A stretch of DNA of 64,000 bases from Bacillota bacterium (GCA_021791495.1 JAJYWN010000075.1:1-64000), one strand, 5' to 3'. Shown: positions 1-64,000, counted from the stretch's first letter. Program-made: numbers and translations. The notes: generated from the letters alone by a model not told the origin.

Positions 1-1
1 G

Positions 2-193
2 CTGGAGCTGCCCACCAACGACACCGAGCGCGTGGCCAAGGTCTCGTCCTGGATCAAAGCCATGGACGCGTACCCGGCCGAGTTCATCGAGAAGTACCAA
101 AAAGCCAGCCCGGTCACCGGCGCCAAAGCCGACGCACCGGCGAAGGGGGGTCAGAAGACCGGTGGCTTATTCGGAAGGTTCGGCAGACGGTAA
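2..193 (+). CDS. C-terminal end of an unrecognised protein, cut by the window edge
   Basis: The frame is open from base 2 to a TAA at 191-193 and gives the last 63 residues of a protein whose beginning lies outside the window. The visible part starts with a short charged helix-like stretch (VAKVSSWIKAMDAYPAEFIE), continues into an Ala/Gly/Lys-rich linker and ends with the basic tail LFGRFGRR. No domain is recognisable. Its stop lies 32 bases inside the next gene, so the two are probably co-transcribed and translationally coupled. It may belong to the MutL/barrel-sandwich locus, but only its position says so. Confidence 0.6.
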   Translation: MELPTNDTERVAKVSSWIKAMDAYPAEFIEKYQKASPVTGAKADAPAKGGQKTGGLFGRFGRR

Positions 194-1514
194 TTTCCCC
201 GTGGTCCAGATCCGAAAGCTGCGCAAACTGCCCCTGCCCGGTGAAGTCATCGCGCAAGTGGGCGATAAGGTCGAGCCCGAGACCGTGGTGGCGAAGATCA
301 GTCTCAAACCGGGTATCCCTTGGGTGGTGCCGGTAGCCCGCCTCCTCGGCATCGAGCCCGCCGACTTGCCGTCGTCCATGATGCGGCAGATCGGTGACCG
401 GATCAAGACGAAAGAGGTCATCGCCCGCGCCGAGAAAGGTCTGTACGGCCGCAAGGAGTACGAGGCCCCCACCGACGGCGTCATCGAAGAGATCTCCTCC
501 AAGTCCGGCCGCGTGGTCATCCGGGAAGAGTTCGGCAAGGAAGAGCCGCCCATCAGCTTCGACGCCGCCTTCGAACTTGGTGTGAAGCCGAGAGAACTGC
601 CCAAGTTCATGATGAAGAAGATCGGCGACGAAGTGAAGAAGGGCCAGTTCGTAGCGAAGAAGGGTGAGGCGCAGGCCTTTTTCACGAAGAACGCCCGGGC
701 TCCCATTTCCGGCATCATCGCCGAGATCAATGAGTCAACTGGTTATGTCACCATCGCCCGCCCCTTCAAGGAAGTAGTGGTGAAGGGTTACGTCGAAGGG
801 ACAGTCTCTGAGGTCCTTCCGGGGCGCGGCGTGTGGATCGATACACCCGCAGTCCGCATCACCGGTATCTTCGGGGTCGGCCGAGAAACCCACGGCGCGC
901 TGAAAGTCCTGGTGAACAAAGCCTCCGACACGTTGACCCCTGAGATGATCACCTCGGAGTGCGAAGGGAAGATCGTCGTCGGCGGCGCCTTCGCCACCAA
1001 CGAAGCCATCAGCAAGTGTGTCGAGGTCGGTGCGAAAGGCCTGGTCACTGGGACGGCCAGCTATCTAAACCTCATCAACTCCCTGGGCGTGAAACTGGGC
1101 GTCGGCATCACCGGCCAGGAAGACGTGGGTGTCACCGTCATCCTCATGGAAGGCTTCGGCACCCTGGACATGCGGGAGGACGCCTTCACCCTCCTCAAGG
1201 CGTTGGAGGGCCGTCGTGCCTCCATCAACGGCGCCACCCAGATCCGCGCCGGTGCCATTCGCCCCGAAGTCATCGTCCCCTTCCCTGACTATGACAAGCC
1301 CCTGACCAAGGTCACCGTGGTGGACGAGGAACTCTCTCCGGGCCAGCGGGTTCGCCTGATCAATGCCCCTTACTTCGGTATGAAGGGCAAGGTCCTGGCC
1401 CTGCCGCGCGACGCCGTAACGGTCGAGACCGAGGCCAAGGTACCGGTGGTGGAGCTGGAACTGGACGACGGCCGCAAGGTGGTCGTGCCGCGGCCCAACG
1501 TGGAAGTGCTATAG
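162..1514 (+). CDS. barrel-sandwich (lipoyl-like) / KOW-type protein, copy 1
   Basis: This 450-residue soluble protein has no signal peptide or membrane segment. The N-terminal half carries three repeats of a lipoyl/HlyD-like hammerhead pattern: PLPGEVIAQVGDKVEPETVVA (about residues 24-44), MMRQIGDRIKTKEVIA (about 73-88) and MMKKIGDEVKKGQFVA (about 150-165). The repeats are joined by stretches such as APTDGVIEEI and APISGIIAEI. A middle domain (about 210-370) contains GIFGVGRETHG, KIVVGGAF and SINGATQIRAGAIRPEVIVP. The last 60 residues look like a KOW/SH3 barrel (RVRLINAPYFGMKGKVLALP). No lysine sits in a classical biotin/lipoate MKM or DKA context, so a carrier function is not supported. Paralogues at 5367 and 59496 each follow a MutL-type ATPase gene. 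The GTG at 162, behind AAGGGGGG, aligns with the start of the 5367 paralogue. Function unknown. Confidence 0.85.
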   Translation: MAYSEGSADGNFPVVQIRKLRKLPLPGEVIAQVGDKVEPETVVAKISLKPGIPWVVPVARLLGIEPADLPSSMMRQIGDRIKTKEVIARAEKGLYGRKEYEAPTDGVIEEISSKSGRVVIREEFGKEEPPISFDAAFELGVKPRELPKFMMKKIGDEVKKGQFVAKKGEAQAFFTKNARAPISGIIAEINESTGYVTIARPFKEVVVKGYVEGTVSEVLPGRGVWIDTPAVRITGIFGVGRETHGALKVLVNKASDTLTPEMITSECEGKIVVGGAFATNEAISKCVEVGAKGLVTGTASYLNLINSLGVKLGVGITGQEDVGVTVILMEGFGTLDMREDAFTLLKALEGRRASINGATQIRAGAIRPEVIVPFPDYDKPLTKVTVVDEELSPGQRVRLINAPYFGMKGKVLALPRDAVTVETEAKVPVVELELDDGRKVVVPRPNVEVL

Positions 1515-1605
1515 CCAGGAGGCCGCAGGCCTTACCCTCATTAGAGGCGCACCTCAGGTGTAAGAGATAACCTAGACAGCCTCCAGATGGTTTCCAGAAA
1601 CAAAC

Positions 1606-1630
1606 GGGCCGCCCCAGACGGGGGCGGCCC
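1606..1630 (+). terminator. hairpin terminator after barrel-sandwich copy 1
   Basis: GGGCCGCCCC (1606-1615) pairs perfectly with GGGGCGGCCC (1621-1630) across a 5-base loop and is followed by TGTTGTTC, a weak U-rich tail. It lies about 90 bases after the stop at 1514. Confidence 0.75.
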
Positions 1631-2426
1631 TGTTGTTCGTACGCTTCGCGGTTTGCAGACTCGCGACCACTGTTGCGTCAGGATGTACATTTCTTGTATC
1701 GGCTCATTTGCGAAGGCGCATTTTTTCCCTCGCTCGCCTTGGGGGAAGCCCGGGACGGAGGTTCTGGGGGAGCAGACGGTCGAGATGAACTCATACCCGG
1801 GCCCGGAGTCAACATAAGACTCGGTTACGGTCTACCTCTTGGCGGCGGCCTGGCGGCGACAGACGAAAGTCTACAAAAAATGCCCTTTTCGTCAATCTCA
1901 AATACAAGAATCACCACTTCTGGCCTGACGGCCGTCAGGATCCAGCGGTTCGAACCTCTGAGGTGTCCGAGAATTACTTAACCTCGTCTGCGGAGCACTG
2001 CTCGCGGGAACAGGGTGGTAGCCGCTATGAGCAGGACTAACGAAACGGCATCGGTGGGAAGCCGCCCACCGCCCGATCCGGAATGAGGCGAGGTATCCCC
2101 AGGGCCGCGAGGTACAGCACCAGTGTCGCGGCCCTGGCCCCCCACTTCGTGCCTCTCGCCCACACCATCCCGCTTTGGCACACCTCCGCCTGCGTCGCTG
2201 ATGGCCATCACGGGACCGCCGTAACCGCCGGAACCCGCCGCTATTGAACTTCTCCGTCGGCCAGAAAGCCCTGCCGGCATGCTTTCTGGCTACCAGACCC
2301 TGCTTTAGGCAAGTCTATGACCTGAGAGCGCAGCGATTACGACTGACCCGTCGCCGGGCTACCTTTGCCGCCGTCCGGACGGGACATGGGATCGATAAAT
2401 GGCTCTTACAAGGAGGACTTTGCTGG
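1631..2426. other. non-coding stretch with repeats and hairpins
   Basis: No convincing gene is seen here. Open frames up to about 100 codons lack a ribosome binding site and a recognisable composition. The stretch holds a segment at 1687-1726 resembling 8142-8181, an 11-base identity (ACATAAGACTC, 1812-1822) with 8793-8803, and a perfect 16-base palindrome CCTGACGGCCGTCAGG at 1924-1939. It also holds the long hairpin listed at 2100-2136. The ribosome binding site AGGAGG of the next gene is at 2411-2416. Confidence 0.5.
2100..2136. repeat. perfect 11-bp inverted repeat (strong hairpin)
   Basis: CAGGGCCGCGA (2100-2110) and TCGCGGCCCTG (2126-2136) are perfect reverse complements around a 15-base loop. 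There is no U-tract on either side, so a Rho-independent terminator is not well supported. It could be a structural element of an untranslated leader for the gene at 2427 or the end of a decayed element. Confidence 0.6.
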
Positions 2427-2756
2427 GTGGACTTGGTTCCTTTCACTCCAGAGGAGCGAAAAAAGGTGATCGATGACCTGGCCGAGAAGACGCACCGCTA
2501 CGGCCTAACGGTGCCAGGAATCATCGTCGCCGAAAGCATCAAGCCGCTGTCTTTCATCGCCAGCCAGGCCGTGCACTTCTTCTCACCGTTCATCGACGCC
2601 ATGGTCGGCTTCGGCCGCACTTATCGCTACGGCAATCTCCTGGAGGATCGCCAGAACCTGGAAGACTTCATGCTCAGGCTGGAATTCCTTGCAAAAGAGG
2701 AAGACCGCGTCAAGAGACAGAAGGCGCTCGCAAAAAAGGAAGAGCGTTCCCACTGA
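2427..2756 (+). CDS. small unrecognised protein, paralogue of the next gene
   Basis: A 109-residue soluble, helix-rich protein. I start it at GTG 2427, 10 bases after AGGAGG (2411-2416); the frame stays open further upstream but that part has no support. The core is PEERKKVIDDLAEKTHRYGLTVPGIIV, then KPLSFIASQAVHFFSPFIDAM, then a highly charged C-terminal helix (EDRQNLEDFMLRLE, then KKEE). The same order (PERR, then RPISFIGSQAVQFFSPFIN, then EDRKNIDRLLDRIE) recurs in the adjacent gene, so the two are tandem duplicates. They sit directly upstream of the MutL-type ATPase. No known family recognised. Confidence 0.75.
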   Translation: MDLVPFTPEERKKVIDDLAEKTHRYGLTVPGIIVAESIKPLSFIASQAVHFFSPFIDAMVGFGRTYRYGNLLEDRQNLEDFMLRLEFLAKEEDRVKRQKALAKKEERSH

Positions 2757-2834
2757 GCCAAACAAAAGCAGCTGGCAACTGAAGGAGCGACGCGGCGCCG
2801 CGGCGAATGCATTTTGCCGCGAGGTGAAGTCTCG

Positions 2835-3242
2835 ATGTTGACCGAGATCACGCCTGAACGCCGGGACGAGATCATCGAATGGCTTGCGAAACAGGTGGTC
2901 AAACGCGGCCTTTCGACACCGGCGGTCATCTTCGTGGAAATGTCCCGTCCTATTAGTTTCATCGGCAGCCAGGCCGTCCAATTCTTCTCGCCCTTCATCA
3001 ATGTGGCCCTGAACAGCCAGCTATCGTCGGAAATCGCTCTCGTCATGGAAGACCGTAAGAACATCGACCGCCTCCTGGACCGGATCGAGGAACTCACGAC
3101 GGAGCAGGACCGGACAGAGAGAGAATGGCGGAAGAAGGAAAAGGAGCGTCGCGCCCGGGAACTCGCGGAACGCAAAGCCTCCGGTATCACCGTTACGAAT
3201 ACGCCGGCCAAGTTCATCGGGAACCTTTTCAAGAGGAAGTAG
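2835..3242 (+). CDS. small unrecognised protein, tandem paralogue
   Basis: A 135-residue protein starting at ATG 2835 behind GAGGTGAA (2821-2828). It shares with the previous gene the motif FIGSQAVQFFSPFIN and the surrounding helices. It then has a longer lysine/arginine/glutamate-rich, probably coiled-coil tail (about residues 75-115) and ends NLFKRK. The hydrophobic SQAVQFFSPF segment is too short for a clear membrane span and may be an amphipathic membrane- or partner-binding helix. Separated from the MutL-type gene by about 240 bases without a clear terminator. Function unknown. Confidence 0.8.
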   Translation: MLTEITPERRDEIIEWLAKQVVKRGLSTPAVIFVEMSRPISFIGSQAVQFFSPFINVALNSQLSSEIALVMEDRKNIDRLLDRIEELTTEQDRTEREWRKKEKERRARELAERKASGITVTNTPAKFIGNLFKRK

Positions 3243-3479
3243 TACCGGGCATTCCCCGGTGACTTCCGCACGGGGCTCGACACCGGTCGGGCCCATTCTT
3301 TTTGCAGGCACAGGGTGTCGCTTTTTGCTGTTTCTTGCGGTTACGTCAGGAAGGGATTTTCTCTCTATCACCGAACTAACGTAAATCATGCCTTTTGGAG
3401 CTGAGCCCTTCATCTCACTCTAAGTTACCGCCGGGGCTCTGGCCAGCGCTAGTCGAAAGCAAGGGAGGAGAGGGCTAGT

Positions 3480-5351
3480 TTGTCGGAGACCAAGCACGAA
3501 GCAAAGTTCCAACTCGACCGCGAGATAAACTCAATCCTCGCCACTGACTGCGGCAGCACGACAACTAAGGCTATCCTCATCGAGAAGGTCGGGGACGAGT
3601 ACCGCCTCATCCATCGCGGCGAAGCCCCTACCACGGTGGAGGCGCCTTTTGAGGACGTGACGGCCGGAGCCCGGAACGCCATCCGCGAACTGGAAGAGCT
3701 GACCGGGAAGAAGTTCCTATCCGACGAAGGGGTCATCACCCCGAGGCAGCCCGATGGTAGCGGCGTGGATATCTTCCTGTCCACGTCCAGCGCCGGCGGC
3801 GGCCTGCAGATGATGGTCGCGGGGGTTATCAAGATCATGACCGCCGAGAGCGCGCAGCGCGCCGCCCTCGGCGCCGGCGCCATCGTCATGGACACCATCT
3901 CCATCGACGACGGACGCCTGCCACACCAGAAAATTCAGCGCATCCGCCACCTCCGCCCCGACATGATCCTCCTCTCGGGCGGCATCGATGGCGGGACCAT
4001 CACGCACGTCGCCCAGATCGCCGAACTGATCTCCGCCGCCGAGCCCAAGCCCCGTCTGGGCATTGGCTTCAAGCTGCCGGTCATCTATGCCGGCAACACC
4101 GCGGCCCGCAAATACATCAAGGATATCCTCTCTGAGAAGACCGACCTCCGCGAGGTCGACAATCTCCGCCCCGTCCTTGAAAAAGAAGTCCTGGGTCCCG
4201 CCCGCGAAGAGATCCATAACCTCTTCATGGAGCACGTCATGGCCCAGGCCCCCGGCTACAACAAGCTGATGAAATGGACCCCCGTGCCCATCATGCCGAC
4301 TCCTGGCGCCGTGGGCCTTGGGATGCAGAACGCCGCCCGCGAGCATAACATGTCGGTCATCGGCGTGGACATCGGCGGCGCCACCACCGACGTGTTCTCC
4401 GTCTTCGGCGACGATTTCGAGCTCTTTAACCGCACGGTGTCGGCGAACCTGGGCATGAGCTACAGCATCTGCAACGTGCTACTGGAAGCCGGGGTCGCCA
4501 ACATCATGCGGTGGGTGCCCTTCGACATCGACGAGGGCGACCTCCGAAACCGTATCCGGAACAAGATGGTCCGCCCCACCACGGTCCCGCAGACCCAGGA
4601 CGACCTCATCATCGAGCAGGCCATTTCCCGCGAAGCCTTGCGCCTGGCGTTCGAGCACCATAAGAGCCTGGCCGTCGGCCTCCGCGGCATCCAGCAAGCC
4701 CGCGACGCCGGGTCGGCCTTCGACCAGACCCTGACCGGCCAGAGCCATATCGACCTGATGAAACTAGGGATGCTGATCGGCTCCGGCGGCGTGCTCTCCC
4801 ACGCCCCGCGCCGCGTCCAGTCGGTCATCATGATGCTGGATGCCTTCCAACCGGAAGGCGTGACCCAGTTGGCCGTGGACTCCATCTTCATGATGCCGCA
4901 GTTAGGCGTGCTCTCCACCGTGCACCCGAAGGCATCGGCGCAGGTCTTCGACCGCGACTGCCTCATCCGGCTCGGCACGGCCATCGCCCCCGTAGGCCCC
5001 GGACGCGAAGGCCAGGAGACCATGCGCGTGAAGGTCACCTACGCCGACGGCAAGGTGGTCGAAGAGACTTCGACCTTCGGCACCATCAAGGCCCTTCCGC
5101 TCGCCGTGGGCGAAACGGCCGAAGTGGAAATCCACCCAGGCCGCTCCTTCGATATCGGGCACGGTGCCGGCCACCGCGCCACCATCACCGCCAAAGGCGG
5201 CACCGACGGCATCATCCTTGATTCCCGCGGCCGCCGCCCCTTCTCCCTGCCGGACGACAAGGCCACCCGCATCAAGAAGCTGGTGGGATGGTTCGATTCC
5301 ATGAATGTCTACCCGCCGGAGACCATCGCCCGGTTGAAGAAGGCCAATTGA
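3480..5351 (+). CDS. MutL/GlmL-type ASKHA ATPase, copy 1
   Basis: A 623-residue protein of the glutamate mutase MutL (GlmL) family, whose known member is the accessory gene of glutamate mutase. The ASKHA (actin/Hsp70-like) nucleotide motifs are intact: phosphate-1 ATDCGSTTTKA (about residues 20-30), phosphate-2 VIGVDIGGATTDV (about 293-305) and an adenosine motif LIGSGGVLSHAP (about 431-442). Start TTG at 3480, behind GGGAGGAGAG. No glutamate mutase S or E gene and no B12-binding motif lies nearby, so the family name should not be read as its role. Its partner is more likely the barrel-sandwich protein 15 bases downstream. Probable role (inference): an ATP-dependent switch or chaperone for that protein or for a membrane complex. 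Confidence 0.85.
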   Translation: MSETKHEAKFQLDREINSILATDCGSTTTKAILIEKVGDEYRLIHRGEAPTTVEAPFEDVTAGARNAIRELEELTGKKFLSDEGVITPRQPDGSGVDIFLSTSSAGGGLQMMVAGVIKIMTAESAQRAALGAGAIVMDTISIDDGRLPHQKIQRIRHLRPDMILLSGGIDGGTITHVAQIAELISAAEPKPRLGIGFKLPVIYAGNTAARKYIKDILSEKTDLREVDNLRPVLEKEVLGPAREEIHNLFMEHVMAQAPGYNKLMKWTPVPIMPTPGAVGLGMQNAAREHNMSVIGVDIGGATTDVFSVFGDDFELFNRTVSANLGMSYSICNVLLEAGVANIMRWVPFDIDEGDLRNRIRNKMVRPTTVPQTQDDLIIEQAISREALRLAFEHHKSLAVGLRGIQQARDAGSAFDQTLTGQSHIDLMKLGMLIGSGGVLSHAPRRVQSVIMMLDAFQPEGVTQLAVDSIFMMPQLGVLSTVHPKASAQVFDRDCLIRLGTAIAPVGPGREGQETMRVKVTYADGKVVEETSTFGTIKALPLAVGETAEVEIHPGRSFDIGHGAGHRATITAKGGTDGIILDSRGRRPFSLPDDKATRIKKLVGWFDSMNVYPPETIARLKKAN

Positions 5352-5366
5352 AAGGAGTGATGACAG

Positions 5367-6491
5367 GTGGCCCACGCATACACGCCTGGATTGAAAGTAA
5401 CTGAACAAACGGTCATTCATAAGACCCGCAGACTTCCCCTTCTCGGCGAAGTTCTGGTAAAAGAAGGCGACCTGGTCACTCCCGAAATGGTGGTGGCCAC
5501 GACCAATATCCCCGGCAACCCGCAGACCATCAACGTCGCCAACCAACTCGGTATCGAAGCCGAGGACGTGGAAGGCGTCATGGTAAAGAAGCAAGGTGAC
5601 CAGATCAAGAAGGGTGACCGCATCGCCTACTACAAGGCCTTCTTCGGTCTCATGAAAAAAGAAGTGCTTTCACCCATCGACGGATACGTGGAAATGGTGT
5701 CGCCAGTCACCGGGCAGGTAGCCCTGCGCGAACCCCCCATCCCGGTGCAGATCGAGGCCTACGTCAAGGGGCGCGTTTCTTCCGTCATCCCGAAGGAAGG
5801 CGTGGTCATTGAGACCAAGGGCGCCTTCATCCAGGGTATCTTCGGCGTCGGCGGCGAGGTCCAGGGCGTCATCAAGTGCCTGGCGAAGAGCCAGGACTAC
5901 GTCCTCGACGCGGCCGACATCAAGCCCGAGCACAAGGGCTGCATCGTGGTGGGTGGCTCGCTGGTGACGGGCGCCGCTTTGAAGAAGTGCGCTGAGTACG
6001 GAGTCAAGGGCGCGGTGGCGGGCGGCATCGTCGACACCGATCTCATCAGTTACCTTGGGTACGACATCGGCGTGGCCATCACCGGCCATGAGGACGTGCC
6101 GACTACGGTCATCATCACCGAAGGCTTCGGCAAGATCACCATGGCGGCGAAGACCTATAACCTCCTCCGTGACCTGGACGGCTGGGTCGCCTCCATCAAC
6201 GGCGCCACCCAGATCCGCGCCGGCGTCATGCGGCCGGAGATCATCGTTCCGGATTACGTGCCGAAGCACAAGGCGGTCGATGCCGCCGCTTACGCCGAGG
6301 GCATGGTGCCCGGCACGCCCATCCGCATCATCCGCGAGCCATACTTCGGCCTCGTGGCTGAAGTGGTGGAACTGCCGCCGGAACTCCAGATGATTGACAC
6401 CGAGTCCCACGTGCGTATCCTCAAGGCCAAGCTGGCGAGCGGTGAGATCGTCACCATTCCCAGGGCCAATGTGGAGATCATTGAAGGCTAG
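5367..6491 (+). CDS. barrel-sandwich / KOW-type protein, copy 2
   Basis: A 374-residue paralogue of the protein at 162, with two rather than three hammerhead repeats: PLLGEVLVKEGDLVTPEMVVA (about residues 24-44) and MVKKQGDQIKKGDRIA (about 72-87, followed by SPIDGYVEMV). The conserved middle domain has GIFGVGGEVQG, GCIVVGGSLVTG and SINGATQIRAGVMRPEIIVP, and the C-terminal KOW-like barrel has PIRIIREPYFGLVAEVVELP. GTG start at 5367 with AAAGGAG 9 bases before it; only 15 bases separate it from the MutL-type gene, so they form one operon. Cytoplasmic by sequence (no signal peptide). Function unknown. Confidence 0.85.
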   Translation: MAHAYTPGLKVTEQTVIHKTRRLPLLGEVLVKEGDLVTPEMVVATTNIPGNPQTINVANQLGIEAEDVEGVMVKKQGDQIKKGDRIAYYKAFFGLMKKEVLSPIDGYVEMVSPVTGQVALREPPIPVQIEAYVKGRVSSVIPKEGVVIETKGAFIQGIFGVGGEVQGVIKCLAKSQDYVLDAADIKPEHKGCIVVGGSLVTGAALKKCAEYGVKGAVAGGIVDTDLISYLGYDIGVAITGHEDVPTTVIITEGFGKITMAAKTYNLLRDLDGWVASINGATQIRAGVMRPEIIVPDYVPKHKAVDAAAYAEGMVPGTPIRIIREPYFGLVAEVVELPPELQMIDTESHVRILKAKLASGEIVTIPRANVEIIEG

Positions 6492-6525
6492 CGGGTGACA
6501 ATGGCGAACGGCTAACACGGAGTCT

Positions 6526-6552
6526 GGAGGCCCGGAAGGAATCCGGGCCTCC
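6526..6552 (+). terminator. terminator hairpin of the MutL/barrel-sandwich operon
   Basis: GGAGGCCCGGA (6526-6536) pairs with TCCGGGCCTCC (6542-6552) around the loop AGGAA, about 35 bases after the stop at 6491. The same 27 bases occur again in the same orientation at 8605-8631, on the far side of the insertion element. Confidence 0.75.
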
Positions 6553-6674
6553 CTCGTGTTTGGCACTTAACCAGATAAATGACACTCATCTGAGCCGAGG
6601 AAAGTGGTTGTCCTCGGCTTTTCCTTTTTGTGTTATACTAGTTATGTCACTAGAGATGGGGAGGGGGTTTTCCC

Positions 6675-6878
6675 ATGGGCTACCCGACCAAGGTCCAACT
6701 CATCCGGCGCAAGAACAGCGAGCAATGGTACATTAACTTCCCGTCGGCGATCGCTCAAGCCATGGACTTCGAGCGGGGTGAGATGGTGGAATGGATCATC
6801 GAGGACAAAGAGCAATTGGTCCTACGCAGACTCAACGCTCCATCGTCGGTCCTCAAAAATAAACCGCAACCGGAGTGA
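6675..6878 (+). CDS. AbrB/MazE-like small DNA-binding protein of the insertion element
   Basis: A 67-residue protein with the swapped-hairpin AbrB pattern: QWYINFPSAIAQAMDFERGEMVEWIIEDKEQLVLRRL. It starts at ATG 6675 behind GGGAGGGGG, with a TATACT (-10-like) at 6634-6639. It overlaps the start of the transposase remnant by four bases. From memory, similar small proteins precede transposases of this type in other Firmicutes, so it is more likely a regulator or accessory of transposition than the antitoxin of a toxin pair; no toxin gene follows. The frame appears intact although the transposase is dead. Confidence 0.75.
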   Translation: MGYPTKVQLIRRKNSEQWYINFPSAIAQAMDFERGEMVEWIIEDKEQLVLRRLNAPSSVLKNKPQPE

Positions 6879-8109
6879 TCGAGTCCTTCGATTCTCTTTG
6901 GGCTCAGACGCGGCCGGCTTTCAAGCAGGAGCGGTCATGGCGGCGGGCCAGATCTCAGGCTTTGGGATGCGCTGGTGGCCCTCGGGCGCCATACCGTCAG
7001 CGGAATGCTCAACGCCACCGGCCAGCAGTTCGTCGACTGGTCGGCGGCATACCGGCTCTTTTCGCTGGAGGACACCCTGCTAAGAAAGCGCGGCCGGAAG
7101 ATTGCCGACACGAGTTGGCGGCGGGATCCTCTGGGGCCGCCATTCTGCAATAACTTCATCTGGGCCCAGCGGTTTGTCCAGGTGGCGGCGGCGTTGCCCG
7201 AGGGCCCCTGCCCGTCGCGGGCCAGAGCCATCCCCATTGACATGCTCCATTGCCCTCCCCTCGAAAACCACGCAAGAATGCTCCCGTGGAGCTGTGGGAG
7301 CAGTATCGCAAGGACTGTCTTGCCACCAGGATGAGCGTCCGTGGGGCTGAGAGGGTGGTTGCCCTGCGCGCGGCGCTGGACTCTGACGGCCAGGACAACC
7401 GGCGAGTGGTGGTGTCCGCCGACGGGAGCTACACCAATACCGCCATGATGGCGACGCTGCCCGACCGCACGACGTTTATCGGCCGCCTTCGCAAGGATGC
7501 CAAGCTCTACGCTTTGCCCGAGCCGAATCCCGGCCGCGGTCGACGCCGCATCCATGGTCACGCCATGCCGACTCCCGAACAGATCCGCCAGGGCGATACC
7601 GTTCCCTGGCGCCAGGTCCAGGTCTATCTGGCCGGGCAACGCATCACGGTCGAGTGCAAGGAAGTCGGTCCTCTGCGCTGGCGCGCCACGCGCGGACGCG
7701 ATCTGCGCCTGGTGATTATCAGGCCCCTGGCTTACAGGCCAGCCAAAGGGCAGCCTCTCTGGACTACCGTGATCCCGTCTACCTCATCTGCACCGATCCG
7801 GAACTGTCCTTGGAGAGGTTGGTGCAGGCTTATCTATGGCGCTGGGAGATCGAGGTCGGCTTCCGCGACCAGAAGACGCTCCTTGGCAGCGGACAAGCTC
7901 AGGTGCGGACGGTACCCGGCGTGGAGAGGGTTCCGGCCCTGATCGCCGCGGCCTACGGCTTTATGCACCTGGCCATGACCGACACCAGGACGGCTGTCTT
8001 GCCCCGGCCACGTTGGCAGAAGCCGCGCCCTGACCAGCGATGCACCACCCAGCAGGCGATCAACGTCATGCGCATGCAACTCTGGGGGCGAGCTCTGGGA
8101 GTCAGGAAC
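6875..8109 (+). pseudogene. transposase remnant (DDE, IS4/IS701-like), frameshifted
   Basis: Pieces of one transposase can be followed across three frames. MIESFDSLWAQTRPAF opens at 6875. The frame changes near 6960, giving ALGRHTVSGMLNATGQQFVDW, then DTLLRKRGRKIA after what looks like an internal deletion. It changes again near 7250 (PRKPRKNAPVELWEQYRKDC, then VVVSADGSYTNTAMM with a candidate catalytic Asp). It changes a third time near 7740 (DYRDPVYLICTDPELSLE, then YLWRWEIEVGFRDQKTLLG with the candidate catalytic Glu). Similarity to the second copy ends at WGRALGVRN (8109), after which the frame runs into unrelated sequence. At least three frameshifts and a deletion make it inactive. Confidence 0.8.
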
Positions 8110-8430
8110 CAAAGTCCCGGAAGCGGGCCGGCGGCGGTAGGACATTTCTTGCTAAAACCCTTACCGGAAGGCGCGTTTTTTGCACATCGCTCTCATGCCG
8201 GGACAGGTACAGGCGGCGTAGGAGGGTCTCCGGAGTCCTCGACGGGCGCCCTGCGGCTTTTAGTAGACTATAATATGTCATTATGGTCTACTTCTGGAGA
8301 CGCGGTCGACTGAGAATGCAAGAAATGCTCATTCGAAGAGGGCGAAATACAGAGATTACCTAATTCGGGCCGCCGCCAACGGCCGAATATCAATGCGGGT
8401 CCCCAACCTGGGGACACGCATCTCGATTTT
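8110..8430. other. non-coding sequence inside the insertion element
   Basis: After the transposase fragment ends there is no gene. The piece 8142-8181 resembles 1687-1726: ACATTTCTTG, 15 variable bases, then GAAGGCGC and a run of T. This hints that a further repeated element was inserted here before or after the IS decayed. Confidence 0.4.
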
Positions 8431-8458
8431 GGCACTTAACTAGATAAGGAACACCTTC

Positions 8459-8593
8459 ATGCGAAGGCAAATCTGGGGACGGGCACTGGGCGTCAGGAAT
8501 TTCGGGGACTTCGTGAGGCGAGAGAGAGCATTGGCCAAGTCCTCAAAAAAGCTTCATGACCCGGTAAGCGCGGTGCTCTGTGCTGCAGGATAG
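8459..8593 (+). pseudogene. transposase C-terminal fragment of the nested, internally deleted copy
   Basis: An open stretch of 44 codons starting QIWGRALGVRN after three residues matches the end of the broken transposase (QLWGRALGVRN at about 8077-8109). It continues with what is probably the authentic C-terminus (FGDFVRRERALAKS...), stopping at TAG 8591-8593. It lies about 20 bases after a copy of the left-end motif (8431), so almost the whole transposase is missing from this copy, as in a MITE derived from the same IS. Confidence 0.65.
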
Positions 8594-8604
8594 CCAAACA
8601 CGAG

Positions 8605-8631
8605 GGAGGCCCGGAAGGAATCCGGGCCTCC
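8605..8631. repeat. second copy of the terminator hairpin (27-base direct repeat)
   Basis: Identical in sequence and orientation (including the AGGAA loop) to 6526-6552. It can be read as a 27-base target duplication made when the element inserted beside or in the terminator, or as part of the element itself. Arms GGAGGCCCGGA at 8605-8615 and TCCGGGCCTCC at 8621-8631. Confidence 0.75.
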
Positions 8632-8685
8632 ACTTTACTCTAGGTGGTTGGCGAGGGGCAAGCGCGTGCCGGGGACAGGGCGGTG

Positions 8686-8738
8686 TACCGAAAAATAGGT
8701 TTTTGAGTTTGTGAAAAGCGAAGTATTAGGACAAGGGT
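8686..8738 (+). repeat. AT-rich dispersed repeat, copy A
   Basis: Reads TACCGAAAAATAGG then TTTTTGAGTTTGTGAAAA and ATTAGGACA. The reverse complement of 53587-53641 matches it along its whole length with about ten differences and two gaps. It stands out as A/T-rich in a G/C-rich background and does not code. Confidence 0.7.
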
Positions 8739-8919
8739 AGTTTCGGGGCGGTTTGCGCACGGCCCCCAGTCGGCGATGGCCGGCATAGGGTGACATAAGA
8801 CTCATTATGAGTCAACTGCTTCCTCGACAGACGCGGATCCGGCCACTTGACAGTCTCAAACCGATGTCCATTGCCCGCAGTCAGGGTCCCGATCGGGCTG
8901 TCTTCTTGGGCAGCAGAGG

Positions 8920-8977
8920 CCGGTGTCCTGAAATCTAGACATTCGGGCAACGAAGAACCTAGATTTCAGTACACCGG
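8920..8977. repeat. 19-bp inverted repeat upstream of the DUF483-like gene
   Basis: CCGGTGTCCTGAAATCTAG (8920-8938) and CTAGATTTCAGTACACCGG (8959-8977) are reverse complements with one mismatch, around a 20-base loop. It could be an operator, an element end or a hairpin in the leader; no U-tract follows. The remainder of 8739-9090 holds no gene that I can see, apart from a small palindrome GACTCATTATGAGTC at about 8799-8813. Confidence 0.65.
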
Positions 8978-9090
8978 TTAGCCAAGCCGGCCGGTTGACG
9001 GTAAGCGGGCGTCCGGCTGCCTGCGACGAGCCGTACCGGCGATCGCCTGCGGTAGGAAGGAGGCGGTGGCGCGGCGCCGAAGGTAGCAGC

Positions 9091-10116
9091 ATGATGAGAG
9101 CCACGAAGGAAGCTGCAGGTCTGGGCTTTGAGACCGCGACCCGCCTCCTTAACGAGTCGGGCATTGCGGCGCGGGTGCTATGGGAAAGCCTGCTTCTGCC
9201 CGTTCTGGGTATCAGGCCTGCCGGTGCGCTCCATCTACCTGGGGAGTTGCCCGATGCCGGGGAAGTGGCCAGGTCTACGGGACAACTGTTCACTGAGCGC
9301 GTGAACCTGGGTTCCGGCCACGGTACGTTCCCCGCCAGACTCTTTCTTGACAAAGTCCTCTTTTCGGCCTACCGGCTGGTCCTCCCGCCTGCGGTCTATC
9401 GCTCAAAACTGGCCGAGATGAGCCTCAATGACACTTTGCGCGATGCTCCTTCCTACAGGGCCCATCTCGATTGGGCCAAGGCCCTGGGGCTCCACGTCTA
9501 CCAGGTGTCGGCGCGCGCCAACGCCCGCGAGATCTTCTTCTACACCAGCCACTCGACGAAGCGGGATCTGGACAAGGCCACCGCCCTGCGGCACCGCATC
9601 CGGCGGCGGTCACTGCGGCAGCTGGACACGACCAAAGTTCGCACCTTCATGGTCTACCCCGAGGAGATGTCCCCGGAATACGTTGGACTGATGGGCAAGA
9701 TCCTCGGGTATCCGGATTGCTGCATCGCGGCCTACATCCGTGACCGGCGCGGCGATATTTTCTACCCTGAACTGAGGGCGGCGGGGCAGTTAGGAGTCAA
9801 GGGTGACGGCGGGCAGCCAACTCCGACCGTGGATCACCCATATGCCTACTTTGTACGGAATTTCGTGCCCTGCCGGCCGGACTGCCCGGAAGCCACCGCT
9901 CTGGGCCGAAAGGCGGCCTCCGCTCTTCAAGAAATGGATCCGAGGTTGGGGCGGGCCTATCTCGACGGCCTATTGCGCAACCGAGGAGCCATCGAACGGG
10001 CCCCGACCCTCATCGCCCGCCGCGAGAAGGCCATCGCTCTCCACCTCGGGCGTGCGGCTGAACAGGAGCAGGCCGAGAAGACGACGGCAGCCGACACAGA
10101 GGAGGAAAAGCCGTGA
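9091..10116 (+). CDS. DUF483-like protein of unknown function
   Basis: A 341-residue soluble protein. The start is set at ATG 9091 (the second ATG follows immediately), behind GAAGG; the longer frame to 8995 has no ribosome binding site and an atypical Arg-rich beginning. The distinctive block is LGYPDCCIAAYIRDR (about residues 210-224) followed by YAYFVRNFVPCRPDCPEA (about 250-267). That Cys-rich pattern (CC, then C-x3-C) I associate with DUF483, known mainly from archaea. The cysteines suggest metal or Fe-S binding, which is inference. Overlaps the uracil-DNA glycosylase gene by four bases (GTGA), so a role linked to nucleic acid repair is possible but unproven. Confidence 0.7.
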   Translation: MMRATKEAAGLGFETATRLLNESGIAARVLWESLLLPVLGIRPAGALHLPGELPDAGEVARSTGQLFTERVNLGSGHGTFPARLFLDKVLFSAYRLVLPPAVYRSKLAEMSLNDTLRDAPSYRAHLDWAKALGLHVYQVSARANAREIFFYTSHSTKRDLDKATALRHRIRRRSLRQLDTTKVRTFMVYPEEMSPEYVGLMGKILGYPDCCIAAYIRDRRGDIFYPELRAAGQLGVKGDGGQPTPTVDHPYAYFVRNFVPCRPDCPEATALGRKAASALQEMDPRLGRAYLDGLLRNRGAIERAPTLIARREKAIALHLGRAAEQEQAEKTTAADTEEEKP

Positions 10117-10880
10117 AACACCAGCCTTGGGGCGAGAGTCAGCCATCGGACCAGATGGCGCTGGACTTCACCCAACCCGCCGACGCGCCCGGGCATCCGG
10201 GTCAACTTAGCCTATGGGATGTCGGCCTGGGTAGGGTGGCCTCCGCTCCCATCTCCGCCCCCGCCCCCGCCCCCGCCCCCGCTTCCGCTCCCGCCCCCGC
10301 CACCCCCGTCACGGCCCCCGTTCCCGATGCCTCGGCTCAGCTAGACGCGCTGCGTGCGGACGCGCTCGGGTGCCACCGGTGCGGCCTGAGGGATACCTGC
10401 AAGGGCGTGGTCTTCGGCGAAGGCGACCCACGCGCCCGCGTGCTACTCATCGGTGAGGGGCCGGGCCAGGTGGAAGACGACACAGGGAGGCCTTTCGTGG
10501 GCGCGGCGGGGCAGCTCCTGGACCGAATCCTTGAAGCGGTGGGCCTACGGCGAGAAGAAGTGTACATCGCCAACGTGGTCAAGTGCCGGCCGCCCGGCAA
10601 CCGGATTCCCACTCCCGCCGAGCGGGCCGCCTGCCGCCCGTGGCTGGACCGGCAGATCGAGCTCATCGCCCCGGCGGTCATGGTGTGCCTGGGCGCTTCC
10701 TCGGCCCAAGTCATCTTGGGCGACGAACTCCGAATCACGCAGGCCCGCGGCCGCTGGTTTGACTACAACGAAATAAAGGTGATGCCGACCTTTCACCCCG
10801 CCGCCATCTTGCGCGACCCCAGTAAGCGTCGCCCCGTCTGGGAGGACTTCAAGAAGGTCAAAGAAGCACTAGGAAGCTAG
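10113..10880 (+). CDS. uracil-DNA glycosylase, family 4 (Fe-S type)
   Basis: A 255-residue enzyme that removes uracil from DNA. After about 50 residues of Pro/Ala-rich linker (PISAPAPAPAPASAPAPA) come the family 4 features: CHRCGL (first two cluster cysteines, about residues 87-90), motif A GEGPGQVEDDTGRPFVG, VVKCRPPGNR and AACRPW (third and fourth cysteines), and motif B MPTFHPAAILR near the end. The linker is an unusual addition; typical members begin near the CxxC. Start GTG 10113 overlaps the upstream stop and has GAGGAAAA before it. Family 4 enzymes are common in thermophiles. Confidence 0.92.
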   Translation: MKHQPWGESQPSDQMALDFTQPADAPGHPGQLSLWDVGLGRVASAPISAPAPAPAPASAPAPATPVTAPVPDASAQLDALRADALGCHRCGLRDTCKGVVFGEGDPRARVLLIGEGPGQVEDDTGRPFVGAAGQLLDRILEAVGLRREEVYIANVVKCRPPGNRIPTPAERAACRPWLDRQIELIAPAVMVCLGASSAQVILGDELRITQARGRWFDYNEIKVMPTFHPAAILRDPSKRRPVWEDFKKVKEALGS

Positions 10881-10931
10881 ACCGCCATCCTCGGCCCCCA
10901 AAGAGCAATCAGGCCTGGTCGGACGGCCGTG

Positions 10932-11918
10932 CTAGTAACCGAGGTCCGGGTCCACCACCGCCGTCAGCGGCTTCCCCTCGCGTAGGTGGCGCAGGTTCTC
11001 AAGGAAGATCTCCATGCCCCGGTCGACCGTGCGGTGCGAGTTGGCCGACGAATGCGGCGATATCAGGACGTTCGGCATATCCCACAAGGGGCTGTCGGCT
11101 GGTAAGGGCTCTTTTGCGAAGACATCCAGCAGCGCGGCCCTCAGCCGGCCGCCCTGCAGTGCCGCTACCAGTGCCGTTTCATCGACGATGGGGCCGCGCG
11201 CGATGTTAATGAGGATGGCGTCCTTCTTCATGGCCGCCAGCTCCGCCGCCCCGATCATTCCCCGCGTGGCACTGGTGAGGGGGGCCGAGATCACCAGATA
11301 GTCCAGGCCTGCCAGGAACTGGTGTAGTTGCTCAGGCCCGAAGACGGCGTCGACATAATTGGCGTCGCCAGCGCCAGCACCGCCACCATCTTCGGCTCCG
11401 GCGGACCCTGCCGACCGCCTCAAACCCACCACGCACAGGCCAAACCCTTTTGCCCGCACCGCAACCTGGCGCCCGATGCCACCCAGCCCAAGGATGCCGA
11501 GAGTCTGCCCGTAGATTTCCCTTGAAGGTAACCTCTCCCAATGGTGGGCGGCCTGGCTCCGGGCGTACCCGCCCAAGTTTCGCTCCCAGGACAGCAGCAT
11601 CGCCATGACATGCTCCGCGATGGGTATCCCGTGGGCGCCGCGGGAGTTCGACAGGATCACGCCACTCTTCTTGAACTCCGGGCTCATCAGACCCTCGACC
11701 CCGGCCGAGAAAACGTGGACCCAGCGCAACTTCGGGAGCCTATTCCACATCTCCGGCGAAAGGTCTCGGTTCCAACCCAGGAGAATATCGGCCTGGGGCA
11801 ATTCCACCAACAACTGCTCCGAGCTGTTGGTTTCCACAATCTCCAAGTCTGGGGCGACCCGGCGGATAGACGCCAGATGTTCAGGCTGCAGTCTTTGGGC
11901 ATTGATTACCAAGCGCAT
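10932..11918 (-). CDS. D-2-hydroxyacid dehydrogenase (NAD-dependent)
   Basis: A 328-residue oxidoreductase of the D-isomer 2-hydroxyacid dehydrogenase family. The nucleotide-binding signature GILGLGGIGRQVA is clear. The conserved Arg (NIARGPIVDETAL), Glu (DVFAKEPLP) and His (ISPHSSANSH) are present. The ATG at 11918 with GAGGTG upstream is the start; the frame stays open another 164 codons but that part is a shadow of the divergent gene. A Gly/Ala-rich insertion (AGSAGAEDGGGAGAGDA) follows the Rossmann motif. Substrate is not decidable; glyoxylate/hydroxypyruvate or phosphoglycerate-type relatives are possible. Convergent with the glycosylase gene, divergent from the S-layer gene. Confidence 0.88.
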   Translation of the reverse strand: MRLVINAQRLQPEHLASIRRVAPDLEIVETNSSEQLLVELPQADILLGWNRDLSPEMWNRLPKLRWVHVFSAGVEGLMSPEFKKSGVILSNSRGAHGIPIAEHVMAMLLSWERNLGGYARSQAAHHWERLPSREIYGQTLGILGLGGIGRQVAVRAKGFGLCVVGLRRSAGSAGAEDGGGAGAGDANYVDAVFGPEQLHQFLAGLDYLVISAPLTSATRGMIGAAELAAMKKDAILINIARGPIVDETALVAALQGGRLRAALLDVFAKEPLPADSPLWDMPNVLISPHSSANSHRTVDRGMEIFLENLRHLREGKPLTAVVDPDLGY

Positions 11919-12107
11919 CTGTGGAACACCTCGCCCGTAATGTTCCACGTTCCAGGTCGTTCTCCTGGCACCCAGAAACGGGCGGCTACCGCCGAAACTG
12001 TAAGGCACAAGGGTGGCGCGACCGCGCGGAGACGACGACGCACCGCGGCGCCCGGCGACGCCCGAGGCGAAGCTCAAAGCGAAGGCCGGGAAAAAGGAGA
12101 GGCGCTG

Positions 12108-13895
12108 GTGGAGTTCAGAGAAAGACGATTTGGCAGACCAGTGAAGACGGTCGCAGGCCGCCTTTTTGTGGCAGCCCTGCTCATAGCCTTGTTCCTCTCG
12201 GCCACGTCGTTCCCGCCGCGCCAGACGTTGGCTGCCTACGCCGGCACGTCCTCGGCGCCGGTAGCCGAGTACCGCGGGCCCTCCGGTGTCCGGATCATTT
12301 CCTATTCGACTGCTTGGGCCACCCAAGGCCAGTTGAAAGACATCTACGACGAGCTTCTCCGGAACTTCCACGGTGAGGAACTGTCGCTTCTGGACGCGGT
12401 CGAACTTCATCCCGAGCCGGGGCAGACGTCACAGGGGTATTGGGACGGTTCCTGGATCACCTGGCCGTCCACCGGACCCATCATGCAGCCGGGCCGCCGG
12501 ATCGTCCTGTACGACATGAACCAGCGCACTTCGGTCCGGGAGATCGCTCCCGCTCTATCCCACGAGTATGGTCATCATTTTACCTACTACTACCTGGGCA
12601 AACGCGAGGGAGTCCTCTTCGACGACGCCTGGGCGCAAACCGAGTGGGCGAAACTGAGGGGTCTGCTCGACTTCCCTGAGGCCGATAGCGGACCACACCG
12701 CTGGAACCCGGCCGAGGTGGCGGCCGACGACTACGTCTTGCTCTTTGGGTCGCCCATGGCCCACGAAGTGGCCTACGCCGGAGTCAGCACTTACTACCCG
12801 GACAAACGCACCACCGTGTGGTACCCGGCGCCCCGGCTGCAGGAAAACTGGGCTCTGCCGCTACCCACCGAAAGGCCTGGTCTGCGCCAGTACTGGCTGG
12901 ACGCCATGAGGAGTTCGGCGGCCGCCGTCGTCCCGCCTTCGCCGGCCTTGCGGGTGCGCTCCCTGGACCCGTCGGGTCGGGCCACTCTGGAGTGGGCTCC
13001 GGCCGCCGGCGCTCCGGCCGGCTCCCAGTACACGCTCTGGTGGGATGACGTGCCGGCACCGAGCGCTCGCCAGCCGGGCGAGTCCTACGACGGGTCCGGG
13101 ATTCCGCGGGAACTGGCACCGCGGACTTCGGGCTTCGGGACCATTTCCGACTTCACCGATGCTTTCAAGGGTAATGCCACGGGATGGGCGCGTGCCTACG
13201 TCGTCACCCTCGGCGACGGCATGATCGACCGCTCCAACCTCATCTGGTTCAAACGCGACGCCGACGGTCGTTGGCAAGTATACCAGGCCGACCCCTACCG
13301 CTCCACTCCGGCCGCCGCCCTCTGGGACCTGGCTCCGGGACACTGGGCGGAGCGGGATGTGCTGGCCCTCTACGCCCGCGGCGCCATCGGAGGTTTTCCG
13401 GATGGCTCCTTCCGCGCCGGTGACCCGCTGACGCGGGCCCAGTTCACCAAGGTCTTCGTCGCGGCGCTGGGCCGGCCGCCGGAGCCGGGGACGGGCGGTT
13501 ACCCGCAACTGGCCAGGCTCGGCACCCACTGGCTGGCCACCGCCGGTTGGCTGGTCCCGGCCGTCAAGGCGGGGCTCATTCTGCCCGATGAATGGGGCCC
13601 GGGCGTCGACATCGACGCGCCCATACCGCGGCAGGAGATGGCCCGGATGGCGGTCCGCGCCCTCGGCCTAAGACTGGGAACGGCCGGCGCCGCCGCCTCG
13701 GTCTTCACCGACGCCGCCCAGATTTCCCCGGACCTCGCGGGCTACGTGGCCGTCGCCCATCAGCAGGGCATCCTCCTTGGCTTTCCGGCGGGCGACGGGA
13801 AAGTGGCCTTCCACCCCCTGGAGGGGACCACCAGAGCGCAGGGGGCCGTAGTGGCTAACCGCGTTTTAATGAAGATCGCCGCTACCCGCCGCTGA
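12108..13895 (+). CDS. S-layer-homology protein with HExxH metallopeptidase-like domain
   Basis: A 595-residue exported protein. Start GTG 12108 is preceded by AAGGAGA. A signal peptide follows: basic MEFRERRFGRPVK, hydrophobic LFVAALLIALFLSATSF, then a likely cut near TLAAYA. Around residue 152 is ALSHEYGHHFTYYY, an HExxH zinc site, in a region where DDAWAQTEWA may supply further ligands. A fibronectin/immunoglobulin-like segment follows (about 270-380). The last 190 residues contain three SLH-like repeats (HWAERDVLALYARGAIGGFPDGSF..., TRAQFTKVF..., RAQGAVVANRVL), which in the family bind pyruvylated cell-wall polymers. It is therefore probably anchored on the cell wall. Confidence 0.85.
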   Translation: MEFRERRFGRPVKTVAGRLFVAALLIALFLSATSFPPRQTLAAYAGTSSAPVAEYRGPSGVRIISYSTAWATQGQLKDIYDELLRNFHGEELSLLDAVELHPEPGQTSQGYWDGSWITWPSTGPIMQPGRRIVLYDMNQRTSVREIAPALSHEYGHHFTYYYLGKREGVLFDDAWAQTEWAKLRGLLDFPEADSGPHRWNPAEVAADDYVLLFGSPMAHEVAYAGVSTYYPDKRTTVWYPAPRLQENWALPLPTERPGLRQYWLDAMRSSAAAVVPPSPALRVRSLDPSGRATLEWAPAAGAPAGSQYTLWWDDVPAPSARQPGESYDGSGIPRELAPRTSGFGTISDFTDAFKGNATGWARAYVVTLGDGMIDRSNLIWFKRDADGRWQVYQADPYRSTPAAALWDLAPGHWAERDVLALYARGAIGGFPDGSFRAGDPLTRAQFTKVFVAALGRPPEPGTGGYPQLARLGTHWLATAGWLVPAVKAGLILPDEWGPGVDIDAPIPRQEMARMAVRALGLRLGTAGAAASVFTDAAQISPDLAGYVAVAHQQGILLGFPAGDGKVAFHPLEGTTRAQGAVVANRVLMKIAATRR

Positions 13896-14046
13896 TCCCT
13901 GACCGCCGTCGCCCCCCAAGCCGGGTCATGGTCGCCGAGACCTGCCCCGAAACGGCAGGAACCTTGCGGGGGAACAAGAATCCGTTGGAGCGGAAAACAT
14001 ATCCACGGAAGAAAAATCCCTGCAAGGCGACGGAGGCCATTTAGAC

Positions 14047-14607
14047 TTGCTGCCCCATTCCCCCGAACGGTTGGAATTGACCGTGGAAACACACAGCGCC
14101 GGGGAGACCGCTGCTCTGGGCGAGGCTTTGGGACGGCTGGTGCAAGCTGGGGACTTTTTCGCCCTTTACGGTGAGCTGGGTGCCGGCAAGACCAAACTCA
14201 CCCAAGGGATTCTGCGCGGTCTGGGCGTGCCTGCCGGCGCGCGCAGTCCCACTTTCACCTTGATCAATGAGTACCAGGGCGGACGCCTGCCCGTTTACCA
14301 CATGGACGCGTACCGTCTGCGTCGGGCCGAAGAGCTGCTGGATGTCGGCGCCGAGGACTATTTCTACGGCGAAGGTCTTACCGTGATTGAGTGGGCCGAC
14401 CGGGTGGCCGAGATCCTGCCGAGGGAACGACTGGATATCCACCTGTCTGTCGCGGCCGTGGCGGACGACGATCCGGACAGCGGCGCCATCGATGACTCCG
14501 GGCATGTGGTCGACCCTGGTACCCATCGCCACCTGGTCTTCCAGGCGCACGGCTTCCGTCACGTCCACCTCTTGTTCGGAGCCGACCAGGAGTGGCCCAA
14601 CCCGTGA
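14047..14607 (+). CDS. tsaE: tRNA threonylcarbamoyladenosine biosynthesis ATPase TsaE
   Basis: A 186-residue P-loop ATPase that works with TsaB and TsaD in making t6A at position 37 of ANN-decoding tRNAs. The Walker A motif [14 protein letters not shown] (about residues 39-52) and the family motif [10 protein letters not shown] are present. The start is TTG 14047 with ACGGAGG upstream. The C-terminal 30 residues are longer than usual ([16 protein letters not shown]). First gene of an overlapping chain tsaE-tsaB-rimI-tsaD. Confidence 0.92.
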
Positions 14608-15545
14608 GCTACCTCCTTGCGATAGAGACTTCGACCAAGGTGGCCAGCGTGGCGCTGGCTGGCACCGTCACCGGCGTCACCACGGGCATCGCCACCGGCG
14701 TATCCATTCTGGCGGAATTCACCACCGACATCCGCAAGACTCACAGCCAGCGCCTCCTTCCCATGGTGGACCGGGTGCTGGCGGAGGCGGGACTGCGACC
14801 GGCAGACCTTGGCGCCGTGGCCTGCACCACCGGCCCCGGCTCTTTCACGGGGCTGCGTCTCGGTCTGGCTACGGTGAAAGGTCTGGCCTTCGCCCTGAAA
14901 ATCCCGGCCTTCGGCGTGCCGACGCTGGACGCGCTGGCCAATAACCTGGGCATCCTGGAACCGGAGGCACCGCCACTCGCGGCGGAGCTGGTCTGCCCGG
15001 TCCTGGACGCGCGGAAAGGGCAGGTCTACGCGGCCGTCTACGTCCAGATGCCAGAGCCCGGCGCACCCAGTACGGGCGCGCCGGCCCAGAACGGGATCAT
15101 CAGGCGCGGGCCCTGGGCTCTCAGCCCGGAGGAACTGGTGGAGAAGCTTCTTGAATTCAGCCCTATGGATTCCAGTGATATAGCCGGTGATATCATCGGA
15201 CCCCACAGGCGTCCGGGAAAGGAACTCATGCTCCTCGGCGACGGGACCTCGCCACCGGCCGGCGCCTGGCCCTTGATCGAGAAGGCCTTCGGATCGCGGG
15301 TGCGCCTGGCTCCGCCTTGGCTGCGGTATCCGCGCGCGGCATCCGTGGCGGCCCTGGCCGCTCGCCAGTGGTCCGCGGCCGTATCTAGGGTCGCGGCCGT
15401 GTCCGGGGCCACGGCCGCGTCCGGAGCCGAGTCAGGGGCTACCGGCGCCGGCCTCGCCGGAGACCTGGATGAACTACAACCGGTGTACCTCCGGCCTTCG
15501 GAGGCCGAGGTCATGCTGGCTAAGAAACGGGAGTTGGTGCCGTGA
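14604..15545 (+). CDS. tsaB: tRNA threonylcarbamoyladenosine biosynthesis protein TsaB
   Basis: A 313-residue member of the TsaB/YeaZ family (inactive ASKHA partner of TsaD). The N-terminus [17 protein letters not shown] and the block ACTTGPGSFTGLRLGLATVKGLAFAL are characteristic. I choose GTG 14604, which overlaps the tsaE stop as GTGA and has AGGAG about 11 bases upstream, over GTG 14592. Longer than the usual 230 or so residues: a Val/Ala/Gly-rich insertion (about residues 254-290, VAAVSGATAASGAESGATGAG) interrupts the C-terminal part before LQPVYLRPSEAE. Confidence 0.92.
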   Translation: MSYLLAIETSTKVASVALAGTVTGVTTGIATGVSILAEFTTDIRKTHSQRLLPMVDRVLAEAGLRPADLGAVACTTGPGSFTGLRLGLATVKGLAFALKIPAFGVPTLDALANNLGILEPEAPPLAAELVCPVLDARKGQVYAAVYVQMPEPGAPSTGAPAQNGIIRRGPWALSPEELVEKLLEFSPMDSSDIAGDIIGPHRRPGKELMLLGDGTSPPAGAWPLIEKAFGSRVRLAPPWLRYPRAASVAALAARQWSAAVSRVAAVSGATAASGAESGATGAGLAGDLDELQPVYLRPSEAEVMLAKKRELVP

Positions 15546-16012
15546 CCGCGGTTAGCGCAGTGCCCGAGGAACTGGTCATCACCACCATGACGATGGAAGA
15601 TTTGGACAAGGTGATGGAAGTGGAGAAGGCCTCCTTCCTCACCCCTTGGTCACGCCAGGCTTTCGTCCGCGAGCTTACGGAGAACGCCTTCGCCGTGTAC
15701 GTCGTGGGGCGGCTGGGCTCCAAGGTGGTGGGGTACGCCGGGATGTGGCTCATCATCAACGAGGCCCATGTCACCAATATCGCTGTTCACCCCAGTTACC
15801 GGCGGCGCCATTTTGGCGAGCGGCTGCTGCAGGAGCTTATCGACCGGGCCAAGCGCAACAACTGTGACCGTATGACGCTGGAGGTCCGCACCGGAAACCT
15901 GGGAGCGCAGGCCATGTACCGGCGGTTCGGCTTCGTGGAGCAGGGTCTCCGGCGCCGGTACTACACCGATACCGGTGAAGACGCTATCATCATGTGGAAG
16001 GACGAGCTTTAG
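15542..16012 (+). CDS. rimI: ribosomal protein S18 alanine N-acetyltransferase RimI
   Basis: A 156-residue GNAT acetyltransferase. The acetyl-CoA motif VTNIAVHPSYRRRHFGERLLQELIDRA and the RimI block LEVRTGNLGAQAMYRRFGF are clear. GTG start overlaps the tsaB stop (GTGA). RimI sits between tsaB and tsaD in many Firmicutes, which supports the assignment. Confidence 0.92.
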   Translation: MTAVSAVPEELVITTMTMEDLDKVMEVEKASFLTPWSRQAFVRELTENAFAVYVVGRLGSKVVGYAGMWLIINEAHVTNIAVHPSYRRRHFGERLLQELIDRAKRNNCDRMTLEVRTGNLGAQAMYRRFGFVEQGLRRRYYTDTGEDAIIMWKDEL

Positions 16013-16022
16013 AAAGGTGGGC

Positions 16023-17201
16023 GTGGGTGCGAGTGTGGGCTCCTTTCTGACCCTTGGCATCGAAAGCTCCTGTGACGAGACTTCGGCGGCGGTGATCCAG
16101 ACCGCTGAGGAATCCGTCGCCGCCGGGCCCGCGAGCGCTCGCCCCTCCGAAGCGCTCCATTCGTCGCGGCGCCCACCCGGCGGCCACCCGGAGATCCTAT
16201 CGAACATCATAGCCTCCCAGATCGACGTCCACCGGCGTTTCGGTGGCGTGGTCCCGGAGATCGCGTCCCGGCGTCACCTGGAGCTGCTGATCCCGGTCGT
16301 CCAAGAGGCGCTGGACCGCGCCGGTGTCACCCTACCTGAGATCGACCTGGTAGCCGTCACGGCCGGACCGGGTCTGGTAGGGGCCTTGCTGGTCGGGGTC
16401 TCCACCGCGAAAGCGATGGCTTACGGCCTGGGGAAGCCCTTGGTGGGCGTGAACCACCTGGAAGGCCACCTCTTCGCCAACTTCCTTGAGTATCCCGGCC
16501 TCGAGTACCCCTTTATCTGCCTCATCGTGTCCGGCGGTCACACCGACCTCCTACACATGAAGGGCCCCGGGGACATCACGGTCCTGGGGCGGACCAGAGA
16601 TGACGCCGCCGGCGAGGCTTTCGACAAGGTGGCCCGGGTCCTTGGCCTGGGATATCCAGGCGGACCCCTCATCGACCAGGCGGCCCGCGACGGCGACCCC
16701 GAGGCGTACCACTTCCCCCGTGCCTATCTCGAGGAAGGGTCGTGGGATTTCTCTTTCAGCGGCCTGAAGACGGCGGTGGCCAATTTCGTGGCCCGGTCTG
16801 GACCTGACGCGCCGGGCACTTCCCGAAGGCCGGGCATACGGGCGACGGCGGGGGCGATAGCGGCGGTGGCGACGGCCGGCGTCGCCGAGCGACCCCGACT
16901 GGCTGACGTCGCCGCCAGCTTCCAGCGGGCGGTGGCCCAGGTCCTGGTGGACAAGACCGTGCGGGCGGCGGTCGCCCTTGGTCTCGACCGAGTGGCCGTG
17001 GCCGGCGGCGTGGCGGCTAACTCGGAACTGCGACGGCTCATGGAGGAACGGGCGGCGGCGGCCGGGCTGGAAGTCTACTTCCCCAGGCTGTCGCTATGCA
17101 CGGACAATGCGGCCATGATCGCCCACGCTGGCCTGGTGCGCTATCTCCTGGACGGGCCGGCGCCACTGGACCTAAACGCCGTGGCCGACTTACCCTTCTA
17201 A
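16023..17201 (+). CDS. tsaD: tRNA N6-adenosine threonylcarbamoyltransferase TsaD
   Basis: The catalytic t6A transferase (Kae1/YgjD family), about 392 residues. Seen: LTLGIESSCDETSAAVI, the metal-binding HLEGHLFANFL, CLIVSGGHTDL, and GGVAANSELR near the C-terminus. Several in-frame GTG codons (16017, 16023, 16035) could start it; 16023 lies best after AAAGG (16013-16017), but 16035 is possible. Two insertions are unusual: an Ala/Pro-rich one after IQTAEESVA and a Gly/Ala/Thr-rich one (about residues 270-295). Both resemble the linkers seen in other genes of this window. Confidence 0.92.
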   Translation: MGASVGSFLTLGIESSCDETSAAVIQTAEESVAAGPASARPSEALHSSRRPPGGHPEILSNIIASQIDVHRRFGGVVPEIASRRHLELLIPVVQEALDRAGVTLPEIDLVAVTAGPGLVGALLVGVSTAKAMAYGLGKPLVGVNHLEGHLFANFLEYPGLEYPFICLIVSGGHTDLLHMKGPGDITVLGRTRDDAAGEAFDKVARVLGLGYPGGPLIDQAARDGDPEAYHFPRAYLEEGSWDFSFSGLKTAVANFVARSGPDAPGTSRRPGIRATAGAIAAVATAGVAERPRLADVAASFQRAVAQVLVDKTVRAAVALGLDRVAVAGGVAANSELRRLMEERAAAAGLEVYFPRLSLCTDNAAMIAHAGLVRYLLDGPAPLDLNAVADLPF

Positions 17202-17274
17202 GGCATTGGGGCCGCAAAGTGGCGGCCGGGAAGCCGCGCCCAACGCGCGGAGAAAGCGAGGAAACGACGGCGGC

Positions 17275-17850
17275 GTGCGAACCCTGGAGAGGCACCCCAC
17301 GGGGCCGAAGAACTCTCTTCAATACTGGACGAGCTTCGTCTCCCCCTGGCGGGTGGCGTGGAATTTCGCCGCCATCTACCTGGCCCGGTTCGTCCCGGCC
17401 CTGGGCCTGAAGAACGCGCTTTACCGCTGGCGCGGGATGAAGGTGGGCCGCGACGTCTCCGTGGGCCTGATGGCCATGTTCGATGTGTTTTTCCCCGAGA
17501 TGATCACCATCGGCGATAACTCGGTGATCGGATATAACTCGACCATGCTGGGCCACGAGTTTATGGTCAAGGAATGGCGGCGCGGCCCCATCGTCATTGG
17601 CCGCAACGTGGTCATCGGCGCCAATACCACCATCCTCCCCGGCGTCACCATCGGCGACGGAGCCGTCGTCTCGGCCATGTCCTTGGTCAACCGGGACATC
17701 CCCGCCGGGGCCTTCGCGGGTGGGGTGCCGGCACGTGTCATCGGCTGGCTGGGGGAGAACGGAGAGCTAGTGAAAGGGGAAACGGCCCAGGTAGCCCAAG
17801 GGCGACCGCCGAAAGAAGGGCTGACGAAGGGGCCGGTGGAGCGCGCATGA
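17275..17850 (+). CDS. left-handed beta-helix acyltransferase (hexapeptide repeat)
   Basis: A 191-residue protein. The N-terminal SPWRVAWNFAAIYLARFVP is amphipathic or hydrophobic. The rest is hexapeptide repeats (VIGYNSTMLGHEF, IVIGRNVVIGANTTILPGVTIGDGAVVSAMSLVNRDIPAG), ending with the GGVPARVIG motif common in acetyltransferases. The His in MLGHEF is a candidate catalytic base. GTG 17275 follows GAGGAAAC. It overlaps the PAP2 gene by four bases (ATGA), so both may act in lipid or cell-envelope metabolism; the acceptor is unknown. Confidence 0.8.
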   Translation: MRTLERHPTGPKNSLQYWTSFVSPWRVAWNFAAIYLARFVPALGLKNALYRWRGMKVGRDVSVGLMAMFDVFFPEMITIGDNSVIGYNSTMLGHEFMVKEWRRGPIVIGRNVVIGANTTILPGVTIGDGAVVSAMSLVNRDIPAGAFAGGVPARVIGWLGENGELVKGETAQVAQGRPPKEGLTKGPVERA

Positions 17851-18851
17851 TCCAAGACCAATTGATGCTGGCGGTCCAGCGCCTGTCATCCCCGCTGCTG
17901 GATGTGGTGATGCGCTCCGTCTCGGACCTGGGCACCACTCCGCTTTACGTCATTGTCGCCAGCTATCTCTTCTGGAGGGTCGAACGGCGGCGCGGGGCGG
18001 CGTTGGGGCTATTGCTCGTCTTCTCGTCATGGCTGAACAGTTTGATCAAGGTCTACGTGGCCGAACCTCGCCCGTTCTTCGAGGGTCTGAAGAACCTTTC
18101 CCACACCGTCCCCAAGGATTTCAGCTTCCCCAGCGGGCACAGCCAGGCCGCGGCCGCCTTCGCCACCTTCGTCGCGCTGTGGCTGGCCGCCGGCGGGCGG
18201 CGGGGATGGGCTTGGGCGGTGGGGCTGTTTCCCCTGGTAGTCGGGTTTTCCCGTATCTACCTGGGAGTCCACTTTCCTGCCGACGTGGCGGCGGGGCTTC
18301 TCATCGGCTTCATTTTGGGGCTCATGTTCTCCCGACCGGCCGTAGTGGACTATCTGGTGCCGCCGCAACCGCCGCGAGGGTCCGGCCGTCCATCCAGCGC
18401 TACCCGAGCCGGGCGGGGTGGAGACCTGGTAATGGTGGGGATAGCCCTGGCCGCCTTGGCCGCTGGCCCTATCGAGCTGGCCTTGGCCGGCATCTGGACC
18501 GGCTTCGTCGTCGGTCTCAGCGCTTTCGCCGCCGCGGATGACCGGCGGCGCCCCGCGGGCCTTTGGACCGGTGGGGCGTATTTCCTGGGCGGGATGCTGG
18601 TATCGGGCCTGGCCTGGGCCGCCGTCGGACTGCTCCCGGCCATTCCGCTGCACAATACCCCCGGTCTGGCCCTCCTGCACCGGGTAGCCGGGCTGTCACC
18701 GTATCCGCAACTGACACCAACGCCGGCGCCGGCTTTGGCTGGACAAGCCACGCTGAACATCGTCCACTATCTGCGCGGCGTCGCCGTGGGGCTGGTGGCC
18801 ACCTTCTATCCAGAGCTGGCCGGGGCCGGTCCGCGCCGAGGGAGGTCTTAG
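17847..18851 (+). CDS. PAP2-type membrane phosphatase
   Basis: A 334-residue multi-pass membrane protein. The three phosphatase signatures are present in order: KVYVAEPRPF, PSGHSQ and SRIYLGVHFPADV (catalytic His). These match lipid phosphatases such as undecaprenyl-pyrophosphate or phosphatidate phosphatases. After residue 170 comes a second hydrophobic half of at least four likely membrane segments, which is longer than the minimal family. ATG 17847 overlaps the acyltransferase stop. Confidence 0.85.
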   Translation: MIQDQLMLAVQRLSSPLLDVVMRSVSDLGTTPLYVIVASYLFWRVERRRGAALGLLLVFSSWLNSLIKVYVAEPRPFFEGLKNLSHTVPKDFSFPSGHSQAAAAFATFVALWLAAGGRRGWAWAVGLFPLVVGFSRIYLGVHFPADVAAGLLIGFILGLMFSRPAVVDYLVPPQPPRGSGRPSSATRAGRGGDLVMVGIALAALAAGPIELALAGIWTGFVVGLSAFAAADDRRRPAGLWTGGAYFLGGMLVSGLAWAAVGLLPAIPLHNTPGLALLHRVAGLSPYPQLTPTPAPALAGQATLNIVHYLRGVAVGLVATFYPELAGAGPRRGRS

Positions 18852-18857
18852 GTAGCC

Positions 18858-20504
18858 GTGGTCGCCCCAATGGGGGTTGGTGGACAGGGAGTTGGTGGAC
18901 AGGGGGTCGTCGCCCAGGCTATTCTTTCGGCCGAACGCCGCGGTGTGCTGCCGCTCACTTCCCAATGTCCTTTCGCCTGCGTCTTCTGTAGTAACCGCTA
19001 TAACCCCCGTGGCCTTCAGGTCTATCACATCGGGCCCCGCCCGATGGAGGAGATCCAGGCCCACCTGGAAGCCATGCCGCCCGACCTGGAACGGGTGGTC
19101 ATCGGCGAATCAGCTACCAGGGTAAACGAGGGCGAACCCTTCTCTCATCCACAGATCATGCCTATCCTGGAGGCCGTGCGGCGGCGGTTCCCCGGCGTTG
19201 TGCTGGCCGTGACCACGGGCGCCCCGAGGCTGGAGCGGACCACGGTCCGCCGCCTGGCGGCGTTGGCACCCTTGGAAGTCACCGTTTCACTGAACAGCGC
19301 CGACCCCGACGTCCGGCGGCGCGTCATGGGCGACCGCGACGCCCTGGGGGCTTTGAACACGGTGGATCAACTGGCATCCCTGGCCTCCGACGGCGGCCTC
19401 ACGTGCTACGGTAGCGCTGTGGCCTTGCCCTTCTTGGTGGGGTGGGAAGACCTCTACCGGACGCTCCTTTTCCTCGACGAGCGGCAGTTCGCCTGGGCCA
19501 GAATCTTTCTGCCTGCTTTTACGCGCCGCACGCCGGAGTCCCTCCGGTACCCGCCCGACTTCCCGGACGCACTGAGGGGCTTCGCCGCCCAAGTCCGGCC
19601 CGAGCTGCGTATGCCGGTGACGGTGGAGCCGCCGCGGGTGGAGGACCTGGGCGCGAACGTCGTAGGAGTACGCCCGGGCTCGGCCGCCGACCGGGCAAGC
19701 CTCAGGACCGGTGACGTGATCTTGCAGGTCGGCGGGAGAACGCCGTTCTCAAGGGTGGACGCTCACGAGTTGGCCACGGAAGCGGACCACCCCGCAGTCC
19801 TCGTCCGGCAGGCCAACCCGTCCGGCAGCCTCACCGAGCGGGAGCGAGAGCGAGACCGCGCTTCCACCGGCGACGGGACGGCCCGCGTAACCCTTGACAA
19901 GGGGAAGGGCGAGCGGCCCGGCTGGGTGATGGACTTCGACATCGACCCCGACCGCGCCCGGCGGGCTGCCGAATTGGTGTGGCACCACCGCGGTCGCCGC
20001 ACCTTGGTGCTCACATCCGAGTTGGCCGCGCCGGTCGTGCGGATGACGCTGGATGCCCTCGAGTGGGGTGGGCTGGGCCGAACAGGCGCCTCTTGCGGCG
20101 CCTCTTCCGGCAGCTCATCCGTTGGCCGTCCCGGCGGCGGTGCGGATGTAGGCGGCGGCGTGGTGGTGGGCAACGCCGCCCTTGAAGCCGTGCCCAACCT
20201 TTTCTTCGGTGGCTCCATCGCCGCCGCCGGCCTTCTAACGGTGGGTGACATCGCCGCGCACCTGGGCTGGCCGGTGGGTGAGGACGGTCGGCCCCTCGCC
20301 GGCATGGCGGACGCCGGTAGCGCGGCTGCGGCCGTCGGTGGCACGGCGGCCGGTGGCACCTTGAGACCGCGCCGGCCGCGGGACCCCTGGCCGGAGGTCA
20401 TTCTCCTGCCACGCGAGCCCTTTGACGACTCCGGGTTTGACCTGCGCGGCGTCTCGTGGCGCGAAATGGCCGCCACGCTGCGCGTGAAGGTCGACCTGGT
20501 GTGA
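18858..20504 (+). CDS. radical SAM protein with internal PDZ domain
   Basis: A 548-residue protein. The cluster motif CPFACVFC (C-x3-C-x2-C, about residues 36-43) is followed by SAM-radical core features (VVIGESATRVNEGEPFSH, VTTGAPRLERTTV, VSLNSADPDVRRRVMGDR). A PDZ-like domain (NVVGVRPGSAADRASLRTGDVILQVGGRT) occupies about residues 268-320. The C-terminal region resembles the end of DUF512-type radical SAM/PDZ proteins (GNAALEAVPNLFFGGSIAAAGLLTVGDI, then ILLPREPFDDSGFDLRGVS). In relatives I recall, PDZ precedes the radical SAM part; here it follows. The substrate is unknown. GTG start 18858 is followed by a tandem repeat (GGQGVGGQGV). Confidence 0.8.
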   Translation: MVAPMGVGGQGVGGQGVVAQAILSAERRGVLPLTSQCPFACVFCSNRYNPRGLQVYHIGPRPMEEIQAHLEAMPPDLERVVIGESATRVNEGEPFSHPQIMPILEAVRRRFPGVVLAVTTGAPRLERTTVRRLAALAPLEVTVSLNSADPDVRRRVMGDRDALGALNTVDQLASLASDGGLTCYGSAVALPFLVGWEDLYRTLLFLDERQFAWARIFLPAFTRRTPESLRYPPDFPDALRGFAAQVRPELRMPVTVEPPRVEDLGANVVGVRPGSAADRASLRTGDVILQVGGRTPFSRVDAHELATEADHPAVLVRQANPSGSLTERERERDRASTGDGTARVTLDKGKGERPGWVMDFDIDPDRARRAAELVWHHRGRRTLVLTSELAAPVVRMTLDALEWGGLGRTGASCGASSGSSSVGRPGGGADVGGGVVVGNAALEAVPNLFFGGSIAAAGLLTVGDIAAHLGWPVGEDGRPLAGMADAGSAAAAVGGTAAGGTLRPRRPRDPWPEVILLPREPFDDSGFDLRGVSWREMAATLRVKVDLV

Positions 20505-20571
20505 AGGCGAGGGCTCGTCGACGAAGAACACGGAAACGACGGACAAGATTCACAGAGGAGCTGACGACCAG

Positions 20572-21084
20572 GTGATCTACCCTCTTGAAGGAAGAATCCC
20601 GGATATCCACCCGAAAGCGTTCGTTGCTCCCAGCGCCGACGTGATCGGGGCGGCCACAGTTGGCGAAGGGTCCAGCGTCTGGTTCTGTGCCACCATCCGC
20701 GCCGATTTCCGGCCGGTGACGGTGGGCCGTTTCACCAGCGTGCAGGATGGGGCCGTGCTCCACGCCGATCCCAACTTCCCCGTCACCGTGGGTAATTACG
20801 TAACTGTCGGGCACCGGGCCGTCCTCCACGGGTGTACCATCAAGGACGGCACCCTGATCGGGATGGGCGCCGTGGTGCTAAACGGAGCGGTGGTCGAAGA
20901 AGGTTGCGTCATTGGAGCGGGCGCCGTCGTCCCGGAGGACCGGGTCATCCCCCGGGGCAGCCTGGCCGTGGGTGTACCGGCAAAGGTCGTCCGCGAACTG
21001 ACGCCCGAAGAAGTGGCGAAGCAGAGGACCTGGGCCGAGCTGTACTCCGGTCTGGCGGCCAGAGATTATCTGGGGAAGATCTAG
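20572..21084 (+). CDS. gamma-type carbonic anhydrase / hexapeptide protein
   Basis: A 170-residue left-handed beta-helix protein of the gamma-carbonic anhydrase-like family. The three zinc-binding histidines are in the expected places: VLHADPN, VGHRAVLHGC. The opening IPDIHPKAFVAPSADVIG and the GVPAKVVREL close are typical. GTG start 20572, with AGAGGAGC upstream. True carbonic anhydrase activity cannot be inferred with certainty, since many members lack it. Confidence 0.88.
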   Translation: MIYPLEGRIPDIHPKAFVAPSADVIGAATVGEGSSVWFCATIRADFRPVTVGRFTSVQDGAVLHADPNFPVTVGNYVTVGHRAVLHGCTIKDGTLIGMGAVVLNGAVVEEGCVIGAGAVVPEDRVIPRGSLAVGVPAKVVRELTPEEVAKQRTWAELYSGLAARDYLGKI

Positions 21085-21131
21085 CCGCTTGCCTCTAGGC
21101 TGAGCGTCGGCGGCTGCCTCCGCCCCCGGTC

Positions 21132-21228
21132 ATGGCGCCAAACTGCACGTGAGGCTTAGCTGTCCCGGGAGGACCAGCTGTCCCGTGACACACCGCGCCA
21201 AATCGTGAGAACATGGCGCCAAATCGTG
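21132..21228 (+). promoter_or_regulatory. triple repeat of GCGCCAAA upstream of guaB (candidate operator)
   Basis: ATGGCGCCAAACTG at 21132-21145, CGCGCCAAATCGTGAG at 21194-21209 and ATGGCGCCAAATCGTG at 21213-21228 share the core GCGCCAAA(T/C). The last copy ends two bases before the -35 hexamer of the guaB promoter, so these could be sites for a repressor or activator. No matching regulator is known to me. Confidence 0.55.
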
Positions 21229-21229
21229 C

Positions 21230-21258
21230 TTGAGGGCCACATTTCCGCGTGCTATAAT
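21230..21258 (+). promoter_or_regulatory. sigma-70-type promoter of guaB
   Basis: TTGAGG (21230-21235), a 17-base spacer and TATAAT (21253-21258). Transcription would start near 21265, giving a leader of about 65 bases before the guaB ribosome binding site GGAGGG (21317-21322). This is the clearest promoter in the window. Confidence 0.8.
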
Positions 21259-21274
21259 ACGAAAAATAAGCTAG

Positions 21275-22834
<1,560 letters not shown>

Positions 22835-22969
22835 GTCTGAGTGCCGGAAATGGTGCGGTTCTTGACCCTCCAAACGCATCTGTTCTGGGTTTTCTTCCCT
22901 GCCATCTTGAAGGAAGCCTGCCAACTTTGTCGAAATGTGACATGACAGATGCCCAAGGAGGGGAGATCC

Positions 22970-25087
22970 GTGCGCCGCGGTTTTGACTTGCCCGATGTCA
23001 CGGTGGTTCCTCCGACAAGTATTGCTTCGGCGGGCCTGGAATCATCTGTGCGGGCACCAGGTATTTTGGCCCCACTGTCCCTGGAGAGTTCCCCTGCTGG
23101 TCGGTCCAGATCCCCGGAACGCGTTAACCGGGAGCCGGGAAATGGCGCGGAAATCCTGGTAGTCGAGGATAGCCTGATTCAGGGCGAACTCCTCCGGCGT
23201 ACCTTGGCTCGGCACGGCTACCGGCCCACGGTTGTCGGTAGCGGGGTTGAAGCCATGGCCAAGTTGCGTGAAACCAACCCGGCGCTGGTTATCAGTGATG
23301 TCATCATGCCTGGGATGGATGGCTACGAGCTATGCAGACGCATACGGCACGACCAGTCACTAGAACAGATCCCCGTCATACTGGTTACTCTGCTGACGAG
23401 CCCACGGGATATCCTTCAAGGCGTCGCCGTCGGCGCCGATAACTTCGTAGTCAAGCCCTTCGATGAGGGCTACTTGATGTCCCTAGTAGAACGCCTTGTT
23501 GAAGGCCAGCCTTCGCCGCATTCGGAGAGCAGCGTCACCCTGGAGATCACATATGGTGGCGAACGTTTCCGGATTCCGGGGGATCGACAACAGATCCTAC
23601 AACTCCTCTTTTCCACTTTTGAACTGGCGGTGGCCCAACGTGAGGAGTTGGCCAGGACCCAAACCGAGTTGGAGCAGGCCAATCGTGAGTTGCACACGGC
23701 CGTCCTCCGCACGGCCTTGGACGGCTTTTGGCTCTTCGATGCCAAGGGGACCATTCTGGAAGTCAATGAAGCTTATTGCGAACTGTCCGGATATGCCAAG
23801 GCTGAGATGCTGGAGAAACACGTTGGGGACCTGGAAGCCTCCGACGAGCCCAATCCCTTGTTGGAACGCTTGCCCCGGATCTCCCAGGCCGGTTCGGCCC
23901 GGTTCGAATCGCATCACCGGTCAAAGGATGGTCGAGTCCTGAACGTCGAATTCAGTGTGACCTCCTTGGGCGGCGGAAAGTTCTCGGCTTTCATCCGCGA
24001 TGTAACGGAGCAGAGACATCTCGAAAGACAGCTCCGCCTCCTATCTTTCCACGACCAACTCACCGGTCTGTATAACCGGGCCTACTTCGACGAGGAGCTG
24101 TCCCGGCTAGAAGTTGGCCGGGACTACCCAGTGACCCTAATGATGCTGGATGTCGACGGCTTGAAGCTGGTCAACGACACCTGGGGTCATACACGTGGGA
24201 ACGAACTCCTGCAGACGTTCTCACGCATTCTGAGAGGAGTCTTCCGGAAATCAGACGTGATCGCGCGTGTGGGTGGGGATGAATTTGCGGTGATCCTCTC
24301 CAGGACCGGAAGCGAAGAGGCCGATGCCTTGCTGAAGCGTCTGCGCGCCGCGCTTGAAGATCACTCCCGGTCATCCGAACGCCCATACCACCTGTCGGTT
24401 TCAGTCGGCCTTTCCGTCGCGGCGCAGGGTGACTCCCTGAAGACGGTCCTCGATTTGGCCGACAAGCAGATGTACGCCGACAAGATGCGACGGGCTGAGG
24501 AAGTTTCCGTGAGTCAACTGAACTTCCTCCTAGAAAGTCTCCCGCCCAAGGATTTTGGCGAAGGGCATCTGACCCGGGTCCGGGCCTGGAGCCGTCAGCT
24601 AGGCCTGACGCTGGGACTGCCCGAGCAGGCATTGGCCGACCTGGATTTGACGGCTAGGATTCATGATCTCGGCAAGGTCGGACTGGATGACGCACTCCTA
24701 GGGAAGTTCGCGCCGATGACGGATGAAGAGAAAGGCCACCTTGCCCTGCATTCGGTGATAGGGTACCGAATTGCCCGGTTGTTCCCTCCGATCTCCCGTG
24801 TCGCCGAGTTCATTCTCCATCATCACGAATGCTGGAACGGGACGGGATATCCGGGTAAGTTGGCGGGTGACAGCATACCTATCGTCAGTCGGGTGGTATC
24901 CCTTGTGGACACATATGACGCACTCATTCACGATCGACCTTACCGGAGGGCACTCGGTCCCGACCAAGCCGAGGCGGAAATCGTTCGCCTCTCCGGAGTG
25001 CAGTTCGACCCACAGGTTGTTTCAGCGTTCCTCGGTCTTCTCCATGGGAATGGCAGTCTGCAAGCCCCTGGGGAAGGACCGGACTAG
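22970..25087 (+). CDS. response regulator with PAS, GGDEF and HD-GYP domains
   Basis: A 705-residue regulator. GTG 22970 follows AAGGAGGGG; the ATG at 22949 overlaps the Shine-Dalgarno and is less likely. Domains: receiver (about 61-180; phospho-acceptor in VISDVIMPGMDGYEL), PAS (about 240-345), GGDEF (about 355-515) with intact RVGGDEFAV near 432, and HD-GYP (about 525-690) with HDLGKVG and HHHECWNGTGYP. It could therefore both make c-di-GMP and break it down, the receiver deciding which. It opens the chemosensory cluster and, like WspR, is the likely output protein, though the domain order differs from WspR. Confidence 0.9.
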   Translation: MRRGFDLPDVTVVPPTSIASAGLESSVRAPGILAPLSLESSPAGRSRSPERVNREPGNGAEILVVEDSLIQGELLRRTLARHGYRPTVVGSGVEAMAKLRETNPALVISDVIMPGMDGYELCRRIRHDQSLEQIPVILVTLLTSPRDILQGVAVGADNFVVKPFDEGYLMSLVERLVEGQPSPHSESSVTLEITYGGERFRIPGDRQQILQLLFSTFELAVAQREELARTQTELEQANRELHTAVLRTALDGFWLFDAKGTILEVNEAYCELSGYAKAEMLEKHVGDLEASDEPNPLLERLPRISQAGSARFESHHRSKDGRVLNVEFSVTSLGGGKFSAFIRDVTEQRHLERQLRLLSFHDQLTGLYNRAYFDEELSRLEVGRDYPVTLMMLDVDGLKLVNDTWGHTRGNELLQTFSRILRGVFRKSDVIARVGGDEFAVILSRTGSEEADALLKRLRAALEDHSRSSERPYHLSVSVGLSVAAQGDSLKTVLDLADKQMYADKMRRAEEVSVSQLNFLLESLPPKDFGEGHLTRVRAWSRQLGLTLGLPEQALADLDLTARIHDLGKVGLDDALLGKFAPMTDEEKGHLALHSVIGYRIARLFPPISRVAEFILHHHECWNGTGYPGKLAGDSIPIVSRVVSLVDTYDALIHDRPYRRALGPDQAEAEIVRLSGVQFDPQVVSAFLGLLHGNGSLQAPGEGPD

Positions 25088-25155
25088 CCTACGGCTCCGT
25101 TTGGTGGGGTGAAACAGGCAACAAGGCCAATTGGCGAGATCGGAGGGGTAGCGAC

Positions 25156-26970
25156 GTGACCGTTTTAGCTTGGGGGGCAGCCGCGGTTGTGGCGGGAGGA
25201 GTGGCGGCGGCCACCGTGATTCCCATGCGTCGCCGTCGATCATCCCCGGCCTCCACGGGTCCTCGAACGACTGGCCCTCAACCGGGCACAGATCTTCTTC
25301 AATCGGACAGGGCGTTCCGCAAAGCCTTCGAAAACTCGGTTTCCGGGCGGGCCATCACCGATCGGGACGGGCGTTACCTCTTCGTGAACCGGGCCCTCTG
25401 CCAACTGCTGGGCTACTCCGAAGAAGAACTGCTCTCGATGACCTTTGCCCAGGTGACGGACGGGCAGGACGTTGCCGCCCAAAGCTACTTGCGCCAGCGC
25501 GTCATCGATGGCGAGATTGATGGATTCCGTTTGGAGAAACGATACGTTCATAAAGCAGGAAACGCCATCTGGGTCCGCTTGACCGCATCGTCAGTAAGCG
25601 ATCAGGCCGGCCATTTCTTATATTTCATAACCGAGGTTCAAGATATTTCGGACCGAAAGCGGTTCGAGGATCTCCTGACGTTTCTCACGGACAACGACCC
25701 CTTGACAGGTCTGCCGAACCGGCGCAAGTTCCAGGAAGAGCTTAGCCACAGCATCAAGGTCGCGGCCCAGACCGGGACCCAGGGCGCGATGCTGGCGCTT
25801 TCCCTAGATAACTTCCGAGAGCTCAGCCACGGTCTTCGGAAACCGAGTGCGGATGAAGTCATGATCAGTGTGGGGCAGGCCATCAAGGGCCGCCTACGGG
25901 ACACCGACATTCTGGCCAGAATTGACAGCGATGAGTTCGGCATCATCTTGCCACGGGCGGATTTCGCCAAGGCCCGTGCGGTGGCCCGCGAACTCCTCAT
26001 GGTGGTGGAACGGAGCACCTCAAGCCTTTCCCCCCTCACTCGTTTTACCGCGAGTGCGGGCGCGGCCATCTATCCGGACCATGGTTCCACGGAGACGGAC
26101 GTTGTGGCTGCGGCCTACGCGGCCCTGACCAGAGCGAAGGGAGACGGAGGCAACGGCGCCGTAGTCTTCATCCCCGACACAGACCAACTAGCTGAGCTGG
26201 CCCATTACGGCAGCTGGCAATACAGGATCCGCAAAGCGCTTCAAGGCGACGGCTTCACGCTCTACGCTCAGCCTATAGTGAACGTAAAGGAGAACCGCGT
26301 ATCCCACTACGAACTGCTCATCCGGATGGTCGGGGAAGATGGAAAGATCATCTTGCCGGCCAACTTCCTTGGGGTAGCCGAACGTTCGGGGTTGGCGCGC
26401 GACATCGACCGGTGGGTGGTTGAACGCGCGGTATCGCTCCTGGCAAGTCTTCGCCAGGACGGTCCCCCTGTGCATCTGGAGATTAACCTGTCCGCTTTGA
26501 CGCTAAAGGACAGGGAGTTCCCCAACCTTGTTTCGAGTGCGCTGACCTCGGCGGGAGCGGATCCCACGCGTCTGATCTTCGAGGTGACCGAGACGGCGGC
26601 GATAACGAACGTCCAGATGGCGCGCGAATTTGTCAAGTCCCTGAAGGGTATGGGGTGCCGGTTTGCCCTCGACGACTTTGGCATGGGCTATTCGTCCTTC
26701 TCGGTCCTCAAGTACTTGCCGGTGGACTACCTCAAGATCGACGGCAGTTTCATCCGAAACCTGGCCATCGACTCCATGGATCAGCAGTTGGTCAGGGCCA
26801 TGGCCGAAGTGGCGCGAGCGCTAGGGATGATGACTATAGCCGAATTCGTCGGCGACGAGGAATCGCTGGGCTTAGTTGACAGCCTTGGCGTGAATTTCGC
26901 CCAAGGATACCTTGTTGGCCGGCCCGGCCCAGCAACGGAAGTGTTCCGACCTTTGATGAAAGGAGAGTAG
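25156..26970 (+). CDS. PAS-GGDEF-EAL protein with degenerate GGDEF
   Basis: A 604-residue protein starting with one membrane segment (LAWGAAAVVAGGVAAATVI), then PAS (about 45-165), GGDEF-like (about 170-335) and EAL (about 350-600). The GGDEF signature is IDSDEF, so cyclase activity is doubtful. The EAL motif is ELLIRM, with the acidic and Lys residues (NLSALTL, FEVTETAAI, DDFGMGYSSF, LKIDGSFI) retained, so phosphodiesterase activity is plausible. The final Glu motif is AEFVGDE instead of the common AEGVE. GTG 25156, with CGGAGGGG before it. Confidence 0.88.
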   Translation: MTVLAWGAAAVVAGGVAAATVIPMRRRRSSPASTGPRTTGPQPGTDLLQSDRAFRKAFENSVSGRAITDRDGRYLFVNRALCQLLGYSEEELLSMTFAQVTDGQDVAAQSYLRQRVIDGEIDGFRLEKRYVHKAGNAIWVRLTASSVSDQAGHFLYFITEVQDISDRKRFEDLLTFLTDNDPLTGLPNRRKFQEELSHSIKVAAQTGTQGAMLALSLDNFRELSHGLRKPSADEVMISVGQAIKGRLRDTDILARIDSDEFGIILPRADFAKARAVARELLMVVERSTSSLSPLTRFTASAGAAIYPDHGSTETDVVAAAYAALTRAKGDGGNGAVVFIPDTDQLAELAHYGSWQYRIRKALQGDGFTLYAQPIVNVKENRVSHYELLIRMVGEDGKIILPANFLGVAERSGLARDIDRWVVERAVSLLASLRQDGPPVHLEINLSALTLKDREFPNLVSSALTSAGADPTRLIFEVTETAAITNVQMAREFVKSLKGMGCRFALDDFGMGYSSFSVLKYLPVDYLKIDGSFIRNLAIDSMDQQLVRAMAEVARALGMMTIAEFVGDEESLGLVDSLGVNFAQGYLVGRPGPATEVFRPLMKGE

Positions 26971-26978
26971 CCGGGGTC

Positions 26979-28391
26979 GTGCTCCCAGCGGACGACGTGG
27001 AGGCTCATCACCCCCTCGAAATCCCCAATCTCCAGAAGCTGGTATCCGAGCGTACCGGCCTGGCTCTACCTATCCGCGATGTTTCCAAGTTCAGCCAAGC
27101 CCTAAACGTGAGGATGAAAGCGCTGCACTTAGACTCCGGTTCAGACTACCTGGATATTCTGGTCAGAGGCCAGGAAACTCCCGACTCAGAATGGACGAGG
27201 CTTGTGCCTCTGCTCACCACTGGGGAGAGCTACTTCTTCCGAGATCCGGAACAGTTCGCCCTGATTACGGAGGTCATCTTGCCGGACCTTCTTGAGAAGC
27301 GAACCGACAGCCATACGCTGCGCATCTGGAGCGCCGGATGTTCCACGGGCGAAGAAGCGTTCTCCTTGGCGATCGCCGCACACGAGCTTCTAGCCGGTGA
27401 TGAAGGATGGCACGTTCTGGTTCTGGGAACGGACATAAACGAGAAAGCTCTGGAAAGAGCCCGCAATGGCCTGTTCAGCTCTTGGTCCTTTCGTGAGGCG
27501 AGCCCTGACTTCCGGAAGCGCTACTTCCGGCACGTCGGGTCCGGATGGCAGCTTGACCCGGCTATCCGTTCCATGGTCACTTTCCGTAGCGGTAACTTGG
27601 CGAGTGACACCTATCCGGGCACTGACTCCGGCCTTTTCTCGTTCGACCTGGTGGTTTGCCGAAATGTCCTTATCTACTTGACTGCCGATGCCGTGACTCG
27701 AATAGCAGGGAAACTTGGTCAGAGCTTGGCCCTGGACGGGTATCTGGTTACCGGTCACGCGGAGTTACCCCCACAAGACCTGGCCACGTTGCGCCCGCAG
27801 GTGCTCCGTCGACTGGTGGTTTACCGCCGCCAAGATTTCACGGGGGACTATGCATCGCAAGCGGCCGCGGCAGAGAGGGTTGTGGCTCCGGTCATCGTTC
27901 CGGTTGGCAGCGTGGATCCAGGCCCGGACGATTCTCCGGTGGCTCCGTCAGTCGGTGAGACCGATACGCCCACCGACCCTGACCAGGTAGAGACTGCATA
28001 CCGGGCGGCGAGGTCCCTGGCGAACCTCGGACGATACGCCGAGGCCGCCGAGTGCTGCGAAGAGGCTATCCGCCGGGCCCCTACCTCGTCCGAAGCCTGT
28101 TTTCTACTGGCTCAGATAGTCGAGGAGTGGCGCGGTGACACGGAGGAGGCCAAAAGGCTCTTCCGCCGCGCGATTTATTTGGCTCCTCAGTCTCCCGCAG
28201 CGTACCTGGAATTGGCCGCACTGTATGAGAGGGCGGGAGACGGCCCACATGCCAAACGTAACCGGTTGGCGGCCCTAAAGCTCCTTGAAGCTATGGATCA
28301 GGAGTCCACGGTCAGCCCTTACAACGAGGTCACCGCGCGTCAACTGGTCAGGGAGTGCCGGGCCATGGTTGGAAAGGGTGACGGCGACTGA
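26979..28391 (+). CDS. CheR-type methyltransferase with TPR tail (WspC-like)
   Basis: A 470-residue chemotaxis methyltransferase that adds methyl groups from SAM to glutamates of the receptor. Motifs: TTGESYFFRDPEQF, RIWSAGCSTGEEAFSLAI (SAM-binding) and FDLVVCRNVLIYL. After about residue 290 is an acidic/Pro-rich linker, and residues about 335-440 form three or more TPR repeats (AARSLANLGRYAEAAECCEEAIRRAP, FLLAQIVEEW...). The CheR-TPR architecture is the WspC one. GTG 26979, AAAGGAG upstream. Its stop overlaps the next start. Confidence 0.9.
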   Translation: MLPADDVEAHHPLEIPNLQKLVSERTGLALPIRDVSKFSQALNVRMKALHLDSGSDYLDILVRGQETPDSEWTRLVPLLTTGESYFFRDPEQFALITEVILPDLLEKRTDSHTLRIWSAGCSTGEEAFSLAIAAHELLAGDEGWHVLVLGTDINEKALERARNGLFSSWSFREASPDFRKRYFRHVGSGWQLDPAIRSMVTFRSGNLASDTYPGTDSGLFSFDLVVCRNVLIYLTADAVTRIAGKLGQSLALDGYLVTGHAELPPQDLATLRPQVLRRLVVYRRQDFTGDYASQAAAAERVVAPVIVPVGSVDPGPDDSPVAPSVGETDTPTDPDQVETAYRAARSLANLGRYAEAAECCEEAIRRAPTSSEACFLLAQIVEEWRGDTEEAKRLFRRAIYLAPQSPAAYLELAALYERAGDGPHAKRNRLAALKLLEAMDQESTVSPYNEVTARQLVRECRAMVGKGDGD

Positions 28392-29437
28392 TGGAATACC
28401 TGTTATTCAGCCATCGGGGCCTGTTGTTTGCGGTCCCGGCTGACGGCGTAATGGAAATCCTATGGCTACCTGCGCTGACGCCCGTGGAGGGGTCTCTACC
28501 GTATCTGGCCGGGGTGCTTAACCTTCGGGGAGCGCTCGTCCCTGTCATCCAACTCGACCTGGTCTTTGGCCACGAGAACCTTGGCTATGCTTTGTCAGAT
28601 CAGGTCCTGGTTTTCCGGAAGGCGGACCGGTGGCTAGGGGTGATATCCAATGCGGTCCACCGCGTCGAGTACATTGGCGCCGAGAGCATCGAAGACCCAC
28701 CCACCTGCGCCAGGCGCCCCAGCGGCGACTCCGGGGTGCTCATAAGGAGTCTGGCGAAGACCGGTGTCGAAATCGCGATGATCCTGGACGTGGACCGGCT
28801 GTTTCAGCCGTTGGACTTACTTCATGATGAAAATACGGCGCTTGAACCGGACCCGGATCAGAGCACGCCCCAAGATCAGAACCAGAGCCCGAGTCCCCTC
28901 CCCGTGTTCTGGCCGTTGGCCACACCAGAGGACAGAGCGGTGCTGATCAGGAGGGCGGAGGAGTACGCACAGCGTGCTCTGGAGCCCTATGATTTTGGAC
29001 AGGCGGTAGCCATCGCTCGCCTGAGCGGAGAGCTGTTCGCCGTGCCGCTGGAAACGGTCCGGGAGTTTGCGGATGTTCAGGCCATAACGCCGATACCCCG
29101 CGCCCCAGTGTTCGTAGCGGGCGCGATGAACTTGAGAGGGGAAATACTGACCCTCCTGGACATCAGTGGTTTGTTCCAGCTACCCGCCCTTTCGACCCGT
29201 CCGGCAATGGTAGGCCTCAAAGCGGCCGTTACCGCCCTGGACGATGCCGTGGTGGGAATCGTCTTTGACGACATCCTTGCCATCTCTTACGTCAAGGCTG
29301 ACGAGGTGGCTCCAGTGGCCCAGACCATGTCAGCGCGGTCCAAGCCGTACGTCTCTGGGTTCATATCCTTCGAGGGAAAGTCGGGCAGCCTTCTAGACCT
29401 GCCCAGTCTTCTTTCGCAGGCCTGGTTGGCTGAGTGA
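28391..29437 (+). CDS. double CheW adaptor protein
   Basis: A 348-residue protein made of two CheW domains in tandem: residues about 1-150 ([38 protein letters not shown]) and about 195-345 ([38 protein letters not shown]), joined by an Asp/Gln/Pro-rich linker. CheW couples receptors to CheA. In Wsp systems two separate CheW proteins (WspB, WspD) are used; here they are fused. ATG 28391 shares its A with the previous stop. Confidence 0.9.
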
Positions 29438-29472
29438 GCCAGGGCTATCTGTTAACAAGGGGGAGCGAGTCT

Positions 29473-30936
29473 ATGTGGGGTCAGATGAGACTTCGTAGCC
29501 GGATTCTGGTTGGGTATATGATTCCAGTCGCCATAGCCATTGCGGTCGCGGCAGTCACTTTCTGGCGGGTGGAGGCAAACAGTAAGGCGACCGCGGAGTT
29601 GGAGCGCTACAAGTCTATCATCACGGCGGCTTCCGACGCCGAAGATGCCATAAAGGAAGCGGGATCAGATTTCCGCGGTTTTGTCCTCACCGGTCAGGAG
29701 GAGTTTGTCTCCTCCATGACCTTGCAGTTAGCCGCGTATGACGACAAGGTGAAGACCCTTCGCTCTCTGATCAATAATGCCGATCAGCTCAAGCTTCTGG
29801 ACTCGGCCGACACCACCGTGAAAAGCGTCCTTGTACCCTGGCAGGATAGCGTCATCGCCCTGAGGCGTTCGGGAGGGAATGCAGCCTTATCTCAGGCCGT
29901 CGCCCGCTTCCAGGATCCAACTGGCCCCAAAGCCCTTGACCAGTTCAGTAGGACCATGGACGAATTTCGGGCCGCCCTTGAGGTGAAGTGGCAAGAGGTG
30001 CAACTTGCCATCGACAGCGGAAGGCGCGCCATCAACCTCGTGGTGATCTTGGGCGCCGGTCTGGGAGCCCTGGTTTCCCTTCTGGCTGCTTTGGCCATCG
30101 CCTCCACCATAAGTCGAAACATCGAAGAGGCCGTGGCGGCTGTGGCCAGCAGCGCCACGGAAATTGCTGCCACAGTGGACCAGCACGAAAGCACCGCGAA
30201 GATGCAAGCCACGGCGGTGGAAGAAACCACTGCTACCATGGATGAACTGGAAGCCTCATCCCGCCAGTCCTCCGACCAAGCGGAATCCTCGGCCGAGTTG
30301 GCCCGGAAGGTCACAGGGCTGGCCGACCAGGGCTCGGCGGTAGTGAGACAGACTCAATCCGGGATGGAGAACCTCAGGGAAAAAGTCTCCGTGGTCGCCG
30401 ACCAGATCGTGCGCCTTAGCGAGCAGACCAGCCAGATCGGCGGCATCACGAATTTGGTGAGCGAGATCGCGGGGCAGACCAACATGCTGGCTCTGAACGC
30501 CGCCGTCGAAGCGGCTCGCGCCGGGGAGAACGGAAGAGGCTTCGCGGTGGTTGCGGCCGAGATCCGAAAACTGGCCGATCAGAGCAAGAAATCCATGGAG
30601 CGGATTCAAGGGTTGGTTTCCGAGACCCAGAACGCCACGAACTCCACCGTTATGGCCACCGAAGAAAGCACCAAGACGGTGGGTGAGAGTATGCAATTAG
30701 CTCGGAAGATGTCGGAGGCCTTCAACTCCATCGCTACTTCGGCCGGGACGGCCTTTGAACGCTCTCAGCAGATCGCGCTAAACGTGAAGCAGCAAGCCGC
30801 CGCGATCAAGCAGGTGGTCACGGCGATGAACAGCCTGAACGCCGGTGCCAAGGAGACCGCCGCCGGAATCGTGCAGACCAAGATAAGTGTCACCAAACTG
30901 CAGGCGGCAGCCGACAAGCTCAAGTCAATGGTGTAA
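29473..30936 (+). CDS. methyl-accepting chemotaxis receptor with CHASE3-like sensor
   Basis: A 487-residue receptor. ATG 29473 with AAGGGGGAG upstream is preferred over GTG 29434, which overlaps the previous stop. Topology: membrane segment about 12-33, an extracellular helical domain about 33-185 with [13 protein letters not shown] (CHASE3-like), a second membrane segment about 190-212, then the signalling coiled coil with [20 protein letters not shown] and [19 protein letters not shown]. No clear HAMP domain lies between the second segment and the coiled coil. Glutamine/glutamate pairs (AVEETTA, ATEESTK) are candidate methylation sites for the neighbouring CheR and CheB. Confidence 0.9.
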
Positions 30937-30948
30937 AGGGGCAGCCCC

Positions 30949-33162
30949 ATGTTAGAAGATCGGGAGTTGCGGGACCTGTTCAAGGTCGAGAGTGACGAAC
31001 ACCTCCGTAACCTTGAAAACGGGCTTCTGAACCTGGAGGCCCACCCCAGTGATACCCAAGTCCTGGGTGAGGTAACCCGTGCCGCCCATAGCCTAAAAGG
31101 TGCCGCTCGTATGCTTGGTCTCGGCCGCATCGAGAGCCTGGCGCATCAGGTCGAGGATACTCTCTCCAGGGTCAAGCGGGGAGAGATTGAGTTCACGTCG
31201 CTTGTCTTTGACGAGATTAGTCCCTTGCTGGACACAATTCGCGCCTGCGTGGTGGAGGCCGTGGGCGGGGGGACGGCGCAGCGGGCGGCACCGGCGGACG
31301 TCCCCATGGTCCCGCCGGCGGCTGATCAGAGTGCGCCCAAGGTCGCGGACGGCCGCCCAACCATCTCTACGCCGGCTGCCACGCCTGAGGTCGGGCGATG
31401 GGAAGCCGAGGCCCGTTCGTACCGGATCGACACCATTCGCGTGGAGCCGAAGAAACTGGATGACCTCATGGCCCATGCGGGTGAGCTCATCGTAACTCAG
31501 AGCCGTATCGCCCGAAGGCTATCCGAGATCGAAGCGGTTTCAAGCTTCCTGGAGGACCACGTCAGGGAATCAATGGAGTACCGCTTGCGCCTGAGGCCAT
31601 CCGAGCCCGCGTGGCGAGAGAACCTGGAGGATCTCGGCGTCTACCTGAAGCGTGAACAGGAATTCCTCACCAGACTGGGTGGGTACGTGTCTTCTCTGGG
31701 ACTGGCGGTCAGCGACGACAATGCCCGGCTTGAGACCGTGACCAACGAGATCTCTGGGAAAGTCAAAGGGATGCGTCTCCTACCCCTCACGTCGATCTTC
31801 GATCTTTTTCCCAGGATGGTCCGCGATCTGGCCCGGTTCCTGGGGAAAGAGGTCCAGTTCCTCACCGAAGGTGGGGAAATCCGGGTGGACAAGCTCATCC
31901 TGGAAGAGATCAAGGACCCACTGATGCACCTGATTCGAAATGCCGTCGACCATGGACTTGAACGGGCCGAGGAGAGGTTGGCCGGGGGGAAAACCCAGTT
32001 TGGGACAGTGCAGCTACTAGCCAAACGCTCGGGGAACGACATTATCATCGAGGTCTCCGATGACGGCCGCGGGATTTCCACGGACACCATCCGCGAGGCC
32101 TTGCGGAATCGTGGTGTGCCGGGCGACGAGGTTGAGGCCTTGTCGGATAATGAGATCAAAGGAGTGATTTTCAACTCCGGCTTCTCCACCAGCACCACCT
32201 TGACTGCGGTGTCCGGCCGTGGGATCGGCCTGGACGTTGTCAAGGCTAACGTCCAGCGGTTGCACGGTAACGTGACGGTCGAGTCTAGCCCCGGAGTCGG
32301 TGCCGTTTTCCGGATCGTCGTACCGGCGACTTTGGCAACGGCTCAGGTCTTCATTGTCTCCGCCGGCCACCGGGTATTCGCCTTGCCGTTGGAGGCCGTC
32401 CATAGCGCCAGACCACTGGCCGCCGCCGACGTCTTTCTCTTGGAGGGAAAAGAAGCCATCGCCGTGGACGGGGGACCGGTTCCGGTAGCGAACCTACTGC
32501 CCTTGCTCGGCATGGATGGTCGCAGACCGGACGCGTCCCAAGGAAACGATCATAAAGCTTGTCTGATCATCACATCTGGAGACCAACGACTAGGTTTGGT
32601 GGTCGACGAGATCGTTGATCAGCAGCAAGTCACCCTAGCCGCCAAGAATGGTTTCCTCAAGAGCGTCCGTTGCCTCAGCGCCGTCACGGCCCTGGCTTCC
32701 GGGGAGGTCTGCCCGGTCCTGGACCCCGGTGAACTGATCCGGCTTTCAGGCGAACGGTCCCGAGGCCACCAGGTCCCTCTGTTCAAGGACAAAGAAGCGC
32801 GACCCGTGATTTTGCTGGCCGAGGACTCGATCACCACCCGCACACAGATGAAGCGTATTCTCGAAAGCTCGGGTTTCGAAGTGGTCACGGCGGTCGACGG
32901 TTTTGATGCCTATAACAAGCTCAAGGTCGGACATTTCGACGCTCTGGTCTCGGATGTACAGATGCCGAACCTGGATGGGCTGGGCTTAACGAGCAAACTT
33001 CGCGCGGAAAAAGCCTTTACCGACTTCCCGATCATCCTGGTTACTGGGCTAAGCTCCGAAGAAGACCGCAAACGGGGAGCCGAGGCTGGAGCTAACGCCT
33101 ATATCACCAAGAACGCCTTCGACCAGAAAGAGCTGATCGACACTCTCAGGAGAGTGATCTAG
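30949..33162 (+). CDS. CheA histidine kinase fused to a receiver domain (WspE-like)
   Basis: A 737-residue hybrid kinase. Hpt domain with phospho-accepting His in AAHSLKGAARMLGL (about residue 47), a Pro/Ala-rich linker, dimerisation domain, HATPase (about 270-455; HLIRNAVDHGLE, DDGRGIS, GRGIGLDVVK), CheW domain (about 460-595), and C-terminal receiver (about 620-737; LVSDVQMPNLDGLGL with the phospho-accepting Asp). The attached receiver may damp or route phosphate, with the downstream regulators as further acceptors. ATG 30949. Confidence 0.92.
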   Translation: MLEDRELRDLFKVESDEHLRNLENGLLNLEAHPSDTQVLGEVTRAAHSLKGAARMLGLGRIESLAHQVEDTLSRVKRGEIEFTSLVFDEISPLLDTIRACVVEAVGGGTAQRAAPADVPMVPPAADQSAPKVADGRPTISTPAATPEVGRWEAEARSYRIDTIRVEPKKLDDLMAHAGELIVTQSRIARRLSEIEAVSSFLEDHVRESMEYRLRLRPSEPAWRENLEDLGVYLKREQEFLTRLGGYVSSLGLAVSDDNARLETVTNEISGKVKGMRLLPLTSIFDLFPRMVRDLARFLGKEVQFLTEGGEIRVDKLILEEIKDPLMHLIRNAVDHGLERAEERLAGGKTQFGTVQLLAKRSGNDIIIEVSDDGRGISTDTIREALRNRGVPGDEVEALSDNEIKGVIFNSGFSTSTTLTAVSGRGIGLDVVKANVQRLHGNVTVESSPGVGAVFRIVVPATLATAQVFIVSAGHRVFALPLEAVHSARPLAAADVFLLEGKEAIAVDGGPVPVANLLPLLGMDGRRPDASQGNDHKACLIITSGDQRLGLVVDEIVDQQQVTLAAKNGFLKSVRCLSAVTALASGEVCPVLDPGELIRLSGERSRGHQVPLFKDKEARPVILLAEDSITTRTQMKRILESSGFEVVTAVDGFDAYNKLKVGHFDALVSDVQMPNLDGLGLTSKLRAEKAFTDFPIILVTGLSSEEDRKRGAEAGANAYITKNAFDQKELIDTLRRVI

Positions 33163-34229
33163 TGTCCTCGCCTCCCATCAAAGTGCTGTTGGTCGACGAT
33201 TCCCCCATAGCTCACAGGATCCTGGGCGGCATCTTCGCAAGCTCACCCGAAGTCGAGCTGGTGGGGGTGGCACATAACGGCCGTGAAGCGCTGGACATGT
33301 TGGCAGACGTGCAGCCGGACGTCATCTGCACCGACCTGCATATGCCGGTCATGGACGGGCTGGCATTGACCAGGGCGGTCATGAGTACCCATCCGCTACC
33401 CATATTGGTTCTCAGCGTTTCAGTTCGCGAGGATGATGTTCGGACAGTGTTTGAGTTGCTCGAGGCCGGCGCGGTGGATGTCTTCCCCAAGCCGGCCGGT
33501 GGGGTTGACATCGATCCGGGTCCTTTCGCCACCGCCTTGATTGCCCGTATCAAGGTTGTTGCAGGGGTAAGAGCCATACGGCGTCCGGCGCGTGAAACGG
33601 AACCAGTCTTGCCAGAAGACTTCTTTTCCAGTGACGGCGGACCCTTGAAACCGCGGGGTATCGTGGTGATCGGGGCCTCGACCGGGGGACCGGCGGCCTT
33701 CCGGACCGTCTTGAGCAGGTTCCCGGCGGATTTCTCACTCCCGATCGTCTGCGTCCAGCACATCGCCGAAGGGTTTATCCAAGGTCTGGTCGACTGGCTT
33801 GACCAGGGTTGCCCCATCAAGGTCAGAAAGGCTCATGCCGGAGAGACGCCGGTCCCCGGAACGGCGTATTTCGCTCAAGACCGAAAGCATCTGTCCTTTG
33901 CCCCCGACGGCCGGTTGGAGTGTGTTTCGTCAAACCCAGTTGACGGACACTGCCCCTCCATCACGGTTACTTTTCGCTCCGCCGCCCAGGTGTACGGGCG
34001 AGGGACCATAGGTGCGCTTCTGACCGGAATGGGTAGTGATGGCGCCGAGGGGCTTCTGGCCATCAGAAAGGTTGGTGGAATCACCGTGGCCCAGGACGAA
34101 GCCTCCTGCGTGGTATACGGGATGCCCAAGGCCGCCGCGGACCGCGGAGCCGCTCAGGCGGTTCTGCCCCTTGGGCGCATACCAGCTTATATCCAGGACC
34201 GGGCCCAATCTATCCAAGATCGGAGTTAG
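33162..34229 (+). CDS. CheB-type receptor methylesterase
   Basis: A 355-residue protein: receiver (about 1-125; DVICTDLHMPVMDGLAL) then methylesterase (about 165-350). The catalytic triad is visible: Ser in VVIGASTGGPAAF, His in VCVQHIAEGF and Asp in LTGMGSDGAEG. GTG 33162 overlaps the CheA stop. It removes the methyl groups added by the CheR at 26979, making the adaptation pair complete. Confidence 0.92.
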   Translation: MSSPPIKVLLVDDSPIAHRILGGIFASSPEVELVGVAHNGREALDMLADVQPDVICTDLHMPVMDGLALTRAVMSTHPLPILVLSVSVREDDVRTVFELLEAGAVDVFPKPAGGVDIDPGPFATALIARIKVVAGVRAIRRPARETEPVLPEDFFSSDGGPLKPRGIVVIGASTGGPAAFRTVLSRFPADFSLPIVCVQHIAEGFIQGLVDWLDQGCPIKVRKAHAGETPVPGTAYFAQDRKHLSFAPDGRLECVSSNPVDGHCPSITVTFRSAAQVYGRGTIGALLTGMGSDGAEGLLAIRKVGGITVAQDEASCVVYGMPKAAADRGAAQAVLPLGRIPAYIQDRAQSIQDRS

Positions 34230-34233
34230 GACG

Positions 34234-35550
34234 GTGTTCAACGTGGAATCAGTTGGTCCTTCGGCCATCGATATTCTCATCGTCGAAGACAGCCCGACCC
34301 AAGCGGCCCTGATAAGGCGCACTCTGGAGGAGCAGGGCTTCGTCTGTGACGTTGCCAGAAGCGGCGCCGAAGCGCTCAGCATTCTGTTCAGCCGCCATCC
34401 TAGGCTGGTAATAAGCGACATCGGAATGCCCGGTATGGATGGCTTTGAGCTTTGCCGGTACATCAAAAGGGCCGAGCACTTCCGGAATACCCCGGTCATC
34501 CTGCTCACTTCGCTAACGGATCCTGAAGACGTTCTTCTGGGACTGGAAGCAGGCGCAGATAATTATGTCACTAAGCCCTATGACGAAGGCTACCTGATCT
34601 CAAGAGTTAAGCATTTGCTGAAGAGAGTGGAAAGGGAAAGCCTACGGGAGACCTCCGAAGGGCTGGAGCTATCATACGAAGGCAAACAGTATCTGGTAAC
34701 CATGGACCGCCACCAGATTCTGACAGTCCTAATATCAATGTTTGAGAACATGGCCCATCAGAACCGGTCGTTGACCCGTACCCAGCTGGACCTGGAGAGA
34801 GTGAACGAGGATCTCCGACGCGTGAACGCTCAACTGGAAGAGGCTTTGGCTTTCCGGTCAGAATCGGTCGCCAACCTCACCGGAGAGCTCCAGGTACGAC
34901 TCGGGATGTTGATGTCCGCTGCGCAAGCGGTCGCGCAAGGCTCGGACCATTTCGTCTCGGCCTACCCGGACTTCCCCAAAAGAGTCCTGAACGAAGTGGA
35001 ACTCCTCACCAAGCTCCTCACCGGGGTATTCGAGACCTCAGACGTCGACGGTTGGCATCTCCATCTTAAGCCCGCGGCCTTTTCGGTGGGGCAGGCGGTC
35101 AACGATGTCCTGACGCTTATCAACCCGGTAGCAACAAGCAAGAGACTCTTGATCGAGGTACGGTCCGAGCCGGTCGAGATACAGGTCCACATGGATCCGG
35201 TCCGGTTCCGCCAGATCCTCTATAACCTGATGTCCAACGCCGTCAAATTCACCCCTGAGGGCGGTGAGATCTCAGTACGAATTAGAATGATCGGCCAGAA
35301 CCTGGAAGTCTCGATAAGCGACACCGGTCCCGGCATCCCTCCCGAGAACCAGAGGATCCTTTTCGAACCACAGACGTGGCGCAGCGCATCCAAACAGCCA
35401 CGCGGGAGTATGGGTCTGGCTCTGTCGAGCCGTTTAGTTAACATAATGGGCGGAGAAATCCACGTCCGGTCCGCGTCGGACCACGGCTCAACCTTCACTT
35501 TTCGACTGCCGGCGAACCTCAGGGAGGAAGCCGCCCGGCGGGGTCAGTAG
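34234..35550 (+). CDS. receiver-HATPase protein with lost H-box
   Basis: A 438-residue protein. GTG 34234 follows CGGAG. Receiver at about 8-130 (VISDIGMPGMDGFELC), a coiled coil at about 180-215, a helical region, and a C-terminal HATPase (about 300-435; ILYNLMSNAVKFTPEGGE, DTGPGIP, and MGLALSSRLVNIMGG). The dimerisation helix where a His normally stands reads FRSESVANLTGELQVRLGML, with no His, so it cannot autophosphorylate in the usual way. It may phosphorylate nothing and act as an ATP-binding sensor or phosphatase fed by the CheA. Confidence 0.85.
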   Translation: MFNVESVGPSAIDILIVEDSPTQAALIRRTLEEQGFVCDVARSGAEALSILFSRHPRLVISDIGMPGMDGFELCRYIKRAEHFRNTPVILLTSLTDPEDVLLGLEAGADNYVTKPYDEGYLISRVKHLLKRVERESLRETSEGLELSYEGKQYLVTMDRHQILTVLISMFENMAHQNRSLTRTQLDLERVNEDLRRVNAQLEEALAFRSESVANLTGELQVRLGMLMSAAQAVAQGSDHFVSAYPDFPKRVLNEVELLTKLLTGVFETSDVDGWHLHLKPAAFSVGQAVNDVLTLINPVATSKRLLIEVRSEPVEIQVHMDPVRFRQILYNLMSNAVKFTPEGGEISVRIRMIGQNLEVSISDTGPGIPPENQRILFEPQTWRSASKQPRGSMGLALSSRLVNIMGGEIHVRSASDHGSTFTFRLPANLREEAARRGQ

Positions 35551-35595
35551 GATAGAGCGAACTTCTATAGCTAAGCAGACTTCGGAGATGCTCGT

Positions 35596-37320
35596 ATGAC
35601 TGAGCCAATCGACAACCAAGGTAGGCTATTTGAGTTCATTGAGTACGTCCCGATGGGCGCGGTACTCTTGGATGTCCGCGGGCGGTATGTCCGGGCCAAC
35701 TCGGCTTTTTGCGCCTTGCTTGGGTTTTCTGAGAACGAGCTAACCGGGAAGGAATGCGGAAAAGAGAAGGCCGAAAAGCACGACGGCATCTCCGAGATGC
35801 TGCGCGGATGGCTCGCCAGTGGGGAGAAGACCCTCCGGTTCCAGCGAGAGTTCAGGCACCGTGATGGACATGGGGTCTGGTTGGATGTTCATTGCTCGCT
35901 CATTCCGGAACCGACCGGTTCGAGTCCTCTAGTAATGGCGGTATTTCCAGACATAAGCCCTTACAAGCAAATGGAAGGGGAGCTCTCCCTCCTTTTTGAC
36001 AGCGATACTCTGACGGGACTGTTCAACCGGAACCGGTTCATTCAGGAGCTGGATCGGCAGCTTAACCTCGGCCGGAGGTACGGGTGGGGTTGGGCTCTCC
36101 TCTATATCGATCTGGACCATTTCACCTACATAAACATCGGCCACGGTCATCATATAGGTGATGCTGTCCTGGCCACCATCGCTCAGCGGATTAAGCGCAG
36201 CGTCCGAGCCACAGATGTTGTAGCCCGGTTGGGCCCGGACAAGTTCGCCGTGCTGGCCATGCAGACCAACGTGTCCCTAGCCGCGGCGGCAGCCCAACGG
36301 ATCCTGGCGGCCATTAATGAGGATATCGAGCTGATCCCAGGCAAGCTTATCAGGGTTACGGCCAGCATCGGCTTGGTCAACGGAGAGAATAAGGGGACCG
36401 CGGAAGACTTGGTCATCCATTCCGAACTGGCTGCCAACATGGCCAAGAGCAACGGCGGCAACCAATTCTACGCAAGCTCCAACGACGAGACACTATACGC
36501 GTTGGTCAAGTCCCGCCGCGATTGGGAGCAACGCATTCTTGCGGCTCTGCAAAACGGTCATTTTATCTTGCACTACCAGCCGATCCTGAACCTGCGTACC
36601 GGGGAAGTGGATTGCTTCGAGGCTCTCATCCGCATGCGGACGGAAGACGGGAAGCTTCTGCTTCCAGGGGCTTTCCTCGCTACGGCAGAGAGCAGCGGAC
36701 TGATCACGGATATCGATCACTGGGTGGTAAGCACAGCGATTGATGCGCTGTCCCGGTTTACTTCCCACGGCCTTGACGTGGGCCTCTTCGTAAACCTATC
36801 CGCCAAGACCTTTTCCGACGGTGGTTTCTTGGGTTTTGTCGAGAAACGGCTGGGCGAGGCCCCTGGCGTTGATCCAAAGAGGCTGGCTTTTGAGATTACA
36901 GAAACAGCTGCTATATCGAGTTTCAGGGAAGCACGGGAGTTGATCGGAGCCCTTCGTGACCTTGGATGCCGGTTTTCCCTAGACGATTTCGGCGCCGGGT
37001 ATTCGTCTTTCTCCGTTCTGAAGCAGCTTCCAGTGGATTTCCTCAAGATCGATGGATCATTCATAAAGAATATCGCCGATGACGCAGCCGACCGCCACAT
37101 AGTGCGAGCCATCGTGCGTACTTCAAAGGCGCTGGCCAAGAAGTCGGTTGGCGAGTTCGTCGAGGACGAACGCGTCTTGACGGTTCTCCGACGTTCAGGC
37201 GTTGATTACGCTCAAGGATTCCTTATCGGAGTTCCGCAAACGGAGAGTGACATAATCCGATTGATGGCAAGTCTGGCCGAGAAACGGAACACAGTCCGTC
37301 AGGACAACCCCTCCCTCTAA
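35596..37320 (+). CDS. PAS-GGDEF-EAL protein, second copy, degenerate GGDEF
   Basis: A 574-residue protein without a membrane segment: PAS (about 10-125), GGDEF-like (about 130-300) and EAL (about 315-565). The GGDEF signature is GPDKF, so cyclase activity is unlikely. The EAL motif is intact (CFEALIRM) with NLSAKTF, EITETAAI, DDFGAGYSSF and LKIDGSFI. The final AEGVE-like motif is GEFVEDE. It resembles the enzyme at 25156 strongly in its EAL domain, so the two arose by duplication. ATG 35596 with CGGAG before it. Last gene of the chemosensory cluster. Confidence 0.88.
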   Translation: MTEPIDNQGRLFEFIEYVPMGAVLLDVRGRYVRANSAFCALLGFSENELTGKECGKEKAEKHDGISEMLRGWLASGEKTLRFQREFRHRDGHGVWLDVHCSLIPEPTGSSPLVMAVFPDISPYKQMEGELSLLFDSDTLTGLFNRNRFIQELDRQLNLGRRYGWGWALLYIDLDHFTYINIGHGHHIGDAVLATIAQRIKRSVRATDVVARLGPDKFAVLAMQTNVSLAAAAAQRILAAINEDIELIPGKLIRVTASIGLVNGENKGTAEDLVIHSELAANMAKSNGGNQFYASSNDETLYALVKSRRDWEQRILAALQNGHFILHYQPILNLRTGEVDCFEALIRMRTEDGKLLLPGAFLATAESSGLITDIDHWVVSTAIDALSRFTSHGLDVGLFVNLSAKTFSDGGFLGFVEKRLGEAPGVDPKRLAFEITETAAISSFREARELIGALRDLGCRFSLDDFGAGYSSFSVLKQLPVDFLKIDGSFIKNIADDAADRHIVRAIVRTSKALAKKSVGEFVEDERVLTVLRRSGVDYAQGFLIGVPQTESDIIRLMASLAEKRNTVRQDNPSL

Positions 37321-37389
37321 CTTTGCCAAAGCCCTCCTCTAGTGGCAGGAACTGTTCTTTCGGGTATCGAATGGCATAAATGTAAAACC

Positions 37390-37495
37390 GCCACAGGTGG
37401 CTAGTGCCTTTTCCCAGGACCAGTTTTCGCCTTTCGCCCGCGCCGGGGTTGCGGGCAGTGGAAAGGCGTTTCTCCCAGGCCGGTGGGCCTTTTTT
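37390..37495 (+). ncRNA. structured leader of the membrane operon with terminator-like end
   Basis: Three helices can be drawn: GCCAC/GTGGC (37390-37401), a long hairpin at 37428-37468 (CGCCTTT with AAAGGCG outside, GCCCGC with GCGGGC inside) and AGGCC/GGCCT (37477-37490) followed by a run of five T. A stem plus T-run ahead of a gene with its own ribosome binding site (AGGAGGTGA at about 37531) suggests an attenuated leader or riboswitch. I cannot match it to a known class. The helices do not reproduce the c-di-GMP-I signature. Confidence 0.45.
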
Positions 37496-37547
37496 GTTAC
37501 CTACCCTGCCTGGGGGGCGAAAAGCCAAGAGGAGGTGACAACTTAAT

Positions 37548-38387
37548 ATGTCTTACCTGTTCTTGATGGCCGCGGCAGCTGCCCCCAAGGGGCCCAAGGC
37601 AGGGATCTTTATCAACAACAATAACGTCGTGGCCAGTTTTGTCGTATTTGTTGTTTTCGGATTCCTGTCGTTCTATCTGGTGTCCCGCGCGCGGTCCGGC
37701 GCCAAGATGCCGACCATCCGCAAGATCGCCGGTCTGGAGGCCATCGACGAAGCTATCGGGCGCGCCACGGAAATGGGCCGTCCGGTGCACATTTCCAACC
37801 GAACCGGCGGTATCAATGATGCCCAGACCTTCGCCTTCTGGGGGTATCTGGGGTATGTGGCAAAGACCTGCGCCCGCTACGACACCAAGCTCATCAACAC
37901 CGTCGGGAGTTACCTGGTACAATCGGTCAATCAGGAAATCATAAGGTCCGCTTACCTCGAAGTGGGCCGTCCGGATGCCTACAACCCCGACGACATCCGG
38001 TACTACACCAACTCCCAGTGGGCCTTCACCATCGCCGTCATGGGCATGATGGAGCGCGAACGCCCCGCGGCCAACCTCTGGATCGGCAACTGGCTCGCCG
38101 AGAGCATGCTCCTGGCGGAGGTCGGCTCACAGACCGAGTCCATTCAGATCGCGGCCACCTACAACATTCTTCAGATTCCCTTCTTCATCACCACCTGCGA
38201 CTTCACCCTGATCGGTGAGGAACTGTACGCCGCCAGCGCCTACCTTTCCAAGGAACCACGCTTGACGGGTACCATCGTGGCGGAAGATGCTTTCAAGCTT
38301 CTGCTGGGCGCCCTGATCGTCGTAGGTACCGTGGTGGCTACCGTTTCACCTAAGGCTAAGTGGCTGACCAACCTCGTCAACCAGTAA
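37548..38387 (+). CDS. DUF6754-like membrane protein
   Basis: A 279-residue protein with two clear membrane segments, one near the N-terminus (VVASFVVFVVFGFLSFYLV, about 28-46) and one at the C-terminus (LLLGALIVVGTVVATV, about 248-263). The soluble centre contains ISNRTGGINDAQTFAFWGYLGYV, VNTVGSYLVQSVNQEIIRSAYLEVG-like segments and SQTESIQIAATYNILQIPFFITTCDFTLIGEELYAASAYLS. I associate this with DUF6754, but this rests on memory of the pattern. Strong ribosome binding site AGGAGGTGA. First of four tightly spaced membrane-protein genes. Function unknown. Confidence 0.75.
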   Translation: MSYLFLMAAAAAPKGPKAGIFINNNNVVASFVVFVVFGFLSFYLVSRARSGAKMPTIRKIAGLEAIDEAIGRATEMGRPVHISNRTGGINDAQTFAFWGYLGYVAKTCARYDTKLINTVGSYLVQSVNQEIIRSAYLEVGRPDAYNPDDIRYYTNSQWAFTIAVMGMMERERPAANLWIGNWLAESMLLAEVGSQTESIQIAATYNILQIPFFITTCDFTLIGEELYAASAYLSKEPRLTGTIVAEDAFKLLLGALIVVGTVVATVSPKAKWLTNLVNQ

Positions 38388-38413
38388 CCGCGTAAAGGAG
38401 GTGCAAGAGGCAA

Positions 38414-39031
38414 ATGCGCAAGCAATTACCCATCATCATCACGATGGTCGTTGGAGGTGTCCTCTTCCTCACGTCCACCTTCTTCGCCGCGGAGAAGACG
38501 GGCTTGGGGACCAACATAGACCGGTTCCAGCAGTTGATGGCGAACGTCGCGTTCTTGATCGGCATGGGCACCCTGTTTCGCCTCCACTATAACAATATCC
38601 GCCGGCGCAAGGAAAACTGGGTGTTCTCGGCCTGGTTCATCTTTGCGATGATCGCCTACTTCATCCTTGGCATGGTCGAAACGAACAAGGGCAAGAACTT
38701 CATGGCCTTGTACAATGGCATCATAACCAACACCAACTCCACCATCTTTGCCATTGTGGCCTACTACATTGTGTCTTCGGCCTACCGGACCTTCCGCGTG
38801 AGGTCTGGAGAGGCTACCGTTCTTCTGCTCACCGCCGTTGTGACGATGTTGGCGGCTGTTCCAATCGGCGAGGCTATCTGGCCTGGATTTGCCAGCATTC
38901 GCGACTGGGTTCAGAGCGTTCCCAATGTCGCGGCTACCCGGGCGGTAGCCATCGGCACCTTCCTGGGCGGTTACGCCACTCTCCTCCGGGTCTTCACCGG
39001 CATGGAGCGGCAGCAGCTTGGGTCGCGATAG
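38414..39031 (+). CDS. multi-pass membrane protein of the DUF6754-like operon
   Basis: A 205-residue protein with about six predicted membrane segments: LPIIITMVVGGVLFLTSTFF, LMANVAFLIGMGTLF, FSAWFIFAMIAYFILGMV, TIFAIVAYYIVSSAY, TVLLLTAVVTMLAAVPIGEA, AVAIGTFLGGYATLLRVF. The connecting loop HYNNIRRRKENW is basic. ATG 38414 with AAAGGAGGTG upstream. It lies 26 bases after the DUF6754-like gene. No recognised family. Confidence 0.8.
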   Translation: MRKQLPIIITMVVGGVLFLTSTFFAAEKTGLGTNIDRFQQLMANVAFLIGMGTLFRLHYNNIRRRKENWVFSAWFIFAMIAYFILGMVETNKGKNFMALYNGIITNTNSTIFAIVAYYIVSSAYRTFRVRSGEATVLLLTAVVTMLAAVPIGEAIWPGFASIRDWVQSVPNVAATRAVAIGTFLGGYATLLRVFTGMERQQLGSR

Positions 39032-39052
39032 GGTCAGGAAGGAGGATAGAGC

Positions 39053-39880
39053 GTGAGCTGGGAAAAATGGCAGAACATCGACCGCCGCATCATCTACCTT
39101 CTGGTTACCCTGGTCCTGATCATCCCCATCTTCAAGCCGATGGGGCTGCCCATTACGGTTCAGAAGGATTTGACCGGCTTGTTCTACGATCGGTTTGACA
39201 AGATCCCCGCCGGGTCCATCGTTTACTTCGACGCCGCGTACAGCCCGGCCCAAGACGCCGAGATCACCCCTATGGTCAAGGCCCTGTTCAAGCAGTGCAT
39301 GAAGAACGGGGTGAAGATCGTTGTCGGCGGGCAGTTCGAGACCGGTGTCCCCTTCATTAACATAGCCCTCACTCAGGTGGCCGCGGAGACCAAGGCCAAG
39401 TATGGCGAGGACTACGTGGAAATCGGGTACAAGCCCGGTGGTGTAGCCACGGTCCGCGTGATGATCAACGACTTCTGGGAAGGCGCCAAGTCTACCGACT
39501 TCTACGGGGACTCCTTCAACACTCTGCCCCTGATGCAGAAAGTCAAGAAGTTCGACGAGAAGGCTTTTGCCGCGATCGTCATTTTCGAGTCCGGTTCGCC
39601 GGGAATGGAGACCTGGTACACCTACACCCCAAAGATTCCTCTGTATAAGGCCTCGGTGATGGTCGAGGTGTCCGGTTCCCTGCCGTACCTCAAATCGGGC
39701 CAGTTGAAGGGCGTCTTGCCGGGGATGCGTGGTGCGGCCGAGTATGAGAAACTCATCAAGGCTCCCGGCGCCGCCACTAAGTTGATGGACGCCCAATCCG
39801 CCGCCCACCTATTGGTTATTCTGCTCCTCGTGGTGGGTAACGTGGGTTACTTGATGTCGACAAGGAGGGGTAAAGCATGA
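39053..39880 (+). CDS. membrane-anchored protein of the DUF6754-like operon
   Basis: A 275-residue protein with an N-terminal membrane segment (IIYLLVTLVLIIPIF) and a C-terminal one (HLLVILLLVVGNVGYLM), so about 220 residues (YFDAAYSPAQDAEITPMVKALFKQCMKNGVKIVVGG...) lie between them, most probably outside the cell. The block SGQLKGVLPGMRGAAEYEKLI, just before the last segment, is striking. GTG 39053 with AGGAAGGAGG. It resembles a periplasmic or exoplasmic partner of the multi-pass proteins. Function unknown. Confidence 0.78.
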   Translation: MSWEKWQNIDRRIIYLLVTLVLIIPIFKPMGLPITVQKDLTGLFYDRFDKIPAGSIVYFDAAYSPAQDAEITPMVKALFKQCMKNGVKIVVGGQFETGVPFINIALTQVAAETKAKYGEDYVEIGYKPGGVATVRVMINDFWEGAKSTDFYGDSFNTLPLMQKVKKFDEKAFAAIVIFESGSPGMETWYTYTPKIPLYKASVMVEVSGSLPYLKSGQLKGVLPGMRGAAEYEKLIKAPGAATKLMDAQSAAHLLVILLLVVGNVGYLMSTRRGKA

Positions 39881-40488
39881 CCGTCATCACCCCGACGATG
39901 AGCACTTGGCTGGGGGTCATTTTCACCCTCTTTGCCTTTAGCTTTCTCTATAAGGAAAACCCGTTCTACCGTTTCGCGGAGCACACCCTGGTGGCCATGC
40001 AGGCGGCGTACACAGCGGTCCTGGAGTACTACAACTACGTCAAGCCGGCCGTCCAGCAGGACATCCTGAAGGGCGGAAGGACATGGCTCATCCTGGCCAT
40101 CGTCGTCGGCCTTCTGTACTACACCATGTTCCATCCGAAGCTGTCCTGGCTCTCCCGGTTCCCCGTGAGCATCGCCGTGGGATATGGCGTGGGCTACAAC
40201 CTGGCCTACACCCCGCGTCCTTTTCTCGTGCAGATTAGGGATAGCTTCACGCAGATCAAAGATGTCAACAGCTTCTTATTCGTCCTGTTCCTCCTCTGCA
40301 CGCTGACCTACTTCATCTTCACCATCTCCCATGGGTCCAAGGTGGTGCGTTATGGCGCCATTAGTGGCCGCTGGATCATGATGATCACCTTCGGATACAT
40401 GTTCGGGAATACGGTCCAGGGGCGTTTCTCGCTGCTCCTCGGACGGTTCCTGTTCCTTCTGAAAGACGCCTTCCACTTGGTCAAGTGA
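39877..40488 (+). CDS. multi-pass membrane protein, last gene of the DUF6754-like operon
   Basis: A 203-residue protein with about four to five membrane segments: WLGVIFTLFAFSFLYKEN, TWLILAIVVGLLYYTMF, FPVSIAVGYGVGYNLAY, SFLFVLFLLCTLTYFIFTI, and probably WIMMITFGYMFGNTV. ATG 39877 overlaps the previous stop (ATGA). Ends ahead of the terminator at 40521. Unrecognised; position implies it forms one membrane complex with the three preceding products. Confidence 0.8.
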   Translation: MTVITPTMSTWLGVIFTLFAFSFLYKENPFYRFAEHTLVAMQAAYTAVLEYYNYVKPAVQQDILKGGRTWLILAIVVGLLYYTMFHPKLSWLSRFPVSIAVGYGVGYNLAYTPRPFLVQIRDSFTQIKDVNSFLFVLFLLCTLTYFIFTISHGSKVVRYGAISGRWIMMITFGYMFGNTVQGRFSLLLGRFLFLLKDAFHLVK

Positions 40489-40520
40489 CGCCGTCGCACG
40501 AGAGGCGGACGACAGGAAGA

Positions 40521-40550
40521 GGCGGCCCCGGATGTCGGGCCCGCCTTTTT
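40521..40550 (+). terminator. terminator of the DUF6754-like operon
   Basis: GGCGGCCCCG (40521-40530) pairs with CGGGCCCGCC (40536-40545) with one mismatch, loop GATGT, and is followed by TTTTTCC. It lies 33 bases after the operon's last stop. Confidence 0.85.
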
Positions 40551-40647
40551 CCTTGCTCCGCCCTTTCTTGGTTTTTCCTTTTCTGGGCTAAGCCTCGATG
40601 CAGGAATTCTGCTCTAAAGGTCATAGTCTGATAGCGAGAAGGGAGGT

Positions 40648-40775
40648 GGTCCAGCATGTGTAGTGGACAACGGAGGTGGCCGGGGGCCTAAGGTTGGCTC
40701 CTGGCGGACCCAGCCGGGTCCCCAATACCGCGGTCACCTCGCGGGGCAGGCCTGTGACGGCCTGCCCCGTTTTTC
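40648..40775 (+). ncRNA. candidate structured RNA or leader with perfect terminator
   Basis: The segment contains a row of stems: GTCCA/TGGAC (about 40651-40673), GGACCC/GGGTCC (about 40717-40733) and CCGCG/CGCGG. It ends in the perfect stem CGGGGCAGGCC (40742-40752) with GGCCTGCCCCG (40759-40769), then TTTTTC. A possible 11-codon peptide (MCSGQRRWPGA, starting ATG about 40656) has GGGAGGTGG before it. It may be an independent small RNA or an attenuator for the phosphosulfolactate synthase gene 110 bases downstream. No known family matched. Confidence 0.5.
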
Positions 40776-40884
40776 ATGCCCCTCCGCCGACGGCTCCTTC
40801 GTGTCGTGTGGCACCACAGGGTAGTGACCGAATACCTTGTTGCTAACGTCCGGCGACAAGAGCTTGGCAGGGAGCGTTGAAGTA

Positions 40885-41739
40885 ATGGCCCGCAGTGACG
40901 GCGCAGATCACCGGTTACCAGTTACGAAGCGCGGCTTACCAGCCTGGACCGATTTCTCAACCTATCCCATCGCCGGCCGCCATCCCAAGCCCAGGTCAGA
41001 GGGACTGACCATGGTCCTTGACAAGGGGATGGGGCTCGGTGAGACCCGCGACCTCCTCGACTTGGCGGGCGGCTACGTCGACCTCATCAAGATCAGCTTT
41101 GGTAGCTCGGCCCTGTACCCCCCCGAAGTCCTCCGGCGCAAGCTGGCACTCATCCGGGAATACGGTGTAGGGACGTGCCCCGGCGGTACTTTGCTGGAAG
41201 TAGCCTTGTTCCAGGGAGTGCTGGACCGGTACCTGGGGTGGGCTGAGAAGTGCGGGTTCACGTGGCTGGAAGTCTCGGACGGCACCATCGAGATGCCCCA
41301 GACGGCCCGTTCAACCTGCATCCGCCTGGCGGTGCGACACGGCTTCCGGGTGGTGAGCGAAGTGGGAAAAAAGGATTCGCACCAGCGGTTGGACCCGGCG
41401 GGCGTCGGCCGCCAGGCCCGGAGCGACTTGGACGAAGGGGCCGTCAAGGTCATCGTCGAGGCCCGTGAATCCGGGCGCGGGGTGGGTATCTACGGAGACG
41501 ACGGCCAAGTGAAGCACGACGACCTTGAGGAAATCGTTTCGTTCCTTCCCGACCCACGCGTCATTATGTGGGAAGCGCCGCTGAAGAACCAGCAGGAAGC
41601 CCTCATCCGCCGCTTCGGCCCGAACGTGAACTTGGGGAACATCCAGCCGGGGGAGGTCATCGCCCTGGAATCTCTGCGCGTCGGGTTGCGGTCCGATACG
41701 CTGAAGACCTGCTTGCCCAAGAAGGAGGGGGAAAGATGA
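40885..41739 (+). CDS. phosphosulfolactate synthase (ComA-like)
   Basis: A 284-residue TIM-barrel enzyme that adds sulfite to phosphoenolpyruvate to make phosphosulfolactate. The barrel motifs LTMVLDKGMGLG, DLIKISFGSSALYP, GVGTCPGGTLLEVAL, TWLEVSDGTIEMP and VVSEVGKKD are characteristic. I start at ATG 40885 with GGGAG before it; the frame upstream to TTG 40837 is unsupported. The enzyme serves coenzyme M synthesis in archaea and sulfolactate production in Bacillus spores. Followed by a small membrane peptide and a YeiH-type exporter, so sulfite or sulfonate handling is likely here. Confidence 0.9.
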   Translation: MARSDGADHRLPVTKRGLPAWTDFSTYPIAGRHPKPRSEGLTMVLDKGMGLGETRDLLDLAGGYVDLIKISFGSSALYPPEVLRRKLALIREYGVGTCPGGTLLEVALFQGVLDRYLGWAEKCGFTWLEVSDGTIEMPQTARSTCIRLAVRHGFRVVSEVGKKDSHQRLDPAGVGRQARSDLDEGAVKVIVEARESGRGVGIYGDDGQVKHDDLEEIVSFLPDPRVIMWEAPLKNQQEALIRRFGPNVNLGNIQPGEVIALESLRVGLRSDTLKTCLPKKEGER

Positions 41740-41843
41740 AGGTTTTCGGGGTACGCGTTCACCTTGATTGGGTGGCCGTTATCCTGGCCGGGATCGCCGC
41801 TGTGCTGATAAAGGTCGGGGTCATCACCAAGGTGCCGTGGTGA
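41736..41843 (+). CDS. 35-residue single-span membrane peptide
   Basis: ATG 41736 overlaps the comA-like stop (ATGA) and has AAGGAGGGGG a few bases upstream. It encodes MKVFGVRVHLDWVAVILAG followed by IAAVLIKVGVITKVPW, a single hydrophobic helix of about 20 residues. It lies between the synthase and the YeiH-type transporter, so it may be a small subunit of that transporter. Too short for family assignment, but translation signals and hydrophobicity support it. Confidence 0.65.
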   Translation: MKVFGVRVHLDWVAVILAGIAAVLIKVGVITKVPW

Positions 41844-41878
41844 AATCGGGGTCGCGGCGGCGAAGGGGAGGAGAAGAA

Positions 41879-42934
41879 GTGAGTGTGATGCAAGAGAGCT
41901 CGTCTCCCAGCAAAGGGCTGGGAGCGGCGATGGGCGCACTCTACCGGGGTCTGGCTTACGTACCGGGCATCTGCCTGCTACTGGGCGTGGGCTATGCGGG
42001 TAAACTGATCGCTCCGCTGGTACCGCATACGGAATACGTCCTGTTCGCCATCGCCCTCGGGATGCTGGTTTCGAATACCGTGGGTGTTCCCAAAGTCTTC
42101 GTGCCGGGAGTGCACACCTATGAGTTGTGGCTGAAGACCGGCATCGTGTTCATGGGCGCGGGTCTGGCGCTACAGAATGTGGCCAAGATCGGCGGCCCCG
42201 GGGTCGTTCTGGTCCTGGTGGAAATCGGGGTGTCCGTCCTGGCCGCGCGCTACCTGGCCCGCTGGTTCGGCCTGAAAGAAAAGCTGGGTAGCCTGATCGG
42301 GGTGGGCGTGGGCATCTGCGGCGTCTCCGCCATCATCGGAGCCTCCGGCGCCATTGACGCCGACGAGGACGACCAAGGCTACGCCATCGCCACCATCCTC
42401 ATGTTCGGTGCGGTGATGGTATTTCTGCTGCCCCTGCTCGGGCAGTTCTTGGGACTGAGCGACCGCTTCTTTGGTTTCTGGGCCGGAGTGTCCGTGGATA
42501 ACACCGCTGAGACTATCGCCACGGGGTTCGCCTTCTCGGAGGCTGCCGGCAGCATCGCCACCGTGGTCAAGCTGGCCCGCAACACCTTGATGGGCCTGGT
42601 CATCCTGGGCATGGCTCTCTGGTACGCCCAGCGGGGACTGTCGGCGCAGGTGCGAAACAAGGGACGATTCCTCTGGGACCGTTTCCCCAAGTTCGCGCTG
42701 GGCTTCCTGGTGATGTCGGCCCTCGCCACCGCGGGGTCCTTCGCCGCGCCGGAGGTGAAGGCCATGACGGCCCTGTCCAAGTGGCTCTTCGCTATGACCT
42801 TCGCCGGTGTGGGGCTGTCGATGCGCTTCTCGGACATGAAGGCGGGTGTCAAGCCTTTCATCGTCGGGTTTGGGGTCGAGGCTATCGTAGCCCTGGTGAA
42901 CTTCGTCTTGGTGGCGGCGTTGATCGGATCCTGA
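41879..42934 (+). CDS. YeiH/UPF0324-type putative sulfate exporter
   Basis: A 351-residue membrane protein with about ten hydrophobic segments. Family signatures include GMLVSNTVGVP, LKTGIVFMGAGLAL, SLIGVGVGICGVSAIIGASGAI, GFWAGVSVDNTAET, VVKLARNTLMG and FAGVGLSMRFSDMK. GTG 41879 follows GGGGAGGAG. Members are annotated as putative sulfate exporters on weak evidence. Co-location with the synthase that fixes sulfite into sulfolactate suggests export of a sulfonate or sulfite. Confidence 0.85.
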   Translation: MSVMQESSSPSKGLGAAMGALYRGLAYVPGICLLLGVGYAGKLIAPLVPHTEYVLFAIALGMLVSNTVGVPKVFVPGVHTYELWLKTGIVFMGAGLALQNVAKIGGPGVVLVLVEIGVSVLAARYLARWFGLKEKLGSLIGVGVGICGVSAIIGASGAIDADEDDQGYAIATILMFGAVMVFLLPLLGQFLGLSDRFFGFWAGVSVDNTAETIATGFAFSEAAGSIATVVKLARNTLMGLVILGMALWYAQRGLSAQVRNKGRFLWDRFPKFALGFLVMSALATAGSFAAPEVKAMTALSKWLFAMTFAGVGLSMRFSDMKAGVKPFIVGFGVEAIVALVNFVLVAALIGS

Positions 42935-42972
42935 GATGGCGGCGGATGCTCCGAATGCTCTCTGAATACTCC

Positions 42973-43002
42973 AAGAGGCGGCCGCGGGTGCGGTCGCCTC
43001 TT
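42973..43002. terminator. hairpin after the YeiH-type gene
   Basis: AAGAGGCGGCCGC (42973-42985) pairs with GCGGTCGCCTCTT (42990-43002) with one mismatch. There is no long T-run on the plus strand. The A-rich left and T-rich right edges allow weak termination. The rest of 43003-43378 shows no gene, other than the hairpin at 43169. Confidence 0.6.
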
Positions 43003-43168
43003 GAACCGGAGGGGAAGAATGTGGAGGGCTTGGTGGGTGACGCGTCCGGGTACCTGAGGCCGACCTGGAGAGACAACCTGCTGTCTCCGGAGATCGCGTC
43101 GCCGCGCGTGCTGCCTCGGTTCTGAGCGTGATACGTAAACGGGTTATGTGAACTTGCAGGCTTATTCT

Positions 43169-43188
43169 AGCACGTTGTCCAACGTGCT
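43169..43188 (+). terminator. small hairpin upstream of the S9 peptidase gene
   Basis: AGCACGTT (43169-43176), loop GTCC, AACGTGCT (43181-43188), then TT and no longer U-run. A perfect 8-bp stem of uncertain function: weak terminator or regulator site for the downstream gene. Confidence 0.4.
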
Positions 43189-43378
43189 TTCAATGCCTGG
43201 AAAGTCCCTGGATTGCCAGGTCCGATTCCATTTGCCATCCCTCGATTCCAGCCTTTTCTCGTGTCAGCCCGTGTTGGCAGGTTGTTTTGGCCCGAGGGGC
43301 GAAAGTTTCAATACACGTAATGACCACCCGCGCGCGACTACCGACGCGCAATGACTGCCGATCGGGGAGGGTTTTTCG

Positions 43379-45469
43379 ATGGCCGACAAACGACCAATTA
43401 CCGCTCACGATCTCCTGGCCATGCAATGGGCCGGAGACGCTCAGATTTCACCGGATGGCCGGCGCGTGGCTTTCGTCCGCACCGTCCCGGTGATCGAGAA
43501 GAACTCCTACCAGTCCGCCATCTGGATGGCCGAGGAAGGGCGCGAGCCCAGGGCCTTCACCAGCGGCCAGGGGAAGGATGGCCCGGCGCGCGACAAGTCG
43601 CCGCGCTGGTCGCCCGACGGTAACTCCATCGCCTTCCTTTCGAACCGGGCCGGCAAGGATAACGTCTGGATCATTCCCAGTGGCGGCGGCGAGGCGCGCC
43701 ACCTTTTCCCCTTTGACGAAGGGGTCTCGCAAATCACCTGGTCGCCGGACGGTCGCTACCTGGCCTTCGTGGCCCGGACACCCAAGACCAAGGAAGAGAA
43801 GGAAGCCGACGAGAAGCGCAACAAGGACGTCACCGTCATCACGCGCCTCCGCTATAAGGCCAACGGCATCCCCGGCCCCGGCCTCCTTGATCCGCGGCCC
43901 CGCCACCTGTGGGTCGTGGGCGTGGCCGACGGCAAGGTCAGGCAGCTGACTTTCGGCGAGTACGACGACTCCTCGCCGGCCTGGTCGCCGTCGGGGTTGG
44001 AGATCGCTTTCACCTCGGCGCGGCGCCCCGACCGGGAGTTCGAGCCGGTCAGCGACCTGTGGGTCGTGTCGGTGGTGGCCGGCGAACCGCGGCGCCTCGT
44101 GGCCGGAGCCGGTTCGGTGGGCGAACCGGCCTGGTCTCCGGACGGGCGGAACATCGCCTATTTCGGACAGGACGGGACGGACGGCGCGTCTGCCTCGCAC
44201 CTGTGGGTCGTGGCCGCAGCCGAGCCCGAAGGCTGGCCTAACCCGCCGGCGGATCTGTTTGCCGGCGCGGGCTTTGACCGCAACGTGGGTTGCAGCATCG
44301 GCGGTGACGCCCGGGCGGAGTCCGGCGGTCACGGGCCGTACTGGTCCGCGGACGGGGTCACGATCTACTTCGTCGCCACGGACAGGCCGGACGCGCCCAT
44401 CTACCGCGTGAGCGCGGCGGGCGGCGGGGCGGTGGAGAGAGTAACGCCGGCCACCGACTTGGCGGTCACCTCCTTCAGCATGGCCAGAATGGCGCCGATG
44501 CCGGACGCGGCTTCGGCCGGGGCCTCGCCGTCGGCGACAGTTCCGAACTCCTTCAGACCGCGTCCCCGCTTCGGTTACATCGGCGCCAACTTCCTGTCCA
44601 CGGGCGACGTCTACTTCATGGACGAGGGACGCGAGCCGGTGCGGCTCTCCGGGCTAAACGACAAGCTCTTCTCCGGGCTGGCTCTCTCGACTCCGGAGCA
44701 CTTCACCACACGCTCGTCGGACGGGCTGGAACTCGATGGCTGGGTGATGAAACCTTACGGCTACGCCCCAGGCAAGAAATTCCCCTGCGTGCTGGAGATT
44801 CACGGCGGGCCGGCCGGCACCTACGGTCACGCCTTCTTCCACGAGATGCAGCTCCTCGCCGCCCACGGCTGGGGCGTGGTCTTCGGGAACCCGCGCGGCA
44901 GCACGGGCTACGGCAAGGAGTTCGCCCACGGGGTCATTGGCGACTGGGGCGGCATGGACTACGCCGACGTCATGGCCATCACCGACTACGCGGCTTTCCT
45001 TGACTGGGTGGACACCAAGCGGCTCGGCGTTACGGGCGGCAGCTACGGCGGCTTCATGACCAACTGGATCGTCGGGCACACCGACCGCTTCGCCGCCGCG
45101 GTTACGTGCCGCAGCGTTGTGAACATGTACTCGAAGTACGGCGTGGCCGATAACGGCTATAACGGTAACCGCAAGGGGCTTGCCGGACGTGACTTATGGG
45201 ACAGCGAAGACTTCATCATGGAGCGATCCCCCATCCGGTACGCGCCGCGAGTCAAGACACCCATCCTCATCATGCACAGCGATCAGGACTACCGGTGCCC
45301 GTTGGAGCAGGGTGAGCAGTGGTTCGTGGCTCTCAAGCGACTGGGGAAGACCGTGGAGTTCGCTCGGTTCACGGGCGAAAACCATGAGCTCTCGCGCTCG
45401 GGCAAGCCGCGCAACCGGCTCTCCCGCCTCGAGTTGATGATGGGCTGGTTCGAGCGTTACCTGAAGTAG
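43379..45469 (+). CDS. S9 family prolyl oligopeptidase / acylaminoacyl peptidase
   Basis: A 696-residue serine peptidase. The N-terminal part is a beta-propeller of TolB-like repeats (ISPDGRRVAFVR, WSPDGNSIAFLS, WSPDGRYLAFVAR, WSPSGLEIAFTSARR). The catalytic domain starts near residue 440: GGSYGGFMTNW (Ser), MHSDQDYRCPLEQGEQ (Asp) and TGENHELSRSGKPRNR (His). No signal peptide, so it is cytoplasmic. ATG 43379 with GGGGAGGG. Confidence 0.93.
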   Translation: MADKRPITAHDLLAMQWAGDAQISPDGRRVAFVRTVPVIEKNSYQSAIWMAEEGREPRAFTSGQGKDGPARDKSPRWSPDGNSIAFLSNRAGKDNVWIIPSGGGEARHLFPFDEGVSQITWSPDGRYLAFVARTPKTKEEKEADEKRNKDVTVITRLRYKANGIPGPGLLDPRPRHLWVVGVADGKVRQLTFGEYDDSSPAWSPSGLEIAFTSARRPDREFEPVSDLWVVSVVAGEPRRLVAGAGSVGEPAWSPDGRNIAYFGQDGTDGASASHLWVVAAAEPEGWPNPPADLFAGAGFDRNVGCSIGGDARAESGGHGPYWSADGVTIYFVATDRPDAPIYRVSAAGGGAVERVTPATDLAVTSFSMARMAPMPDAASAGASPSATVPNSFRPRPRFGYIGANFLSTGDVYFMDEGREPVRLSGLNDKLFSGLALSTPEHFTTRSSDGLELDGWVMKPYGYAPGKKFPCVLEIHGGPAGTYGHAFFHEMQLLAAHGWGVVFGNPRGSTGYGKEFAHGVIGDWGGMDYADVMAITDYAAFLDWVDTKRLGVTGGSYGGFMTNWIVGHTDRFAAAVTCRSVVNMYSKYGVADNGYNGNRKGLAGRDLWDSEDFIMERSPIRYAPRVKTPILIMHSDQDYRCPLEQGEQWFVALKRLGKTVEFARFTGENHELSRSGKPRNRLSRLELMMGWFERYLK

Positions 45470-45503
45470 CCGCTTTCCCCTTCACCGGCGGCGGAGGAAG
45501 GAA

Positions 45504-46154
45504 TCAGGGGGTGCCGGGCGGCAAGAACTCCTTGAAATCGGTGGCCTTAGTCTTCGCCGTGTAGTTCAGGTTCGGCTGTGCCGGTTGGGTGGGCTGCACG
45601 AACATGACGTAGGAGAAACCCATGGCCGCGTGGCAGCTGTTGCAGGTCACAATGGTCTTGGCATACTGACTCTGGAACGCGGCAAAGTCCATTTTGGCCG
45701 TGGCCGCGAGCAGGGGGTCCAAGGAGGTGCGGTGGAAACTGTTCACCGCACTCCAGTCTCTCGGGCGGGTGACCCGCAGCGACGCCACGGCCTCGCGCAT
45801 GCGCCGGTCCATATAGGCCGCCAGGGCCCAGTTGCCGTTCTTGGCGGCGAAGAACATGTCGGCGAAACGGTCGGCGTAGCGGCGCATGGTCTCAGCGAAA
45901 GCCGGCTGGATTGCCAGAAGGGACACCTGACCCCCGTTGAACAGGGTGTCCTGGACGTTTCCCACTTTCAGTTCCAGAGCGTCCACCCGTTTGGCGACGC
46001 CGGCCAGCTCATTTACGTCCTGAGTGCGGCCGGCGCACCCGCCGAGAAGGGCCGCGCTAAAGAGGGTAAAGAGGAAGAAGAGGACTGTGACAAGGGACGT
46101 CACCGCCACCTCTGAGGCCAACCTTGAGCGTTGCCACTTTTGGTCCATGAGCAT
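45504..46154 (-). CDS. lipoprotein with one CxxCH haem-type motif
   Basis: A 216-residue lipoprotein: basic start (DQKWQRSRLAS), hydrophobic VAVTSLVTVLFFLFTLFSAALLGGC with lipobox LGGC, then a helical region (about 45-150). Near the C-terminus is VTCNSCHAAMGF, a single CNSCH motif that could bind haem c. The helical stretch before it (FAETMRRYADRFADMFF, YMDRRMREA) resembles a cytochrome-c'-like bundle, but this is inference. ATG 46154 follows AAGAG weakly. It is 37 bases downstream of the membrane peptidase gene, so the two are probably co-transcribed. Confidence 0.78.
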   Translation of the reverse strand: MLMDQKWQRSRLASEVAVTSLVTVLFFLFTLFSAALLGGCAGRTQDVNELAGVAKRVDALELKVGNVQDTLFNGGQVSLLAIQPAFAETMRRYADRFADMFFAAKNGNWALAAYMDRRMREAVASLRVTRPRDWSAVNSFHRTSLDPLLAATAKMDFAAFQSQYAKTIVTCNSCHAAMGFSYVMFVQPTQPAQPNLNYTAKTKATDFKEFLPPGTP

Positions 46155-46191
46155 AGGTTCTCTTGAGGCCGGTAGGTCAATGCGAAAGGGC

Positions 46192-48309
46192 TCACGGTCC
46201 GGTACGTGAGGCCGGCCATTGGGTGTAGGCGGCCAACCACTGGTGCCAACCCTTGGTGAGGTCATCAATGATCTCGCCGGTGACGGACTCCAGACCCCTC
46301 GGCCACTTCCGCCCCTGGCAGATGGCGTCGACGACCTGCATAACGGTACCTTCACCAAACCGGCCCTCCAGATAGAGGACAAAGGACAGGGCCAGTTCGT
46401 AGCGGTACCGTAATTCGGGTTCGAAACGGGCCACCTCCTCAATGGTTGGCAGCAGGGCCTGGCCGGCCGCCGCCCACGTCAAGAAAGGTCCCCAACTCCT
46501 CGGAAAGCCTTCGACCGATTCCGCCAGCCCTTCGGTAATCCACTTGGGCACGGGCTGGAGCACGGCGCCGGACGGCGTCTTCCAGCGGACATAGCGCTCC
46601 AGGAGGCCGTGATTGATCTCGTGGGTCAGGGAGGCCACCAGTTCAGCCGTGTTCGTGCCCGTGGCCTGGTGCTGGACTAGGTGAACCGCGCCCGCGGTCC
46701 AGACGCCATTGACCGATTCGCCCAGGCGAAGGCCGGTAGCCCCGTTCAAACTGGACACGGAATCGTAGACATAGACGTCAACCGGCCCCTCGAATCCTTC
46801 TGGCAGAGCCGAAGTGTTCTTCAAGGCGCGCGTCAAGGGCGCCGCGGCTTGGGTGAAGGCCTCCTCGCCCTGTTGCTCCAGAACGGTGAGTTCGGATTGG
46901 TAACCGGGCCACACGTGCAGCTTCAGATGGGGGGTGGAGGCCGTCTGCCACTTGGGGGCTTTCCACGGCCGGAAGCCGCGTTCGGTCCCGAAATGTACAA
47001 CCTCCCATTGTCCGTGGTTCTTGGAGAGTTGAAACAACATCCCCATATCCCCATAGCCACGGAAACGGAGGTATGCAGTTACCAGGACGGTACCGGCTTC
47101 CTCATCGGCCCTGGAAACGATCCGCCAGTAAGCCAGGTCTCCGGCGAGGGAGAAAGCCTTCCTGATCGCCTTGAGGGAAGCGGCGTCCGCCTCCGGGTCA
47201 AGAGTCCGGCCGCCCCACTGGGTGGGGACCTCGCCCCCCTGGAAGGCCTGGAGTGTCCGCAGGAAATCGCCCACGGCGCCCTCCGGGCTGCCGGGTTCCA
47301 CGGGAAGGCCGGGTTTGGTCCAGTCCAGTCGAGACAAGGGGTCATAGGCCAGGGGAGGGAAGGGCCACCGCAAAGCCAGTAACTGCAAGGGGGATAGGCG
47401 CCCCTGCACAACGGCCTTCGGAAGAAGGTCTCCGGCGCCCGCTTCCGTCTTGATGACGACGGACTCCCCCGACACCGCCGCCACGCGCCCCACCGCCAGC
47501 CACTCGCCGGACGGCGCGGGCTCATCCCGGTCGAAGACGACCACATCACCAGGCTCCAGACCACCGATAGACGGCCTGATTATCTGCACTCCCAAGGCGA
47601 CGAGACGGCCGGATAGGGCGGGTTGGTGACCAGCTCCGCCAGCCGCCACTTCCCGAAGGCTTGCGGTGGTTGGGTAGGCAACCGTCACGGTCTTGGAGAC
47701 CATGTGGTTGACGGCCATCCCCGAGGCTAGCATCACCAGCACGAGGGTGCTTGCGCCGGCCCGTGACGTTAGCCCCCAGCCATCGCGGAGGGCGTAGAAC
47801 AGGAGGAATATGGAAAGGAGGGAGGCGCCCGACACGGCGACCGAACGGATGGTCCCGGCTGTCCCCACCCCCAGACCCACCGACTCGGCCACGGAAACCA
47901 GCTGAGCCACGACGGCGGCCGCCAACGTCGGCGTGGTGGCCAACCCCAATAACCCCTGAAACCTCAGGAAGCCGGTCCAGTCGCCCGGGCCAGAACGCCC
48001 GTCTGGGCCGGACCACTCCGACCGTGCGGGTGGCCGCCCTCCGAAACGCCGGGCCAGCAGGTACACAAGCCCGGAGAACACTAACCAATAGGCGCCCGCC
48101 AAGATGATCGCTGCTGACAGATGGGCTTGCGGTGTGCGGTTACCGGCTAACAGTGTGGCTGCCAGGACCGACCCGTCGGAAAGAGAGGAAGCCACTCCGA
48201 TGGCCGCCGGCCAGGCCAGCTGCCGGGCGTCCGTGTATTCCGCCAGCCGCGAAAAGGTCTTCCGGGGCCGGAGCATGACTTGCCACAGGAGAGGAAGCCG
48301 ATGGCGCAC
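46192..48309 (-). CDS. membrane protein with S26-like barrel and gluzincin (peptidase MA-like) domain
   Basis: A 705-residue protein. The N-terminal third has about five membrane segments (Yip1-like; WPAAIGVASSL, AIILAGAYWLVFSGLVYLL, LLSIFLLFYALR, TLVLVMLASGMAVNHM). A short domain (RPSIGGLEPGDVVVFDRDE, VGRVAAVSGESVVIK) recalls the signal peptidase I barrel but lacks its catalytic Lys. The C-terminal third contains SLTHEINHGLLERY, an HExxH site with ITEGLAESVEG further on, as in peptidase MA. GTG 48309 has GGGAGA upstream. Substrate unknown; the fusion is unusual. Confidence 0.8.
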   Translation of the reverse strand: MRHRLPLLWQVMLRPRKTFSRLAEYTDARQLAWPAAIGVASSLSDGSVLAATLLAGNRTPQAHLSAAIILAGAYWLVFSGLVYLLARRFGGRPPARSEWSGPDGRSGPGDWTGFLRFQGLLGLATTPTLAAAVVAQLVSVAESVGLGVGTAGTIRSVAVSGASLLSIFLLFYALRDGWGLTSRAGASTLVLVMLASGMAVNHMVSKTVTVAYPTTASLREVAAGGAGHQPALSGRLVALGVQIIRPSIGGLEPGDVVVFDRDEPAPSGEWLAVGRVAAVSGESVVIKTEAGAGDLLPKAVVQGRLSPLQLLALRWPFPPLAYDPLSRLDWTKPGLPVEPGSPEGAVGDFLRTLQAFQGGEVPTQWGGRTLDPEADAASLKAIRKAFSLAGDLAYWRIVSRADEEAGTVLVTAYLRFRGYGDMGMLFQLSKNHGQWEVVHFGTERGFRPWKAPKWQTASTPHLKLHVWPGYQSELTVLEQQGEEAFTQAAAPLTRALKNTSALPEGFEGPVDVYVYDSVSSLNGATGLRLGESVNGVWTAGAVHLVQHQATGTNTAELVASLTHEINHGLLERYVRWKTPSGAVLQPVPKWITEGLAESVEGFPRSWGPFLTWAAAGQALLPTIEEVARFEPELRYRYELALSFVLYLEGRFGEGTVMQVVDAICQGRKWPRGLESVTGEIIDDLTKGWHQWLAAYTQWPASRTGP

Positions 48310-48347
48310 GTTGCCGTCTCCCGTCCGGTTCCGATTGGGGCCAGGGA

Positions 48348-48533
48348 CTATTCCGTGGGGCTATCGGTTGGGCGAGTCTCTTTTTCCTCAGCCGGTTGCT
48401 TGCCGGCCGAACCCTTGGGAACGGCCAATCCTTCCTGTCGGCTCCAAAGCCTCCACACCAAGGCCACAACAATTAGAAAGCCGGCGATGCCGAGGACCTT
48501 GGAGATGATGTTGCCGGCTAGTTCCGCGCTCAC
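48348..48533 (-). CDS. small single-span membrane protein
   Basis: A 61-residue protein with one membrane helix (VLGIAGFLIVVALVWRLW) and a charged tail (EEKETRPTDSPTE). GTG start at 48533 with GAGGAGAG upstream. 38 bases ahead of the membrane peptidase gene, so probably the first gene of that group. No family. Confidence 0.65.
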   Translation of the reverse strand: MSAELAGNIISKVLGIAGFLIVVALVWRLWSRQEGLAVPKGSAGKQPAEEKETRPTDSPTE

Positions 48534-48631
48534 CTAAACTCTCCTCTCGAATCCTTCCTCGATGCCATCACCACGAACCGGACTCTGGGGTCAGCTCCCT
48601 GGGTCCAGCGTGCTGGGGCCAGCCCCGTCCG

Positions 48632-49957
48632 CTAGGCTTTGGTGCTGATACTGGCGTTGCTGATGAGGAAGTGGGGTGTGGACAGGTCCATCACCGCGCG
48701 CGTCTCCTTGCTCAGCGCTTCCAGATTATCTTTCAGTGCCGAGAAGGCATTGATCGAAAGCATGCAGTCTTTCACGCGCCCTACCGGCTCGCCGTTCTCG
48801 ATCTTGAAGCCCAGGGCGATATTGCCGCTGACCTGGCCGGCGTACATGTTCCCGGCCCAGGCGCCCATGAGTTGCTCCACCAGGACACCCTTCTTCACGC
48901 CCTTGATCATGTCGGCCAGCCCCACGTCGCCGGGACTGACGATGATGTTGGTACTGGACGGCTCGGGCGCTGAAAGCCCCGACCGGCGCGCGGCGTTTCC
49001 CGTGGGCTTCAGGCCCAGCGCTTTGGCCGCCCTGAGGTCCAGCAGGTAGTTCGCCAGCCGCCCCGCCTCGATGACTGGTTTCCGCGACATGGGCACGCCC
49101 TCGCCGTCGAAAGCCCCCGTCGAGCTCATCTTCGGCGCCAGGCCGTCGTCGTAGAGGCTGAACTTGGGCGAAAACATGGCCTCTCCCAGACGCCCGCGCC
49201 AGGGCGAAATCCCACGTTCCACGGCGCGCCCGTTGACGCAGGTCAGGATGGGGTTCAGAATGTCGCCCACTGCCCCCGGGGCGATGATCACATCGTAGCT
49301 GCCGGTATCCATCGGCACATTCTTCCGGCCCAGCCGGAAATCGTGGGCCACCTTCGCCTTCACCTGCGCCAGTTGGTCCTCAAAGTGGGTGCCGCCGTAC
49401 CCGTCCCACACGTACAGGAGATTTTGCCCCTCGATGTACTCGATGCTGACGAAGAGGCCGAAGGAAGTCTTCTGGTAGGACGCGTCCAGCCCCGCGGAAG
49501 TGGCGATAGCCGCCTCGTACTCGCTCTTGCTGACCTTCGCCCCGGCCATGATCTGCGGGTCCAGTTGCCTGGCGCTCTCGAGCAGATCCTCGCCCATGGC
49601 CACCATACGGTCTAAGGCCAGTGACGGCACCGCCGGGTCGTGGCAATCCACCGGCGGCACCGGCGAAGGGCCGGAGAAATCTATCTCGGCCGGGGGCCCG
49701 AAATTCGTGGCCGCCAGCGCGTTCTCCACCAACGATGCGGCGCCCCCCGGCTTGGTGCTGGTGGCGAAGCCCACGTGGCCGCCCTTGATGACGCGCAAGG
49801 CGTAGGCCTGGCTCTCCACCGTCTCCACCATCTTCAGGCGGTTGTTCTCATAGGAAACCGGTGTCGACCGGCTGCGGACCACGAACACCTCGGCCTGGTC
49901 GCACTGGCCGCGGGTGAGGGACAAGACCTGGAGCGCCTGTTCCTGTATATTGTTCAT
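48632..49957 (-). CDS. tldE: TldE/PmbA-family metalloprotease subunit
   Basis: A 441-residue protein of the TldD/TldE (PmbA) family, the non-catalytic partner of the heterodimeric protease. Family features: ENNRLKMVETVESQAYALRVI near the start, APGAVGDILNPIL, FSLYDDGL...STGAFDGEGVPMSRKPVIEAG, and the C-terminal TNIIVSPGD. ATG 49957 overlaps the tldD stop (TAATG) and has GGGGGGAAAGG before it, so the two are translationally coupled. Confidence 0.9.
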   Translation of the reverse strand: MNNIQEQALQVLSLTRGQCDQAEVFVVRSRSTPVSYENNRLKMVETVESQAYALRVIKGGHVGFATSTKPGGAASLVENALAATNFGPPAEIDFSGPSPVPPVDCHDPAVPSLALDRMVAMGEDLLESARQLDPQIMAGAKVSKSEYEAAIATSAGLDASYQKTSFGLFVSIEYIEGQNLLYVWDGYGGTHFEDQLAQVKAKVAHDFRLGRKNVPMDTGSYDVIIAPGAVGDILNPILTCVNGRAVERGISPWRGRLGEAMFSPKFSLYDDGLAPKMSSTGAFDGEGVPMSRKPVIEAGRLANYLLDLRAAKALGLKPTGNAARRSGLSAPEPSSTNIIVSPGDVGLADMIKGVKKGVLVEQLMGAWAGNMYAGQVSGNIALGFKIENGEPVGRVKDCMLSINAFSALKDNLEALSKETRAVMDLSTPHFLISNASISTKA

Positions 49958-51369
49958 TAGCCTTTCCCCCCCACGACGACTTTCTGAATGCGGACGTGCG
50001 GCGCCCACTCGCTGGTCGGCAGCGGCCCCTGGCCGGCTTTCCCGCAACCGCCTCCGGCCTCATAGCTGCAGAAATCCGCGCCCACCATGTCGATGTTCTT
50101 CAAGGTGTTGAAGACGTTCCCCGTCAGGTTCACGTCGCGCACCAGCTCGGCCAGCTTCCCGTCGCGGATCATGTAGCACTCGCCCGCCGAGAAAGTGAAC
50201 ATCTCGCCCATGGTCTCGCCGCCGTAGGAGTCCTTGCAGTAAATGCCCAGCTTGACCCCTTCCAGCATATCCTCGAAAGCGGCCTTGCCACCCTGAATGG
50301 AGGTGTTCCGCATCCGGCATATCGGTGGGAAGCGGTAATCCAGAGCCCGGGCGTTGCCGGTGGCCTTTTCACCCATCTTCCCGGCCGTCTCACGGGAATG
50401 GAGCCGGCCCACCAAGACCCCGTCCTTGATCAGGTAGGTCTTCTCGGTCGGCACGCCCTCGTCGTCGTATTTCAAGTAGCCGCGGGCGCCCTTGTCCAGA
50501 CCGGTGTCGTAGATGCTCAGAATGTCGCGGCCGAATTTCTCGCCCAGCTTCATGATCTTGGCCAGGTTCGGGTTCTCGTGGACGTTATCGCCCTCCGAAA
50601 GATGGCCGAAGGCCTCGTGGGCGAAGATGCCGGCCAGACGCGGATCAAGGATGACGGTGTACTCGCCACCCTTCACCGTGGGCGCGCCCACCAGTTCGCC
50701 CGCCACCTTTACCGCGCGCCGCACCTGGTCTTCCAGGCCCAGGCAGACATCGAAGCCCAGCGACCCTCCGAAACCGACCCGGGCTACCTGCGTGTGCCCG
50801 TCGCCGGCGGCGATGGCGCCGATGCTGCCGCCCAGGTCCACCTTCTCTTGGTCAATGTAGGTGCCCTCGGAGTTGGCGAAGACGACCCGGCTGCTCTTCT
50901 CCACGTAAGACACCGAAGAACTGCTGATGGGCTTGCCGTAAGAGAGGATGATCCCGTTGTAATCCTGGAAGACCTTGACCTTCTCGGCCAAGGGGATGCG
51001 CCGCGGGTCCTTCGACCCCTCCACCTCAACGCGCACCTCGTCCACCACCACCGGGACCGGTGCCAAGATCACTTTCTCTTTATCCCGCTGCGCCGCCGCG
51101 GTGGCGCGGGCGTTCTCGATGGCCCGATCCACCTTCGCCGGTAGGTCATCCAGGGAGTTGAAGGAGGCAAAGCCCCAACCCCCGTTCACCAGGGCGCGCA
51201 CGCATCCCCCGTAAGAGACGTTCTGCCCCACGTTATCCAGGTTCGGGCCCCGCAAGATGATCTGGGTCACCTTGCTGTCCTCGACCCTGACCTCCACGTA
51301 ATCGGCGGGTTTCCCGCGCACCGCCGCCAGCAGTTGCTCCTTCAAGAATCCTACCCCCCCGCTGTTCAT
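49957..51369 (-). CDS. tldD: TldD-family metalloprotease subunit
   Basis: A 470-residue catalytic subunit of the TldD/TldE protease. The zinc site FAHEAFGHLSEGDNV (HExxxH, about residue 254) is present, with SYGGETMGEMFTFSAGECYMIRDGKL and the family end VGADFCSYEAGGGCGKAGQGPLP supplying the second half of the metal site. In other bacteria the pair degrades peptides in cofactor or antibiotic maturation and DNA gyrase toxin pathways. ATG 51369 has a weak ribosome site; TTG at 51345 behind GGGGGGTAGGA is an alternative. Confidence 0.92.
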   Translation of the reverse strand: MNSGGVGFLKEQLLAAVRGKPADYVEVRVEDSKVTQIILRGPNLDNVGQNVSYGGCVRALVNGGWGFASFNSLDDLPAKVDRAIENARATAAAQRDKEKVILAPVPVVVDEVRVEVEGSKDPRRIPLAEKVKVFQDYNGIILSYGKPISSSSVSYVEKSSRVVFANSEGTYIDQEKVDLGGSIGAIAAGDGHTQVARVGFGGSLGFDVCLGLEDQVRRAVKVAGELVGAPTVKGGEYTVILDPRLAGIFAHEAFGHLSEGDNVHENPNLAKIMKLGEKFGRDILSIYDTGLDKGARGYLKYDDEGVPTEKTYLIKDGVLVGRLHSRETAGKMGEKATGNARALDYRFPPICRMRNTSIQGGKAAFEDMLEGVKLGIYCKDSYGGETMGEMFTFSAGECYMIRDGKLAELVRDVNLTGNVFNTLKNIDMVGADFCSYEAGGGCGKAGQGPLPTSEWAPHVRIQKVVVGGKG

Positions 51370-51559
51370 CAGTTGAAGACATTTCCACGGTGGGCGACCT
51401 GTTCCTTTCGGCCCAATTATGCCCTGTTTTGGAGGGGGCCAAAGACGACGTTGCCGAGAGAACGACGATGTCGCCGAGAGAACGACCGCGCCGCGGCCCC
51501 CGTCATTCCCTTGGGGTCCTTATTACGGTAAAATCATGCCGAAGAGGGGAAGTGGAGCC

Positions 51560-51724
51560 ATGGCGGGGACAAAAGGACGCGCGATACAGTCAAGCCAGGT
51601 GGGGCGACGCTCGAGGTGGCGCCTGTGGCGCTCTATCGGACGGGTGGTCATGGCCGTCCTTGTCTTGGCCATGATCCTCTCCCTGGTCTTTTTCTACGTT
51701 CAGGCGCCGAACATCAGCAGGTAG
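51560..51724 (+). CDS. small basic single-span membrane protein
   Basis: A 54-residue protein starting at ATG 51560 behind GGGGAAGTGGAG. A basic N-terminus (RRSRWRLWRSIGR) precedes one membrane helix (VVMAVLVLAMILSLVFFYV). A TAAAAT at 51529-51534 could be a -10 box, but no convincing -35 is seen. It lies between the divergent tldD and the TIGR00300-type gene. Function unknown; the composition and ribosome site favour a real gene. Confidence 0.5.
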   Translation: MAGTKGRAIQSSQVGRRSRWRLWRSIGRVVMAVLVLAMILSLVFFYVQAPNISR

Positions 51725-51741
51725 GGGCCGGGCGGCGCGGT

Positions 51742-51828
51742 GCGGCACGCCGCTACGCCCCGACCGCGGCACGTCGCCACGCCCCGACCGCGGCGCGGGG
51801 CTGCATCTCGACCGCGGCGCGGCGCTGG
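51742..51828 (+). repeat. 24-base imperfect tandem repeats
   Basis: Three units of 24 bases (51742-51765, 51766-51789, 51790-51813), starting GCGGCACG or GCGGCGCG and ending in CGACC, plus a partial fourth, in the intergenic space before the TIGR00300-type gene. Not in a gene. Confidence 0.6.
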
Positions 51829-51905
51829 CTGGAAGGAGTTCCGCGGGCGGCGTCCAACCTATATGCAAGGTTGCATAGAACGGGAAGACTGTGGGGGATC
51901 GCGCC

Positions 51906-53297
51906 GTGGCCGTCAGCAGCAATGTCCGTTTCCGCGATGTGGTCATGCGGGGGCACATCATCGACTCGTTGGCCCTTCCGAAAGCCTGGGGCGTCATCAT
52001 GGACCTGGGCGGGAACTTCAACGTCACCGAGCTGGAAATCGGCCGCACGAAGGATGACCAGAGCTACGTGCGGATGCAAGTCATCGCTCCCGACGCCCGC
52101 ACGCTGAATCAGATCATCGGTGCGCTGCTCCGCCTGGGGGCGACCCTTCCCGACGAGCAAGACGTGGTCCTGCGGCCGGTGGAAGTGGCTGGTGTGCTAC
52201 CGGACGGCTTCTACTCCACTACCAACCTGCCCACCGAGGTGCGTGTGGGGGGGCGCTGGATACCGGTGGAGGACATCGAGATGGACGTGGCCATCGTCGT
52301 GGACGCGGCCGACCGCGCGGCCTTGGCCGGTCCGACCTCGGTGTCGATGGCTTCGACAGGCACCGCCACGCCGATCCGGGCCTTCTGCCTGCCCATGGAC
52401 GAAGTGGTCCCCAGCCAGCAGGTGGTCGTGGGCCATCAGGGCATTCGGGTTACCCCACCCGAGCGCGCCCGCGGCAAAGAGGTTTTTGGCTTCATGCAGA
52501 GCTCGGTGTCGTCGGAGAAGGTGAAGACGCTGGTCATTCAGACCATCGCCCACCTCATGACCCAGGTGCGGGCCGAAGGCGGGAAGATACTCTTCGTCCT
52601 CGGGCCGGCGGTCATCCACACGGGCGCGGCGAAGCATATCGTCTCCCTCATCCGGCGCGGCTATATCCAAGTTATCTTCGGCGGCAACGCCATCCTCACC
52701 CACGATGTGGAAGCCGCCCTTTTCGGCACCAGCCTGGGCATCGACCTGAAGACCGGCGAGCCCGTGGAGGGGGGTAACCACCACCACCTGCGTGCCGTGA
52801 ACACCATCCGGCGCCGCGGGTCCATCGCCGCCGCCATCGAGCAGGGGGTCTTGAAAGAAGGCATCGCCTTCGAAGCCTACCACCACGGGGTGGACATGGT
52901 CCTGGCCGGCTCGGTACGCGACGACGGCCCCATGCCCGAGGTCATCACCGACACCATGAAGGCCCAGCGTCGGATGCGCGCCGCGCTCAAGGGGGTGGAG
53001 ATGGCGGTGATGGTGGCGACGATGCTGCACTCCATCGCCACCGGAAACCTGCTCCCTGCTACGGTCAAGACGGTGGCCGTGGACATCAACCCCGCCGTGG
53101 TCACTAAGCTGGCCGACCGCGGCACCCATCAGGCCGCGGGGCTGGTGACCGACGCCGAGCTGTTCTTGAGGGAACTGGATGCGGCGCTTACCTTGTTAGA
53201 AAGCCAGGAGGTAGCGGCCAAGGCAGCCAAGGCAGCGGCCGAGGCAGGGATCCAGTCGGCCCGGCGGCAGGCGGCTGCTACTTCTATGAAATCGTGA
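51906..53297 (+). CDS. TIGR00300-type (LOR/SDH-like, ornithine cyclodeaminase-type) protein
   Basis: A protein of about 463 residues matching the pattern of the LOR/SDH bifunctional-enzyme family found in archaea and some bacteria: RGHIIDSLALPKAWGVIMDLGGNF and IGRTKDDQSYVRMQVIA in the N-terminal half, then a Rossmann-like half with GGKILFVLGPAVIHTGAAKHI, VIFGGNAILTHDVEAALFGTSLGID and GSVRDDGPMPEVI. In archaea and in cyanobacterial AgrE/ArgZ, members act as ornithine cyclodeaminase, so a role in ornithine/arginine breakdown is likely. GTG 51906 behind GGGGGAT is preferred over GTG 51891. Confidence 0.8.
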   Translation: MAVSSNVRFRDVVMRGHIIDSLALPKAWGVIMDLGGNFNVTELEIGRTKDDQSYVRMQVIAPDARTLNQIIGALLRLGATLPDEQDVVLRPVEVAGVLPDGFYSTTNLPTEVRVGGRWIPVEDIEMDVAIVVDAADRAALAGPTSVSMASTGTATPIRAFCLPMDEVVPSQQVVVGHQGIRVTPPERARGKEVFGFMQSSVSSEKVKTLVIQTIAHLMTQVRAEGGKILFVLGPAVIHTGAAKHIVSLIRRGYIQVIFGGNAILTHDVEAALFGTSLGIDLKTGEPVEGGNHHHLRAVNTIRRRGSIAAAIEQGVLKEGIAFEAYHHGVDMVLAGSVRDDGPMPEVITDTMKAQRRMRAALKGVEMAVMVATMLHSIATGNLLPATVKTVAVDINPAVVTKLADRGTHQAAGLVTDAELFLRELDAALTLLESQEVAAKAAKAAAEAGIQSARRQAAATSMKS

Positions 53298-53801
53298 ACC
53301 AGAGTGCCGGTGGCAGGTGCGCCCAGTGATTTCCGGGCGCGGCCGGCGGGAGCGTACTAGATTTCCGGTTTTTGACTTCCCAAAAGTCGAAAAATCCGGT
53401 CATGTCTGACCAGCGACCACCGCGAACGCCGGGTTTCCTTCGGTCCTGGGGGTCGGTTGAGGTCTCTCAAGAACTGGAACGGGCCATTTTGGGACGCCCA
53501 GCCGGTGTCCACAAAGAATTCCGCTCCTTTTCTCAAGCCGTTAGTTCAAAATCCGGCGATCGGCAGCCCATCGACGTTAACATAACACCGCATGTCCTAA
53601 TTATCCGGTTTTCACAAAGTCAAAAACCGGTTTTCTCGGTATCTTCACTAATGGGTTGCCCTCGTCTGGTCACCGGATGAGACCCCCGCCAAAAAAGCTG
53701 CCCCAAAAGCCCCCTGATGTGGAAAGGGGGAAACACGGAATATTCGTCGTACGTATTAATCTCTAAATGTCATTCGGGCTGACCGGGGGGTCACTCTACA
53801 C
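53298..53801. other. non-coding stretch containing a MITE-like element
   Basis: No gene seen. Contains the element at 53365-53630 with 14-base terminal inverted repeats and the 53587-53641 copy of the AT-rich dispersed repeat. A GC-poor block precedes the ABC gene. Confidence 0.6.
53365..53630. repeat. 266-bp element bounded by perfect 14-bp inverted repeats (MITE-like)
   Basis: CCGGTTTTTGACTT at 53365-53378 and its exact reverse complement AAGTCAAAAACCGG at 53617-53630. The left end continues into a local hairpin (53365-53399) with AAGTCGAAAAATCCGG. The right end overlaps the dispersed repeat that also occurs at 8686-8738 in the other orientation. Non-coding inside. Confidence 0.65.
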
Positions 53802-54506
53802 ATGGCGCTGGAACAGGCGGCATTCTTGGACGAGCCTATCCTTCGAGCAGTGAACCTGAACAAGGCCTTCTTCATGGGCGAGGCCATCTACGCGGTGAAC
53901 AATGTGTCCCTGACCGTCGGCAAGGGGGAGTTCGTGGCCATCGTCGGCCCGTCCGGTAGTGGCAAGAGCACCCTCCTGAGCCTCCTGGGCGGTCTCGACC
54001 GCCCCATCAGCGGCGACGTTATTCTCGACGGCCAACGGTACTCCAAGCTCAGCGAGAATGGTCTGGCCTTGCTGCGCCGCCGGCACCTGGGGTTCGTCTT
54101 TCAGTTTTTCAACCTCATCCCGCACCTATCAGCCCTGGAAAACGTGGCCTTGCCCATGCGGTTCAACCGCCTCGCGCGCACCGCCGTGACGGCCCGTGCC
54201 CAGGAACTACTGGAAACGGTCGGACTGGGCTCGCGGCTGCGACACCTCCCTCTGCAGCTCTCTGGCGGCGAACAGCAGCGCGTCGCCATCGCCCGGGCCC
54301 TGGCCAACAACCCGGCGGTGGTCCTGGCCGACGAACCTACCGGCAACCTGGACTCCAAGACTAGAGAAGAGATGGCTTCCCTCTTCGAAAAGCTGAACCG
54401 CGAACAAGGGCAGACCTTCGTGGTGGTCACCCACGACGAGGGGCTCACCGGATGCGCCCACCGCGTCATTCACATGCGGGACGGGCAGATAGAGAAGATT
54501 GCCTGA
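53802..54506 (+). CDS. ABC transporter ATPase (LolD/MacB type)
   Basis: A 234-residue ATPase: Walker A GPSGSGKST, Q-loop VFQFFNLIP, signature LSGGEQQR, Walker B VVLADEPTGNLD and H-loop VVVTHD are all intact. This subfamily serves FtsX/MacB-like permeases that move lipoproteins or other substrates out of the membrane rather than across it. ATG 53802 behind GGGGGG. Its stop overlaps the start of the first permease gene, so they form an operon. Confidence 0.93.
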   Translation: MALEQAAFLDEPILRAVNLNKAFFMGEAIYAVNNVSLTVGKGEFVAIVGPSGSGKSTLLSLLGGLDRPISGDVILDGQRYSKLSENGLALLRRRHLGFVFQFFNLIPHLSALENVALPMRFNRLARTAVTARAQELLETVGLGSRLRHLPLQLSGGEQQRVAIARALANNPAVVLADEPTGNLDSKTREEMASLFEKLNREQGQTFVVVTHDEGLTGCAHRVIHMRDGQIEKIA

Positions 54507-56062
54507 TGTTCTTCCATCTTGGTCTGACTAACGCCCGCCGTAACCTCGGACGCAGCCTGGTGGCGGTGATGTCTATGGCCTTCGCCGCCCTCATCCTATC
54601 TTCGTCGCTGTCACTATCCACCGGCCACCCGGCCGGGTCCTTCCGGACCATCCGGATGTTCATGGGAGGGGAAATCTCCGTCTTCGGACCGCGTTTCGCC
54701 CTCTCGCGGGCCGATCTGGAGGGCCGGGGGGTGAGCCCCACCCTTGCGTATCAGTTCCTGAGCCGCGATGCCCGCACCGATCTGATCTACCTGGAACCGG
54801 AGCTGTATTCCGAAGGATATCTGGGCCCGGCTGGCGCGGGCGCTGGCGCGGGCGCGGGCGTGGGTGCCGGCGCGTCCTCCGCGGCGCCCCGCCTGGACCT
54901 GGACGCCCTGACCCAAAGCCTGAAAGGGATTCCCGGCGTCTCCGGCGTCCACCCGGTGGAGATCTACCTGGCCACCATGGAAGCCGACGTCAAGATGCCC
55001 ACCGGCGCCACGGTCCGGAAAACGTTCGCCACGCCCCTGCGCGGCCGGGACATCGCCTTCGACCTCCGGGACCCCGGTTACAAGGGGTTTGTCGTGGCCG
55101 GTCGCGGCCTTGAACCCCAGGATGACGGTGCCCTCGTCGCCGTAGCCGACGCCCACCGGACCATCGCCGGCTATCCGGACCTGCCACCCGGCTCCAAAGT
55201 CACCCTGAAGTTCCCCAAGGTGCGGCGCGGCCCCGATGGCGCCGCGGTCTTTGACTACACCAACTACGCTACCTTTGAGTTCACCGTGGTGGGCCAGTAC
55301 GCTCTTCCCACCCGCAGCGTCTCCTGGTTAGCCGTCGGCCCCGGCGGGTCGGAAGAAGTGAAAGGGGAAGACCTGTTCTGGTCCACCCCTTACCTCGCGG
55401 TGCCCGAGGGCACACTGAAGAAGATCTTCTCCCAGCTCGGCGGGGACGGATTGGCCTTTCCGGTCTACCAGGCGGGAATCTCGGTACCGGACACCACGCG
55501 CCTCAACGTCACCTTGAAGGAAGTCCAGGCGGCTCTACCCGAACACACGGCCGTCGGGACGGCGGCGCTCCTGTCTAAGGCCCAGGAGGGGGCCCTCCCT
55601 GAGCCCGCCAAGGAAGTCCCCATGCGAGTGATGGGCGACCCCACCTTCCAGCGGGTGACCGGGGAGCCGATGGACCTTGGCCGCCTCATTCCCATCCTGG
55701 TCTATCTCATCGCCGCGCTGCTGGTGGCCGCGAACATGCTGGTCATCGTGGCGCGGCGCCGGCGTGAAATCGGCATCCTAAAGGCCCTTGGGGCACGGGG
55801 ATGGGACGTGGCCGCCATGATTCTTACGGAAGTGACGACCCTGTCGGCCGCCGGGGCTCTCCTGGGATTCACCATCGTGCGCGTCGCCGCTACCTGGACC
55901 ATGATTTCGAACAAGGTTCCCCTCGGCCGCATCGGCCTGGCCACTGTGGCCGACTTGGGGCAGGTGCTGGCCTTGACCGTGGGGGCGGCCATCATCTTCG
56001 GCTTGGCGCCGGCGGTGGCTTTCTCCCGGCTGCCGGCCATGGAGGTGCTGCGCAATGAATAG
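54506..56062 (+). CDS. FtsX/MacB-type ABC permease 1
   Basis: A 518-residue permease: N-terminal membrane helix (LVAVMSMAFAALILSSSLSL), a large extracellular domain (about 40-390) interrupted by a low-complexity stretch (AGAGAGAGVGAGAS), then three C-terminal helices (LIPILVYLIAALLVAANMLVI, VTTLSAAGALLGFTIVRVA, VLALTVGAAIIFGLAPAVAF). The cytoplasmic RRRREIGILKALGARGWDV is the FtsX-type coupling loop. ATG 54506 overlaps the ATPase stop. Confidence 0.9.
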   Translation: MFFHLGLTNARRNLGRSLVAVMSMAFAALILSSSLSLSTGHPAGSFRTIRMFMGGEISVFGPRFALSRADLEGRGVSPTLAYQFLSRDARTDLIYLEPELYSEGYLGPAGAGAGAGAGVGAGASSAAPRLDLDALTQSLKGIPGVSGVHPVEIYLATMEADVKMPTGATVRKTFATPLRGRDIAFDLRDPGYKGFVVAGRGLEPQDDGALVAVADAHRTIAGYPDLPPGSKVTLKFPKVRRGPDGAAVFDYTNYATFEFTVVGQYALPTRSVSWLAVGPGGSEEVKGEDLFWSTPYLAVPEGTLKKIFSQLGGDGLAFPVYQAGISVPDTTRLNVTLKEVQAALPEHTAVGTAALLSKAQEGALPEPAKEVPMRVMGDPTFQRVTGEPMDLGRLIPILVYLIAALLVAANMLVIVARRRREIGILKALGARGWDVAAMILTEVTTLSAAGALLGFTIVRVAATWTMISNKVPLGRIGLATVADLGQVLALTVGAAIIFGLAPAVAFSRLPAMEVLRNE

Positions 56063-57395
56063 CCTGAGCCTGGCCCTCAGGAACCTGCGTTGGCGCGCCG
56101 GCCGCAGCCTGGTGGTGGTAGCCATCCTAGCCCTCGGCTTGGTGATCTACCTCTTCTACTCGTTCTTCCTGGCCGCCAGCGCTGGAAAGACGGGCGCGGC
56201 GGCCCGGCCCCTGCAGCTTCCGGGCGGGGCCGTGGCCTACTTCCCATCTGGGGTTCAGCGCCCGGATGACCTGCGGAACGTCTTCAGCGACCAGGACTTG
56301 GCCGGGTCCGAACTGGCCATCACCGGTGAAGTCGCCGGCCCGCTGGGGCGCCTGCGCGCGCTGGGTTTCGGGGCCGCGACCGGCGGCGCGACGACCCCTG
56401 ACTCCCCCCTGGCCCTCGGCGGCCTGACGCTGGCGCAAGGCGCCTGGCCCCAACAGAACGGCGAGGTGGCTTTGGATGCCGCCATCGCGAAGGCTCTGAA
56501 CCTGGCTCCGGCGGCGCCGGGTGGTTCCGTAGGGCCGGGTGCGTCCGGATCAAGCCTGACCTTGGCTTACCTGAACGAACTGCCTGGGCAATCGGGCTTC
56601 AAGCAGGCTATATTCAAGGTGACCGGGGTGTTCACCGCCAAGGCCGGTGCCGCCGACGTGGCTCCACAGGTCGTGTTCACCGGCGGGGGGATGGCGGGAC
56701 TCACCGGTCTGCCGGTCAACACGGTTTACTTCCCAGTCACCACGCCCGCCCGGGCGGCCGCCATCGGTCAGGCCATCGCGTCGGCGGCGGCGGATTACCG
56801 GGCCCCTTCTTTCGTGCGCACTGCGTACCTGCGCCCTTACAACATTCAGATGTCGCCGGTCCTCCTGACGGCGGTGGGGTCGGCCCAAGAGGCGGCAGCG
56901 TTGAGATTCGACGTCTTTCTGCCCGGCGGCGAGGCCATCGGACTAGTGTTCGTGTTCGTGGGGTTGGGCGTCTTCACCGTTCTCCTACTATCCTTCCTGG
57001 AACGAAAGCGTGACGTGGCCATCCTGAAGACGGTCGGGCTGGACGGGCGAGATATCGGGACCGTGTTTTCCATGGAAGCTTTCATCCTCGGAACGGCGGG
57101 CGCCGTGGTAGGGCTGGTCCTTACCTGGGTCTTGATGGCCGTAGTCGAGGGCGGAGGTGGCGGTGCCGGCACTTCCGCGGGTCTGGCGGCGGCCGCATCC
57201 GGGCAGCTGGCTGTCCTCCGCGATAACCTGGCCTTTTCCCTGGGGGCTATCGTCCGCGGTGTGGTTTTCATCTATATCCTGGTTTTCACCGCCGCCTGGC
57301 TGCCGATGTCGATGGCCCAGGCCGCCACAGTGAACCAGCTCCTTTTCGATCAACCCATCCGGCTCTTCTACCGCCGGGTCTCATCATACCAATAG
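56055..57395 (+). CDS. FtsX/MacB-type ABC permease 2
   Basis: A 446-residue permease of the same architecture: first helix (LVVVAILALGLVIYLFYSFFLAA), an extracellular domain, and three final helices (EAIGLVFVFVGLGVFTVLLL, FILGTAGAVVGLVLTWVLMAV, GVVFIYILVFTAAWLPMSM). Coupling loop RKRDVAILKTVGLDGRDI. ATG 56055 lies 8 bases inside permease 1, and a MutL-type gene follows after 28 bases. With permease 1 it makes a heterodimer candidate. Confidence 0.88.
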   Translation: MNSLSLALRNLRWRAGRSLVVVAILALGLVIYLFYSFFLAASAGKTGAAARPLQLPGGAVAYFPSGVQRPDDLRNVFSDQDLAGSELAITGEVAGPLGRLRALGFGAATGGATTPDSPLALGGLTLAQGAWPQQNGEVALDAAIAKALNLAPAAPGGSVGPGASGSSLTLAYLNELPGQSGFKQAIFKVTGVFTAKAGAADVAPQVVFTGGGMAGLTGLPVNTVYFPVTTPARAAAIGQAIASAAADYRAPSFVRTAYLRPYNIQMSPVLLTAVGSAQEAAALRFDVFLPGGEAIGLVFVFVGLGVFTVLLLSFLERKRDVAILKTVGLDGRDIGTVFSMEAFILGTAGAVVGLVLTWVLMAVVEGGGGGAGTSAGLAAAASGQLAVLRDNLAFSLGAIVRGVVFIYILVFTAAWLPMSMAQAATVNQLLFDQPIRLFYRRVSSYQ

Positions 57396-57423
57396 GGCCG
57401 TAGGAGGGCCATAGGAGGACGTC

Positions 57424-59499
57424 ATGACCGACTATAACACGGCACTGGTCATCGAACTCGGGAACGTGGTCACGAAAGCCGCCCTGTTCGAAGTGGACGG
57501 CAAGGGTGTTCCCCGCCTGATCGCCCGTGGCGAGGCCCCCACCACCGGGCCGGAAGGCGGCGCCTCGCTGGCCCTGGGCGCTCGGCAAGCTTTGGCGGAA
57601 GTCGAGGAAGCCGCGGGGAGGCCGCTCCTGGACGCTAGTGGCGGCGGCAGGCCCCTGGCAGATAGGACTTTGCTCGTCTCCAAAGCCGGCGGCGGGCTGA
57701 TGGCCGCCGTGGCCGGGGTGGTGAAGGACATCTCCGCGCTGACCGCGGAGAAAGCCGCCCTGGAGGGCGGGGCGACGGTGGCCGACCTCTTTGCCTTGAA
57801 TGACGGACGCATGCCGAACCAGCAGCGGCTGGCCTTGCGGCAGAGCCGCCTGGACCTGCTGCTCCTGGCCGGCGGAGTGGACGAAGGGCTGCTGCAGTTC
57901 GGGCGCGGTACCCAGGTGATGGCCATGGCCAAGAACCTTTCCGCCGCTCTGCCGGTCCCGCGCTTTGACCGGGCAGCGCCCCTACCGGTGGTTTTCGCCG
58001 GGAGTGCCGAGGCCCGGGCCCAGGTAGCGGAGACTTTCAGCGGGAAAGCGGAATTCCGCGTCACTGACAACGTCCGGCCCACCCTCGAGGAAGAGAAGGT
58101 GGAGGCCGCGGCCGGTTCGGTGGCCGGACTCTTCGAGGAACGGGTCGTGTCCACCCATCCGGCCTATCAGGAGCTGAAGCAATGGGTCGAGCGGTCCGTG
58201 CCGACGGGACACGCCCTTTCGGCCCTGGTCAAGGCATGGGCGGCGCTGTCCGTACCGGCGACGGCGCCCCCGGCGCAGGGCGTTAGGAAAGACCCCGCCG
58301 GCGTCAATAATCGGCTCATTACCGACGAGAAGGAACCGGCGGCGGTTCCTCCCAACGTGATGCTGGTGGATCTGGGCGGCGAGTCGGTCGACATTTACTC
58401 GGTCATCGACGGCCTGTTCACTCGAACCGCCCAAGACACGTCTTCGCTCGGGCTGGATGGCGACGCGACGACCACGCCCGCGGCCGGTGGCCCACGGACC
58501 CTGGACAGGAGCCGCCTCGGGGTGGGGCCGGGAGCCAGCCAGGGCCCCGGTGCGGCGGTGGGCGCGAGACTTGCGGCCGCGGCCGAAGCCGCCGACGGGC
58601 ATGCCTCCGGCAAGCTGGACATAGCCCAGGTCGGCCGTTGGCTGCCCTTCTCCATAGAGCCGTCCCATCTGGCTAACTCGGTCCACAACCGCCGGCTGCA
58701 CCCGGCAGCCATCCCCGAAACATGGCGCGAACTCATGGTCGACTTGGCCGTGCGGCGGGAAGAACTGCGCCAGGCTCTGGGCCGCCACCGCCGCTCGGCA
58801 TCCCTCCTGAAAGGCATCCAGCGGCGCCGGCATATCGGGGAAGTCATGGGAACCTACCTGACTGTGGGTGGCCAGACCATCGTCGACATGTCGCACATTC
58901 GGACTGTAGTCGTGACCGGCGGCGCCTTATGCGGCTCCGCCCTGGACCCGGCGGCCGCGGTCCTGGCATTACTGGAAGGGCTGCAGTTATCCGGCGTGAC
59001 GGCCCTCTACGGCGATCGCCAGCTGGTGTTAGCTGGGCTTGGAACGATGCTGGTGAGCGGAGTGGTGTCCGCCGGGCAAGTGGCACTGGATCGCCTGGCG
59101 CTGGAACCCATGGCGGTCACGGTTGCCCCGGCCCCCGGTGAGGGCGGCTGGATCTGGCGCCGCGGCGGCCAGGCGATGGCCTCGGTGACGGTACGTTGGG
59201 TCGGCGGCGGCGAGGACGCCAAGGTGATTCCGGGCCAGCTCACGCGGGTGCGCGTTCCCAAGGGAGTGACCTGCACGGTTACGGTCCGGCCCACGCCGGG
59301 CTGGGATTTCGGTGGGGGGACGGGCGGCACCGTATCGGTCACCATGGAGAAGTGCCCGGTGGCAGGCGTCTTCCTTGACGGTCGCCCGCGTCCCATCGCC
59401 CTCCCCGCCCATCCGGTCCGCTGCCGCGAGACGATCGCCGGGTGGCTGCGCGGTACTGGGGTGGGCCCGACCACTGGTTGGGGAGGTGAGGTCAAGTGA
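57424..59499 (+). CDS. MutL/GlmL-type ASKHA protein, copy 2, with altered nucleotide motifs
   Basis: A 691-residue protein recognisably related to the one at 3480 by LFALNDGRMPNQQRLALRQSRLDL, LLLAGGVDEGLLQFG, RVTDNVRPTLEEEK, SIEPSHLANSVHNR and VTGGALCGSALDPAAAV. The phosphate-1 loop is IELGNVVTKA instead of TDCGSTTTKA, and phosphate-2 is LVDLGGESVDIYSV instead of GVDIGGATTDVFSV. The replaced Asp, Ser and Thr residues suggest weak or absent ATP hydrolysis. It carries Gly/Ala-rich insertions (about residues 340-385). ATG 57424 behind AGGAGG. It sits inside the FtsX/ABC operon and overlaps the next gene by four bases. Confidence 0.85.
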   Translation: MTDYNTALVIELGNVVTKAALFEVDGKGVPRLIARGEAPTTGPEGGASLALGARQALAEVEEAAGRPLLDASGGGRPLADRTLLVSKAGGGLMAAVAGVVKDISALTAEKAALEGGATVADLFALNDGRMPNQQRLALRQSRLDLLLLAGGVDEGLLQFGRGTQVMAMAKNLSAALPVPRFDRAAPLPVVFAGSAEARAQVAETFSGKAEFRVTDNVRPTLEEEKVEAAAGSVAGLFEERVVSTHPAYQELKQWVERSVPTGHALSALVKAWAALSVPATAPPAQGVRKDPAGVNNRLITDEKEPAAVPPNVMLVDLGGESVDIYSVIDGLFTRTAQDTSSLGLDGDATTTPAAGGPRTLDRSRLGVGPGASQGPGAAVGARLAAAAEAADGHASGKLDIAQVGRWLPFSIEPSHLANSVHNRRLHPAAIPETWRELMVDLAVRREELRQALGRHRRSASLLKGIQRRRHIGEVMGTYLTVGGQTIVDMSHIRTVVVTGGALCGSALDPAAAVLALLEGLQLSGVTALYGDRQLVLAGLGTMLVSGVVSAGQVALDRLALEPMAVTVAPAPGEGGWIWRRGGQAMASVTVRWVGGGEDAKVIPGQLTRVRVPKGVTCTVTVRPTPGWDFGGGTGGTVSVTMEKCPVAGVFLDGRPRPIALPAHPVRCRETIAGWLRGTGVGPTTGWGGEVK

Positions 59500-60668
59500 G
59501 GCAACCTCTTCTTTCCGGTCTCGGCCTGGCGGCGCAAACCATCTTCCGGCGGCGTCGCAGCCTTCCGCTGGGGGGCCGGGTGGAAGTGGCCGTCGGCTCG
59601 GCCGTGGAGCCGGCGACCCTCATCGGGTATAACAGCGCCGATGAACGCCTGCATTTCCTTAGGACCGAAGTTGAAGGCGACAAAATGCTGGCGACCCTCC
59701 TGAAGAAGGCGGGGGACGGCGTCAAACGGGGCGAGCCCGTGGCGTATTTCACCTATCTGTTCGGCCTCGGTTACAAGGAGTACGTTTCGCCGGTGGACGG
59801 GACGGTCGAGGCCATCTCCAACGTCTCCGGGATCATCACCATCCGTGAGTACCCGACGCCGGTCCCGGCGTTGCTGCAGGGCACTGTCGTGGAAGTCGAA
59901 GCGGGGCGGAGCGCCGTAATCGAGGGGCGGGGCACCGTTATTGACGCGGCCGTCGGACTTGGCGACACGGCGGCGGGACGCCTGGTTTTGCTCGCGGGGG
60001 AACCGCGGCCCGCGGACGCCCGCGGCACTATCCTGGTCATCCCCGGTTTTCTGACGGCGCCGGTGCTGGCAGCGGCTTTTCGGGCACAGGCCGCGGGTTT
60101 GGTGGCGGCGGGTTGCGACCACGCGACCTTGGCCGCTTTCGCCCGCGGGACCGCGGGTCTGACGTTCGAGGAATTCGCCGCCCGCCACTACTCGGCGGCC
60201 CGCCGGAACCGTATCGATACCACTGGTGGGAGTCAGGCGGTGGAGATGCCCGTGGTCCTGACCGAAGGTTTCGGCCCCCTGCCCATGCGGCCGGAAGTGA
60301 AGGATGCACTGGCTGCGGCGGCGGGGCGGGAGGCCTGGGCTTACATGGACGGGCGTGCCTGGGCGTCGGGCGGGTCGGCGCGGGCCGAAGTGATTCTCTC
60401 GGGCCTGGACGGAGACGGCGTTGGCGAAGGCGCGGCGGGCGAAGGCGCGGCGGGCGAAGGCGCGGCGGGTGCCGCCGTCCGGTTCGTCCCTGGAGCCAGG
60501 GTCCGGGTGTTGGCCGGTCCCGGCGCGGGCAAGGTCGGGACGCTGAAGGCCCTACCCTCCGAAGCCGTGAAACTGGAGACTGGCTTGGAAGTTCCCGCGG
60601 CCCAAGTGGAACTGGATGCCGATGGGCTGATGACGGTGCCCCGCTGTAACCTGGAGGTCTTGCGGTGA
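59496..60668 (+). CDS. barrel-sandwich / KOW-type protein, copy 3
   Basis: A 390-residue paralogue of the proteins at 162 and 5367. The N-terminal hammerhead region is more diverged (PLGGRVEVAVGSAVEPATLIG, KKAGDGVKRGEPVAYF, SPVDGTVEAISNVSG). The middle domain shows VLTEGFGPLPMRPEVKD. The KOW-like end is RVRVLAGPGAGKVGTLKALP. A 15-base tandem repeat (60423-60467) encodes three GEGAA units. GTG 59496 overlaps the MutL-type stop (GTGA). Same gene order as at 3480-6491. Confidence 0.85.
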   Translation: MRQPLLSGLGLAAQTIFRRRRSLPLGGRVEVAVGSAVEPATLIGYNSADERLHFLRTEVEGDKMLATLLKKAGDGVKRGEPVAYFTYLFGLGYKEYVSPVDGTVEAISNVSGIITIREYPTPVPALLQGTVVEVEAGRSAVIEGRGTVIDAAVGLGDTAAGRLVLLAGEPRPADARGTILVIPGFLTAPVLAAAFRAQAAGLVAAGCDHATLAAFARGTAGLTFEEFAARHYSAARRNRIDTTGGSQAVEMPVVLTEGFGPLPMRPEVKDALAAAAGREAWAYMDGRAWASGGSARAEVILSGLDGDGVGEGAAGEGAAGEGAAGAAVRFVPGARVRVLAGPGAGKVGTLKALPSEAVKLETGLEVPAAQVELDADGLMTVPRCNLEVLR

Positions 60669-61219
60669 AACCGCCGGCTCCTCAAGACATAAGGGCCGTC
60701 CGCGGCTGGGTCCGGCGCCGCCGCCTTGTGGCCGTCGCCGTGGCCTTGGTCGTCCTCGCCCTGGTAATGGTCTGGATGAACATCAGGGCCGGCCGGCTCA
60801 CTTCGGCGGCGCTAGTGCTTTCCGAAAACTCCCCACCGTTGCTGGCGGCCAGAGCCTTTGTTCCCTTCCGGGTCCAGATGGATAACGCGAAGCTGGAAGG
60901 TTTCATGGCTCCCGAACTGGTGGTCCGGGGAGGTCGTAACTCCTTCGTGGTTGGTTTCGATGCGCCTCCGGTGAGAGCCCCGCGCGCGCTGGACGAGGCC
61001 AGTCTCAAGGTGAGCCTGATTCCGCCGGCCCAGACTTCTGGTCGGATCACCAGCGTTCAGGTGTCGGCGGAGTATATCGTCCGGCCGGCGGTACCCACTG
61101 CGACGGATAAGACGTCCTACCGGATGAGGGAAACCTATACTCTGGAGTTCATGCAGGCGCGCCTGAAGTGGCTGATCAAGTCCGTTCAGTCCACCAATGA
61201 ACCACTCATCGCTCCTTGA
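60665..61219 (+). CDS. unrecognised single-span membrane protein
   Basis: A 184-residue protein with basic start (VRRRR), one membrane helix (LVAVAVALVVLALVMVWM) and about 150 extracytoplasmic residues (FVPFRVQMDNAKLEGFMAPELVVRGGRNSFVVGF...). GTG 60665 overlaps the barrel-sandwich stop (GTGA), so it belongs to the same operon. It may be the membrane-linked partner of the complex. No domain recognised. Confidence 0.75.
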   Translation: MKPPAPQDIRAVRGWVRRRRLVAVAVALVVLALVMVWMNIRAGRLTSAALVLSENSPPLLAARAFVPFRVQMDNAKLEGFMAPELVVRGGRNSFVVGFDAPPVRAPRALDEASLKVSLIPPAQTSGRITSVQVSAEYIVRPAVPTATDKTSYRMRETYTLEFMQARLKWLIKSVQSTNEPLIAP

Positions 61220-61276
61220 GGGAAGAGTTTCCGGAACTTTCCGGTCGGTCGCACCGTATTAGCACGAAAAGGGGGC

Positions 61277-62791
61277 GTGTCGCGCCGTATGTTGAGGCTT
61301 GCCTGGCGCAATGTTTCCCGCGACTGGAACCGGAGCGTGCTGGCCATCAGCGGGATGGCGCTGGCGGCTTTCGTGTTGACTTCAGCCCTGGCTCTTTCTA
61401 ACACCTATCACGCCGGCGCCCTGGCCCGTTACCGGTTTGCCCTGGGTGGTGACATCGTCGCCCTCCCGGGGCACTTTTTCGTCGACCGGGCTCTATACGG
61501 AGGCGCTTCCGGCGGTGAGGGCGGTGGCGCGAGGGGCAGTGTCGCGGGCGGCGCACCGGCCGGCGCCGCCGACTGGACCTTGCGCCGTTGGGACCCGACC
61601 TGGCAGGGAAATCTGGGGCAGTTCGTCCCCGGGATTGGGGAGAAAGGCTACCTGGCCCCCGCCAATGATCCGGATGTCTTCCGGCTGGATACGCTGCAGG
61701 CATCGGCCGGCGCTTTTGGGAAGGCCGGCGTGGCAGGGATCTACCCCTATCTCAGCCTTCCGGCGTTTACGGAGACGGCTGGAAAGACCTACCCCACTCC
61801 GCTACGAGCCAGGCAGGCGGGCTTCGACGCTGTCTGGGTCCGGCAGGACGAGGTTGGCGTGAATGCTAATGCCGTTACACCCGGCATCCGCCTGGTGACG
61901 GGGCGCTGGCTGGAGCCGTCCGACGAGGGACGCATGGTGGCGCTGGTGAGCGCCAACCGGCCGGCGGGGGCCGGGCCGGCACCCGCTCCGGATACCACGG
62001 TGACGGTAAGTGTACCCGCAGTGACTGTCGGCGCCGACGGGCGGCCCGTTTTCGACTACGGGCGGCGGCAGGAGTTCCGGCTGCAGATAGTGGGACTATA
62101 TAACGTGACCCTCGATGTGGTCCGTGAGAATGAAGGCGAAGGTGGAACCGGCTCCGCTCCCGTACCCTGGGAGACGGGGGATATCATGATCCCTTCGAAG
62201 ACTTTCGAGACTCTATACAGCCTAGTCAGTGGCGGTGCGGCGCCAGAGATCGCCGGCCAGCTGGGGCTGGTGGTCAAAGATATGAACCAGATGAACCGTA
62301 CCCTTAAGGCCCTGAGCCAGGCCTTCCCGGACTGGACCTTCTTACCGGCGCCGCAACTGGCCGGCATGATGCAGCGCCAGGCCGGCGGCGCCATCCCGGC
62401 CAACCTCTCCGGCACCTTCGTCCTGGTCTCGTTCCTTCTGGCGGGGGCGCTGGCGGCCGGGAACATGTATGTCGTCATCTACCAACGGTCCAAACAGATA
62501 GGCATCTTACGGTCCATCGGCGCATCCAGCCGGCAGGTCTTCGGCATGGTCTTGGTCGAGGTGGTCGGGTATTCTCTAGCCGGCGGGCTGGTGGGGTGGG
62601 TGTTGGTGCTGGCCCTTTATTCCCTCATCGTGCTGACCAGCGGGGCTGGGCTGGCGGCGGTGGGCGCCAAGGCAGGGTCCACCTTAGTAGTGGTCATGGG
62701 GACGACTTTGGCCGTGGCGGCCGCTTTCGGTCTGGCTCCGGCGTGGTTCGCGGCCGGCCAGCCGGCAGCGCGGGTCCTCCGGCATGATTAG
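61277..62791 (+). CDS. FtsX/MacB-type ABC permease 3
   Basis: A 504-residue permease: N-terminal helix (VLAISGMALAAFVLTSALAL), a large extracellular domain with a Gly-rich insertion (GGEGGGARGSVAGG), and three C-terminal helices (GTFVLVSFLLAGALAAGNMYVVI, VGYSLAGGLVGWVLVLALYSLIVL, LVVVMGTTLAVAAAFGLAPAWF). Coupling loop RSKQIGILRSIGASSRQVF. GTG 61277 is the start behind a run of G. Confidence 0.88.
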   Translation: MSRRMLRLAWRNVSRDWNRSVLAISGMALAAFVLTSALALSNTYHAGALARYRFALGGDIVALPGHFFVDRALYGGASGGEGGGARGSVAGGAPAGAADWTLRRWDPTWQGNLGQFVPGIGEKGYLAPANDPDVFRLDTLQASAGAFGKAGVAGIYPYLSLPAFTETAGKTYPTPLRARQAGFDAVWVRQDEVGVNANAVTPGIRLVTGRWLEPSDEGRMVALVSANRPAGAGPAPAPDTTVTVSVPAVTVGADGRPVFDYGRRQEFRLQIVGLYNVTLDVVRENEGEGGTGSAPVPWETGDIMIPSKTFETLYSLVSGGAAPEIAGQLGLVVKDMNQMNRTLKALSQAFPDWTFLPAPQLAGMMQRQAGGAIPANLSGTFVLVSFLLAGALAAGNMYVVIYQRSKQIGILRSIGASSRQVFGMVLVEVVGYSLAGGLVGWVLVLALYSLIVLTSGAGLAAVGAKAGSTLVVVMGTTLAVAAAFGLAPAWFAAGQPAARVLRHD

Positions 62792-62846
62792 TGGACCGCG
62801 AGCGAGATGATTCGCGAGTGACCAGCGGAAACGGAGATTGGTGAAG

Positions 62847-63635
62847 ATGAGTCAATTACCGAGAGACGTTCCGGCCAGCCATTACCAGAGCGCCGCTCAA
62901 AGGCGCTTACAGCGGACGCGGGTCGACGCCCCTTACCGGCCCGGCGACCCCATCCTGCGCGGCCTGAATCTCACCAAACGTTTCCTCATGGGCACGGCCC
63001 CAGTCTACGCCGTGCGCCAGACGACGCTGGAGATCAAACCAGGTGAATTCGTGCTGGTGGTCGGCCCCTCCGGGTGCGGCAAGACTACCCTCTTGAACCT
63101 TCTGGGCGGACTGGACCGGCCCACCTTCGGCGAGGTGGTCCTGGAGGGTCAGCCCTATTCGAAGCTGGACGAAAACGGCCTAGCCCGGCTCCGCCGCAAC
63201 AAGGTCGGGTTCGTCTTCCAGTTCTTCAACCTCCTGACGGACCTGACGGCCGAAGAGAACGTGATGTTACCCATGCAACTGGTGGGCCTCTCACCCGCCA
63301 AAACGCGGGCGCGGGCGGCCGAGCTATTGGCCGCCGTGGGCATGGCGGAACGGGCCGCCCACTCGCCTTTCGAACTTTCCGGTGGTGAACAGCAGCGCAT
63401 CGCCGTGGCGCGCGCCTTGGCCAATAGCCCCACCGTCGTCCTGGCCGACGAGCCCACCGGCAACCTGGACCGTAAGAGCGGGACAGAGATCATCGGCCTT
63501 TTCCGTCGCCTGAACAGGGAATTTCATCAGACCTTCGTGGTCGTGTCCCACGACCTCTCTTTCACCGAACACGCCGACCGCGTGGTCCACATGGAAGACG
63601 GACAGATCGTCAAGGTGGAGGCGAAGACTGCATGA
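62847..63635 (+). CDS. ABC transporter ATPase 2 (LolD/MacB type)
   Basis: A 262-residue ATPase with an extra N-terminal extension of about 35 residues (SQLPRDVPASHYQSAAQRRL...). Walker A VGPSGCGKTT, VFQFFNLLTD, signature LSGGEQQR, Walker B VVLADEPTGNLD and switch VVVSHD are intact. ATG 62847 with GGAGA. It overlaps the next gene (ATGA). It should energise permease 3 and the next permease. Confidence 0.92.
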   Translation: MSQLPRDVPASHYQSAAQRRLQRTRVDAPYRPGDPILRGLNLTKRFLMGTAPVYAVRQTTLEIKPGEFVLVVGPSGCGKTTLLNLLGGLDRPTFGEVVLEGQPYSKLDENGLARLRRNKVGFVFQFFNLLTDLTAEENVMLPMQLVGLSPAKTRARAAELLAAVGMAERAAHSPFELSGGEQQRIAVARALANSPTVVLADEPTGNLDRKSGTEIIGLFRRLNREFHQTFVVVSHDLSFTEHADRVVHMEDGQIVKVEAKTA

Positions 63636-64000
63636 GCGCAATGGCGGCGGCGGGGGAACGCGCGCCGGGCGGGCGGCTGGTGGCGTCGTGGCGTCGGGTG
63701 GCCGGCCTCATCCTGCCCTTGTCATGGCGCGGCGTGCGGCGGCGCAAGGCGGGGGCGGCTCTAACCGCTCTGTCGTTGGCCCTTGGCGTCGCCACCTTCC
63801 TCCTGTTCGGTGGGTATTTTGCCGCCACGCGCCAGGCCGTGGAGGGGCGGATCGAACCCCTCGCCTTGCCGGCCGACCTGGTGGTGGCCGTGGGGGTGGA
63901 TTCTCCAGGTGGTGTGCCGGGTGGTCTACCCGGCGGCGGACCGGCGGGTGCGCCTTCCATCGTGCAAACCCTGAACCGCCTACCTGACGTGAAGACCGCC
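63632..64000 (+). CDS. FtsX/MacB-type ABC permease 4, cut by the window edge
   Basis: The first 123 residues are visible. ATG 63632 overlaps the ATPase stop. A basic N-terminus (SWRGVRRRKAG), a membrane helix (ALTALSLALGVATFLLFGGYF) and the beginning of an extracellular domain with a Gly/Pro-rich stretch (SPGGVPGGLPGGGPAG) are seen. The pattern matches the other three permeases. The rest lies beyond the window. Confidence 0.8.
   Translation, partial: MSAMAAAGERAPGGRLVASWRRVAGLILPLSWRGVRRRKAGAALTALSLALGVATFLLFGGYFAATRQAVEGRIEPLALPADLVVAVGVDSPGGVPGGLPGGGPAGAPSIVQTLNRLPDVKTA

Follow-up and report, generated by a model that had tools for sequence, protein, structure and literature searches.

What does a compact operon of four membrane proteins, of which only one belongs to a named family, do for the bacterium that carries it? 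The question arises from a stretch of 64,000 nucleotides of a Bacillota bacterium (GCA_021791495.1, JAJYWN010000075.1:1-64000; hereafter the window), in which genes g1 to g4 lie in a row and in which genes for MutL-family ATPases and barrel-sandwich (BSH) proteins are also found (Table 1). The searched literature yielded no description of DUF6754, the family of g1, and nothing relevant on MutL together with barrel-sandwich proteins. An earlier note on this DNA had proposed a tightly spaced operon with strong ribosome sites, and the operon is real: the intergenic distances are 26 bp (g1/g2), 21 bp (g2/g3) and -4 bp (g3/g4, a 4-bp overlap), strong Shine-Dalgarno sites precede the four genes (in order AGGAGGTG, AAGGAGGTG, AGGAGGA and AAGGAGGG) and the same gene order is found in relatives. 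The hairpin in front of g1 is either the end of an upstream GGDEF/EAL unit or an attenuator. The GGDEF/EAL gene (228 bp upstream) and a gene for a ComA-type phosphosulfolactate synthase (~350 bp downstream) are probably separate units.

Table 1 Features of the window that bear on the four-gene cassette and its partners.
Feature	Position	Strand	Basis or remark
BSH partner, first copy	162..1514	+	window start overlaps end of contig C56
Small partner family c13, first copy	2244..2756	+	start uncertain
Small partner family c13, second copy	2814..3242	+	
Long MutL-family ASKHA ATPase partner	3480..5351	+	
BSH partner, second copy	5367..6491	+	KOW-like C-terminus
Terminator-like hairpin, 58 nt 5' of g1	37477-37490	+	consensus match; no Rfam family
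Ribosome site of g1, AGGAGGTG	37530..37537	+	sequence reading
g1, 279 aa	37548-38387	+	ORF call
g2, 205 aa	38414-39031	+	ORF call
g3, 275 aa, GTG start	39053-39880	+	ORF call
g4, 203 aa	39877-40488	+	ORF call
Terminator-like hairpin with T run, at the end of the operon	40524..40541	+	consensus match only
Divergent MutL in MacB/FtsX-type ABC locus	57424..59499	+	different sub-type, no partner claim
Divergent BSH protein, same ABC locus as divergent MutL	59496..60668	+	

The four-gene arrangement is conserved far beyond chance. The order g1-g2-g3-g4 is kept in every complete copy among 40 fetched class-level loci and recurs in more than 60 fetched cassettes from about ten phyla; a wider contig search (~80 loci) returned mostly the same order; the few exceptions, in which genes are reordered or solitary, include two loci with g4 before g3 and genes for g1 standing alone. 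Carriers are found in Bacillota (Symbiobacterium, Fermentithermobacillaceae), Cloacimonadota, WOR-3, Zixibacteria, Eisenbacteria, Coatesbacteria, Latescibacterota, Fermentibacteria, anammox planctomycetes, Armatimonadota and others. DUF6754 is present in 24 of 61 related genomes at 1 to 27 copies each, with seven copies in the window's genome and 27 in the relative G016. Pairwise distances correlate among the four subunits (r 0.65-0.79, 132 cassettes), and they do so even among the 25 analysed cassettes within G016 (r 0.48-0.71, with 0 of 1,000 permutations as high), which argues that the cassette evolves as a unit.

The g1 protein is a clear member of PF20539 (DUF6754; E 8e-88, 294.3 bits against a Pfam gathering cut-off of 27), and g2, g3 and g4 have no family match in Pfam or NCBIfam. 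The proteins g1 and g3 share one layout, namely an N-terminal transmembrane (TM) helix, a Rossmann-like alpha/beta domain, a short helix and a long C-terminal TM helix, and AlphaFold2 with family alignments models them at pLDDT 88 and 94, respectively. The g2 protein has six TM spans with its N-terminus inside and g4 has several membrane spans, so that the topologies given earlier (a two-span, a six-span, an exoplasmic-domain and a multi-span protein) agree with ours. Charge bias places the g1 domain inside (next to the membrane, K+R 6.0 and D+E 3.5) and the g3 domain outside. Long g1 proteins of other phyla start with a signal-like hydrophobic segment in 73 of 81 cases and have an FN3-like extension ahead of the TM helix; an exoplasmic N-terminal extension of this kind agrees with a g1 domain that lies inside. 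The Rossmann-like domains of g1 and g3 are thus probably on opposite faces of the membrane.

Structure comparison of the models gives Sir2 (1ma3) as the best match for g1 (Z 11.6, rmsd 3.6, 144 aligned) and 1kjn for g3 (Z 10.0, rmsd 3.4, 139 aligned), and both also match transhydrogenase dIII and CODH epsilon. On these models the two domains are Rossmann-like at the level of the fold, and the matches name no function. Sequence homology between g1 and g3, or between g2 and g4, was considered and rejected (hhalign probability ~1% for each pair). Among solved structures, sequence searches found no relatives of g1, g2 or the MutL partner and only chance-level matches for g3, g4, c13 and the bPH-like protein introduced below, and Foldseek returned nothing below 1e-3. 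Neither in sequence nor in comparison with solved structures is any subunit like a known transporter, and no transporter is prominent among the VIA rows, which excludes nothing.

The earlier note had seen a likely membrane complex in the four products, had named no function for it, and had considered a functional link between this operon and the MutL/BSH genes worth testing by a phylogenetic profile; the profile supports such a link. Among the 61 related genomes, 24 have both DUF6754 and the pair and none has DUF6754 without the pair; in three the pair occurs but DUF6754 does not, and 34 lack both (two of these with a weak BSH match only). This corresponds to a Fisher p of about 5e-14 by genome and 4e-10 by family, where families are still related and kinship is uncorrected. 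In two of the three pair-only exceptions (L169 and L170) the contig ends about where g1-g4 would sit. In other phyla a BSH protein is present in 47 of 48 DUF6754 genomes. The co-occurrence of g1-g4 with MutL/BSH is therefore well supported as near-obligate and one-way.

Gene clusters tell the same story of association. At nine Bacillota loci the gene after g4 encodes a MutL-family ATPase (PF13941) and the next one a BSH protein, and the full order is bPH-g1-g2-g3-g4-MutL-BSH-c13, where c13 is a small helical protein and the bPH-like protein has two TM segments. In other phyla the order is bPH-c13-MutL-BSH-g1-g2-g3-g4; the two parts are directly adjacent in many of these genomes and lie apart in several phyla. 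In the window's genome g1-g4 are absent from the main MutL locus and present 31 kb downstream. That locus runs from contig C56, whose end carries a bPH-like gene and MutL, into the start of the window (BSH, c13, c13, MutL, BSH), with an overlap of ~145 bp and one mismatch between the two. In G016, 27 cassettes stand against about 3-6 MutL genes.

This pattern also bears on a reading in which the cassette is a transporter driven by an ion gradient, with MutL/BSH acting in another membrane process and co-occurring only as a common lineage marker. It draws on the phyla in which MutL/BSH lie apart from g1-g4 and on the genomes in which the two are fused or sit in ABC loci, but it has to contend with genes that sit immediately side by side in a single cluster in about ten phyla and in two different orders, and with the near-strict, one-way dependence of DUF6754 on the pair. 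We consider it very unlikely.

The MutL partner (~600-640 aa, with an extra C-terminal part) matches the whole PF13941 model (E 5e-120; for the window gene, a full-length match at C7:3534-4961 with 415 bits in the genome search), retains the ASKHA ATP-site motifs DCGSTTTK, DIGGATTD and GSGGVLSHA, and gives weak matches to Hydantoinase_A. The BSH protein consists of an RnfC_N-like part, a middle region and a KOW-like C-terminus, and its matches to RnfC_N/NQRA_N are weak (27.8 bits for one member at a cut-off of 25.6, and 15.5 for another). In some phyla lipoate ligase and GcvP genes lie nearby and hint at lipoylation of BSH; this was rejected, given that by eye the turn has L-P-G and not the expected lysine. 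MutL and BSH are paired with FtsX/ABC genes in three genomes, and no ABC_tran gene recurs in the g1-g4/MutL/BSH cluster, where the recurrent partner ATPase is MutL.

The RnfC_N and NQRA_N matches, together with transhydrogenase dIII among the fold matches of both g1 and g3, could point to energy or electron transduction at the membrane, of the Rnf/Nqr or transhydrogenase kind, with BSH as an RnfC/NqrA-like docking subunit. However, no Fe-S or flavin subunit is recognised in the conserved cluster, and up to 27 diverged copies per genome under amino-acid-responsive control (see below) are ill-suited to a core energy complex, which leaves this reading with a very low probability.

Regulation offers hints at what the cassettes handle. 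T-boxes turn genes on when an amino acid is short and lysine riboswitches normally turn genes off when lysine is plentiful, a logic that fits import or synthesis better than export. At three sister cassettes a T-box (RF00230) lies directly before g1: L034 in G016 (106.5 bits), and L189, also in G016 (87.3 bits, E 5e-18), and L039 on contig C60 of the window's genome (82.1 bits, E 1e-17). The strict cut-off is 93, which L189 and L039 do not reach. The specifier triplet is UGG in all three, which, as read from the Rfam alignment, would designate tryptophan. A lysine riboswitch (84.8 bits, cut-off 30) lies directly upstream of g1 in the L177 cassette. The L034 and L039 cassettes are orthologous (71% identity over the four subunits, two families) and have a downstream Amidohydro_1 gene in common. 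Transporter genes for amino acids, from seven families, are known to be under T-box control (PMC2494555), and lysine riboswitches occur on genes for lysine biosynthesis and transport (PMC5584792).

These switches are few. The 24 carrier genomes hold 270 T-boxes and 16 lysine riboswitches, of which three and one, respectively, are at cassettes, that is, a recognised amino-acid switch at 4 of about 99 cassettes. Placing the 270 T-boxes at random over ~30,000 transcription units, a rough assumption, predicts ~0.8 at 99 cassettes, so the three seen are not overwhelming as a count alone; it is the known meaning of the switches, their conservation in two families and their agreement with the hydrolase neighbours that carry weight. 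A terminator test on 64 leaders singled out only the T-box cassettes plus one more, and further leaders from G030, G033, G049 and G008 matched no family at E 0.1. T-box motifs near the L038 and L040 cassettes were set aside, being not upstream of g1. The leader of the window cassette has no Rfam match and no recognised riboswitch.

The neighbours of the cassettes point in the same direction. Amide hydrolases make up 18 of 43 same-strand cassette neighbours versus 29 of 318 other genes, an enrichment that is inflated because the hydrolase seeds were partly picked from neighbours. They include D-aminoacylase-like and Xaa-Pro-dipeptidase-like amidohydrolases, M20, M24, creatininase, AstE/AspA, S12 and S9 types. 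A strongly hydrophobic N-terminus is missing from 15 of the 17 that were checked, and judged by this feature of their sequences the neighbouring hydrolases are probably cytosolic, in which case what they act on has to come into the cell or be formed inside it. Genes for S58, M55 and M20 peptidases and for asparaginase II adjoin the main MutL locus, and the window cassette has no hydrolase partner in its own operon. Outside Bacillota, neither switches nor hydrolase neighbours were established.

The many amidohydrolase neighbours could also be cited for a membrane-bound enzyme or sensor for amino-acid derivatives, in which Rossmann-like domains on either side bind or modify the ligand and MutL is an ATP-dependent reactivator or an amidohydrolase-like partner. 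The folds, with best Z-scores to Sir2, transhydrogenase dIII and CODH epsilon, are in keeping with this, as is the place of MutL in a hydantoinase/reactivase-like superfamily with its weak Hydantoinase_A matches. Yet two multi-span partners are always there, the cytosolic chemistry is already provided by the neighbouring hydrolases, no catalytic motif was recognised, and amino-acid switches usually govern synthesis, charging or transport. We regard such an enzyme or sensor as unlikely, while giving it some room.

Switches and hydrolases also weigh on a role in envelope assembly, export or lipid handling, for which an actin-like MutL ATPase and a BSH adaptor would organise membrane complexes. 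The FtsX/ABC pairings in three genomes, the second MutL/BSH pair of the window in its MacB/FtsX-type ABC locus, the FN3-like extensions that g1 carries on the exoplasmic side in other phyla and an M23 peptidase gene upstream in Cloacimonadota would all suit such a role. It nevertheless leaves the Trp/Lys control and the cytosolic amidohydrolase partners unexplained, and a T-box, by raising expression when the amino acid runs short, is easier to square with import than with export; we hold this role to be quite unlikely.

The reading that we prefer, and on which our judgement is evenly balanced, is that g1-g4 are the membrane part, specific for its substrate, of a system that takes up amino acids or amide-linked derivatives and is powered by a shared MutL ATPase and BSH protein. 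It is from the regulatory and neighbourhood evidence that we infer amino-acid transport, and because cassettes far outnumber MutL genes the MutL/BSH pair is read as the shared energiser. In this model, g3 would offer a Rossmann-like domain outside and g1 one inside, g2 and g4 would form the membrane path, and the cytosolic MutL ATPase with BSH and the small c13 and bPH-like proteins would dock on the cytoplasmic face in a physical complex with g1-g4, where ATP hydrolysis would power uptake. A few MutL/BSH copies would be shared among many paralogous cassettes, each adapted to a cargo of its own (amino acids, N-acyl amino acids or small peptides) and often placed beside a cytosolic hydrolase that would process it; the window copy, too, may take a substrate of this kind.

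Several points count against uptake, namely the lack of likeness to known transporters, the small number of switches and a window cassette with neither switch nor hydrolase neighbours. The known MutL relatives (GlmL) reactivate B12 enzymes, which also counts against it. We propose only tentatively a new class of primary active importer, in which a MutL/ASKHA-type (actin/Hsp70-fold) ATPase and a BSH adaptor power many interchangeable four-subunit modules that bring in amino acids and amide-linked nutrients and have a Rossmann-like domain on each side of the membrane. If the proposal is true, about ten phyla, most of them uncultured, depend for nutrients on an uptake machine that differs from the known families of transporters and is driven by a fold for which no role in powering transport is known to us, and many multi-copy membrane genes of the carrier bacteria are accounted for. 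A family labelled only 'unknown function' gains concrete candidate substrates (Trp, Lys), and even with the mechanism wrong, a system of eight genes, conserved across phyla and lacking a description in the literature searched, makes an obvious target.

Compared with known systems, the ATPase is closest to the GlmL/MutL family (PF13941; methylaspartate mutase accessory protein), of which it matches the whole model and keeps the ASKHA motifs. It differs in its extra C-terminal part, in scores below the NCBIfam cut-offs (for the orthologue in L043, 220.9 bits against 475 for the GlmL equivalog and 160.3 against 204 for glmL_fam), and in being tied to membrane genes in a cluster from which the mutase is absent. 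The BSH protein recalls the N-terminal barrel-sandwich domains of RnfC and NqrA through its weak matches, but it has a middle region and a KOW-like C-terminus and no recognised Fe-S or flavin domain. Transporters under T-box or lysine-riboswitch control (MFS, APC, NSS, LIVCS, NhaC, ABC, LysP, LysW) show the same regulatory logic upstream of the gene (PMC2494555, PMC5584792), whereas the cassette proteins are unrelated to them, number four subunits and by Pfam belong to none of those families. Group II ECF transporters (PMC4820897, PMC7755397) have a shared energising module and many S-components, and by analogy the many scattered substrate modules and few shared ATPase modules seen here are alike. 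In contrast to ECF, there is no ABC ATPase and no recognised EcfT or S-component homologue (g2 and g4 match nothing in Pfam or the PDB by sequence, and the comparison with EcfT, S-components and ABC permeases is one of sequence level), the membrane module consists of four proteins with soluble domains on both sides, and the ATPase is of the MutL/ASKHA kind. By hypothesis, then, the system would work like an ECF transporter while not being a member of that group.

The first bases of the window overlap the end of C56, another contig of the same genome. The shared stretch is about 145 bp long and contains a single mismatch, and the two contigs therefore probably join, judging from this sequence match, inside a MutL gene.

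MutL and the barrel-sandwich protein (BSH) also occur as a single fused protein of about 950-1150 aa, which was found in seven fetched loci (L154-L160) from Cloacimonadota, Fermentibacteria and some Bacillota, and the fused genes are located away from g1-g4. In Cloacimonadota and Fermentibacteria, a solo g1 (DUF6754) without g2-g4 adjoins full cassettes (L077, L080, L097, L098, L099, L101 and L119), and these solo genes are accompanied by other partner genes. In several FCB-like phyla, the MutL/BSH/g1-g4 cluster is flanked by glycine decarboxylase P genes on its upstream side and by a lipoate ligase gene on its downstream side (loci in the table).

The S9 prolyl-oligopeptidases found close to DUF6754 cassettes in three genomes (loci: the window, L024 and L033) belong to one sequence cluster. 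Other genes are tabulated.

Features of the window and of loci with g1-g4 cassettes or MutL/BSH genes
Feature	Location	Strand or note
Overlap with end of C56	window 1-146	contig start
ComA-type phosphosulfolactate synthase and YeiH-like membrane protein genes	window 40837-42934	after g1-g4 operon
S9 prolyl-oligopeptidase	window 43379-45469	
TldD/TldE-like (PmbA) metallopeptidase pair	window 48632-51369	minus
MacB/FtsX-type ABC locus	window 53802-63635	two ATPases, three FtsX permeases, second MutL/BSH pair
Three creatininase-cluster genes and one AstE/AspA-type gene	contig C4 of the window's genome (L037 8686-9492 and neighbours)	upstream of cassette
Glycine decarboxylase P genes upstream, lipoate ligase gene downstream	L078, L081, L095, L117, L120, L128, L110, L121	

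The MutL/BSH pair within the ABC locus is divergent. Because a comparable MutL/BSH and ABC layout is present in two other genomes (L166 in G002 and L168 in G030), the role of such pairs may extend beyond a single membrane system.
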